Source of the DNA: a virus
Length of the DNA: 36,480 nucleotides
Reading direction: 5' to 3' (one strand)
Virus record (IMG/VR): IMGVR_UViG_3300035703_000234
Span: 1 to 36,480 of that record
Part shown: positions 1 through 36,480 of the stretch, one piece after another
Layout of the letters: the number at the start of each line of letters is the position of its first letter
Numbering within the stretch: the stretch's first letter is position 1
Made by a program: the position numbers and the translations under genes
Notes under the pieces: model-generated
Told to the model about the DNA's origin: nothing
What the model saw: the letters and a program-made list of their open reading frames with translations, nothing else
The model's database searches: none

Positions 1-43
1 TAGGATGCGTGATCCTTGGTCTTACACGCAGAGGTACAGTTGT

Positions 44-355
44 TTACGGTATCGGTGTTAGCCACTCTGAGTATCCTGCCGCTATAAGCACTGCTGCTTG
101 TTCATCGGAAACGGTATAAGTATGACCACCGAGGAAGTAGTAGTCGGCAGACGCCAAATCATCTTGATACGGAGTCTGAACCTCCGTGACTGTCGACCCA
201 TTAACAATGAGCGTGTAGCCACGTGGGATATCTGTCAGTGATGTCGGAACTCCTGCACCGCTGATAGGGCGACCCGCAAGACGTGAGTATGCGTAGTTTT
301 GTGGGTACGCAAGCCAAGTCTCGTTGCGAGTTGGCGTAATCAGTGTGTATGGCAT
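44..355 (-). CDS. Small head/connector-associated protein, 103 aa
   Basis: A 103-aa acidic protein directly downstream of the major capsid gene. I chose the ATG at 355 because TTAGGAGTG lies just upstream of it; a longer in-frame start at 412 has no such site. The C-terminal part (GGHTYTVSDEQAAVLIAAGY) resembles the ending of small proteins that commonly follow capsid genes in actinobacterial phages, so a decoration or head-completion role is likely but inferred. The stop TAA at 46-44 is followed in the same frame by an open reading frame that runs off the window start and appears to continue at 36480 as the connector gene. Confidence 0.75.
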   Translation of the reverse strand: MPYTLITPTRNETWLAYPQNYAYSRLAGRPISGAGVPTSLTDIPRGYTLIVNGSTVTEVQTPYQDDLASADYYFLGGHTYTVSDEQAAVLIAAGYSEWLTPIP

Positions 356-415
356 TTCACTCCTAACTGACTTACCACTAGGCAGGATTGCTCCTGCCCA
401 GCAGTCAACCAATTA

Positions 416-1345
416 TTAGTTGATAGAGGTAGCAGACTCGATGCGGTAGATTGCTGCCTGACGGAGCAATGACCAGCCACCGAAGAAGTACCAACCGATG
501 GTGCGGAAACGACGGAGAGCGTCGATCTCTGGACCGATGACGGTTGAGATGTCTTGTCCCTTAGCCTCAGCGAGAGCCTCACGGCCAGCGACGATTGCCT
601 TGTAGACGTTGACAGAACCGCTGTTAGCAGCGAATGGAACGCGTGGGGTTTCGACAACGAAAGCACCCTCAAGAACGCCGACTGCACCAGCCACGAATGG
701 TGTGCGGTCTACGTACTTGCTGAGTTCCTGGAATCCACCAGTGCCAGTCTCAGCACGGAGGTCTGCTGACTGACGTGGGTGAAGGTATGCTGCATAGAGT
801 TCACCAATACGTGGAACTGCCTTGTTGGTACGAAGTTGTACAACTGCTTCACGAATGTCAGCAGTTGAGATCGTCATACCAGCAGCGATGGTGTTGGTGG
901 AAGTTGCGGATGATGCGTAGATTACGTTGGTTCCGCCTGTGAGGACAGAAGCGACAACCTGATCGAGCGAATCAGCAGCATTGTATGCAATGATGTCAGC
1001 GAGTGCTGCATCTACATCGTTGAACGAAGTGAGGTTCAACTTCTTGGTTGTGGTAACCGCTGAACCGTACTCTTGGAGAGTAACAGTTACCTGTGTTGGG
1101 TTACCGAGTGCGATTGAGGAGACGTCAGCAGTCTCAGTCAAGGTGCTGGTTGCAGCAGCGAGATCTGAGTAGATGGAGAATACAACTGACGATCCTGGCA
1201 TTGCTTGTTCGACTGGCTTGACATCAGCGATTGATCGCATCAATGGGATGGATCGAAGCGCCATACGGACGTACTGATCGTACGCTGTTTGGACGAGTGC
1301 GCTGATTGTCGAAGTAGTCGTTGACGTACCTGTAGGTAGTGCCAT
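416..1345 (-). CDS. Major capsid protein, N4-gp56-like, 309 aa
   Basis: Forms the icosahedral shell (HK97 fold expected). The N-terminus has the Thr/Ser-rich lead and TAYDQYVRMALRSIPLM segment, followed by a PGSSVVFSIYSDL strand, an EYGSAVTTTKKLNL segment and a long helix with DSLDQVVASVLTGG, the order I know from the N4-gp56 family of capsid proteins. The C-terminus (IGWYFFGGWSLLRQAAIYRI) resembles the usual closing strands. Length is normal. It lies after a scaffold-like gene and before a small head protein. AGAAAGG lies upstream of the start. The family call is by motif pattern, not by search. Confidence 0.88.
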   Translation of the reverse strand: MALPTGTSTTTSTISALVQTAYDQYVRMALRSIPLMRSIADVKPVEQAMPGSSVVFSIYSDLAAATSTLTETADVSSIALGNPTQVTVTLQEYGSAVTTTKKLNLTSFNDVDAALADIIAYNAADSLDQVVASVLTGGTNVIYASSATSTNTIAAGMTISTADIREAVVQLRTNKAVPRIGELYAAYLHPRQSADLRAETGTGGFQELSKYVDRTPFVAGAVGVLEGAFVVETPRVPFAANSGSVNVYKAIVAGREALAEAKGQDISTVIGPEIDALRRFRTIGWYFFGGWSLLRQAAIYRIESATSIN

Positions 1346-1373
1346 TTAGACTATTGCCTTTCTTAGGATCGGA

Positions 1374-1841
1374 TTAGAGTCCAGATTGCCTGATGACTTC
1401 ATCCAGTTCTTCACGAGACTGAGCGTTCATCAACTTTGACATAATGTCATCACCGTACTCAGGAACGAATCCTGCGTCTGCGGTTTGTGTTAGTTTCTGA
1501 TATTGCTTAGCCTGTGCTGGATCAACAGCGGGCTTCTGGGTTTCGGTTGGCAGGTCTACACCGAATACATCGGCATAGTCTGACAGCCATTTAGATACAG
1601 ACTCTTCAGTTGGGTCTATATCCTGTGGGATAAATGCAGCAATTTTCTGATTTACCCCGCGACTAGCGAGGGCATCCTTGATTGCTCTTTCACGCTGCGC
1701 CTTGTTCAAAGATTCAAACTGCTGGCGTAGTTCCTGCAGTTCCTTATCCTTTTGCTTGGCTGCCTTGCGTAGTTGTTTTACCAGGTCATTTGACGAATCT
1801 GTTGTGAAGTCGTCATCGTCCTCGTAGTCGTAATTGGACAT
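1374..1841 (-). CDS. Capsid scaffold-like protein, 155 aa
   Basis: Very acidic N-terminus (DYEDDDDF), then a charged helical segment at about residues 18-58 (LVKQLRKAAKQKDKELQELR and following) that looks like a coiled coil, then a short globular C-terminus (EELDEVIRQSGL). This composition, size and position immediately upstream of the capsid gene are typical of phage scaffolding proteins, which template the procapsid and then leave. No protease gene was recognised nearby, so the scaffold may be released intact. The function is inferred from context and composition. Confidence 0.75.
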   Translation of the reverse strand: MSNYDYEDDDDFTTDSSNDLVKQLRKAAKQKDKELQELRQQFESLNKAQRERAIKDALASRGVNQKIAAFIPQDIDPTEESVSKWLSDYADVFGVDLPTETQKPAVDPAQAKQYQKLTQTADAGFVPEYGDDIMSKLMNAQSREELDEVIRQSGL

Positions 1842-1878
1842 AGGTCCTTCTCCCTTATTAGTTGGTTTGCGTAGACCT

Positions 1879-1954
1879 CACACTGTTTGGGGAACGCAGT
1901 GTGGCTTCTACTACTGGTCTTGATGTCGCTCTGTCAGGCCAGTCGTTCTGACAG
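1879..1954 (-). promoter_or_regulatory. Two hairpins in the gap before the scaffold gene
   Basis: The 118-bp gap between the 413-aa gene and the scaffold gene holds two perfect 7-bp inverted repeats: CACACTG (1879-1885) with CAGTGTG (1897-1903), and CTGTCAG (1931-1937) with CTGACAG (1948-1954). Neither is followed by a clear T-run on the minus strand, so they are weak terminator candidates. They could be mRNA processing or stability elements that set capsid and scaffold expression apart from the upstream inner proteins. No convincing promoter was seen here. Confidence 0.45.
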
Positions 1955-1959
1955 CAGGT

Positions 1960-3201
1960 CTATAGTTGTCCCGCTCGTTCTCGGGATAGTGCGCCTTGAG
2001 TGGTTCCAGATGAACCTGAGAAGGCTGCTTGCTCGCGCCCTACTAGACGCTCTCTCTTCTTTCTGGCTTCAACTGCTCCAGTTGTTCCGAATACTTCGGA
2101 CTCAACATCGGTCTGAGTAAGAGGTTCTTCTCCGTAGAATGATGCAAGTTGTGCGCCTCGTGGCTGTATTGCGGCAACAGTCTGGAATCCTTGACGAGCC
2201 TGTTCGCCCGTTACTCCGAACCTTGCAAGTTCTTCTGCTCGTGTAGCAGACGTTCCGAGTCCAGCCTGCCTTGCTCCTGCACCGATTTCAGATGCAGTAA
2301 TACGGCGCTTAATAAGATCCATAGCGTTTTTCGGGTCAAGGACATATGCGAGGATATCGCCATCCTTGATGGTATCTCCGTAGAAATCCTTAAGAGTAGT
2401 GAGTACCTCAGGAGGTGCGTTCTTTACTCGCTCCTGAGCGGAAGAGATGCGTTCCTCAAGTTCACGAGGTGATACATCGAAGCCAAGAAGTTGCTCAAAG
2501 CCTTCTTGCTTACCCATCTCACCTTTTGTGTAATAGGTTTCTGGAAGACCGTAGCGACGCATAACGTCTTGGTAAGAGTCTTCTAGTTCAAGATACTCTG
2601 CCTCTGATAGCGCTCGCAATCCTTTGGCAAGGCGGGATTGGTTTGCAGAAAACCTCTTCTTGTATGCGTCAGTACCTCGAAGCCTGATTGTGAATTCAGA
2701 TGGTGACACTGATGAGTCTGTTATGAGATTGCGCAAAGGCTCAACCAGCGATCCTAAGCCATATCCAGAGAATTGTTCATACAGTAAGTCAAAGGCAGAT
2801 TGGCGCTCTTTCCTCTGACCCCTTAGTCCTGCTTCATACTCAAGGTATATGTCTCGGTTCGTAAACTTTGTACCGTCTGATGCGGTATATGATGTTACTG
2901 CTGCTCCATCTTCGTCTTGGCCACCTTGACCACCAATGGGTGCTGGCCTTCCAAACTCCACGTCAACCTTAGCGCCGCCATCTGGTGTAGAATAGACAAG
3001 TCTTTCCTTGCCAGTAACTGGGTCAATCATAACCTCAGTTCCAGCGATACCTCGTGGTAAACCACGTGGAGTCGAGATAGGAGTCTCTTCAACAACTGCT
3101 TCTTCTACTGGCATATCGCCACCAGAAATCATCCGAGTTGTTTCTGCCTCGGCTTCTTTCCTGGCTCGATCTGCTGCTGTAACTCTTGTTCTCTTAGCCA
3201 T
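1960..3201 (-). CDS. Putative internal virion (ejection) protein, 413 aa
   Basis: Unrecognised at family level. A Lys/Arg/Glu-rich disordered N-terminus (MAKRTRVTAADRARKEAEAE), a Pro/Gly linker to about residue 100, then an alpha-helical body rich in Arg and Glu, ending in a charged, Gly/Ser-rich tail. It starts 2 bp after the stop of the 498-aa gene and belongs to a trio (1622, 498, 413 aa) between portal and scaffold. In podoviruses such as T7 and P22, large helical proteins carried in the head are ejected with the DNA; I infer that role here. No catalytic motif was seen. Confidence 0.6.
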   Translation of the reverse strand: MAKRTRVTAADRARKEAEAETTRMISGGDMPVEEAVVEETPISTPRGLPRGIAGTEVMIDPVTGKERLVYSTPDGGAKVDVEFGRPAPIGGQGGQDEDGAAVTSYTASDGTKFTNRDIYLEYEAGLRGQRKERQSAFDLLYEQFSGYGLGSLVEPLRNLITDSSVSPSEFTIRLRGTDAYKKRFSANQSRLAKGLRALSEAEYLELEDSYQDVMRRYGLPETYYTKGEMGKQEGFEQLLGFDVSPRELEERISSAQERVKNAPPEVLTTLKDFYGDTIKDGDILAYVLDPKNAMDLIKRRITASEIGAGARQAGLGTSATRAEELARFGVTGEQARQGFQTVAAIQPRGAQLASFYGEEPLTQTDVESEVFGTTGAVEARKKRERLVGREQAAFSGSSGTTQGALSRERAGQL

Positions 3202-3203
3202 TG

Positions 3204-4700
3204 TTACCCCATAAATCCGAAGTCTTGAAGTACCTTAAGAGCAACATCTGCCACTTCCTTACGCGCTCCATCGGTGTACTGCCAACGAGAGTCTTTACGT
3301 AAGTTCTTTTCGAAGTCGTAGATGGTCATTTCCTTTTCTGGACCAACAGCCATACGTAGCGTCGGGTCGTTAAGACTGATGGAGTCTGGGTTCACTTCGA
3401 GCGTAGAAGCCATAACACGCCTATATGGTGCGTAGATGGATTCAAGATCCATACCACCATCCATTAGGGCTGCGACTCTTTCTGGCATACCTAGACGGGC
3501 TGTTCCTCGAATAAGGTTCTTGAAGACGTCTACATCTTCGCCATTCTCGACGCGCTGCACCCAGGTGTTAACGGAATCGCCAAAGTCTTTTTCTAGATCA
3601 AGACCATTAGCGCGGGCAGTCTTAGACAAATCCTGAAGCGTCAGGGTCTTTGCTGCTTGTTTACGCTGGTCATACTCTGGAAGTTCCCTGACCAGTTCAG
3701 ATATAAACTGATCTCTGTTTAATCCGCCAACGTATTCAAGTACACGTACACCGTTACGGATTCTTTCAACTGGTCGTTGAACCGACGAAAACTTACCCTC
3801 TTCTTTATTAAGTTTTTGGGTAAACTTCTTGAGTTCCGCATCCGTTGGTAAGCGACCTATTTCTCTTTGAAAGATTGAAGAGATTGTTCCAGCGGCTTCA
3901 GTCTCTGTTGATATAGCAGCAGTGCCTGAAGGTAAACCGCCTGCACCTGCGCCACCTTGTGCGCCTTCAATGCCTCTGGTTTCGCCCTGCTTCTCTATAA
4001 GGAATACTTCCAAGGGCTGGTTAAGACCCTGGATACTTGAGTTTCTTCCTTGGTTTTCTGAGACTGCAGACTGATAAGCACTTACCAGAGCATCATTAAA
4101 TACACCAGTTAAAGGTACATTGTAGCCAGCGTCATTAAGGGTCTTTGCCCAGTTTAGTCTTTTCTTGTCACTAAGATTGTAGAGGTAGTTTGCTGCGTTA
4201 GATATCTCAGCAGCGTAATCTCTAACAGTATCTTCAGTCTGAGTCTCTGGGTCAATACCAGTTTGTGCTGGGGTTGGAGCATACTTACCAGTCTGGTTGA
4301 TTTTATCGTTAAGATCCTTGATTTGGTTATCAAGTGCTGGGCCAGCAAACTGTGGGTTCTTACGCTTGAATTCTAGAGCCTCTTCTAGTTTCTGCTTTGC
4401 GTCTGAGACTTCTCGCTGAGTAGCGCGTTCGTTAATTTTTGGCTGATTCTTGTTATAGAAACTGGTGCGCTCTGACTCAATTTTGTCAAGTTCTGCCTTG
4501 GCTTTGCCTGCAACTTCTTGAGCCTCTGCAAGCCTCTGGTTAAGTCCTGCTAAAGACGATGCAGGTACACCTCTGCCACCGACTGAGCCTGCTGCTGAAC
4601 GTAGTTCTTGAACCTTTGCTTCAGCGGCAGACAGCCTTTTACGGGCTGCTTGTACGGAAGAGTCCTTCTTCAGGAACTCCTCTAGGGTTACTGTTGCCAT
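3204..4700 (-). CDS. Putative internal virion protein with long coiled coil, 498 aa
   Basis: Residues about 5-140 are a long heptad-like helical stretch rich in Ala, Glu, Lys and Gln (VQAARKRLSAAEAKVQELRS and onward), followed by a Gly/Ala-rich hinge near residues 235-265 and a helical C-terminal half. It lies between the 1622-aa and 413-aa genes with gaps of 15 and 2 bp. The composition and neighbourhood fit an ejection or core protein; a tape-measure role is less likely because no siphovirus tail tube or chaperone genes are nearby. No known domain recognised. Confidence 0.6.
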   Translation of the reverse strand: MATVTLEEFLKKDSSVQAARKRLSAAEAKVQELRSAAGSVGGRGVPASSLAGLNQRLAEAQEVAGKAKAELDKIESERTSFYNKNQPKINERATQREVSDAKQKLEEALEFKRKNPQFAGPALDNQIKDLNDKINQTGKYAPTPAQTGIDPETQTEDTVRDYAAEISNAANYLYNLSDKKRLNWAKTLNDAGYNVPLTGVFNDALVSAYQSAVSENQGRNSSIQGLNQPLEVFLIEKQGETRGIEGAQGGAGAGGLPSGTAAISTETEAAGTISSIFQREIGRLPTDAELKKFTQKLNKEEGKFSSVQRPVERIRNGVRVLEYVGGLNRDQFISELVRELPEYDQRKQAAKTLTLQDLSKTARANGLDLEKDFGDSVNTWVQRVENGEDVDVFKNLIRGTARLGMPERVAALMDGGMDLESIYAPYRRVMASTLEVNPDSISLNDPTLRMAVGPEKEMTIYDFEKNLRKDSRWQYTDGARKEVADVALKVLQDFGFMG

Positions 4701-4715
4701 TGTCTACGTATTCTC

Positions 4716-7700
4716 CTAGTCGTCAAGCAATCTACCGAAGAGCGAGTCAAACGCTGCTTGGGTATTCTCATCGAACTTAGCCAACTCTTTGATTCTATTT
4801 AAGGAACTTACCTTGATAGCGTCAAGGATTTCTTGACTCCCACCAGTACTTGCGTATATGTCTTTTTGCTTTTGGTAGTTCTGGTAAGTGTTAAGCATCT
4901 CCCTGAGAACGTTTTGGGTGTCTCTTCTGACGTTAGAGAAGTCCTTGTCGTTAAGCATCTTCTCAAGGTCATCAAGAGCGTTGATTCTCTTCACTGCCCG
5001 CTCCGCACTACCTGCCAGCGCTTCCCCTACGAGAGGTCTTCCAGCCAAGAACTGGGTTCTCCAGTTGTTAAACTGTTGGCGAATGATGGTTCGAGCGGTA
5101 TCGTTGAAAGCAGTTGTTAGACTGTTCTCGTACTCATTACGCTTCTCGTAGTAGACCTGCAGATCTGATGCAGTCTGAACATCTCTGAGGTAATCCTCAA
5201 CGCGCTTGTTTCGGAGAAGGCCCATATCCGTCATTGTCTTATAGGCATCAAACGAGAAAGCGCCTTTATGTGGGATTAGAAAGGCTGCTGCCTCTGGATA
5301 CTTCTCAAAGAGTGCTGTATTTTCAGTAACGAACTTATTGGATTCCTCGGCGTATCCGAAGAAAGCCACAGTCTTTCGATCCGATTCTGTAACCGTATAT
5401 GGCACTAGGTTTGGATAGAGTTCCACCCAGCGCTGCATAGCCTTTTCATAGTCGCCGCCGTATTGTTGACGCAGCGCGTTCCAGGCTTGCTTCCAGTTTG
5501 CTCGACCAGCATCCCTAATCCACTCAGCCATATCAGACTTAAGTTGGGTTGAAGGCGATGCAGGAGCAAAGAATCCATACACGAATCGCGTGGCAAGGAT
5601 GCCGAGAGTTGTGCTTCTTACCTTTTGTCGGTAGTCTTCCAACTCACCCGCAGTTGGAGGAATCAAGTTACCTTGGTCATCTAACTTCTTAGGTATGCCG
5701 TTTCCTGATGCCTCAAGATAGGTAACAGCCTTTCGGTATGCACTAGCATACTGGGAGTTGCGCTCGTTCTGATCCATCGCAGCAATAGCACGGTTTAGGT
5801 GTGCTGGCAAAAGACGAGATACGATATCGCTGTCTACGGCATACTTACCTAAAGTCATACGGGTAATGTTGTCACCCATACCTGGCTGGAATACGTTGAC
5901 CAGGTTCTCCAAGAGAGATATTGGGAGTGCTGCCGCTGGGCCAGCAAAGGACGGCAGGATGGAATCTGGATTCAAAGAAGGTGTAAGCATCTTGACTGCT
6001 CCACCAAATTGAACAGGGAATGGAACCTTGAAGTCCTGCTCCACTCCGAGGGCTGTCATTACACCCTGAATCGCCTTATATGCTGGAGTAAAGTGTGGAT
6101 AGACGAAGTAGAGTTCTCCTCTGTCGTCCTCTTGAATCCATCCGCTGTGTGCTACGCCATCAAAAGTAAGGGCAAGTCTCTGAATTGCCTCTGGGTTGTA
6201 GCGAACGAGGCGGTAAAGACGTCGGTAGAAGTCTTCCTGAGCGCGATAGAATCGAGCAAAGTTTCGGGTAGAAAATGCTACTTGGGTACGGACAAGCGGG
6301 TTATCCACATAGGATAGAACGTTATTGATTGCCCGCTCTTCTACAAGTTTAGCAAGTTCTTTCTTAGCGTTCCTAGTAGCAGCGTTAAGAGCCTTTGCAT
6401 CCGAAGGATCAATACCCTTTGTGAAGTTCGCAATAAAGGCTTCTTCAAAACCGCTAGAGCGCATTTGCTTACGGATATCTACAATCTCGTAAAGCGCCAA
6501 AGGCTGACGGGAGAATCGAGCGTTAGAGAGACCTAGCCACACCCAACCGTTCTTCATCAGAGAAGCGGTTTGATTTCCAGCGTCTGCGATAGGTACAAGT
6601 TCTGGACCTACAACAGCGTTAGGTAGGAACTCATCTGCATTTGGACCAGTTGGTAGGTCATCAAGGCTGATGTTTCCAGTCACCTTGTACTCGCCTGTTT
6701 GGGCATCAAGTCGACGGACCTTATCCAATAGTTCCATATTAAGTTTGCCGTCAACACGCTTGGTGAAGATTGCCTTGGCACGCTCGTAAACAAGGCGTGC
6801 ATACTCGCGCTGGTCGATTAACTCATCAGAAGCAATACGTGCTTCCTTGAGTAACTTCTGTCCTTTGTCTGTGTTGAGCCAGTCAAAAACCTTCTGGACT
6901 CCCGCTGCATCGCCTGTTACATCATCAGCAAGATTTGCTATGGCAACAGCGCCTAGTTCATCATTGGCATAGAAGGAGACTCTAAGTAGATAGGCTACGA
7001 GAGATGCTTCGTTCTCGGTTGTTACACCGATTCCTCTGAAGCCTCTGACTCCAGCGGCTGCTGCATACTTGTTTCGTGCAGAGCCAAGATCTAGCCGTAG
7101 TTCGCCCATACGAGCGCCTGTAGCCTTGACCAAATCCATCTGAGACTCTATGTAGTCTGCGCCTGATGCGAAGTTAAATCCGCCCTCAGATACTGTTGAG
7201 AATAGATTTTCAATATCGCCAAAGACTACTTGATCTGACAGTAGATCGACCTCTTCTTTTGTAAGAGGGTTAAGACCCATCTTATTGAGAAGCCTATTGA
7301 CTCTACCTTCGGTAAGAGCGCGAGCAAGGACCTTTCTGGTCTGCTCTACTAAGCCACCCTCCATCTTGGTCTCAAGTTCATCTATCTGGTTCTGAAGTTG
7401 AGTTCTCTTTGTTGGAGACTTAGTAATTGTGAGTTCTTCTTTGAGACTGAATAAAGCATCTTTATCTTTTACAATCTGCTCTGCAAGTTCTTCGTACTCT
7501 GCAAGATATTTAGCAGATTCTTTTTTATTAGCAATTCTTAATGCTATGCCTAGAGGATTGTTCGCCCACTTCTCAAGACCAGAAACTCCCTGCAGAGGCT
7601 TGACAGCGGTATTGATTCTTGTCGAAATCATACGCTCTTTTACAAGACCCCAAGGACTCTTGCCGATAGCAAGGTTAATCATCAAGTCTTCGCCAGCGTT

Positions 7701-9584
7701 ACGAATAGCATAACGTGGTCCAGCCAAGGTAAGGAATGACCAGGCTGATGTGACCGCTTCTCCAGCCTTAGAGTTTCCAAGACCAAGGGTAAGTTTGTAA
7801 AGTGTGCTTTTAGCAGTAAGGGAATCAAGATCAGATACTGTTGGGGCGGTAACAACCGTATTCATCTCACTAGGAAGCAACGGCTTGTCAGCGAACTCAT
7901 CTGTTGCATTAAGAGAGAACTTTGTTTTTCCACGTGAGGATAGTACGCGTGTGACCGTGTTTCCCGTTACGTCTGTATTTACTCCACGAAAGTCAGCAAT
8001 CTGCTTCCATAGGCCAAGCCAAAGGTCATACCTCTTGCCAACGGAATCTAGACCGTCAAAAGTTTCAGCGATAAGACGAGCCTCTCGGGTTGGAAACACC
8101 AAGATAGCAGTCCTGTAGATTTTATCGTATGCGTCATTACCCATAAGGTCAAATGATTCGTTACGAAACATTGGGATAGGGGAAAGTTTACGCTTAGCGG
8201 CATCAATGTTAGCGATGATCTTTGCTGTAGAGAACCTAGCAAACTTTCCACGAGGTCCATCCTTGAGCATATCTACGATTTTGGTAGAGTCTTCGTCAGT
8301 GACGAGTTTAAGGATTCCGTCGTCTGTCGCTGGTGCGCCAAAGAAAGCGTCGTCTACAAGTTTAGGTCCCACTTTATCAAAACTAAAGACACGATTTGTG
8401 GCTGTAAGAGTTGTGATGCGAGCCTTGCGAGCCATATCTAATCTCGGCATAATGACTCTGTTGCGACCTACAGCACCTGTAAAGGTGGTAAATACATCCT
8501 TGGTATTAAGGAAGAAGCCCTTAGCGGTTTGTGCGTCAACAACATCAGACTTGTCAAACATCTTGACTACTGCTGGGCCGAACTCTGGGGCGAGTACGCG
8601 CATCTGCCTACGTGCTTCTGCCGCAGCCTCTTTGTTTCCAGCCTTGTTAGCGTCGCGGAACTTTTTAAGTTCATCACCGTATCGGTTCCAAAAAGCCTGA
8701 GTAGTTTCTAGATTGAAGTAATCATCTAGTTTTGTGCCAGCCTTTTTAGCGTCACCAAGAAGTACATCAAGAGAATACTTGCGTAGGTCGTTAGCCCTTT
8801 TTACTTTACCAGCGACGAGGAAAGGATCCGTCCTAAAGCGATATAGAGCGTCTACTGCACCAGATGTTAGTTTGTAGAAGAAACCGTTTTCATAGAAATC
8901 ACCAGGAGTGACAGCATCAACAATGTTGGCAACCCAGCGTCCAGGTGAGTACTTGGCTGCGTTGACTGCTGAGATGGTGTCATCAAACAAATCTCTTGCA
9001 GCATCAAGCGTGCGAGGGTCGTTGATTCCATCAACCTGCTGGATATTCTTATCTGCTATCTTGAGGTAGTAGGCTTCCTCTGGAGTAGCAGTTGCCATAA
9101 TCTCTTCAGGTGTCTCACCCGAGGATATACGCATAGCGACATTGACCGCAGCGTTACCGTACTTCTGACGCGCTTTGGCAATGCGGTTGTCGTTAAACTT
9201 CTTTTCGCCGTCTTTGCCTGACTCATTCCAAGCATCAACAATGTTGCGGTCTTCTTCAACCGCTATCTGAGCCGCACGTGGGATGCGGGTCATAAAGTCA
9301 GATACTGCTGTAAGACCCTTGAAGGCTTGATATCCAGTGTAGTGCCAAGCAGTGCCTAGCCATCCACGATTCGGCTTTTCTTCTGGAGACTCTTCACCAA
9401 AGTTCTTGCGAAGATCCTTCTGTTGTTCTACTGGAAGTCTGCTTGCAGCATCGGTAGCAACAGTAGCAGGAAGACTAAGTAACCTCTTGTGTGTCGCTAA
9501 AGCCTTGGAAAGAGATTCGACTTTCTTTCTCTCTTCAGGCGATAACCCTGCTGCCGCAGCCATTGCGTCATATTCGCCTGCCAT
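4716..9584 (-). CDS. Giant internal virion (ejection) protein candidate, 1622 aa
   Basis: The largest gene of the window, taking 13% of it. Mostly alpha-helical with many short amphipathic stretches; residues about 620-670 include a semi-hydrophobic segment (AWSFLTLAGPRYAIRNAGED), followed by a coiled coil (AEYEELAEQIVKDKDALFSL). A mid-to-late region (VAFSTRNFARFYRAQEDFYR) and a hydrophobic Pro-rich stretch with ALPISLLENLVNVF may contact membrane. I see no lysozyme, transglycosylase or protease signature. Size and place between portal and scaffold match the giant inner proteins of podoviruses (T7 gp16-like in role, not by homology). It overlaps the stop of the 131-aa gene by one base. Confidence 0.65.
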   Translation of the reverse strand: MAGEYDAMAAAAGLSPEERKKVESLSKALATHKRLLSLPATVATDAASRLPVEQQKDLRKNFGEESPEEKPNRGWLGTAWHYTGYQAFKGLTAVSDFMTRIPRAAQIAVEEDRNIVDAWNESGKDGEKKFNDNRIAKARQKYGNAAVNVAMRISSGETPEEIMATATPEEAYYLKIADKNIQQVDGINDPRTLDAARDLFDDTISAVNAAKYSPGRWVANIVDAVTPGDFYENGFFYKLTSGAVDALYRFRTDPFLVAGKVKRANDLRKYSLDVLLGDAKKAGTKLDDYFNLETTQAFWNRYGDELKKFRDANKAGNKEAAAEARRQMRVLAPEFGPAVVKMFDKSDVVDAQTAKGFFLNTKDVFTTFTGAVGRNRVIMPRLDMARKARITTLTATNRVFSFDKVGPKLVDDAFFGAPATDDGILKLVTDEDSTKIVDMLKDGPRGKFARFSTAKIIANIDAAKRKLSPIPMFRNESFDLMGNDAYDKIYRTAILVFPTREARLIAETFDGLDSVGKRYDLWLGLWKQIADFRGVNTDVTGNTVTRVLSSRGKTKFSLNATDEFADKPLLPSEMNTVVTAPTVSDLDSLTAKSTLYKLTLGLGNSKAGEAVTSAWSFLTLAGPRYAIRNAGEDLMINLAIGKSPWGLVKERMISTRINTAVKPLQGVSGLEKWANNPLGIALRIANKKESAKYLAEYEELAEQIVKDKDALFSLKEELTITKSPTKRTQLQNQIDELETKMEGGLVEQTRKVLARALTEGRVNRLLNKMGLNPLTKEEVDLLSDQVVFGDIENLFSTVSEGGFNFASGADYIESQMDLVKATGARMGELRLDLGSARNKYAAAAGVRGFRGIGVTTENEASLVAYLLRVSFYANDELGAVAIANLADDVTGDAAGVQKVFDWLNTDKGQKLLKEARIASDELIDQREYARLVYERAKAIFTKRVDGKLNMELLDKVRRLDAQTGEYKVTGNISLDDLPTGPNADEFLPNAVVGPELVPIADAGNQTASLMKNGWVWLGLSNARFSRQPLALYEIVDIRKQMRSSGFEEAFIANFTKGIDPSDAKALNAATRNAKKELAKLVEERAINNVLSYVDNPLVRTQVAFSTRNFARFYRAQEDFYRRLYRLVRYNPEAIQRLALTFDGVAHSGWIQEDDRGELYFVYPHFTPAYKAIQGVMTALGVEQDFKVPFPVQFGGAVKMLTPSLNPDSILPSFAGPAAALPISLLENLVNVFQPGMGDNITRMTLGKYAVDSDIVSRLLPAHLNRAIAAMDQNERNSQYASAYRKAVTYLEASGNGIPKKLDDQGNLIPPTAGELEDYRQKVRSTTLGILATRFVYGFFAPASPSTQLKSDMAEWIRDAGRANWKQAWNALRQQYGGDYEKAMQRWVELYPNLVPYTVTESDRKTVAFFGYAEESNKFVTENTALFEKYPEAAAFLIPHKGAFSFDAYKTMTDMGLLRNKRVEDYLRDVQTASDLQVYYEKRNEYENSLTTAFNDTARTIIRQQFNNWRTQFLAGRPLVGEALAGSAERAVKRINALDDLEKMLNDKDFSNVRRDTQNVLREMLNTYQNYQKQKDIYASTGGSQEILDAIKVSSLNRIKELAKFDENTQAAFDSLFGRLLDD

Positions 9585-9979
9585 TAGTTCCCTCGCGCTA
9601 GTGCCTCTTGATACAGAATAGCAACTTCACCTGTTGTATCGAATGGCAACATCTTGGCTAAAGCATCGGACAGTTTTTGCTGTGGTACGTTCATACCTAG
9701 AATCTCAGGGCCTGCACCAGGACCACGTGTAATGCCTGTAGTAATCGGCTCATCTGGTCGTTGTGATGGCGCAAAGAGTGGGGTCACCTCTGGCATAGAG
9801 GTAGATGGGCGACCAATCTTAGGGTCTGCCGCGCCACGAGTTGTAGCAGTAGGTGCGCCAGATATGATTTCTTCCATCTGCTTGCGCTCGCCATACTGTG
9901 TTGATGGTGGCAAATCGTTACGAACAGAGAACTTGCCTGGACCAGCGGCCCCAGCAAGTGGGTTCATTGGCTCTGCCAT
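9584..9979 (-). CDS. Hypothetical Pro/Gly-rich structural-region protein, 131 aa
   Basis: Low-complexity protein rich in Pro, Gly, Ala and Thr, with a short helical C-terminus (LSDALAKMLPFDTTGEVAIL). The start ATG overlaps the stop of the 70-aa gene upstream, and its own stop overlaps the start of the 1622-aa gene, so translation of the three is probably coupled. It is likely disordered and may be a small virion or assembly protein. No family recognised. Confidence 0.65.
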   Translation of the reverse strand: MAEPMNPLAGAAGPGKFSVRNDLPPSTQYGERKQMEEIISGAPTATTRGAADPKIGRPSTSMPEVTPLFAPSQRPDEPITTGITRGPGAGPEILGMNVPQQKLSDALAKMLPFDTTGEVAILYQEALARGN

Positions 9980-10191
9980 TAGTCCTCCATCGTTTCTAAA
10001 TCGTTTGTAAACTGTTCCCAGACAGACTTAATCTTGTTCTGTCGGACCGCGTTATATGTTGCGAGTTCCATTAAATCTTCTGTAAATGCGTGTAGTGATG
10101 ACGCTAAGTTGTGTACCAACCCTGCTGCTACTACTAGGAAATCAGCAGGGGTAACTGAGCGAGGCACATCATCAGTTCCTGGATCGTACAT
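9979..10191 (-). CDS. Hypothetical small helical protein, 70 aa
   Basis: Acidic, mostly helical protein (FLVVAAGLVHNLASSLHAFT in the middle), no transmembrane segment long enough to be certain and no cysteines. It lies between the Lys-rich 44-aa gene and the Pro-rich 131-aa gene in the head operon and its stop overlaps the next start. A head-assembly role is only inferred from position. Confidence 0.6.
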   Translation of the reverse strand: MYDPGTDDVPRSVTPADFLVVAAGLVHNLASSLHAFTEDLMELATYNAVRQNKIKSVWEQFTNDLETMED

Positions 10192-10213
10192 CGCTCAGTC
10201 TCCCTTAAATTAT

Positions 10214-10348
10214 TTAAGCCTTCTTGCCCTTACGTCCTGCAGGTGCATAGCCCATTTCTACCTTGCCGCCTTTTGGCTTAGACATATCCTTCTTGCCTTC
10301 AGTCGGCTTCTGTACTGGAGCCGCTGCACGGCCACCCTTCTTATTCAT
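10214..10348 (-). CDS. Lysine/glycine-rich mini protein, 44 aa
   Basis: Short, strongly basic protein (MNKKGGRAAAPVQKPTEGKK, ending GRKGKKA). The start at 10348 is chosen because AAGGAGGTGGAAA precedes it directly; an upstream in-frame start would overlap the portal gene and has no such site. It follows the portal gene by 19 bp. Basic low-complexity mini proteins beside portals may be DNA-binding virion components; this is inference. Composition resembles the 58-aa Lys-rich protein on the other side of the portal. Confidence 0.6.
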   Translation of the reverse strand: MNKKGGRAAAPVQKPTEGKKDMSKPKGGKVEMGYAPAGRKGKKA

Positions 10349-10367
10349 TTTCCACCTCCTTTGTTTG

Positions 10368-12107
10368 TTAAGCGCCGCCGATTGAGGCGAGCAGTGTTGC
10401 GATATCGGGACGAGTAGCACCAGCAGGGGCTGCGCCGCCAGGGGTTTCTGGAGATGGCTGCGAGGCAGGGGCGGGAGCCGCACCTGCTGGTGACATTTGT
10501 TCTGGGGCCATCATCTCTGGGGCAGGCTGCTCTTCTGGAGCAAATGCCTTCTCTACGATAGTTTCTATCTGGAGGCCCTTTTGCCGCCCTTTGATAACCT
10601 CAGCAATTCTGCCAATGATTTGAGTAGGGTCTTGTCCTTGCGCTGCAAGAGCAGGGATAGCCTGGGCATACTGAGATAAAGCAACACGCAAAGAATCACG
10701 CATCTCTTCAATGTCAACCCGTTGTTCTTCTTGTGTGACATTTAACTCCATAGGTATTTCTCGACGGACATAATCTCGTGAAACGAGTTTGTCGCTACGC
10801 ATCTGGAGAAGTGCGATGATAGCGCGGTTAGGATCCATACCAGACATAATGCCGTAACGGACATCTACGCCGTATTCACCCTTGATATCGCGGGATGGAA
10901 TGTACTTCATTGTGTATGGAGTACCGTCATCTACGCCTTTGATTTCTTTGACCATAGAGCCAAAGACTTTCTCGTCTACCTCAAAGCAGGCAGCAACAAG
11001 ATCAGTAAAGAGACGTGCGAATTGTGCTTGAGCGGAACGAACCTGTGTATCAAATCCAGCCTGAAGCGCTTGGACTCCACGACCTGTGATGATGGACGCA
11101 TCAAGGTTACCGCTGCGTACTTCTGGATAGCGAGCGCCAAGACGAAGTTCGCGCTCTAGAACACCAGACTCTGTAAAGACACCTGGAGGAAGTTCTAGCG
11201 GTACTCGCCTAATTGCTTGGGGATTAGCGGATCGCATAATAGCATCAGGGCCAAGAGCAAGTTCTTGGACATCCTGCGGAATAGCGATAGGCGCTTGGAT
11301 GCTTTTCTCTGCTGCTTGGATCTGCAAGACAGCGAAACGCGCACGTGCCAACTGCACCGCTAGAACATCATCAAACTGGCCTCGTGCTTCGCCATCGATA
11401 GAGGAGCGAACGGCTACACGTGCCAGACACTTGCCAACGGGGTTGGGGGTGTTGGCAAGAATCAAGTTGTTGCGTTCAGGTAGGAAGATTAGATCCTGGT
11501 CCTTGTCGTGATATCGAATCACTGACAGATAAGGACTACCTTGCTGCGTATAATCCCTCTTGAGGATTTGAGAGGCAAACTCTGGGTATTGGGCAGCGAG
11601 GGTCTCTGCATCTGTGGCAAGGACCTGGACGAGTGAAATGGTTCTACCGAATCTGTCGATTTCTGGGTAGACACCAAATGGGTTAAGCAAGCGGATACGA
11701 GGAGAGTTTGTCTCGTAATCCATCTCTACGATTCCTGGAAGCATACCGTAGGTGTTGAACCAGTCAGCACCTGTGTACATCTGAATCTGCAGTTCGCTTG
11801 CTGCTACGTAATAGTTAGCGATGCGAGTGCGGGTATCTGCCGCTTTGCGAGCAGAGTCTGAAACCATATTGGTTGCAGAGCAGTTGAATGAAGGAAGCGG
11901 AGCCATTACCTCAGCAAGGTCGCGGGCAGCGACGTCGATGAAGTTGGCTACGAGAGGCTTTGGATAATCCTCTGAGAACATTGAAGGGTAGACACGAGAG
12001 ATGTCTCCCTGACGTACAGATAGGACATCGCGCATACGTTGATCACGCGCCGCGTACCTAGTCTGTAGACGAGCAGCCTTGGCTGCTACTTCCTTCACTG
12101 ATAACAT
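10368..12107 (-). CDS. Portal protein, 579 aa
   Basis: Dodecameric ring at the packaging vertex through which DNA enters and leaves. Features that suit a portal: helical N-terminus (LSVKEVAAKAARLQTRYAAR), an early VANFIDVAARDLAEVMAPLP segment typical of wing-region starts, a mixed alpha/beta middle with NPFGVYPEIDRFGRTISLVQ, and a long helical stem region with the GVQALQAGFDTQVRSAQ pattern. The last 65 residues are Pro/Ala/Gln-rich and probably disordered. The order terminase, mini protein, portal supports the call. Length is in the usual range for podovirus and siphovirus portals. Confidence 0.85.
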   Translation of the reverse strand: MLSVKEVAAKAARLQTRYAARDQRMRDVLSVRQGDISRVYPSMFSEDYPKPLVANFIDVAARDLAEVMAPLPSFNCSATNMVSDSARKAADTRTRIANYYVAASELQIQMYTGADWFNTYGMLPGIVEMDYETNSPRIRLLNPFGVYPEIDRFGRTISLVQVLATDAETLAAQYPEFASQILKRDYTQQGSPYLSVIRYHDKDQDLIFLPERNNLILANTPNPVGKCLARVAVRSSIDGEARGQFDDVLAVQLARARFAVLQIQAAEKSIQAPIAIPQDVQELALGPDAIMRSANPQAIRRVPLELPPGVFTESGVLERELRLGARYPEVRSGNLDASIITGRGVQALQAGFDTQVRSAQAQFARLFTDLVAACFEVDEKVFGSMVKEIKGVDDGTPYTMKYIPSRDIKGEYGVDVRYGIMSGMDPNRAIIALLQMRSDKLVSRDYVRREIPMELNVTQEEQRVDIEEMRDSLRVALSQYAQAIPALAAQGQDPTQIIGRIAEVIKGRQKGLQIETIVEKAFAPEEQPAPEMMAPEQMSPAGAAPAPASQPSPETPGGAAPAGATRPDIATLLASIGGA

Positions 12108-12112
12108 TTGCC

Positions 12113-12289
12113 CTACTTCTTCTTGGTGGTCTTCTTAGTAACCTTTGGTTTTGCTACCTTTGGCTCAGCCTTTGGCTTTACTTTGCCGTCCATACCACGA
12201 CCAGACCATCCTGGAATCTTTGTGACGTCATTGCCGTATTTCTTGAGAGCGTCGTTGTAAGACATTCCCTTTTTCTTCATACCAGGCAT
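12113..12289 (-). CDS. Lysine-rich mini protein between terminase and portal, 58 aa
   Basis: Starts MPGMKKKGMSYNDALKKYGN and ends in a run of KP/KT repeats (PKVAKPKVTKKTTKKK), giving a strongly basic tail. The AAGGAGAGAAA upstream is a good ribosome site, and the gene fits exactly between the terminase stop and the portal start. The basic tail suggests nucleic-acid binding or a packaged virion protein. It is too short to classify. No separate small terminase gene was found, but this protein has no obvious HTH. Confidence 0.6.
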   Translation of the reverse strand: MPGMKKKGMSYNDALKKYGNDVTKIPGWSGRGMDGKVKPKAEPKVAKPKVTKKTTKKK

Positions 12290-12298
12290 TTTCTCTCC

Positions 12299-14161
12299 TT
12301 AGATGAACTGCTGTTCCTTCTGTTCGAATAGATCATCTAGGTTGACGACTACTCGCTTGGCTCGTTCGGCTCTACTTAAAAATGGATTCTTCATATGGTG
12401 GACATTGTGTTGTCCGTTGTTTATGATCTCTCTAGCACGAATCTCACAGAACCAGAGGGCCATCACCATATCGGTCTTACCTTTGGTCGTCGGGGACCAA
12501 GTAATCAACTGCTCTATGAGCGCTTTGATATTTTCTGTTTGATCCGAAGGAAGATGGATAAGATTATCTCGATGGTGCTTACCATCGCTCTGCTTCGTTC
12601 CAAACAATGTGGACATACTGGCGACACCGAAGCCTGCGTCCCACTTGTTGTTTCCTGTGTGGTGTTCACGGAGTATCACACCTCGCGTTGCTAGATATTG
12701 GCGGATGCCTTCGTCCTGCGTTAAGAAGGACTGGAAGGCGTTACGCTCTACAACCCATTCACTGGGCTTATAGGCGTCTGTCCACTCGAACATCAACTGG
12801 CGGATCTGAGCAGGTGTTGGTCCTGTGATCTTGACGGCATCAACGATCCAACGCTTATGCGTGGCTCTGTCGATTGCGTAGCAGACCGCTGCGGTATCTC
12901 CCACCATCGCGGGGTCAAGGCCGCATACGTAGTGGAAACCTTGAGTTGTTTTTGGATGGCCTGGGTATCCTGGATTAAGCGCACCAGACTTTCGCATACC
13001 ATCAATAGAGCCTTTGACACATACAGGATCAAAGATAGCGTCATCAGAAATATCTTGCTGCTGGTAGACCAAGGCCCAAGTGGAAGCGTCCATAGCCTGT
13101 CGCTCGCTAGAGAGGTGACGACCATTCCATCGGGGATAGAGACCATCCTCGGTCTTGTCACTCTCCTCTTGTCCATCAAAGGGTTGATCTGAATAGGGCC
13201 AGAGTGTGACCCACTTCTCAGGGTCTTCGTGTGCCTCTAGAAGCGCTGGCATCGCTAGATAGGTCCAAGGAACGAGACCACCAGGGTATCTATCTGGGTT
13301 ACGTAATTCTCGATAGAGGTCTACGGAAGCAACTCGCGTACCAACGACAACGAGTTTACCTGTTGGGTTAAGACGGGATCTGACGTCCTGGGTGAGCCAC
13401 TTGATCTGACGCTCAAAGTCATTGGCGTTACTTAGGGTCACTGCGTCATCTATGATAATCATATCTGCACGCTTACCGTAGATCTGACCGCCGATACCAA
13501 CGGCTTCGATGTTAGGGTCCTTTTCAGAGGACTCGCGGAGTTCTTCTCCGAAGGTAACACGGGTAGCCTGCCAGGAGGCAGACTTGGTATTAAAGCCTAC
13601 ACCCGCTGCGTATGCCTGCTGGAGGTCTTCATACATCGGGTGGGTAAGACGCTGCTTGATAGCATAGAGGAAGTCTGCTGCCAAGCGCTGGGTCTGAGAA
13701 ACAATGAGAACTCTAAAGTTCGGGTTATTGACGATCTTGTAGGTGACGTAATCTACAGTCACGGTCATCGACTTGGCGTGGTTCGGCGGGATGTTGATCA
13801 GGATGCGGTTGTTTGCCGTACCCCGCTCAAAGCGCATCGACGGGTGTAGCCAGGAAGGGTCATTACCTTCGATGACGTCTATTAAGTTCTTCTGGTGGGC
13901 AAAGGTCTTGGAGTGGAGGAACCGTTTGCGCCAGGCCACAAAGTCGAGGTCGTGGGCTTCATCTTCTGTAAACTTCTTGGAGATCGCACCTAGCCTCGTT
14001 CTATCTGCTAGGGACTTGAAGTGGGGGTCGGATCTCCTGTAGTACTCCCAGGTCTTGACAGACTTGCCTGCTACAGAGCAGGCTTGTTCTACTGTCATTC
14101 CTTCCGCCAGGCATTGAAGGATGACCTTCTTTGCTAAATCAGCGGCTTGTTTGTCTGACAT
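12299..14161 (-). CDS. terL: Terminase large subunit with N-terminal HTH, 620 aa
   Basis: ATP-driven packaging motor and nuclease. Residues about 10-50 form a helix-turn-helix-like segment (MTVEQACSVAGKSVKTWEYY) resembling small-terminase DNA-binding domains. The ATPase follows: Walker A-like PPNHAKS (125-131, with Ala where Gly is usual), Walker B MIIIDD (234-239), coupling motif VVVGTR (271-276). The RNase H-like nuclease has GLDPAM (D416), VVERN (E472) and KTDMVMALW (D564), the expected acidic triad. It is the first gene of the leftward late block; the 740-bp control region lies upstream. No separate small terminase gene was seen, so the HTH may replace it (inference). Confidence 0.92.
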   Translation of the reverse strand: MSDKQAADLAKKVILQCLAEGMTVEQACSVAGKSVKTWEYYRRSDPHFKSLADRTRLGAISKKFTEDEAHDLDFVAWRKRFLHSKTFAHQKNLIDVIEGNDPSWLHPSMRFERGTANNRILINIPPNHAKSMTVTVDYVTYKIVNNPNFRVLIVSQTQRLAADFLYAIKQRLTHPMYEDLQQAYAAGVGFNTKSASWQATRVTFGEELRESSEKDPNIEAVGIGGQIYGKRADMIIIDDAVTLSNANDFERQIKWLTQDVRSRLNPTGKLVVVGTRVASVDLYRELRNPDRYPGGLVPWTYLAMPALLEAHEDPEKWVTLWPYSDQPFDGQEESDKTEDGLYPRWNGRHLSSERQAMDASTWALVYQQQDISDDAIFDPVCVKGSIDGMRKSGALNPGYPGHPKTTQGFHYVCGLDPAMVGDTAAVCYAIDRATHKRWIVDAVKITGPTPAQIRQLMFEWTDAYKPSEWVVERNAFQSFLTQDEGIRQYLATRGVILREHHTGNNKWDAGFGVASMSTLFGTKQSDGKHHRDNLIHLPSDQTENIKALIEQLITWSPTTKGKTDMVMALWFCEIRAREIINNGQHNVHHMKNPFLSRAERAKRVVVNLDDLFEQKEQQFI

Positions 14162-14312
14162 CAGGCTCCGAAATCTATTTGGGTAGTTGATACACTACAC
14201 CCCACTAAATGCACCGCTAGGTGCTTGAAAGCACCCGAGGCGACCACAGGAGCCGAGGGGTAAATACTGTTGGTCATAGGCCCCTGAAGCGCCAGCGAGA
14301 AGGGGCCGTAAC

Positions 14313-14346
14313 GGGAGAGAAACTAGGGCTATTCCGTTTCTCTCCC
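14313..14346. promoter_or_regulatory. 11-bp perfect stem-loop upstream of terminase
   Basis: GGGAGAGAAAC (14313-14323) is exactly complementary to GTTTCTCTCCC (14336-14346), with a 12-nt loop. No T-run follows on either strand, so it is not a standard terminator. It lies in the probable leader of the leftward late transcript and could control terminase translation, RNA stability, or bind a regulator. Confidence 0.5.
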
Positions 14347-14365
14347 TCTAACTACTATAAGGCAG

Positions 14366-14404
14366 AAAAAAATAGTGATTTCCCGCTTGTGTGGCGGAAA
14401 TCAC
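14366..14404 (-). terminator. Leftward intrinsic terminator before the late operon
   Basis: GTGATTTCC (14375-14383) pairs with GGAAATCAC (14396-14404), with possible further GC pairs inside after a one-base bulge. Read leftward, the stem is followed by a run of seven T (complement of A at 14366-14372). This would stop leftward transcription about 200 bp before the terminase. Late transcription must start left of it, read through it by antitermination, or the element only shields the late genes from antisense transcripts of the replication block. Confidence 0.6.
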
Positions 14405-14415
14405 ATAATATCACA

Positions 14416-14444
14416 GAATTGTTATGGATTAATATATACAATTC
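14416..14444. repeat. AT-rich inverted repeat, possible origin or operator
   Basis: GAATTGT (14416-14422) and ACAATTC (14438-14444) are a perfect 7-bp inverted repeat separated by 15 bp of almost pure A/T (tatggattaatatat). It lies in the most AT-rich stretch I can see in the window. Such a layout suits a dimeric regulator site or a DNA-unwinding element. There is no direct evidence for either. Confidence 0.4.
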
Positions 14445-14530
14445 GGACAAAACTGTTACTTTAGTGGAGATATTTATTTGGGGAGTACATATACAGTACC
14501 GCGCATACTTAACAGGGCGGGTCTGTTTCG

Positions 14531-14561
14531 GCTCCGTCGCCTATGCCGTCCGCTCCGTCGC
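14531..14561. repeat. 10-bp direct repeat GCTCCGTCGC spaced by 21 bp
   Basis: GCTCCGTCGC occurs at 14531-14540 and again at 14552-14561, a start-to-start distance of 21 bp, close to two helical turns. This spacing puts both copies on the same DNA face, as expected for cooperative protein binding or short iterons. Two copies could arise by chance in a GC-rich stretch. Confidence 0.35.
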
Positions 14562-14798
14562 TGTCTGTTGCCTGCTGTTGGTAAGTGTTCGGGGGCTTGC
14601 TCCCCCGTCGGCGCCCCCTCAACTACTACCACCAAAAGTTAAAACCCCTTAACCCGATGAGATACACCACGCCACGCGACACCACCAGACCGCGCCACTC
14701 TCTCGCCCCTCGCGGTCTGCCATAGTTCATCGGGCTAATGACTCTCGCCCCATCGATGGTCTTCTATCCCTCACCCCTGCCAGGTAGGAATCCGCAGC

Positions 14799-14827
14799 TT
14801 GAAAAGATCTTAAAGAAAGTTTCTAAA
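14799..14827 (+). promoter_or_regulatory. Early promoter, sigma70-like
   Basis: TTGAAA (14799-14804), a 17-bp spacer, and TCTAAA (14822-14827) give a 5/6 and 4/6 match to the vegetative consensus at ideal spacing, about 75 bp before the first early gene. A hairpin (14870-14888) lies in the resulting leader. This is the best promoter by eye in the window and would let the host holoenzyme start the early operon. Confidence 0.55.
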
Positions 14828-14869
14828 TAGAGTAGACAGGTAGGATGTCTCTCTGTTATTCTCCACCTA

Positions 14870-14888
14870 TTGACGGAAACGCCGTCAA
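14870..14888 (+). promoter_or_regulatory. Leader hairpin of the early operon
   Basis: TTGACGG (14870-14876) pairs with CCGTCAA (14882-14888) around AAACG, three bases before the AAGGGGCT ribosome site of the first early gene. It could shape translation of that gene or stabilise the 5' end of the mRNA. TTGACGG also resembles a -35 hexamer, but no -10 follows at the right distance. Confidence 0.4.
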
Positions 14889-14903
14889 TGTAAGGGGCTA
14901 AAG

Positions 14904-15281
14904 ATGAACACCATCAATATGAATGAACTAACAAGAGTCCTTAATGCTAAAGGGATTCCTGCCACTTATCAGATGTCTGGTGGTGGTTGTGGCACTATCT
15001 ACGCAGGACGCATTGACCGCGACGGATACTATGAATGTGCCGTAGGTCCTTCCGTCTTCTATACGGGCGAGGCGGTAATCGGTGACCTTTGCTATTCCAA
15101 AGACGGAGAAGAGGGAGAAATTTACTACGTCAAAGAGGGGCAGACTGTCTCTGAAATTGCGGAAGAGATAGAGTCAATGTTCTTTGCTTTTGGTTGTGGG
15201 CTGTGTGGCGGAATCTATACCGCTAAGGACGCAGACTACGCAGGAGAACATCAAGCGACAAAGTGTGAGGGGGCGAACTAA
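14904..15281 (+). CDS. Hypothetical early protein, 125 aa
   Basis: First gene after the early promoter, with AAGGGGCT upstream. Acidic protein with Gly/Cys-containing segments (MSGGGCGTIYAGRIDRDGYY, later FAFGCGLCGGIYTAKDADY). The CGLC pattern near the end may be a partial metal site. The C-terminal stop overlaps the next start (TAATG). I do not recognise a family. First-expressed phage genes often act against host processes, but no function can be assigned. Confidence 0.75.
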   Translation: MNTINMNELTRVLNAKGIPATYQMSGGGCGTIYAGRIDRDGYYECAVGPSVFYTGEAVIGDLCYSKDGEEGEIYYVKEGQTVSEIAEEIESMFFAFGCGLCGGIYTAKDADYAGEHQATKCEGAN

Positions 15282-15394
15282 TGTCTAAATGCGGAAAGTG
15301 TAAGAAATCCGCGCCCTATGTTCACGCGGTAATGCGTGAGGGCGTGAGGGTGGAACTGTGCGCCGATTGCTACTACGGGAAAGAGGGGAACTGA
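15281..15394 (+). CDS. Mini zinc-ribbon-like protein, 37 aa
   Basis: MSKCGKCKKSAPYVHAVMRE then a VELCADCYY segment: two CxxC pairs about 25 residues apart, the layout of a single zinc ribbon. The start overlaps the previous stop as TAATG and its stop overlaps the next start as ATGA, so it sits in a translationally coupled chain. Probably a small DNA, RNA or protein-binding module; no family assigned. Confidence 0.65.
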   Translation: MSKCGKCKKSAPYVHAVMREGVRVELCADCYYGKEGN

Positions 15395-15639
15395 TGAAAC
15401 TAATCAAAGATGAGATGAGCGCGTGGGAGACCTACCGCGTGGCGGACTTCCCTTTATGGGGGATAGAGAAAGTAGACAGGGGGGCGTGGTATATCTTCCG
15501 CCAATGGGGGGGAGAGAGAATCTACTTCCGCCAATGGAGCGACGCATATGGAAGAGGGGTAAGCAAAAGCCTTGCCCTATCTACGCTAAAAGAAGAGATT
15601 AAAAAGCATAGAGAGTCAATTATTGAGGCGAAAGGATAG
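15394..15639 (+). CDS. Hypothetical early protein, 81 aa
   Basis: Starts at the ATG that overlaps the previous stop (ATGA); a longer GTG start at 15358 is rejected because it would lie inside the mini zinc-ribbon gene. Residues 20-50 are rich in aromatics (WGIEKVDRGAWYIFRQWGGE) and contain the repeated FRQW motif, followed by a helical basic C-terminus. It looks like a small alpha/beta domain. No family recognised. Confidence 0.6.
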   Translation: MKLIKDEMSAWETYRVADFPLWGIEKVDRGAWYIFRQWGGERIYFRQWSDAYGRGVSKSLALSTLKEEIKKHRESIIEAKG

Positions 15640-15648
15640 GGGGAGACT

Positions 15649-15783
15649 ATGGAAACACTAAAAGATCTTTTGGCGTGGCATATCGAGCAGGCAAACGAAC
15701 TAGAGGGAGAAGAGGGCGAGGGGGCGAATCTGCAGCTACATCGCCAGGCGGTGGCGATTCTAAGGGAAATTAGCAGGGCGTAG
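15649..15783 (+). CDS. Acidic helical mini protein, 44 aa
   Basis: METLKDLLAWHIEQANELEG followed by EEGEGANLQLHRQAVAILRE: two amphipathic helices joined by an acidic turn. TAGGGGGAGA precedes the start by a good distance. The only gene before the 15791-15824 hairpin. Function unknown. Confidence 0.55.
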   Translation: METLKDLLAWHIEQANELEGEEGEGANLQLHRQAVAILREISRA

Positions 15784-15790
15784 GTCTTGC

Positions 15791-15824
15791 CTATCGTTAA
15801 GGGGTAGGATACCCTTAGCGGTAG
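15791..15824 (+). promoter_or_regulatory. 13-bp stem-loop inside the early operon
   Basis: CTATCGTTAAGGG (15791-15803) pairs with CCCTTAGCGGTAG (15812-15824), with two G-U wobbles and an 8-nt loop. No T-run follows, so it is more likely an RNA stability or processing element than a terminator. It fills most of the 91-bp gap between two early genes, a rare gap in an otherwise overlapping gene chain. Confidence 0.5.
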
Positions 15825-15874
15825 GGAGGGCGTAGGCTTTCCACTAACTACAAACAAAAGAGAAGGGGCTAACA

Positions 15875-16240
15875 ATGGCAACGACAACAATGAGCAAGAA
15901 AGCGCAAAAGATGGAGGAGAGGGAGAACGCTATCGCTTACCTCCGCGAGATACTAAAGAACGAGGAGAGACCGCGACTCTATACAATTCTAAGGAAGGTC
16001 TCATCGTCGGGAATGTCTCGCCAGATATCGGTGAAGTTTGCAAAAGATGGGGAGGTGTTTGACCTTACCTACTCAGTGGCGAAGGCTTTAGAGTGGCCAC
16101 TCGTTGAGGGATTCAATCGTGCTATCAAGGTACACGGCGCAGGGATGGATATGGGTTTTCACCTTGTCTATACCCTTTCCGCCGTGCTTTATGGCTATGA
16201 GGAACGCGGAGCCTATCGAATCCGCCAAGAATGGATGTAG
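15875..16240 (+). CDS. Conserved phage protein of unknown function, 121 aa
   Basis: Start preceded by GAAGGGGCT. The core TILRKVSSSGMSRQISVKFA, then a YSVAKALEW segment and AGMDMGFHLVYTLSAVLYGY are motifs I recognise from many uncharacterised phage and prophage proteins, often read as small enzymes or regulators but with no proven role known to me. The protein is alpha/beta in appearance and complete. It lies between two RNA hairpins in the early operon and may be translated as its own unit. Confidence 0.75.
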   Translation: MATTTMSKKAQKMEERENAIAYLREILKNEERPRLYTILRKVSSSGMSRQISVKFAKDGEVFDLTYSVAKALEWPLVEGFNRAIKVHGAGMDMGFHLVYTLSAVLYGYEERGAYRIRQEWM

Positions 16241-16255
16241 GTTAGCCCCTGCCTG

Positions 16256-16279
16256 CCCTCCATCCGCAAGGGTGGAGGG
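16256..16279 (+). promoter_or_regulatory. 10-bp stem with GCAA tetraloop inside the early operon
   Basis: CCCTCCATCC (16256-16265) pairs with GGGTGGAGGG (16270-16279) around GCAA, a GNRA tetraloop that gives unusual RNA stability. No T-run follows. It lies in the 91-bp gap after the 121-aa gene, in the same position as the hairpin before that gene, so the gene is flanked by two stable RNA hairpins. Confidence 0.5.
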
Positions 16280-16331
16280 TGGAGAGGGTCTAAACGAGAC
16301 ACCTCTAAAGCCTCTTAGGAGGGGGCTAGTT

Positions 16332-16538
16332 ATGGACAATGAAAAGAGAATCCGTCAGTATCGGGCGGAGGTAATGCTAGACCTCAGACGCCAATTAGAT
16401 TGGATAATGAAGGCGATAGTTATGGACGACCAGGAGTGGCTCGATATCTATGCCGATCAGTTTGCAGCTAGTGCGCTCAACCTGCGGAGCGATGTGATGA
16501 ACGAGAGTCTCGGTCTAGAGGGAGAGGTGAAGGCGTGA
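16332..16538 (+). CDS. Hypothetical helical early protein, 68 aa
   Basis: Start at 16332 after GGAGGGGGCTAG; the longer upstream start would overlap the 121-aa gene heavily and is rejected. The protein is helical and acidic with Trp residues (DLRRQLDWIMKAIVMDDQEW). Its stop overlaps the GTG start of the next gene. No family recognised. Confidence 0.6.
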   Translation: MDNEKRIRQYRAEVMLDLRRQLDWIMKAIVMDDQEWLDIYADQFAASALNLRSDVMNESLGLEGEVKA

Positions 16539-16708
16539 GGCTTACGAGGAGAGGGGAGATTGTCTTTCTTATCGGTCTCGCCCTGTTGATACTAGGATCG
16601 GTCTTTACTGTCCACAAGGTAGCGACCTCGCTATGGTGGACGGGTGAGGGCTACTGTTTCGGAAGTGTGGAGAAGTGCTACAACCTAGAGGGAGAGGGAA
16701 AGAAATGA
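16535..16708 (+). CDS. Small single-span membrane protein, 57 aa
   Basis: GTG start overlapping the previous stop (GTGA). Basic N-terminus (RLTRRGE) then a 20-residue hydrophobic span (IVFLIGLALLILGSVFTVHK), then a short acidic tail with two cysteines (GYCFGSVEKCYNL). The positive-inside rule suggests the N-terminus stays in the cytoplasm and the Cys-containing tail is outside. It could be an early membrane-acting protein such as a superinfection or lysis-timing factor. Function unknown. Confidence 0.6.
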   Translation: MRLTRRGEIVFLIGLALLILGSVFTVHKVATSLWWTGEGYCFGSVEKCYNLEGEGKK

Positions 16709-16887
16709 CGAGAGAAGAATATCTAGCAATAGTAGACACAATCTCAGGGCTACGCCAAGAGGGAGAGGGCGAGAGTTCGACCCTTGACCTTGTTGTTGAG
16801 GCGTTGGCTAGTGTAATTGAAAACCATTACGAGGACTTCAATAGAGTTCAATTCCTTACGGATACGAGTTATGAGGGGGCGGAGTAA
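16705..16887 (+). CDS. Hypothetical helical early protein, 60 aa
   Basis: Start ATG overlaps the previous stop (ATGA); an upstream in-frame start at 16675 lies inside the membrane-protein gene and is rejected. Acidic and helical (MTREEYLAIVDTISGLRQEG, later LDLVVEALASVIENHYEDFN). Stop overlaps the next start (TAATG). Unknown function. Confidence 0.55.
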   Translation: MTREEYLAIVDTISGLRQEGEGESSTLDLVVEALASVIENHYEDFNRVQFLTDTSYEGAE

Positions 16888-16955
16888 TGACCATATGCGG
16901 AGACTGTCTCTATGAAATCGGGAAAGGGTGTAACTGTCGGGAGGTGAGAAGGTGA
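16887..16955 (+). CDS. Tiny CxxC protein, 22 aa
   Basis: MTICGDCLYEIGKGCNCREV: four cysteines as CxxC and CxC in 22 residues. TAATG overlap at the start and GTGA overlap at the end match the coupling style of the neighbours, which is the main reason to accept so short a frame. It may bind one zinc ion. It could also be a leader needed only to pass ribosomes to the next gene. Confidence 0.4.
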   Translation: MTICGDCLYEIGKGCNCREVRR

Positions 16956-17119
16956 AAGAGTACGAAGTGAGGGTGGAATTGGTAGCCTTCTACAAGGTGG
17001 AAGATACCGACCACGAACACGCTAACGAGCAAGCGATCGAATTATTCTTAGATGACCTAGCAGACCCGAAGAATCGGGGGCTATGGCAGGGCGAGATACA
17101 AGCGGAAGCGAGAGAGTGA
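16952..17119 (+). CDS. Hypothetical acidic early protein, 55 aa
   Basis: GTG start overlapping the tiny CxxC gene. Sequence KEYEVRVELVAFYKVEDTDH then a helix-like acidic half (ANEQAIELFLDDLADPKN) suggests a small beta-alpha domain. The stop overlaps the next ATG (GTGATGA). Unknown function. Confidence 0.55.
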   Translation: MKEYEVRVELVAFYKVEDTDHEHANEQAIELFLDDLADPKNRGLWQGEIQAEARE

Positions 17120-17253
17120 TGAGTTGCTCAACCTGCTACGAGAAGGGCTACTACCTGCTGATTGCGAATGAGGGGGAGGACTACGAGATAGTCCTTTGCG
17201 ATTGCCAAGCGACGAAGGAAAGGGAGGGTAATCGTGGCTCACAAGAACTGTAA
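17119..17253 (+). CDS. Mini zinc-ribbon-like protein, 44 aa
   Basis: MSCSTCYEKGYYLLIANEGE followed by VLCDCQATK: CxxC plus CxC, spaced as in a degenerate zinc ribbon. Start and stop overlap both neighbours, the downstream overlap being 20 bp. Probably a metal-stabilised mini domain of unknown role. Confidence 0.5.
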   Translation: MSCSTCYEKGYYLLIANEGEDYEIVLCDCQATKEREGNRGSQEL

Positions 17254-17341
17254 TCTCAACGAAGAATGGTGCGAATGGTGTTCAGTTGAGAGCATTGTAT
17301 GTGTGGAAGAATCGTGCGACATATGTAAGGAGGGAGAGTAA
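17234..17341 (+). CDS. Cysteine-rich mini protein, 35 aa
   Basis: GTG start 20 bp inside the previous gene, after GGGAGGG. Sequence AHKNCNLNEEWCEWCSVESI then VCVEESCDICK: six cysteines in 35 residues with two CxxC pairs. High Cys content and gene coupling support it as real. Metal-binding mini protein of unknown role. Confidence 0.5.
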   Translation: MAHKNCNLNEEWCEWCSVESIVCVEESCDICKEGE

Positions 17342-17472
17342 TGGCTCTCTGTAATGTGTGCGATATGCGCATTGATACTGATTTAATGGTGAAGCACTAC
17401 GCACTATGCGACAATGATCTAGTGGGCGGAAGTTCCGTACCCTATGGAATGGAAGGGGAAGAGGATGAGTGA
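17341..17472 (+). CDS. Mini CxxC/HxxxxC protein, 43 aa
   Basis: MALCNVCDMRIDTDLMVKHY then ALCDNDL: a CxxC followed by His and Cys, plausible as a treble-clef or zinc-finger mini domain. TAATG overlap at the start. Ends in an acidic tail. Unknown function. Confidence 0.5.
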   Translation: MALCNVCDMRIDTDLMVKHYALCDNDLVGGSSVPYGMEGEEDE

Positions 17473-17611
17473 GAAGCAAACACCAGAAGTGGGGCGCATC
17501 ATCAAGACAAGGAAGGTGCTGACCTACATAATGACCGACCTTGGGGGAACCTTTGTACAGAAGGAGGTAACGGAAGATGAGTACAACGAACTTCTACGTA
17601 GTGAGGGATAG
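17465..17611 (+). CDS. Hypothetical early protein, 48 aa
   Basis: Starts at an ATG 8 bp inside the previous gene (after GAAGGGGAAGAGG). MSEKQTPEVGRIIKTRKVLT, then a beta-like IMTDLGGTFVQKEVTEDEY stretch. Overlaps the next gene by 35 bp, larger than the other overlaps in this chain. Unknown function. Confidence 0.45.
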   Translation: MSEKQTPEVGRIIKTRKVLTYIMTDLGGTFVQKEVTEDEYNELLRSEG

Positions 17612-17810
17612 CAAGGGGGAAGAGATTTACCAAGGAGAATCTGCCCGTGATGCGGTGATGGATTTCCGTCGCAACATCTCCGCTAGAATGTACATCTCGG
17701 TTTGGCAGATACAAGATGAAGACCTCTATCAGGTCATCGAGCCTATTGATATTACCCCCGTCATATTACAGACTATTGTTTCAGTAACAGGAGGAGCCAA
17801 TGGAAAATGA
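17577..17810 (+). CDS. Hypothetical early protein, 77 aa
   Basis: Start after AAGGAGGTAACGGAAG. Sequence FYVVRDSKGEEIYQGESARD and a MYISVWQIQDEDLYQVIEPI segment suggest a small alpha/beta fold; the last part is more hydrophobic (ITPVILQTIVSVTGGANGK). Overlaps both neighbours. Unknown function. Confidence 0.55.
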   Translation: MSTTNFYVVRDSKGEEIYQGESARDAVMDFRRNISARMYISVWQIQDEDLYQVIEPIDITPVILQTIVSVTGGANGK

Positions 17811-18087
17811 GAGAGTAGAGAGCGCACTTCGTAACGCTGTCTACCAACGGAACTATCGAAGGGCAAGGGATCGGGCAAAAACCAAACTTACCCACCTATA
17901 TCCCGACCAATACCAAGAGCTGCTGGAGGAGGAGAGGAAGAGGGATGAATTGGAAGGTAAGAAGTGGCATAGTATTGCTGATAGTCCTGCCTATCGTGTG
18001 GCTAACGCACTCGCCACTGGTAACACCACCGCCAGTGGATATACCCAAGAAGGCACAAAGCAAGGCAACTTGGAAGGAGAAGAATGA
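17800..18087 (+). CDS. Conserved basic phage protein, 95 aa
   Basis: Good AGGAG site before the ATG at 17800. The N-terminal half, ALRNAVYQRNYRRARDRAKT followed by LYPDQYQELLEEE, is a motif I recognise from many actinobacterial phage proteins, so the gene is probably real. The C-terminal half, from about residue 49, is overlapped in another frame by the transglycosylase gene and is low in structure (GNTTASGYTQEGTKQ). The stop overlaps an ATG at 18084 as ATGA. Likely DNA- or RNA-associated because of the basic helix; function unknown. Confidence 0.65.
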   Translation: MENERVESALRNAVYQRNYRRARDRAKTKLTHLYPDQYQELLEEERKRDELEGKKWHSIADSPAYRVANALATGNTTASGYTQEGTKQGNLEGEE

Positions 18088-18358
18088 AAACCGACGCATC
18101 GCCAAGACTTACGCTCGTGCAGGGTGGGGCTGGGGAGATAGAGAATGGAAGTGCCTCAACTACCTTTGGTCTTCCGAATCTCGATTTGACCACCTTGCCA
18201 ACAACCCCGATTCATCTGCGTACGGAATCGCTCAACGACTTGGTGAAGATAGTAGACGACCTCGTGTCCAAGTACTTAGAGGTCTCCGATACATTGATCA
18301 CCGCTACGGAAGCCCTTGTAAAGCGTGGTCGTTCTGGCTCCGCAACTACCACTATTAA
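17945..18358 (+). CDS. Membrane-anchored lytic transglycosylase-like protein, 137 aa
   Basis: Cuts peptidoglycan glycan strands, or is related to enzymes that do. Residues 8-25 are a hydrophobic anchor or uncleaved signal (IVLLIVLPIVWLTHSPL), then a basic linker, then the catalytic domain: CLNYLWSSESRFDHLANNPD (Glu78 the likely catalytic acid), SAYGIAQ (91-97), RGLRYIDHRYGSPCKAWSFW near the C-terminus. This is the actinobacterial transglycosylase signature. Start preceded by GGAGGAGGAGAGG. It overlaps the previous gene by 143 bp and a later frame by 275 bp. Early placement, away from the lysis genes, suggests a role in entry or cell-wall remodelling rather than lysis (inference). Confidence 0.8.
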   Translation: MNWKVRSGIVLLIVLPIVWLTHSPLVTPPPVDIPKKAQSKATWKEKNENRRIAKTYARAGWGWGDREWKCLNYLWSSESRFDHLANNPDSSAYGIAQRLGEDSRRPRVQVLRGLRYIDHRYGSPCKAWSFWLRNYHY

Positions 18359-18374
18359 GGAGGAGATGTGCTAA
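18084..18374 (+). CDS. Overlapping frame inside the transglycosylase gene, 96 aa, uncertain
   Basis: Starts with an ATGA overlap to the 95-aa gene and ends in the methyltransferase start region, so its edges fit the operon style. Its C-terminal half looks like an ordered helix (SLNDLVKIVDDLVSKYLEVS, then DTLITATEALVKRGRSG). It lies over the conserved catalytic part of the transglycosylase in a different frame, so it could be an accidental frame. I recognise no family for it. Confidence 0.3.
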   Translation: MKTDASPRLTLVQGGAGEIENGSASTTFGLPNLDLTTLPTTPIHLRTESLNDLVKIVDDLVSKYLEVSDTLITATEALVKRGRSGSATTTIKEEMC

Positions 18375-19114
18375 CAGGAGTATCACTCTTTGCTGGTATC
18401 GGTGGCTTTGACCTTGCTATGGAACGCAACGGAGTTAAGGTAGTAGCCACAGTTGAGATAGACAAGAAGTGCAATGAGGTGCTGGCGCAGCACTTCCCAT
18501 TTGCCCAACAGTTTACGGATGTTAAAGAAGTTACAGGAAAGGACTTTATCAATGCTGGATTCAACCCCGAACGAGGTATCATCACTGGAGGATTTCCCTG
18601 CCAAGACTTATCAGTGGCTGGGAAACGCGCTGGTCTCGCTGGCGAGAGAAGCGGATTATTCTGGGAAATTAGAAGACTTGTGGAAGAAACGAAAACAGAA
18701 TGGTTCGTCCTCGAGAACGTCCCTGGTTTACTATCCTCTAACGGAGGGAAGGACTTTGGAATCGTTCTCAGGGAAATGGCCAACCTCGGGTATAGTGTCG
18801 GATGGCGCGTCCTTGATGCTCAGCACTTTGGAGTACCCCAGCGCAGGCGCAGAGTCTTCATCGTTGGCAACCGTTCTTCAGACGGAGGACGTATCAACAA
18901 AGTATTATTTGAGCGCGAAGGCGTGCGAAGGAATCCTCAGGCGAGCAGACCGCAGGGGGAAGGTGTTACCAGAAACACTCAGGGAAGCACTAGAAAAGCA
19001 GTCCTTGGCTCAGGAAAAGATATAGCAAATACTATTCCTGCTGAGTTATACCATCACGGATCAGTTGTAAATCAAGATGCTAATAATGGCCACGTTGTAG
19101 TGGAGCAAGGATGA
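18368..19114 (+). CDS. dcm: DNA cytosine-C5 methyltransferase, N-terminal part, 248 aa (frame broken)
   Basis: Transfers methyl from SAM to C5 of cytosine. GTG start at 18368 after AAGGAGGAG. Motif I SLFAGIGGFDLAM (6-18), motif IV GGFPCQDLS with catalytic Cys78, motif VI ENVPG (116-120), motif VIII QRRRR (158-162). The target-recognition region follows, then the frame ends at a TGA (19112-19114) well before motifs IX and X. Those are found in another frame (19167-19595). A second protein-like frame (18552-19025) covers this part. Likely role: protecting phage DNA from host restriction, or a base-modification step. Functional only if the two frame breaks are assembly errors or are bypassed. 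Confidence 0.85.
   Translation: MLTGVSLFAGIGGFDLAMERNGVKVVATVEIDKKCNEVLAQHFPFAQQFTDVKEVTGKDFINAGFNPERGIITGGFPCQDLSVAGKRAGLAGERSGLFWEIRRLVEETKTEWFVLENVPGLLSSNGGKDFGIVLREMANLGYSVGWRVLDAQHFGVPQRRRRVFIVGNRSSDGGRINKVLFEREGVRRNPQASRPQGEGVTRNTQGSTRKAVLGSGKDIANTIPAELYHHGSVVNQDANNGHVVVEQG
18552..19025 (+). CDS. Protein-like frame overprinted on the methyltransferase, 157 aa
   Basis: Lies wholly inside the methyltransferase gene in another frame. Start at 18552 is preceded by AGGAAAGG. Sequence features: VSSLEDFPAKTYQWLGNALV near the start, SGKWPTSGIVSDGASLMLST in the middle, KYYLSAKACEGILRRADRRG followed by a GKVLPETLREALEKQ helix near the end. I recall very similar segments (SLEDFPA, WP-SG, KYYLSA-A--GILRRA) from phage proteins annotated next to methyltransferases, so this frame looks real. 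The DNA for TGGFPCQD in one frame is the DNA for SLEDFPAK in the other. Function unknown. Needs conservation testing. Confidence 0.5.
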   Translation: MLDSTPNEVSSLEDFPAKTYQWLGNALVSLAREADYSGKLEDLWKKRKQNGSSSRTSLVYYPLTEGRTLESFSGKWPTSGIVSDGASLMLSTLEYPSAGAESSSLATVLQTEDVSTKYYLSAKACEGILRRADRRGKVLPETLREALEKQSLAQEKI

Positions 19115-19595
19115 AGGTGATTGTAATGAGGCAACGTGAAGGCAAGCCAGGGGGGGTAAAGGACCTTTGTTAAGCGAAGACAAAAGCCTGACCATAGCAA
19201 CGGCCAATGATCAGACGCTCTTTATATTCCACGCCCATCGATCAGATGGGGTAAGGCTGCAAGGGAAGACAGTGAATACATTGACTGCATATATGGGGAC
19301 AGGAGGACTCAATACTCCGATGCTTGCCTTTAGCCATACACAAGGTCTGGATATTCAGGCCAGTGAAGAAGCAAGTCCAACACTAAGGAGAGAGGGTGGA
19401 GGTATGGCAGCGCTCACTGAATCAGTTGTCCGTAAGTTAATGCCCGTAGAATGTGAAAGGCTTCAAGGTTTTCCCGATGGCTGGACTGCTAGTCAGTCCG
19501 ACACCAATAGATATAAGCAGCTAGGAAACGCAGTCGCTGTGCCTGTCGTTGAATGGCTTATCAAGGGTATATGTGATACAGTAGAGGAACGCTGA
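19111..19595 (+). pseudogene. dcm: DNA cytosine-C5 methyltransferase, C-terminal part in two further frames
   Basis: Continues the methyltransferase after the first stop. Segment 19111-19173 carries MKVIVMRQREGKPGG and then hits TAA; after a run of seven G (19150-19156) the next frame, open from there to 19595, carries GKGPLLSEDKSLTIATANDQ, later VVRKLMPVECERLQGFPDGW and KQLGNAVAVPVVEWL, the expected motifs IX and X. Both changes are minus-one in direction (frames 2 to 1 to 0). Without them the enzyme lacks motif X. The cause may be sequence errors, phase variation at the G-run, true decay, or programmed slippage. The annotated C-terminal fragment as a separate start would be TTG at 19167. 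Confidence 0.75.
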
Positions 19596-19629
19596 TAACC
19601 CCTTCCATATCAGTCCCTCCTAGCAAGTG

Positions 19630-19651
19630 GCCCCTGCCGAAAGGTGGGGGC
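19630..19651. terminator. Hairpin between convergent methyltransferase and FmdB genes
   Basis: GCCCCTGCC (19630-19638) pairs with GGTGGGGGC (19643-19651) around a GAAA tetraloop, with two G-U pairs. It lies between the stop of the rightward methyltransferase (19595) and directly at the stop of the leftward FmdB gene (19652). The downstream side is only weakly T-rich (TTACTTGTC), so it is probably a weak or bidirectional terminator or an RNA 3'-end stabiliser. Confidence 0.55.
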
Positions 19652-19825
19652 TTACTTGTCGGTGGAGTAGAAGCCAGTTCCTCTGAACTGGATAGAAGGA
19701 GTTGTATATACACGCACCATCTCGACCTTACATTCAGGACAGTTGGGTGCGGATGCTTCTGCGTGGATGGAGCGCTCGACATCGAACTCGATGCCACACT
19801 GCGAACACTTATAAGGGTAGCGCAT
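19652..19825 (-). CDS. FmdB-family zinc-ribbon protein, 57 aa
   Basis: MRYPYKCSQCGIEFDVERSI, then NCPECKVEM, then the diagnostic FRGTGFYSTDK ending of the FmdB-type putative regulatory zinc ribbon. Two CxxC pairs about 20 residues apart bind one zinc. Members are small proteins of unclear role, thought to be regulatory. Start overlaps the end of the upstream nuclease-like gene by 17 bp, so it is the last gene of the leftward replication operon. Confidence 0.8.
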   Translation of the reverse strand: MRYPYKCSQCGIEFDVERSIHAEASAPNCPECKVEMVRVYTTPSIQFRGTGFYSTDK

Positions 19826-20192
19826 AGTCTAGTTTCAGAAAGCCGACGAGTTTAATCTTCTTAGATGTGTTAGCAAACTCTGTGGTAGTGGGCATCCATC
19901 GCTCTTCCCACGCTGGTTGTGGTACACGCGATAGGTCAAATGCAAAGACTCCTTTAGGTGTCGAGTTGATATACCAAGGGTCGAGGACTCTGAAACCTGC
20001 CTCGTCCACAAGACGGACATACTTGGAGTGTTCAATGAGTAAGTCTGGGTAGTGTGTGTGACGACACTTGAGTTCGATGTAAGACTTCTTATCATCGGAG
20101 ATGCAATCGAAACTGTCGTACATTCCTTCTGACTTGTATAGGTCAGGGAAGTGCTTGCCTTTAAGATACTCAAAGAGATCTGCCTCCTTCAT
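19809..20192 (-). CDS. Putative PD-(D/E)XK-type nuclease, 127 aa
   Basis: A DSFDCISDDKKSYIELKCRH segment gives D29 and E40-x-K42, the core acid and ExK of PD-(D/E)XK nucleases, after an N-terminal helix (EADLFEYLKGKHFPDLYKSE). Later LIEHSKYVRLVDEAGFRVLD fits the fold. Start at 20192 is chosen because it overlaps the sigma factor stop as ATGA. Could cut host or phage DNA during replication, recombination or host takeover. The family is inferred from motif pattern and the fold is unverified. Confidence 0.6.
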   Translation of the reverse strand: MKEADLFEYLKGKHFPDLYKSEGMYDSFDCISDDKKSYIELKCRHTHYPDLLIEHSKYVRLVDEAGFRVLDPWYINSTPKGVFAFDLSRVPQPAWEERWMPTTTEFANTSKKIKLVGFLKLDYALPL

Positions 20193-20821
20193 TGCCAAGG
20201 TGACTCACCACCTAAGTTGTTGACCACCTTGCGGAGGGCATTGATGCAGCGCCTATCGGCAGTAGAGATAGCACACTCAAAGTATTCTGCAATCTGTTGC
20301 AGAGTAAAGTTCTCGTGGTATCTGAAGCGAAGGATGTCTTGCTCTTCCTTCTCTAGTTTGAGATAGCCCTGCTTGATGTCGATAAGAATAGCGAGCAGGT
20401 TGCCACCCTCAGCAGGAGCAGAAGGACGTTGTGGTCTGCCATCGTTAATCATATTCTGTGCTTGTTCAAGGGCAGTATCATTGACGACGGAAGCAATAAC
20501 ATACGGCAGGAGTTGACCTACTGTGATGCGGTCATAGTACGACTCATCAACAATCTCATAGCCAGACTTGGCTGCCTTCTCCTTGCGAGCATAGCGTTCA
20601 AGAGATCGCTGCATCTGCCAACCGATGCGCCTTTCGTTATGCTTACGAGTCTCCTCGTTCTCCTCTTCCATCTGCTTGTTGAAGTCTTTAGCACGAGCCG
20701 TTAGGAAGAGGTGACCCTCTTGCAATAGGTCTGCCTTCTCAACATAGGCCCAGTACCTGCGGTGTACTGTGTGTACAATCGAAGGGATTAAGTCCTTAAG
20801 GATGGGATGGAGTTCAGTCAT
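20189..20821 (-). CDS. Phage sigma-70-family-like sigma factor, 210 aa
   Basis: Would direct RNA polymerase to phage promoters. The N-terminal part (PSIVHTVHRRYWAYVEKADL then LLQEGHLFLTARAKDF) resembles sigma region 2 with its DLxQE core; the last third (EEQDILRFRYHENFTLQQIA, then CAISTADRRCINALRKV) is a clear region 4 helix-turn-helix at about 172-197. The middle is an irregular linker. Being in the middle operon, it is a candidate for switching on the late leftward genes, none of which show a good vegetative promoter. It overlaps neighbours by 4 bp on both sides. Confidence 0.78.
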   Translation of the reverse strand: MTELHPILKDLIPSIVHTVHRRYWAYVEKADLLQEGHLFLTARAKDFNKQMEEENEETRKHNERRIGWQMQRSLERYARKEKAAKSGYEIVDESYYDRITVGQLLPYVIASVVNDTALEQAQNMINDGRPQRPSAPAEGGNLLAILIDIKQGYLKLEKEEQDILRFRYHENFTLQQIAEYFECAISTADRRCINALRKVVNNLGGESPWQ

Positions 20822-21078
20822 TCCAACTCCTCTGCAATAGCCCGAATAGTTGGACAGGGATACTCAGTAGGATACCAATGCTCTGCTCTATTGCTACCTG
20901 GTTCGTGACACACAGCGCAGTAGATAGTAGTCATACCTTTGTATGGTTGGTATGCCTTATGCAATTCAATTACTGCTCGCAAAGCAAACAAAGATCGAGC
21001 AGGAAACCACTCAAGTACAGCAAGACTGCCTTGGTCTATATCCTTGTTTACAAACTCTAACAATTCATCGTGCGTCAT
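20818..21078 (-). CDS. Conserved actinophage protein of unknown function, 86 aa
   Basis: Start at 21078 (MTHDELLEFVNKDIDQGSLA), which overlaps the upstream gene by 14 bp; a longer start at 21126 is rejected. FPARSLFALRAVIELHKAYQ and a CAVCHEPGSNRAEHWYPTEY segment, ending CPTIRAIAEELE, match a small family I recognise from actinobacterial phages. CxxC and a later Cys and His may bind metal. Function not known. Confidence 0.7.
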   Translation of the reverse strand: MTHDELLEFVNKDIDQGSLAVLEWFPARSLFALRAVIELHKAYQPYKGMTTIYCAVCHEPGSNRAEHWYPTEYPCPTIRAIAEELE

Positions 21079-21487
21079 TAGGCAGGTCTGGCCAGTTCTT
21101 ATCGAGTACCATAATTGCAATGGCACTGTAGTTCAGTAGGTCTACGAAGGAATCTCTGAGTGATTCGTTGCTCGGCTTAACTCCGCTATCAAGGAGGTTA
21201 TTGATGCGAGCAACCTTGTCCCACATCCGCACTCGCAGTCCATTGAGGGGACCGCCTGGAGAATGAGCGACGTTCTTTGGACCGTAATCGTGATGTTTGC
21301 GTAGGAGCAAGTTCCCTGCGGTGTCGAACACTCGCCACATATCTGAGACGAACTTGACATCTAATGCTTTACTGGGATCGGCTTCACCGTCAAGGTCCCA
21401 GCCTTGTAGTCTATCGAGAGTACGATCATCCCCATACCCATCAACAATTCTGCCACTTCCTGCAACTCCCGCTTGGTTGTCACTCAC
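21065..21487 (-). CDS. DUF1599 / nucleotide-modification-associated domain 1-like protein, 140 aa
   Basis: The middle, VSDMWRVFDTAGNLLLRKHH then DYGPKNVAHSPGGPLNGLRV and WDKVARINNLL, then ESLRDSFVDLLNYSAIAIMV, matches the DUF1599 (Nmad1) pattern: a helical bundle with conserved His, Asp and a KxxRI segment. Published comparative work predicted such domains to act with base-modification enzymes; some related helical bundles are nucleotide pyrophosphatases. Here it sits with a glycosyltransferase and a cytosine methyltransferase in the same phage. The first 40 residues are disordered and acidic. Confidence 0.7.
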   Translation of the reverse strand: MSDNQAGVAGSGRIVDGYGDDRTLDRLQGWDLDGEADPSKALDVKFVSDMWRVFDTAGNLLLRKHHDYGPKNVAHSPGGPLNGLRVRMWDKVARINNLLDSGVKPSNESLRDSFVDLLNYSAIAIMVLDKNWPDLPNDAR

Positions 21488-22128
21488 TTCGCTCCTCCAA
21501 ATAGTTTACGTAGTTCTTCTGGTCCGTTGGCAAGATAGTATTCATTGATGTCCGTATTAGGAGGTAATGTTACTATTACACCATTGGTCAATTCTGATTG
21601 GACACGCCGAGCGAACTCAGCGCCTGGGTTTGACCCGTCCTCTTTCACATCGTTATCCCCGACGATATACACAGTGTCATAGCCTGTGAATAACTTACTA
21701 AAGTGTGGCTTCCACGAGACAACACCAGGTATACCCACTGCTGGGATACCTACGATGCCCGATAGAATGACTGCATCTAACTCACCCTCACAGACCACGA
21801 TAAATGGTGACTGAATGAGGATGTCTGTCACGTTATATGGATGTGCCTTCTGTCCTACTGGTTGTCCATACTTAGGCTTGCCATCATCAATGCGACGGAA
21901 CTTCACTGATACACAGTGACCCATCGCAGTAATGTATGGAATCGATAGCCACCCTGCGTACTCTTGATGACCCTCAGCAGGATCAATCACAGTACCAAGC
22001 GACATCGACTGCGCTACATCCTTAGATATACCACGTCCTTCGAGATACGCTACGGTTGCGTCGTCGATGTGTTGACTGTACCGCGTTACCGTTTCCAGCA
22101 ATGATCTCGTCTGCACGGCTGACTGCAT
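21484..22128 (-). CDS. DNA primase, TOPRIM part, 214 aa
   Basis: Makes RNA primers together with the zinc-finger subunit. FIVVCEGELDAVILSG carries the TOPRIM glutamate (E114) and YIVGDNDV the DxD (158 and 160). VKFRRIDDGKPKYGQPVGQK upstream resembles the RNA-polymerase-like part of bacterial primases. PPNTDINEYYLANGPEEL closes it as in DnaG-like phage primases. Overlaps the zinc-finger gene by 107 bp in a different frame; a weak ribosome site precedes the start. Confidence 0.82.
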   Translation of the reverse strand: MQSAVQTRSLLETVTRYSQHIDDATVAYLEGRGISKDVAQSMSLGTVIDPAEGHQEYAGWLSIPYITAMGHCVSVKFRRIDDGKPKYGQPVGQKAHPYNVTDILIQSPFIVVCEGELDAVILSGIVGIPAVGIPGVVSWKPHFSKLFTGYDTVYIVGDNDVKEDGSNPGAEFARRVQSELTNGVIVTLPPNTDINEYYLANGPEELRKLFGGAK

Positions 22129-22411
22129 CTTTATACCCCAACCCTTCTTTCTCCATAATAATATCTACTGCTGTCCCACCTTTACCGCAGGTGTGGCAGA
22201 AGTACAGGTTCTCGTAGGTGTCAATCACTGCACTCCGTCGACTGTCGTCGTGGATGCAACACCTCACCGAGACGTTCTTTCCCATCTTAACCTCGCCACC
22301 AAAGAAGGCGACGACATCTGCTATGGGGATTGTGTTCGATGCAGACTTACCTTTTCGCCCTTTCGAGCGAACCACCCTGTTCCAGTCTGATGTTGACACT
22401 CGCACCCCCAA
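22022..22411 (-). CDS. DNA primase, CHC2-type zinc-finger part, 129 aa
   Basis: Template-binding part of a two-gene primase. IPIADVVAFFGGEVKMGKN leads into VSVRCCIHDDSRRSAVIDTY and NLYFCHTCGKGGTAVDIIM: Cys51/52, His54, Cys72 and Cys75 fit a CHC2 zinc finger, followed by the helical EGLGYKDAVSRADEIIAG. The basic tail RRRNRSVSRRTWYI is a common ending of stand-alone versions in actinobacterial phages, which argues against a sequencing frameshift. It overlaps the TOPRIM gene downstream and the small CxxC gene upstream. Confidence 0.8.
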   Translation of the reverse strand: MGVRVSTSDWNRVVRSKGRKGKSASNTIPIADVVAFFGGEVKMGKNVSVRCCIHDDSRRSAVIDTYENLYFCHTCGKGGTAVDIIMEKEGLGYKDAVSRADEIIAGNGNAVQSTHRRRNRSVSRRTWYI

Positions 22412-22494
22412 CAGGCTCCGTGTTTACTCTTCGCTTGCTTGATCTTCTTCTGTTGATTCAGTTCCGCTGCTGTCTTGCACGGTTGGCAAATCAT
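22321..22494 (-). CDS. Cysteine-rich conserved mini protein, 57 aa
   Basis: Start at 22494 because GGAGGAGAACA precedes it; a longer start is rejected. MICQPCKTAAELNQQKKIKQ then HGACWGCECQHQTGTGW: CxxC plus CxxCxCQH, a metal-binding layout I recognise from actinobacterial phage mini proteins next to primases. Its 3' end overlaps the primase zinc-finger gene by 91 bp. Possible accessory replication protein; function not known. Confidence 0.6.
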   Translation of the reverse strand: MICQPCKTAAELNQQKKIKQAKSKHGACWGCECQHQTGTGWFARKGEKVSLHRTQSP

Positions 22495-22541
22495 TGTTCT
22501 CCTCCTCTGCTGGCTGAGTCCATATCTGGCTGCTGGTGATA

Positions 22542-22901
22542 TCACCCTGTGGTGTTGGCATTGTTAACCCAACTTTCTAATGACTGAACTACCCAGGCTT
22601 TCTGGATAGGCGCACCTCTACGTTTGACTATGACGAAGGCTGGAGGTACGGGGGCAAGTCCTCTAGCCTTCGCATAGTTCTCGGCCTCCACCTGCGCTTC
22701 GCTCCAGAAGGCAGGCAGATCAATCTTCTTACGGTTCTTTAACTCCAGAATGTACGTCTGACCTGCGACGATGCAGACTAGATCGCCTTCATCATTGGCT
22801 CCAGCCTTGGCAAGACGCTCGACAAAGTGACCAAGCGAGCGCAGATATTTCATCACATCAGTCTCGAACTTAGTTCCCTTGGTCTTATTGTAGGTTGACA
22901 C
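22542..22901 (-). CDS. Hjc-like Holliday-junction resolvase / PD-(D/E)XK nuclease, 119 aa
   Basis: KGTKFETDVMKYLRSLGHFV (Glu13), then ERLAKAGANDEGDL (Asp40), then YILELKNRKKIDLPAFW (E53-x-K55) is the archaeal Hjc-type order E, D, ExK. The WSEAQVEAENYAKARGLAP segment matches the following helix. It would resolve branched DNA made during replication and before packaging. It starts 17 bp inside the end of the glycosyltransferase gene. Confidence 0.78.
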   Translation of the reverse strand: MSTYNKTKGTKFETDVMKYLRSLGHFVERLAKAGANDEGDLVCIVAGQTYILELKNRKKIDLPAFWSEAQVEAENYAKARGLAPVPPAFVIVKRRGAPIQKAWVVQSLESWVNNANTTG

Positions 22902-23580
22902 CTAACGCCTCCTTCACTCGCAGTACATCATCAACGTAGTTCTTTTTGACGTACTTCTCAAAGGACTTGCGATCCTTGAGGTAGCGCTCTTTAGAGTTGG
23001 CTTCAATATAAACCTTGTCCTTATCTGCCTTCCCGTTGATGAAGTGCAGATGCTCCCAGTACACACTTGGAAAGTAGTAGTAAGCGCCCAAGCCCTTGCC
23101 TAGTACTTGCCAGAAGTTGTCAGCGTAGAGGTGCTTTAGTTGTGGTGGAGCCATAAAGCCAAGCGCCTTGACCACATTGGTAGTTATCATCACCGAGGTT
23201 GGAAGGTCTTGTCCCTGCAACATATCGTTGCCGTAGGCAACACCGTATCCTTGCTTGGCTAGAGTGATGGACATAGCCACATCCCAGCCCTCAGTTGTGA
23301 CGATGTTGTCATCACCTAAGAATGTAAAGAACAGGTAGTCATCAACATACTTCATCGCAATCCTGTTGAGAGTTGCGATCATATATTCTCGTGGACCAAC
23401 CTCATACTTCACACCTTCAAGGCGTGGGTAGTTATGCTCATCATCCTCATCAAGACCTAGCACGATATCAGATACCTTGCTATGTTCCTTGAGATATTTG
23501 ACAGCCCGCTCAGCGTTCTCTGGCCTACCTCTGGTAGGTATGATAACAAGGTTAGCGTTGTTGTTGTTCATACTTCGCAT
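22885..23580 (-). CDS. GT-A-fold glycosyltransferase-like protein, 231 aa
   Basis: Transfers a sugar from a nucleotide donor. LVIIPTRGRPENAERAVKYL is the typical N-terminal nucleotide-binding turn, and FTFLGDDNIVTTEGWDVAM carries the DxD-type metal motif (GDDN, 89-92). LYADNFWQVLGKGLGAYYYF may be the acceptor loop. No membrane segment, so it acts in the cytoplasm on DNA, protein or small molecules. ATG at 23571 is an alternative start. Lying among replication genes rather than tail genes, a role in DNA base glycosylation is possible. Confidence 0.78.
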   Translation of the reverse strand: MRSMNNNNANLVIIPTRGRPENAERAVKYLKEHSKVSDIVLGLDEDDEHNYPRLEGVKYEVGPREYMIATLNRIAMKYVDDYLFFTFLGDDNIVTTEGWDVAMSITLAKQGYGVAYGNDMLQGQDLPTSVMITTNVVKALGFMAPPQLKHLYADNFWQVLGKGLGAYYYFPSVYWEHLHFINGKADKDKVYIEANSKERYLKDRKSFEKYVKKNYVDDVLRVKEALGVNLQ

Positions 23581-24424
23581 CCCTGTAGTACATCCTGCCC
23601 ATCTCGCTCGTTACAGAATCTATCTGACACGAAGCAAAGTTTACCGAGAAGGTTGCCCATTCGCTTCCATTTGCGGTGTGTTTCCCAAAGCGATTCTTAA
23701 CCGCTGCAACACGCAATGTCTTGTTCGACGGGTCATAGCCCAAGGTGCAGATCATTGCTGGCAACTGAGATACCTTGCCGTGAATAGCCCGACGTGGTGG
23801 TGGCATCTCAGGTGAGCCATACTCGCTGGCTTCTGAGACGTGATGCAGTACCATCACACAGGCTTCAGTCTTACGAGCCATATCGTGGAGTTCAGCCATA
23901 ATCGCACGAAGCCCTGCCCATTCGTTATCTGTTTCAGAGACAACGTTCATCAGGTTATCGATGACGATTAACTGTGGCATCTCACCATACAGTTCTAGGT
24001 ATGCCTTGACTTCCATCTCGATATCATCAAGACTCGGAGATGAATCAAAGACCCACTGAATGTGGTCAGCCTTCTCCATCGCTGCGTCGTAATAACTAGG
24101 CGATCTTTCTAGGTTCTGCTCAACAGTTAACTGCGAGTGACCAGAGACAGCGGCTGCTGTCCTTATCATCACAGTAGCAGTGTCGGTATCAGCCGAGAAG
24201 AACAGGGTAGGTATGCCAGCCTTGATCGAGTAGACCAAGGCCAGCATAGATTTACCTGCGTTTGGTGCGGCTGCGACCATACACACTTGACCACGACGGA
24301 ACCTAATGTCCTGGCTCGTGAGTTCTTTCCAGACTTCAGGTAGTGGAGTTGCCTTGGTAGTTACTGTCCCCCAAGCGCGGGAAAGTTTTAGCAAGAAACA
24401 CCTCCACTGGAATAGTCTCGACAA
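23552..24424 (-). CDS. RecA/DnaB-type ATPase, likely replicative helicase, 290 aa
   Basis: Unwinds DNA at the fork. Walker A AAPNAGKSM (52-60), Walker B LIVIDN (152-157), then VMVLHHVSEAS (motif 3 region with paired His) and a late VAAVKNRFGKHTAN segment with the basic finger expected in DnaB-like RecA domains. It lacks the DnaB N-terminal helical domain, as is common in short phage helicases. The start is uncertain: ATG at 24424 overlaps WhiB by 89 bp; a later TTG would shorten the overlap. Confidence 0.82.
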   Translation of the reverse strand: MSRLFQWRCFLLKLSRAWGTVTTKATPLPEVWKELTSQDIRFRRGQVCMVAAAPNAGKSMLALVYSIKAGIPTLFFSADTDTATVMIRTAAAVSGHSQLTVEQNLERSPSYYDAAMEKADHIQWVFDSSPSLDDIEMEVKAYLELYGEMPQLIVIDNLMNVVSETDNEWAGLRAIMAELHDMARKTEACVMVLHHVSEASEYGSPEMPPPRRAIHGKVSQLPAMICTLGYDPSNKTLRVAAVKNRFGKHTANGSEWATFSVNFASCQIDSVTSEMGRMYYRDAKYEQQQR

Positions 24425-24650
24425 TAATGTTTCGTCGACGACGTATCGTGCGCCTCTCGTACTCTGAAAGACCGCCCCATACCCCGTGACGTTCGTGCTT
24501 TAAGCCCCATTCAGCACACTCAACTTGATGCTCACAACTCCCGCAGATGGCCTTAATCTGTTTGCCTAGATTATGGCCACCTTCTGGGAAGAAGATTTCT
24601 GGATCTGTTTGAGCGCAGAGAGGGTTCTCAAAACTTTGAGGCCCCCTCAC
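24336..24650 (-). CDS. WhiB-like iron-sulfur transcription regulator, 104 aa
   Basis: WhiB-family proteins bind a 4Fe-4S cluster and contact the sigma factor of actinobacterial RNA polymerase. Cys12, then CGSCEHQVEC (Cys36, 39, 45) are the four ligands, and the GVWGGLS turn followed by the basic ERRTIRRRRN segment is diagnostic. The start is GTG at 24650. Family members occur only in Actinobacteria and their phages, which fixes the host phylum. It may redirect host polymerase, alone or with the phage sigma factor. Confidence 0.9.
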   Translation of the reverse strand: MRGPQSFENPLCAQTDPEIFFPEGGHNLGKQIKAICGSCEHQVECAEWGLKHERHGVWGGLSEYERRTIRRRRNIIVETIPVEVFLAKTFPRLGDSNYQGNSTT

Positions 24651-24653
24651 GGT

Positions 24654-25043
24654 TTACGCCCAGATTGTCTGGCACTTGTCTGCAGCACCCTTTGGTGCAG
24701 CACACATCCAGCCCTTCCAAGGGCCTCGTGCTGAAGTACCACTGCGGAAGGTCATTGTGCCGTGCTTACAACTAGGCGACTGTCCTTCGACTACTGGTGC
24801 TGATTCAGCAGGTGCTGATTCTCCCACTGGTGATGCTGGCTTTGGTGCGAAACTACGACGGTATCCCCCAGTTTGCGGAGCGCTTCCCAAAGATTGACTC
24901 ACACTGTGAATCAACGAAGCCGTATCTTGAATAGTAGTAAGTGCAGTCTCCAACTCAGCAGAGTCCTGCGCATAGAGATTAACGAGTGTGCCATCTGCCA
25001 ACTTGAAGTTGACTTGGAACTTTGTGCTATCTGGTGCAGCCAT
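24654..25043 (-). CDS. Conserved phage protein with C-terminal Cys motif, 129 aa
   Basis: N-terminal half (KFQVNFKLADGTLVNLYAQD) looks like a small beta domain, then a Pro/Ala-rich linker, then SPSCKHGTMTFRSGTSARGP and a GWMCAAPKGAADKCQTIWA segment that resembles zinc-ribbon endings of phage proteins found beside Cas4-like nucleases. CKHG and two later Cys may bind zinc. It may be a single-strand DNA-binding or nuclease-partner protein; this is inference from neighbours. Confidence 0.6.
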   Translation of the reverse strand: MAAPDSTKFQVNFKLADGTLVNLYAQDSAELETALTTIQDTASLIHSVSQSLGSAPQTGGYRRSFAPKPASPVGESAPAESAPVVEGQSPSCKHGTMTFRSGTSARGPWKGWMCAAPKGAADKCQTIWA

Positions 25044-25044
25044 T

Positions 25045-25989
25045 TTATTTTCCTCCAGTAATTGGTTTAATTGAAAGCCTTACGCTTTCCTTTCCTTGCT
25101 TTGTCGGCACGTACCCCAGCGCTTTCTCCACTGCTTCCTTGTCGACGGTATTAGTTTGCACTGTACTCCATCGGATGTCAATACCCGAATGAGTCAGACC
25201 TGTAACTCCAGAGAATGTATCTCTGAGTGCTTCTTTCTGTGCCTCAAGTTCCTTGATCTTGTTGTCAATCTGAAGATACTCAAGGGCTTTCAAATCTACA
25301 TCAGGGTTATCTATGATCGGCTGTTCAGTTTTTGTACGTTCTTTTTTTAGACCAACGCATCCCATCTCCCCTGAGGCGTCGTAGAACCTACAATAGAACT
25401 TGCAATAAGATTCATCTCGCTCTGGTTCTGGGGCAACGTCGGAGGCTTTGATGGCTTCTAACCAACTCAATGCCTCCAACGCTACCTTCTCATCATACGG
25501 TTCTGAGTGGACTTTAATGTCCCGCTCATCACCATCACGAGCGATGGCTACGAGATTGACCCGACTGACCTTCCCCTTGCCAGACTTCTCAATCAAGTAG
25601 CCATACGTTTGTACCTGCCAGCGCTGTTGCTGACTAGGAAAGTAAGAAAGGTTCTTCACCTTGGTTGTCTTCCAGTCGACTACATCCCCAGTCTCTGGGA
25701 TGAAGAGATCGACGTGGGCTTTCATACCACCATACTCGACGGTGGTTTCAATCATCAAATCCTTATTGCTCGACAGAGCCTGCTCGATAACTCCGTGAAT
25801 AGCAGTACCCATAATGGCTGCTAGTTTGAGTTCGTTCTCGTTGGTCTCTGGCTGGTTGTTCAACCGATACCAGACCTTACGACGGCAACCGCCTAACTCA
25901 GACGGTCCAATCTGGACCTGAGTACTGCGTGGCCGTGAGTTCTCTACATCGTGTAGAGCCTTGACTAATAACGCCTTGATGTCTTCCAT
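25045..25989 (-). CDS. Cas4/RecB-like PD-(D/E)XK exonuclease with Fe-S-type cysteines, 314 aa
   Basis: PSELGGCRRKVWYRL gives Cys35; IMGTAIHGVIEQ gives His65; HVDLF Asp94; VVDWKTTK the D105-x-K107 core; QVQTYGYL the QxxxY motif. Three further Cys (SYCKFYCRFYDASGEMGC; 196, 200, 211) complete the four-cysteine cluster typical of Cas4 and AddB-type nucleases. A helical C-terminal domain (QIDNKIKELEAQKEALRD) follows. No CRISPR array is nearby, so a role in phage recombination or host DNA degradation is more likely than spacer acquisition. Confidence 0.82.
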   Translation of the reverse strand: MEDIKALLVKALHDVENSRPRSTQVQIGPSELGGCRRKVWYRLNNQPETNENELKLAAIMGTAIHGVIEQALSSNKDLMIETTVEYGGMKAHVDLFIPETGDVVDWKTTKVKNLSYFPSQQQRWQVQTYGYLIEKSGKGKVSRVNLVAIARDGDERDIKVHSEPYDEKVALEALSWLEAIKASDVAPEPERDESYCKFYCRFYDASGEMGCVGLKKERTKTEQPIIDNPDVDLKALEYLQIDNKIKELEAQKEALRDTFSGVTGLTHSGIDIRWSTVQTNTVDKEAVEKALGYVPTKQGKESVRLSIKPITGGK

Positions 25990-26174
25990 ACTGATCCGCT
26001 CCTCCAGCGAGTAATTGTAACATTAAAAAACAAGAAGTTCAAACTCAGGCTGTCTGCCAAGATAGCCGTGTAGTAGTCGTTGTACTCCTGATATCTGTCG
26101 AAGCCCAGTGCAAAGTTACGAAGGCTAGACCTACTGATGTAGATGCTATATGGGTCTGGATGCCACGCTTTCAT
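25965..26174 (-). CDS. Hypothetical protein, 69 aa, uncertain
   Basis: Fills the 186-bp space between the proteasome-like gene and the Cas4-like gene. MKAWHPDPYSIYISRSSLRN then FALGFDRYQEYNDYYTAILA look protein-like, but the last 20 residues are less so and the frame overlaps the start of the nuclease gene by 25 bp. A weak AGAGGAA site precedes the start. No family recognised. Confidence 0.45.
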   Translation of the reverse strand: MKAWHPDPYSIYISRSSLRNFALGFDRYQEYNDYYTAILADSLSLNFLFFNVTITRWRSGSVWKTSRRY

Positions 26175-26175
26175 A

Positions 26176-26745
26176 TCAGTTCCTCTCTTGGATTACTAAC
26201 TGTACGGGTAGCCCAGTATTAACGTCAAGCACCGACGCGATCTCAACTGCGCGTTTCGCTATTGACTCAGCCCGTGTGAACGGGATAGAAGTTCCCTTGA
26301 CCTGTGAGTAGAGATAACCCAGCGCGAATTGCCCACCAGTTCCTAGCGCGTATGCTCCGAACTGAGACTGGAAGAACGACAGGTCGCAAGCCACGTGAAA
26401 GAGGTTCCCGTTGAAGGCCAGCAGGTAGTCAAACCCTGAGTCTTTATCCTTGGCTGCGTCAACAGGGTCATAGTTATTATCCTTGAACGCCTGAATGATC
26501 GACGGGATAACCTTTCTACCCATAAAGACAATCGGGTCATCACCATACTTCGGGACTGGTGGTCTCCAGTTGTAGGTTAGGATATCTCCAGGGCGCGTAT
26601 CGCCCGTGATACCCAACAGATACTTCCCGACGGAGACTATCTTCGGAGTCGATACAGATATCGAGCGGAGATTATCTTCGGTGATTTGGCTATCGGCAGC
26701 AAGGACTACCATCAGTCCAGTCTGGATTCCTACTAGCGTTGTCAT
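26176..26745 (-). CDS. Proteasome-beta / HslV-like Ntn hydrolase, 189 aa
   Basis: Threonine protease fold. After loss of Met the protein would begin TTLVGI, exposing the catalytic Thr1 without a propeptide. VVLAADSQITE supplies Asp17, STPKIVSV supplies a Lys at the Lys33 position, LLGITGDTRPGD matches the Gly47 turn, LGTGGQFALGYLYS matches the Ser129 loop, and VLDVNTGLPV the Asp166 region. Length is normal for a beta subunit. No alpha subunit, ATPase or Pup gene is in the window. It is the first gene of the leftward replication operon. It may assemble alone, join or poison the host proteasome, or be a Ntn enzyme with another substrate. Confidence 0.85.
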   Translation of the reverse strand: MTTLVGIQTGLMVVLAADSQITEDNLRSISVSTPKIVSVGKYLLGITGDTRPGDILTYNWRPPVPKYGDDPIVFMGRKVIPSIIQAFKDNNYDPVDAAKDKDSGFDYLLAFNGNLFHVACDLSFFQSQFGAYALGTGGQFALGYLYSQVKGTSIPFTRAESIAKRAVEIASVLDVNTGLPVQLVIQERN

Positions 26746-26770
26746 AGCCTAATGTTATCAGAGTCACGGC

Positions 26771-26808
26771 GTGTCGCCCTGCGACACTCCCATCAGGCTG
26801 AGTATAAT
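26771..26808. promoter_or_regulatory. Divergent promoter region with a palindromic operator candidate
   Basis: Between the proteasome-like gene (leftward) and the zinc-ribbon gene (rightward). GTGTCGC (26771-26777) and GCGACAC (26781-26787) form a perfect palindrome around CCT. TATAAT (26803-26808) is a perfect rightward -10; the -35 position (CTGCGA at 18 bp) lies inside the palindrome, so a bound regulator would block it. No equally clear leftward -10 was found. Confidence 0.5.
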
Positions 26809-26832
26809 ATGAGCGTAGCGAATTAACGGTAC

Positions 26833-26861
26833 GGCCCCTGACGGGGCCGAGGCCGTAGGCC
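26833..26861 (+). promoter_or_regulatory. GC-rich hairpins in the leader of the zinc-ribbon gene
   Basis: GGCCCC-TGAC-GGGGCC (26833-26848) and GGCC-GTA-GGCC (26851-26861) lie between the TATAAT and the gene start at 26900. The next 30 bases (GAGGCGACTGACCACAGGA and onward) resemble a segment at 14237-14255. These hairpins are not followed by T-runs. They may form a structured leader. Confidence 0.45.
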
Positions 26862-26899
26862 GAGAGGCGACTGACCACAGGAAGGAGCCGTGCCGAGCA

Positions 26900-27145
26900 A
26901 TGTGGTTCCGTCTACTTACCCTGCTGAAAAAGCAGGACACTCTACCACCCGTTCAGGCTGCTGACCTCAGGTCACTCGGCCCAGTCCACATCTGTTCTTG
27001 TGGCTGTGAAGTATTCAACGTGATGGCATCCTTTGAAGATTACGAACTTGTCTGGTATTTCCTTGACGCAACCTGCGTATCGTGTGGTAACATCGTTCAA
27101 GTGCCTTGCCCAGTAGATAAAACTACGAATCAAGACACACTATAA
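26900..27145 (+). CDS. Conserved zinc-ribbon protein, 81 aa
   Basis: The only rightward gene in this part. LGPVHICSCGCEVFNVMASF then DYELVWYFLDATCVSCGNIV and VPCPVDK: CxC and CxxC pairs about 30 residues apart, the zinc-ribbon layout of a small protein I recognise from actinobacterial phages. The GGAAGGAG site is rather far (about 12 bp) from the ATG. It is followed by a strong bidirectional terminator. Function unknown; its isolation with its own promoter suggests a distinct expression time. Confidence 0.75.
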   Translation: MWFRLLTLLKKQDTLPPVQAADLRSLGPVHICSCGCEVFNVMASFEDYELVWYFLDATCVSCGNIVQVPCPVDKTTNQDTL

Positions 27146-27180
27146 ACCAACCTAGTTGCATTGATCCGCGCTTAGGAAAA

Positions 27181-27225
27181 CAAAAAGAAGCCCCACCACC
27201 TTTCGGTGATGGGGCCTTTTGTTTG
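27181..27225. terminator. Strong bidirectional intrinsic terminator
   Basis: GCCCCACCACC (27190-27200) pairs with GGTGATGGGGC (27205-27215) around TTTC, with one C-A mismatch. Rightward it is followed by CTTTTGTTTG; leftward by TTCTTTTTGTTTT. It ends both the rightward zinc-ribbon gene and the leftward late operon, whose last gene stops at 27241. Confidence 0.88.
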
Positions 27226-27240
27226 CCTCGCAGTAAAGCG

Positions 27241-27435
27241 TTACTTCTTCTTACGTCCAAACTCTGGAGCGGATGGATCGAGCCACTTCAATAGTGGACC
27301 TGCAAAGCCAGCGAGCGCTGCTGCGCCCAACTTCTTTGGATCAGTCTCTCCTGCGAGATAGAGTGCTACGACTGCTGCTGCAGCGGCACGGAACCAGGTG
27401 AGTGACACCTGCTTGAATTGCTCATTGACCTTCAT
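27241..27435 (-). CDS. Holin-like protein, 64 aa
   Basis: Forms or triggers the membrane lesion at lysis. Two hydrophobic stretches: TWFRAAAAAVVALYLAGE and LGAAALAGFAGPLLKWL, separated by a short DPKK turn, and a basic end (GRKKK), as in two-span actinophage holins. It overlaps the endolysin stop by 4 bp and is the last gene before the terminator. A second membrane protein lies just upstream of the endolysin and could be the holin instead. Confidence 0.7.
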   Translation of the reverse strand: MKVNEQFKQVSLTWFRAAAAAVVALYLAGETDPKKLGAAALAGFAGPLLKWLDPSAPEFGRKKK

Positions 27436-27905
27436 TCGTCCTCCTTTGGACTAGGTACTTCTTTTTTCTTCCGATTAACTCGGATGAACTTTGACTTGAC
27501 CTTGTTCCACTTCTTCGGGCCACCAACCCAAGGGAACCAGTCAGAAGTATCCTTGCCACAGTTCTCCTTGATGGAGACGTGCAGATGCTTCTCGTGTTTG
27601 TTGGCTCCGTTGTAAGTGTTCTCGCCCTTAGATGCAGACCAGATACGGCCATTGAATATCAGGTACTTGACCCGCTTATCCTTCTTCAACTCTGACCAGA
27701 TAACCCTGCAGTCAACCCCGTTCTTAGGATCGTGGGTTAGATCAACAGCAAACCCTGAGTTGTGGTCTGAGTTCGGGTTCTGTTTGACGTGCGCAGCAGA
27801 AGGAAGCAGTCCATCGCTCGCCCGATTCCTTCTCGGAGCAAGAGCATTGGCCTGTCGCAACAGGGCGACGGCAGCATCTTGGGGTTTCTTCGCTAGTGGA
27901 ATCAT
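27432..27905 (-). CDS. Endolysin, M15-type D,D-peptidase, 157 aa
   Basis: Cuts peptide stems of peptidoglycan. NSDHNSGFAVDLTHDP carries the His48 and Asp55 zinc ligands (SxHxxGxAxD pattern), and HEKHLHVSI carries the catalytic and third ligand His (107, 109). The N-terminal helix and LIFNGRIW strand match VanY/L-alanyl-D-glutamate peptidase folds. The basic C-terminal 25 residues may bind the wall. It sits between two small membrane proteins. Confidence 0.88.
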   Translation of the reverse strand: MIPLAKKPQDAAVALLRQANALAPRRNRASDGLLPSAAHVKQNPNSDHNSGFAVDLTHDPKNGVDCRVIWSELKKDKRVKYLIFNGRIWSASKGENTYNGANKHEKHLHVSIKENCGKDTSDWFPWVGGPKKWNKVKSKFIRVNRKKKEVPSPKEDE

Positions 27906-28109
27906 TCATTTCCTCAATACTTCCTTGACGAGATCGGTAAGAAGGTCAACCTTCTCTTCCAACTTATTCACTTTGTCCTTGATGCTATTGCCCCCATTGG
28001 GCTTCAACTCATTGAGGTAGTGCTTCACCATCCATCTCACAAAGGCAGAGAATCCTGCGATGATTGTAAAGATAGAGACGGTAAGACCCGCCCAGTCGGT
28101 AGGGGACAT
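27906..28109 (-). CDS. Small membrane protein with coiled coil, possible holin or pinholin, 67 aa
   Basis: One transmembrane segment (LTVSIFTIIAGFSAFVRWMV) followed by a heptad-like charged helix (IKDKVNKLEEKVDLLTDLVK). Single-span proteins with a C-terminal coiled coil occur in phage lysis cassettes, as holin partner or alternative holin. Lies between tail protein and endolysin. Confidence 0.68.
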   Translation of the reverse strand: MSPTDWAGLTVSIFTIIAGFSAFVRWMVKHYLNELKPNGGNSIKDKVNKLEEKVDLLTDLVKEVLRK

Positions 28110-28119
28110 AGATAGGCTC

Positions 28120-30321
28120 CTAGATGCTTCTGATAGTTACGACCAGCAGTCCTCCGAAACCAGAGAAGCGCTTGTCTGTTGGTGTACGGTTGATAAAGTC
28201 CATCTCTTCGATGAGACCAATATAAGATTCTCCAGTTCTGAAGTCTTCAATACGGATAGAGTCGCCTACATTCTCGACGGCTTCTAGTTGACTCATACGG
28301 TCCCAGGCACGGCCTTCATAGCCCACCATTACACCGAACTTGTCTGACTCCCTATCAAAGCAGAGCAGCGGATATTGAATTAAGCGCTGACGTGGTACAG
28401 CAGGCAGAGCCTTGAGTTGGTAGCCAGTCAGCAATGGACCCTTGGAAGAGTCAATAGAGGATCGAGTCATAATGAACTTGTATCCCACGTACTCTTGTGG
28501 TCCAACAGGATACTGAGTGTTGATCTCTTGAATGATGGCTTGCTGAGCAAAGGTTCCAAGATTGAACTCGTTACCTGCATAGTCAACAGAGCGGATGCTT
28601 AGGCCACCATTGGCTGAGTCAAAGCGAGGGAACAAGACCTTGAAGAGTTTGTTCTCGGTGGTGTTGTATCGGATATAACCTGTCTGGATATAACCCTCAG
28701 ATACCAACCTGCCGTTATTCTCCTCATCGGTTTCCATATAGATAGCACCATTGGTGTCTGTCTTATTGGTTGTAAAGCAGAGACGGTTAGTTCCGTTGAC
28801 AAAAGCACAGGCTGTTGTCTGACGACCTGTTACACCAGAGGCATAGGTATCCCAGGCATACGGGAAGATAAGCGTTCCGATTTGCTGGCCAAGGTCAATG
28901 CGGGTAGTTCCAGCCTCACCGTCTACGCCTGTCGCACACCAGACATAGCGGTCTCGTGCTGCAAAGTCATAGACTGGCTGGGTTGTATCGAAGAGCAACG
29001 GGCCATAGGCAATGGAGCCATCGTCTGATACCGCTGCCACTCGTACACCCTTAGATGTACCAATCATCATATAGCCAAGGTAGTAGTAGATCTTAAAGAT
29101 CTTCTCACCGCTTGGCATCTCAGCCGCTGTGATAGCACTAGTCAGGGTAGGCATTGTTCCATTAGAAGCCAGTGTGAACTTCTGGATATTCGACTGGCTG
29201 CCTGAGTAGCCTGTGACGTAAATAGCCACACCGCTTGAAGTGATGCTGGTATAGGTAAAGTCATCTACTGGGTGTGTATACACAGCAGTTGGCAACGCGG
29301 TAGCGTTGGTTGCGATCTCAAAGACCTTGTTATTGATACAGGCTACGATACGTTCCTTGGTAAACTCCATCACCGCGTCAGTAACGACAATGGTTGAAGT
29401 CTTGAACATTTCGACAGCAGCAGCGGTAGAGTCAATGAGCCTCTTGTACATCACTGTCTTATCGACACCAGCATCAAGGATCTTGGTAATCCAATAGACA
29501 TAGACGCCATCATCACAGAAGGCGTAAACAGGGTAATCAGTACCGCTGTTATAGTCTACGAAGTGTTCTAGTTCTGAGATTACTGTGCCTGTTGCAGCGG
29601 TTGACGTGACGTTAGCAGCGGTCTTGGCATAGGAAAACGTGGTGCTAGTGACAGCCGTAATGGTGTATGTACCGTTGAAGGTAGCATCTACCCCTGATAC
29701 CTCTACTTCAAAGCCTACTGCTAGGCCGTGATCAGCGCTGGTTGTCAGCGTCGCTACGTTAGAAGTCAGGGCTTTATTGGTGATGGTAGCCGTAATCGTC
29801 GGAAAGATCTTGTCAATATCAAACTCATCAAGCAGAAGGACACCCTCGTAAGAGTTTCCGTTTCTGCTCCAGGCTGCCGAACGAAGGTACTGATTAGGTC
29901 TTTCGTTAGCACGGATTGTTCCCGTTGTAACGTGGACAGAATCAACATCATTGATAAGGGTAACTTGGCCCTTCTCCCAGATATTGCATCCCTTGCTCTC
30001 GGTATATTGAAAGCGAAGCGACTCATCCTGGGCAGGCTCAAAGTACTTGATGCCCATTCCATAATGGAAGGACGACTGAGAGCGGAGCCACCAACCTGTA
30101 AGAGTCTGTTCTCCAGGCTCACGAGATTGGTCAATCTGTTGCTTACGGTACTGTGCTGTTACTCTGCGATAGGGACTATCGTCGCCTGAGTTGAGGAAGA
30201 ATGGCAAGCCATTGATGGCAATGTCATACGCCTCACCTGTGGCAGAGTATGTGGTAGACCCAGAAGGATTCGATAATGTATAGGGAATACCCTCTGTGAT
30301 GTCGTCTCCATAGGGAGCCAA
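28120..30321 (-). CDS. Large tail protein (nozzle/propeller-like) with inserted Ig-like domain, 733 aa
   Basis: Long beta-rich protein with many repeated short strands (VYVYWITKILDAGVDKTVMY; AVYTHPVDDFTYTSITSSGV; YVWCATGVDGEAGTTRIDLG), which suggests a beta-propeller as in podovirus nozzle proteins. Residues about 180-255 contain VATLTTSADHGLAVGFEVEV and TFNGTYTITAVTSTTFSYAK, a mobile bacterial Ig-like insert I recognise from many phage structural proteins. The C-terminus is a compact beta domain. Called tail protein by position between fibre genes and lysis genes; a T7 gp12-like role is inference. Confidence 0.65.
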   Translation of the reverse strand: MAPYGDDITEGIPYTLSNPSGSTTYSATGEAYDIAINGLPFFLNSGDDSPYRRVTAQYRKQQIDQSREPGEQTLTGWWLRSQSSFHYGMGIKYFEPAQDESLRFQYTESKGCNIWEKGQVTLINDVDSVHVTTGTIRANERPNQYLRSAAWSRNGNSYEGVLLLDEFDIDKIFPTITATITNKALTSNVATLTTSADHGLAVGFEVEVSGVDATFNGTYTITAVTSTTFSYAKTAANVTSTAATGTVISELEHFVDYNSGTDYPVYAFCDDGVYVYWITKILDAGVDKTVMYKRLIDSTAAAVEMFKTSTIVVTDAVMEFTKERIVACINNKVFEIATNATALPTAVYTHPVDDFTYTSITSSGVAIYVTGYSGSQSNIQKFTLASNGTMPTLTSAITAAEMPSGEKIFKIYYYLGYMMIGTSKGVRVAAVSDDGSIAYGPLLFDTTQPVYDFAARDRYVWCATGVDGEAGTTRIDLGQQIGTLIFPYAWDTYASGVTGRQTTACAFVNGTNRLCFTTNKTDTNGAIYMETDEENNGRLVSEGYIQTGYIRYNTTENKLFKVLFPRFDSANGGLSIRSVDYAGNEFNLGTFAQQAIIQEINTQYPVGPQEYVGYKFIMTRSSIDSSKGPLLTGYQLKALPAVPRQRLIQYPLLCFDRESDKFGVMVGYEGRAWDRMSQLEAVENVGDSIRIEDFRTGESYIGLIEEMDFINRTPTDKRFSGFGGLLVVTIRSI

Positions 30322-30336
30322 GGATTACCCCTTACT

Positions 30337-30564
30337 TTAGAGTGCTGCGATTTCTTCTTCTGTTAGTCCAAGGGCTGCAAGTTTTGCCTTAGCAGACTCT
30401 GCTGCTGCGGCCTTTGCTGCCTCTTCTGCTTCGCGCTGTGCCTGTGCTTCAGCGGCTGCTGCTGCATCTTGGTCACGCTGTGCGATCTCTGCTGGGGTCA
30501 AAGGCAGAATCGTCTGCTTGCCCGTCTTGCAGTCCACTACAATCTTGGTCAGGGTCTCACTCAT
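30337..30564 (-). CDS. Alanine/glutamate-rich small protein, tail-fibre-associated, 75 aa
   Basis: IVVDCKTGKQTILPLTPAEI followed by a long Ala/Glu/Lys/Gln helix and a LGLTEEEIAAL ending. This layout resembles small tail-fibre assembly or fibre-associated proteins found after fibre genes. Overlaps the upstream gene by 8 bp. Confidence 0.65.
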   Translation of the reverse strand: MSETLTKIVVDCKTGKQTILPLTPAEIAQRDQDAAAAAEAQAQREAEEAAKAAAAESAKAKLAALGLTEEEIAAL

Positions 30565-30898
30565 ACTTTACTGCCTCCCAATCTAGGCTTTCTTCGTTCC
30601 AGAAATACATCAATCCATCTTCAGGCTTTGCCTTCGGTGGTTGCCAGTCGTGGTTCTCATCCTTGGTCCACGATGGGAATGGTTGAGGAGCCACGAATAC
30701 ATCTGCTGCTTCGTCATAGGTATAGCCGATGCCAGCATATTGCTTGCGGATCTTGTGGTTGTAGGAGGTCTGTACCCACTTGCCACCGAGTCCTAAGTCA
30801 ACAGCCAGGTAATCCTGACCGCGATGCTCTTGTTCATCAGGAACAACAAGCACCTGTGTTACTACGTTGTTTTCATCTACTTGTGCGAAATGTGCCAT
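30557..30898 (-). CDS. Conserved small phage protein following fibre genes, 113 aa
   Basis: Begins MAHFAQVDENNVVTQVLVVP and has GGKWVQTSYNHKIRKQYAGI, then APQPFPSWTKDENHDWQPPK. These segments are typical of a small protein found widely in aquatic phage genomes next to tail-fibre genes, probably a virion or fibre-associated protein, without proven function known to me. AAAGGATAACA precedes the start. Confidence 0.78.
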   Translation of the reverse strand: MAHFAQVDENNVVTQVLVVPDEQEHRGQDYLAVDLGLGGKWVQTSYNHKIRKQYAGIGYTYDEAADVFVAPQPFPSWTKDENHDWQPPKAKPEDGLMYFWNEESLDWEAVKYE

Positions 30899-30907
30899 TG
30901 TTATCCT

Positions 30908-32287
30908 TTACTTTGCATACCTTACGATTACTAGACCAGAACCACCTGCTGCACCGTTTTGGCTTGTACCAGAGTCAGCACCACCACCACCTCCGCCACC
31001 GCCTGTGTTAGCGGTTCCTGCAGTTGGAGCAACTACTCCACCACCTGTCTTACCGCCATTACCACCACCACCTGTGCCGCCTGTGCCAGCAGCGGTTTCA
31101 TTATATGAACCGCCACCTCCACCGCCCGCACGTGATGTTGCGGTCCCTGTTATCGATGAGGAGATACCGCTACCACCGTTACCGCCACCGTTATCATTCG
31201 ATGCGCTACCGACGGCTCCAGCGCCACCACCTCCACCACCATTGAAGTTGCTACCGCCGTTAGCACCATTACCACCAGCGTAACCTTGGGTTGCTGAGGT
31301 AGTAGCAGCGCCTGCTGTCTGCGGACTTCCTCCGCCTCCGCCGCCTCCACCACCGCCAGAGCCGCCAGTGTTTGCTGCGAAGATAGTCGGATATCCACCA
31401 GCACCGCGACCACCACCAGTAGATGTGATGGTACTAAAGACAGAGTTTGATCCGTTGGACCCACCACCGCTTGTATCGCCAGCACCGCCAGCACCAACTG
31501 TAACTGTATAACCAGTATTCGCTGTTAAAGATAGTGGAGACTCTGCGCTTGAATTACCGCCAGAAGTTCCTACCGTAGTTCTATAGCCACCAGCACCGCC
31601 TCCACCTGCAGAGGAGAAGTTGTTATGGCCATAACCTCCACCGCCACCGCCAGCAATAACAAGGTAGTCACAGGTTAGATTCTGCAACGGAGTGAAAGTA
31701 CCGCTCGAAGTAAACAGGTGATAGACGTGAGTGTCTGTGTCATACACCATTCCACCAGTCGCCTTGATTTGGGCAGTAGTGCGGGAGATGCCATACAAGG
31801 TGGCTGTGGAGTACTGGTTGAATGTACCACTGAATGGATAAATTGTTACCCTATTTATTGCTGCTGAGTTTGACCATAATCCAGCCGTCAAATAAGAGAA
31901 TGTATTAGTAGCATTTGTCTCAGCAGATGAATCAATAGATAGTGATTTATTGTTAGATGATGTGTAGTTTGGTACATATATTGAAGAACTTGAGAATGTT
32001 GATGCTGTTGAATTGGCGGCGTTTGTTACAAGAGGAGGAAAAGTAGAACCACTTGTACTCGACGCAGTGCTGCCATCACCAGCAAGAACTCTATAGGAGT
32101 ATCCAGTAGTAGAGTTGTTGAACTTTACATAGGCTTCTGTATCAACAGACGCTCTTGAGCAACGAAGGCTGGTTACTATATAAAGGTCGGTATAGGTTGC
32201 AGGAATATTTTGAAAGTCAATTTCAGCAGCCCCACCACTACCAACAGTGACGGTCTCAATCTTGACCATTGTGCCATTAAGTGCCAT
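30908..32287 (-). CDS. Glycine-rich tail adhesin, 459 aa
   Basis: Probable host-binding fibre tip. The N-terminal domain (about 1-170) holds IDFQNIPATYTDLYIVTSLR and later YRVLAGDGS, shared with the next two upstream genes. A linker with GGMVYDTDTHVYHLFTSSGT leads to CDYLVIAGGGGGGYG and a long Gly/Ser/Ala-rich domain with GAGGYRTTVGTSGGN, ending SGLVIVRYAK. Such polyglycine domains are seen in phage tip adhesins. The Gly run on this strand gives spurious Pro-rich frames on the other strand. Confidence 0.78.
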   Translation of the reverse strand: MALNGTMVKIETVTVGSGGAAEIDFQNIPATYTDLYIVTSLRCSRASVDTEAYVKFNNSTTGYSYRVLAGDGSTASSTSGSTFPPLVTNAANSTASTFSSSSIYVPNYTSSNNKSLSIDSSAETNATNTFSYLTAGLWSNSAAINRVTIYPFSGTFNQYSTATLYGISRTTAQIKATGGMVYDTDTHVYHLFTSSGTFTPLQNLTCDYLVIAGGGGGGYGHNNFSSAGGGGAGGYRTTVGTSGGNSSAESPLSLTANTGYTVTVGAGGAGDTSGGGSNGSNSVFSTITSTGGGRGAGGYPTIFAANTGGSGGGGGGGGGGSPQTAGAATTSATQGYAGGNGANGGSNFNGGGGGGAGAVGSASNDNGGGNGGSGISSSITGTATSRAGGGGGGSYNETAAGTGGTGGGGNGGKTGGGVVAPTAGTANTGGGGGGGGADSGTSQNGAAGGSGLVIVRYAK

Positions 32288-32300
32288 TAGTTATTCTCCC

Positions 32301-33578
32301 TTAGACCGCACTGTATCGAACAACGACAATGCCTGAGCCGCCGTTACCAGAACTTGTTACCTGGCTTCCGCCGTTGCCACCATTACCAGTGTTTGCAGTT
32401 CCAGAAGCATTAGAACTTCCACCGTCTTTATCGTTACCGCTTCCACCGACTGCTCGTGTTACTGAAGTTCCAGTAATAGAAGATGCAAGGCCAGCACCAC
32501 CGACTCCGATGGATGAGTTAGAGACAGCGTTACCGCCTACTGCCCCTGCTCCTCCGCCACCGCCGCCTCGGTTGCCAGCACCTTGCCCACCGTTAAATCC
32601 TTGACCAGTGGTTCCTGTTCCAAATGTGTTGGTATCACGCGCACCACCGCCGCCAGAACCACCGTTCTTTCCAGCAATAGTTCCGATAGAACTTGAGAAC
32701 GAAGCGCCTCCGCCTCCACCAGTTGAGGTTATCGTGGCAAAAACAGAGTTGCTACCAGAGTTTCCAGCAAGAGTTGGGGTAGATGATCCACCAATACCTG
32801 CTCCTCCAGCACCAACGGTAACTGTATAGTTTGTTCCAGATATAAGGTTAAGCGCAGATTCTGCAGAAGAGTTACCTCCTGAAGTTCCTACAGTCGTCCT
32901 ATAACCTCCAGCGCCACCGCCTGCTGGGTCATATCCGACACCACCAGAACCGCCACCTGCTACGACGAGATAGTCACAGGACAGGTTGCTCATTGGAGCA
33001 AAGATGCCAGATGATCGGTAGATGTGATACCAGTAGGTTCCATCTGTGCGTACTTCATCCCCACCAAATGCCTTCGGTGAGCCAGCGCCGATGCCATAGA
33101 GGGTGAAGGTGGAGCCTGAAACATAATCATATCCACCAGCAGTTAAATCAATCTGTGTAATTGCTGCTGTGTTTCTCCATAAACCAACAGTCGCAACAAC
33201 TCTTTGTCCTGCGTTATTGTGTCTGCAAAGAACAGTCTTATTGGTTGTTGTATTTGCATAATTCATAAAATGAATTATTGTCGGAGTGTAGGTACTGGTT
33301 GATACTGGTCCTATATCGCCACCAAGCGATAAAGAAGTTTGGTTTGAGAATCTAGCCGATTGTGCAGCAGATCCAGTTCCAGTTATTGTGGTTACGGAAT
33401 AATTTGAGCCACTGTCACCATTCAGTCTTACAGTTAAGTCTCCACCAAATGTTGCTCTTGTTCCTTGAGAGGAAACGACCATAATAAGATCTGTGTAGGT
33501 TTGTGGAATACCAGTAAAGGTAACAGTGGTAGCATTAGCAGAAAGAGTCTGGCTGGATATAGGGGTGTATGTCGACAT
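32301..33578 (-). CDS. Glycine-rich tail adhesin, paralogue, 425 aa
   Basis: Same architecture as the neighbouring 459-aa gene: N-terminal domain with TFTGIPQTYTDLIMVVSSQG, linker with DGTYWYHIYRSSGIFAPMSN, CDYLVVAGGGSGGVG start of the Gly-rich domain, GAGGYRTTVGTSGGNSSAES shared almost exactly, and a SGIVVVRYSAV end. The start overlaps the upstream stop as TAATG. Two paralogues may give alternative or mixed receptor-binding tips. Confidence 0.78.
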   Translation of the reverse strand: MSTYTPISSQTLSANATTVTFTGIPQTYTDLIMVVSSQGTRATFGGDLTVRLNGDSGSNYSVTTITGTGSAAQSARFSNQTSLSLGGDIGPVSTSTYTPTIIHFMNYANTTTNKTVLCRHNNAGQRVVATVGLWRNTAAITQIDLTAGGYDYVSGSTFTLYGIGAGSPKAFGGDEVRTDGTYWYHIYRSSGIFAPMSNLSCDYLVVAGGGSGGVGYDPAGGGAGGYRTTVGTSGGNSSAESALNLISGTNYTVTVGAGGAGIGGSSTPTLAGNSGSNSVFATITSTGGGGGASFSSSIGTIAGKNGGSGGGGARDTNTFGTGTTGQGFNGGQGAGNRGGGGGGAGAVGGNAVSNSSIGVGGAGLASSITGTSVTRAVGGSGNDKDGGSSNASGTANTGNGGNGGSQVTSSGNGGSGIVVVRYSAV

Positions 33579-34138
33579 TAGGCGAGTACTCCAAACAAGG
33601 CAAAGGTTGATCCTGAGCGAAACGTTGGTCCACTTGTAAAGTCAAGCCTAGTAACTGCTGACGTACTCATCCAAAGACCGCTGTTTATGCTAACGCGCCA
33701 ATCCGTAGCAGTTCCAGTTGCATTGCCATCTTGACCGCTTAAAGCCCTAATGGTTTTGTTTTTATTAGTACTGGAGTAGTCTAATACATCAATAATGCTA
33801 GAAAATGGATATAACGTTGAGGAAACGATAAGACCTAAATATTCAGCCTGAGTGACACTAGACAATGCGTTTGCAGCAACACTAGATCCATTACCTTGGA
33901 GTTGATGCGTTGCATAATTTGCAGCAGAATCATTATTAAATCTTATTCTTAGGTTATCTGTATTACTGGAAAGTGCAACAACTCGCACCTGTAAATGTTT
34001 ATAAGTGCTTGGAATATTATTAAATGTAACAGTAGAGGTATCAGAGGCTAGTGTTACTTCACCCAACGGAAAGTATGATCCCGTATCGGGTGTAGCCTTG
34101 GCAAAAGCGGATGCCCAGATTCCTAGAATTGGTGGCAT
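33578..34138 (-). CDS. Tail fibre protein sharing the adhesin N-terminal domain, 186 aa
   Basis: Start at 34138 (MPPILGIWASAFAKATPDTG), overlapping the upstream stop as TAATG. VTFNNIPSTYKHLQVRVVAL, later LRIRFNNDSAANYATHQLQG, match the N-terminal domain of the two Gly-rich adhesins, but the Gly-rich domain is absent: the protein ends GSTFALFGVLA at the point where the others continue. It may be a base on which the adhesins stack, or a truncated paralogue. Confidence 0.72.
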   Translation of the reverse strand: MPPILGIWASAFAKATPDTGSYFPLGEVTLASDTSTVTFNNIPSTYKHLQVRVVALSSNTDNLRIRFNNDSAANYATHQLQGNGSSVAANALSSVTQAEYLGLIVSSTLYPFSSIIDVLDYSSTNKNKTIRALSGQDGNATGTATDWRVSINSGLWMSTSAVTRLDFTSGPTFRSGSTFALFGVLA

Positions 34139-34500
34139 TAGGAAATATCTCCAATCACATACCAAGAGTTTGTGTCGCGCTTAATCAAGGTTGCAGCGGC
34201 ATACTGCGCTCTGCACTTAGGCGTAGCAGCGGTAGCACCCGTCGATACGACAGTTACTCCACCTGCACCCTGGATTGTTACCTGACCAGCACCAATCTGG
34301 ATGAGGTTGATTTGGGTTCCTGCTGGAAAGGCAACGGAAGCATCGGTTGGAATCGTTACCGTAATTGCTGCAGCATTGCTAAGGGTAACTAACTTGTTAT
34401 CCGCATCAGCCAGTACCAAGGTATAGGTTGTACCTGTCTGAGCATTAAAGGCTAGAGCAGCACTAGCAGACGCTGTACCGCCGACAATCGAAGCACTCAT
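34138..34500 (-). CDS. Small beta-rich fibre protein, paralogue of the 274-aa C-terminal domain, 120 aa
   Basis: The segment NAQTGTTYTLVLADADNKLV, then NAAAITVTIPTDASVAFPAG and IQIGAGQVTI, ends with DTNSWYVIGDIS. The same domain occurs at the C-terminus of the 274-aa protein two genes upstream, at roughly 60% identity by eye. Likely a beta-sandwich fibre module. TAATG overlaps both neighbours. Confidence 0.72.
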   Translation of the reverse strand: MSASIVGGTASASAALAFNAQTGTTYTLVLADADNKLVTLSNAAAITVTIPTDASVAFPAGTQINLIQIGAGQVTIQGAGGVTVVSTGATAATPKCRAQYAAATLIKRDTNSWYVIGDIS

Positions 34501-34820
34501 TAGTTCGCATCCGATCCGAACGCGCTGAAGGACGACGTTCCTGTTGTTGAATAGACTGTGATGACGTCTGTGTTAGCAAGGGTCAATCCACCTTGTAGGG
34601 TCAAGAAAGACCCGCTAGGGACCTGCACTCCGTAAGCGATATAGTGCTGGTTAGCAAGGCTTGCTCCTGCTGGACGCACTGCAATACGAACCGTATCTGC
34701 AGCGCCCCCTCGGTTTGCTACCTGAAGTGTAGAGATAATCGTTGCGCTTGTAGCAGTCAACAGAGTTGTATCTGTTGCTGCGCTTGGTGCGCTCTGCGCT
34801 AGTACTTTGTATGTAGGCAT
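34500..34820 (-). CDS. Small beta-rich tail/fibre protein, 106 aa
   Basis: Compact beta-strand-rich protein: YKVLAQSAPSAATDTTLLTA, ISTLQVANRGGAADTVRIAV, HYIAYGVQVPSGSFLTLQGG. The AP-A-T-T-LYT/STL-V-NRG pattern is seen in small phage virion proteins of fibre regions. TAATG overlaps at both ends. Function inferred from its neighbours. Confidence 0.7.
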   Translation of the reverse strand: MPTYKVLAQSAPSAATDTTLLTATSATIISTLQVANRGGAADTVRIAVRPAGASLANQHYIAYGVQVPSGSFLTLQGGLTLANTDVITVYSTTGTSSFSAFGSDAN

Positions 34821-35644
34821 TAGACTGTGAGGTCTCCAATCAGCGTCCAGGTATCAGTTCCAGTTTTGACAAGGCTCGCTGCAGACCACTGCGCTCGGGT
34901 CTTAGTTCCAGTCGCATTGACAGTCACACCGCTTGCTCCTACTACCGTGACCTGTCCTGCTCCAATTTGCTGAAGGTTGACAATCGCACCTGTAGCAAAG
35001 GCAACAGAGGCATTGAGAGGTACAGTGACTGTGATTGCGGCTGCGTTATCCAGAGTGACCAATCGGCCATTATCTGTTAGGACCAACGTGTAGGTTGTAC
35101 CCGTCTGTGCGTTGAGTGTGACATTCTGACGAGCATCGTTAATCGTTGGGGTATTGAGCGTCGGGCTAGTTAGCGTCTTAGCCACAAAGGTCTGTGTCGC
35201 ATTAACAAGCGCTACTGTGTCAGTCGCTGCTGGAAAGGTAATTGTTCCTGATGCGACAGCACTTGCTTGTAGGCTGGTCGTTCCTGACGAAGAACCCTTA
35301 AGGCCCCACGAAGCGACAGGGCTGGTGTTGGACTCAAACCAGTTAAGATCATCAGAAGTAAGGACGTGCTTGACGGTTGCACCTGCAGCGTGGGTCACAG
35401 CAGAAGAACCTGCTCGACCACGAGTGATTGTCAAGGTATCGCTTGATACCGCAGTAACGAAGACAATCTCTTCGTTGTTGGTATCTGGGTCAATCGCTAC
35501 GGTGAACTGGTCGCCAGTGTTGAGCGTGACTCCACCCATCAGGGAAGAACCCGTACCAGCGGCAACAGTCATCGACGTCGCACTATTGGAGATACCCGAA
35601 GCCAGCGTTGTCTCTACGCTGATAGATGAGTACTTACGTGTCAT
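34820..35644 (-). CDS. Tail fibre / baseplate-like protein, 274 aa
   Basis: N-terminal beta domain (about 1-95) with GISNSATSMTVAAGTGSSLM and NNEEIVFVTAVSSDTLTITR then GRAGSSAVTHAAGATVKHVL, typical of short phage fibre attachment domains. A linker with TFVAKTLTSPTLNTPTINDA follows, a hallmark of fibre proteins, and then the same 95-residue C-terminal domain as the 120-aa gene. Probably the first fibre component attached to the tail. Confidence 0.78.
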   Translation of the reverse strand: MTRKYSSISVETTLASGISNSATSMTVAAGTGSSLMGGVTLNTGDQFTVAIDPDTNNEEIVFVTAVSSDTLTITRGRAGSSAVTHAAGATVKHVLTSDDLNWFESNTSPVASWGLKGSSSGTTSLQASAVASGTITFPAATDTVALVNATQTFVAKTLTSPTLNTPTINDARQNVTLNAQTGTTYTLVLTDNGRLVTLDNAAAITVTVPLNASVAFATGAIVNLQQIGAGQVTVVGASGVTVNATGTKTRAQWSAASLVKTGTDTWTLIGDLTV

Positions 35645-35653
35645 TTGCCTTCC

Positions 35654-36480
35654 TTACTTGGTAAAGTGAAGCCGAATCGGATATTTGTCAGCCAACTTCA
35701 GTGCTTCCTCCTGAAGTCGTTGCTGGAACAAGGCAAAGACATAACGCGATGCAGCCGATCCAGAGTTGTATGGGTTCTTAGAATCTGCAAAGTCAGACTC
35801 TGCAGAGGTAAGGTTGATGCGTCCTGCGTCAAGGAATGTCAGTAGTCGATACGCTGCGCCATAGATGACCACATCTGCAGATGATTCTGGTAGGCCAGTG
35901 ACATCTACGAAGTCATCGGTATTGGCATCCATTGTTCCTGGAGTTGTCGCGTAGTAAACCTGAACGGTACGACCAGGCTGGATGTTGTCATAAATGTTAA
36001 TCGTGTTCGTCGTATTAAATGTTGACAGGTTAGCCATTCCATCTGCTCGCCACTTGTTGACTGGGAGCCACTCTTTGCTGGAGCCTGTTGTCTGCCACGA
36101 TACGAAGAGGATATTCTCAAGATCATCAGGTAGTGCATAAGTAACCTGAGATGCGTTAAAGGTAAAGGTTGTTGAGGCTACTCCCCAGAGTCTCGGATAA
36201 AGACTGCCGATAGTGTCGTTGATAGCCTTCTTGATTCTGACGCGTGGGAATGATGGAGAAAGAGTTACCATCGCGTTGAGTGCGTGTGGTGCTGGGGTTG
36301 TACCCATATACCCACGACCAAAGCCTGGAGCCACATTGAGTTGGTTATTCTGTTTGTCGAACGAGTCGACCCAGATGAGTTCATCATCAATCTCGATAAT
36401 ACCTTTAGCCAAGTTATCTGATGAACCGATAGTAATTTCAGACGACGAGGTAGTAATTCCACCTGGATTGGTGACATAGG
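35654..36480 (-). CDS. Head-tail connector / tail-tube-A-like protein, runs off the window
   Basis: The frame enters the window at 36480 without a stop or start, so the protein is partial here. VTFTFNASQ-like and YALPDDLENILFVSW segments, YGAAYRLLTFLDAGRINLTS and RLQEEALKLADKYP suit a gp6- or T7 gp11-like adaptor between portal and tail. If the window is circular it gains about 15 residues encoded at 43-1 (VPLRVRPRITHP and on). No ATG, GTG or TTG occurs in frame between the stop at 46-44 and a TTG at 36412, so the true start is unclear: CTG at 31-29 is one option. Confidence 0.68.
   Translation of the reverse strand, partial: YVTNPGGITTSSSEITIGSSDNLAKGIIEIDDELIWVDSFDKQNNQLNVAPGFGRGYMGTTPAPHALNAMVTLSPSFPRVRIKKAINDTIGSLYPRLWGVASTTFTFNASQVTYALPDDLENILFVSWQTTGSSKEWLPVNKWRADGMANLSTFNTTNTINIYDNIQPGRTVQVYYATTPGTMDANTDDFVDVTGLPESSADVVIYGAAYRLLTFLDAGRINLTSAESDFADSKNPYNSGSAASRYVFALFQQRLQEEALKLADKYPIRLHFTK

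Follow-up and report, generated by a model that had tools for sequence, protein, structure and literature searches.

What does a small phage gain from a lone gene for a proteasome-like protease? The gene lies in a viral stretch of 36,480 nucleotides (IMG/VR record IMGVR_UViG_3300035703_000234, hereafter the window), where an initial annotation had seen a proteasome-beta-like protease with an exposed catalytic threonine. The coordinates given there are exact, stop codon included; the strand, which had been left unstated, is minus (Table 1). The ORF is an intact single frame whose product starts with MTTLVGI and carries no propeptide. With the methionine removed, Thr1, Asp17, Lys34 and Gly47 (the oxyanion-hole glycine, ORF Gly48) are all present, as are a G-T/S-G-G loop at ORF residues 135-138 and an LDVNTG motif that holds mature Asp173 and Thr176 (ORF Asp174 and Thr177), by motif the counterparts of Asp166 and Ser169. 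All the motifs first read from the sequence were thus found in the ORF. The Pfam Proteasome family (PF00227) matches the peptidase with 26.1 bits against a gathering score of 22.4, and PHROG 1040, labelled 'peptidase HslV family' in PHROGs, does so with an E-value of 1.2e-22. An AlphaFold2 monomer model reached a mean pLDDT of 89 and a pTM of 0.85. Taken with the invariant residues described below, these results put membership in the PF00227 Ntn-hydrolase family, and not in another Ntn family, far beyond chance, and the proposed beta-like fold with a catalytic threonine holds.

Table 1. Coordinates of the peptidase gene and of the features discussed with it (positions in the window).
Feature	Position	Strand	Remarks
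Proteasome-like Ntn threonine peptidase (predicted)	26176..26745	-	189 aa; Thr2 (mature Thr1), Asp18, Lys35, Gly48
Divergent intergenic region	26746..26899		conserved; inverted repeats, TATAAT-like box
orf81, small protein with CxC/CxxC pairs	26900..27145	+	zinc-ribbon-like by eye; divergent neighbour in 79/80 relatives
69-aa ORF directly downstream of the peptidase	25965..26174	-	present in 60/80 relatives
PD-(D/E)XK / Cas4-like exonuclease	25045..25989	-	next conserved downstream gene, 79/80 relatives
WhiB-like regulator	24336..24650	-	E 1.8e-17; actinobacterial-host marker
Portal protein	10368..12107	-	51% identical to PHROG 104 portal

Which member of the family this is proved harder to read from similarity scores. 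The NCBIfam models of archaeal PsmB and HslV match the peptidase far under their equivalog cut-offs (for HslV, 22.4 versus 137 bits and 19.1 versus 157.75 bits). A PDB search with the single sequence gave BPH as the only clear relative, and a profile built from 52 viral relatives matched BPH and HslV (both near 5e-10) better than eukaryotic beta5 (near 2e-6); no PrcB chain is named among its best 60 matches. The profile alignment sets ORF residue 2 on BPH Thr1 and Gly48 on BPH Gly50, the oxyanion-hole glycine of that protein (PMC5777263). The best structural match to the model found by VIA-align was again BPH (5ovt; Z 20.1, rmsd 2.7, 173 residues, 27% identity). Z values lie at 19-20 for chains of 20S beta and HslV and at 18.9 for M. 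tuberculosis PrcB (3mi0); as hits less than 1 Z apart count as equal, structure alone does not pick among BPH, 20S beta and HslV. The tree separates more. It holds 58 proteins, labelled AAH sequences not among them, and HslV, BPH, a phage clade of MTCIVGL type, the lineage of phage ct2KA10 and the lineage of the window form separate supported groups, the deep order of which these proteins do not resolve. HslV makes up its own branch (100/100), BPH groups with betaproteobacterial proteins, and the window clade stands apart (100/99). On this tree, the peptidase falls within group I on a viral branch of its own.

BPH, the nearest solved structure (5ovs, 5ovt, 5ovu), shares with the peptidase the missing propeptide and the missing unfoldase, and perhaps a long H2-S7 pore loop with acidic residues. 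The model has helices H1 (51-59), H2 (71-89), H3 (138-149) and H4 (156-173) and terminates in a strand (182-187); its H2-S7 loop of 15 residues looks elongated like that of BPH, whose loop is about three residues longer. Unlike BPH, the peptidase is viral and has a pore loop that is shorter and of mixed charge (five acidic and three basic residues in a 21-residue stretch), and its separate place on the tree rules out BPH identity. HslV (HslVU, ClpQ) has the same fold, Thr1 and G-S/T-G-G loop; that identity is ruled out by the NCBIfam cut-offs, by the tree branch and by a search of 19 records, some possibly incomplete, that met no HslU partner. Anbu was rejected on the absence of its C-terminal H5 coiled-coil helix from the model, and 20S beta or PrcB on the MTTLVGI start without propeptide and on the lack of a co-occurring alpha subunit. 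Phage proteasome homologs, termed PPH and AAH, have been described by Fuchs, Alva and Lupas (2021; PMC8665760). With these and PHROG 1040 the peptidase has in common that it is a lone gene in tailed phages, with a site of Thr1/Asp17/Lys33 type and neither propeptide nor unfoldase nearby. It is nonetheless not a PPH: those have about 140 aa and lack helix H2, whereas the peptidase has 189 aa and H1-H4. We predict a catalytically competent threonine peptidase of group I (HslV/BPH type).

The suggestion that a lone beta-like gene is unusual did not survive this comparison, since group I homologs are normally lone genes and the phage versions were published in 2021 (PMC8665760). Moreover, a scan of viral sequences confirmed at least 596 relatives of the peptidase, the best 80 of which are 63-86% identical to it. 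The gene is therefore of an already described kind, conserved and common. Remote homologs occur in 41 phage records, among them Actinomycetia phage DSL-LC01, Gordonia phage Daredevil and Microbacterium phage Pumpernickel, and also in phages of Vibrio, Aeromonas and Escherichia. An 'HslV' of an uncultured Caudovirales phage (A0A6J7XBU4) and the 'ATP-dependent protease subunit' of DSL-LC01 are viral members of the same protein family, at 26-32% identity. DSL-LC01 resembles the phages of the window's lineage in carrying WhiB, there as the gene next to its homolog, and differs from them in its genome of 129 kb and in a C-terminal tail on the homolog; our literature search returned no paper on this phage, and none on phage proteasomes beyond the 2021 survey. 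A scan of 85,000 genomes with the close-family alignment found no close prophage relative encoded in them, and a wider alignment run against the same genomes matched solely proteobacterial BPH-like and related genes. Five plasmid matches were all weak and partial.

Conservation within the window's own group was assessed in 19 sibling records, chosen by the portal gene and not by the peptidase. The virus records carry the label linear and could be incomplete pieces. All four siblings of at least 33 kb have exactly one copy of the peptidase gene, and siblings of 31.2 kb and 26 kb have one each. It is missing from a sibling of 31.0 kb and from shorter fragments, as expected if that part of the genome is absent from them. 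The dN/dS ratio of the peptidase (0.06-0.13, versus 0.11 for the replicative helicase and 0.26 for WhiB, with the neighbouring nuclease similar) points to strong purifying selection. On this sequence evidence, the peptidase is a core gene of WhiB-bearing phages of 36-41 kb, which is new here. Thr2, Asp18, Lys35 and Gly48 are unchanged in 119 of 119 distinct relatives from two phage lineages, so none of the catalytic residues first pointed out is ever lost, and position 136 is Ser or Thr in every one of the 119. Asp174 and Thr177 hold across the window's lineage, save that Ser replaces Thr in two cases; the sister lineage has Asp or Asn at position 174. Such constancy, like the low dN/dS, speaks against a catalytically dead remnant retained for structure or binding, which we regard as very improbable even though an inert relative exists: purified BPH, a tetradecameric double ring with no known unfoldase, bound epoxomicin but cleaved neither peptides nor casein in vitro (PMC5777263). 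For the same reason, an intact set of residues is no proof of a general peptidase.

The initial annotation had further linked the gene to a presumed Pup-proteasome of the host. Actinobacteria as a group often possess proteasomes, and the peptidase has the fold of PrcB, so that it might insert into, or poison, the 20S proteasome of an actinobacterial host. Little else fits, and we give this idea a very small probability. The viral profile matches beta subunits less closely than BPH and HslV; the window holds no credible Pup-like ORF with a GGE/GGQ C-terminus; no second, alpha-like proteasome gene was found in any record searched, each having one proteasome-like gene (split rows in this count are pieces of one frame); and a poison could do without the intact catalytic site that the peptidase has kept. 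In addition, relatives occur in phages of Vibrio, Aeromonas and Escherichia, hosts that generally lack a 20S proteasome. The host of the window virus is itself probably an actinobacterium because a WhiB gene is present, a gene used as a pointer to such hosts (PMC6802176).

A partner that would feed the peptidase was also sought. No AAA_2 ATPase (ClpX/HslU type) was found in 19 records, some of which may be incomplete, while all 14 control genomes gave a match; this agrees with the first impression that the gene has neither alpha subunit nor ATPase at its side. PF00004 (AAA) matches were weak and limited to the sister lineage, DSL-LC01 and its relative. Those of the sister lineage were rejected as unfoldases because their size is that of the 260-aa DnaB-like helicase, which in ct2KA10 itself matches PF00004.

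As had been noticed at the outset, the gene leads a replication operon: it heads a minus-strand run with genes for the PD-(D/E)XK nuclease, a gp49-like protein, WhiB, a DnaB-like helicase, primase and sigma region 4. Across the lineage, the order after the nuclease is gp49-like, WhiB, DnaB-like helicase, resolvase-like nuclease and primase. The neighbour counts in Table 1 refer to the best 80 of the at least 596 relatives. The 69-aa ORF is a possible partner of the peptidase, though not an obligatory one. On the other side, orf81 had no match in Pfam or PHROG, and the 154-base gap between it and the peptidase gene is strikingly conserved across relatives; it is presumably a promoter/operator region, or else an origin or RNA element. 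Its inverted repeats, GGCCCCGTCAGGGGCC and GTGTCGC..GCGACAC, lie beside the TATAAT-like box.

The reading we prefer, and to which we give about an even chance, is that of a stand-alone, ATP-independent, self-compartmentalising threonine peptidase made early in infection. Host methionine aminopeptidase would cut off Met1 and expose Thr1, as the small second residue and the lack of a propeptide suggest. Subunits may then assemble into a BPH-like homo-oligomeric ring or double ring, since the monomer model has helices H1-H4 and the long pore loop. Because no unfoldase was found, the enzyme would need no ATP, and its substrates would be polypeptides that are short, unfolded or specifically recognised. 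Made early, as the gene heads the replication operon, it could process or remove proteins of the host or the phage while the cell is being taken over. The larger phages count in favour of such an early role, for their homologs lie among PhoH, thymidylate synthase, DHFR, ribonucleotide reductase and small unknown genes, that is, among nucleotide-metabolism and other takeover genes.

A narrower role is conceivable as well, and we consider it rather unlikely, though far from negligible: a specific processing enzyme, either a protease or a connectase-like ligase, with one phage or host target such as a repressor, a nuclease or a defence protein. The lack of general activity of BPH in vitro (PMC5777263) would fit such an enzyme, connectase is a member of the family that acts as a specific ligase (PMC8665760), and orf81 and the PD-(D/E)XK nuclease are strict neighbours of the peptidase in 79 of the 80 relatives. 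However, no candidate target was found, and the model lacks the two-helix insertion between S3 and S4 that is typical of connectase. The neighbours also differ between the two phage lineages, so no single neighbour is an obligate substrate.

This second lineage is that of ct2KA10 (OX376641), a phage with WhiB that is largely colinear with the window and whose lineage has TerL, portal, scaffold-like and capsid genes homologous to those of the window. Here the peptidase gene follows directly behind the portal gene, with a gap of 58-160 bases (in ct2KA10 at 17155-17691, versus the early operon head at 26176-26745 in the window). A search for the portal gene succeeded at 81 of 88 loci, almost all from the ct2KA10 lineage. 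After the peptidase, ct2KA10 has a PHROG 8200 protein, and a 70-aa ORF takes that place in the window. The two places could result from either transposition or separate acquisition, and the tree does not decide between inheritance and acquisition. Since the two peptidases are 30% identical versus 43-53% for portal, TerL, helicase and capsid, the comparison leans towards separate acquisition or faster change.

A broad early role fits less well with the place behind the portal gene, a slot often taken by prohead proteases. The peptidase could instead serve virion assembly, as an Ntn-fold maturation protease acting in the prohead or at the portal, with its gene relocated into the early operon on the window's side. 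The portal linkage in a colinear genome would favour this, and neither the structural genes of the window nor the ct2KA10 genes tested include another recognisable prohead protease. We hold it to be improbable nevertheless: the gene has its early-operon place in 79 of 80 relatives of the window's lineage and lies among early or metabolic genes in other annotated phages, the capsid proteins do not show a delta domain at their N-terminus, and a gene of its own encodes the scaffold-like protein. Were this improbable reading true, the maturation proteases of phages would gain proteasome-type enzymes as one more structural class.

The 2021 catalogue of phage proteasome homologs assigned no function, knew no AAH in Actinobacteria-specific phages and found no informative gene context (PMC8665760). 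What is new with respect to it are the two alternative genomic places and the core, strongly constrained single-copy status of the gene in small phages abundant in metagenomes. The family of proteasome homologs is also extended to probable actinophages, which for AAH were absent from the survey. Together, the fixed neighbourhood in one lineage and the portal-linked place in its sister offer concrete positions for probing what phages use the enzyme for.

Some further observations concern the surrounding genes. Between the portal and capsid genes, the window has a 1622-aa ORF (4716-9584) that no Pfam or PHROG family matches convincingly; an ORF of 1711 aa takes this place in ct2KA10, and blastp shows no similarity between the two. 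The PD-(D/E)XK/Cas4-like nuclease of ct2KA10 (31880-32657) is seemingly shared out between two ORFs that overlap, as a frameshift would produce. The replication operon of the window includes a glycosyltransferase-like gene (22885-23580; PHROG 14945, 1.3e-53) with a homolog in just 18 of the 80 relatives, which possibly serves DNA modification. The primase is divided into overlapping ORFs (22022-22411 and 21484-22128), the CHC2 zinc finger apart from the Toprim domain. Finally, judged by eye, two plus-strand ORFs in different frames (18368-19114 and 19167-19595) resemble the two parts of one DNA cytosine-5 methyltransferase, as from a split gene or a frameshift.
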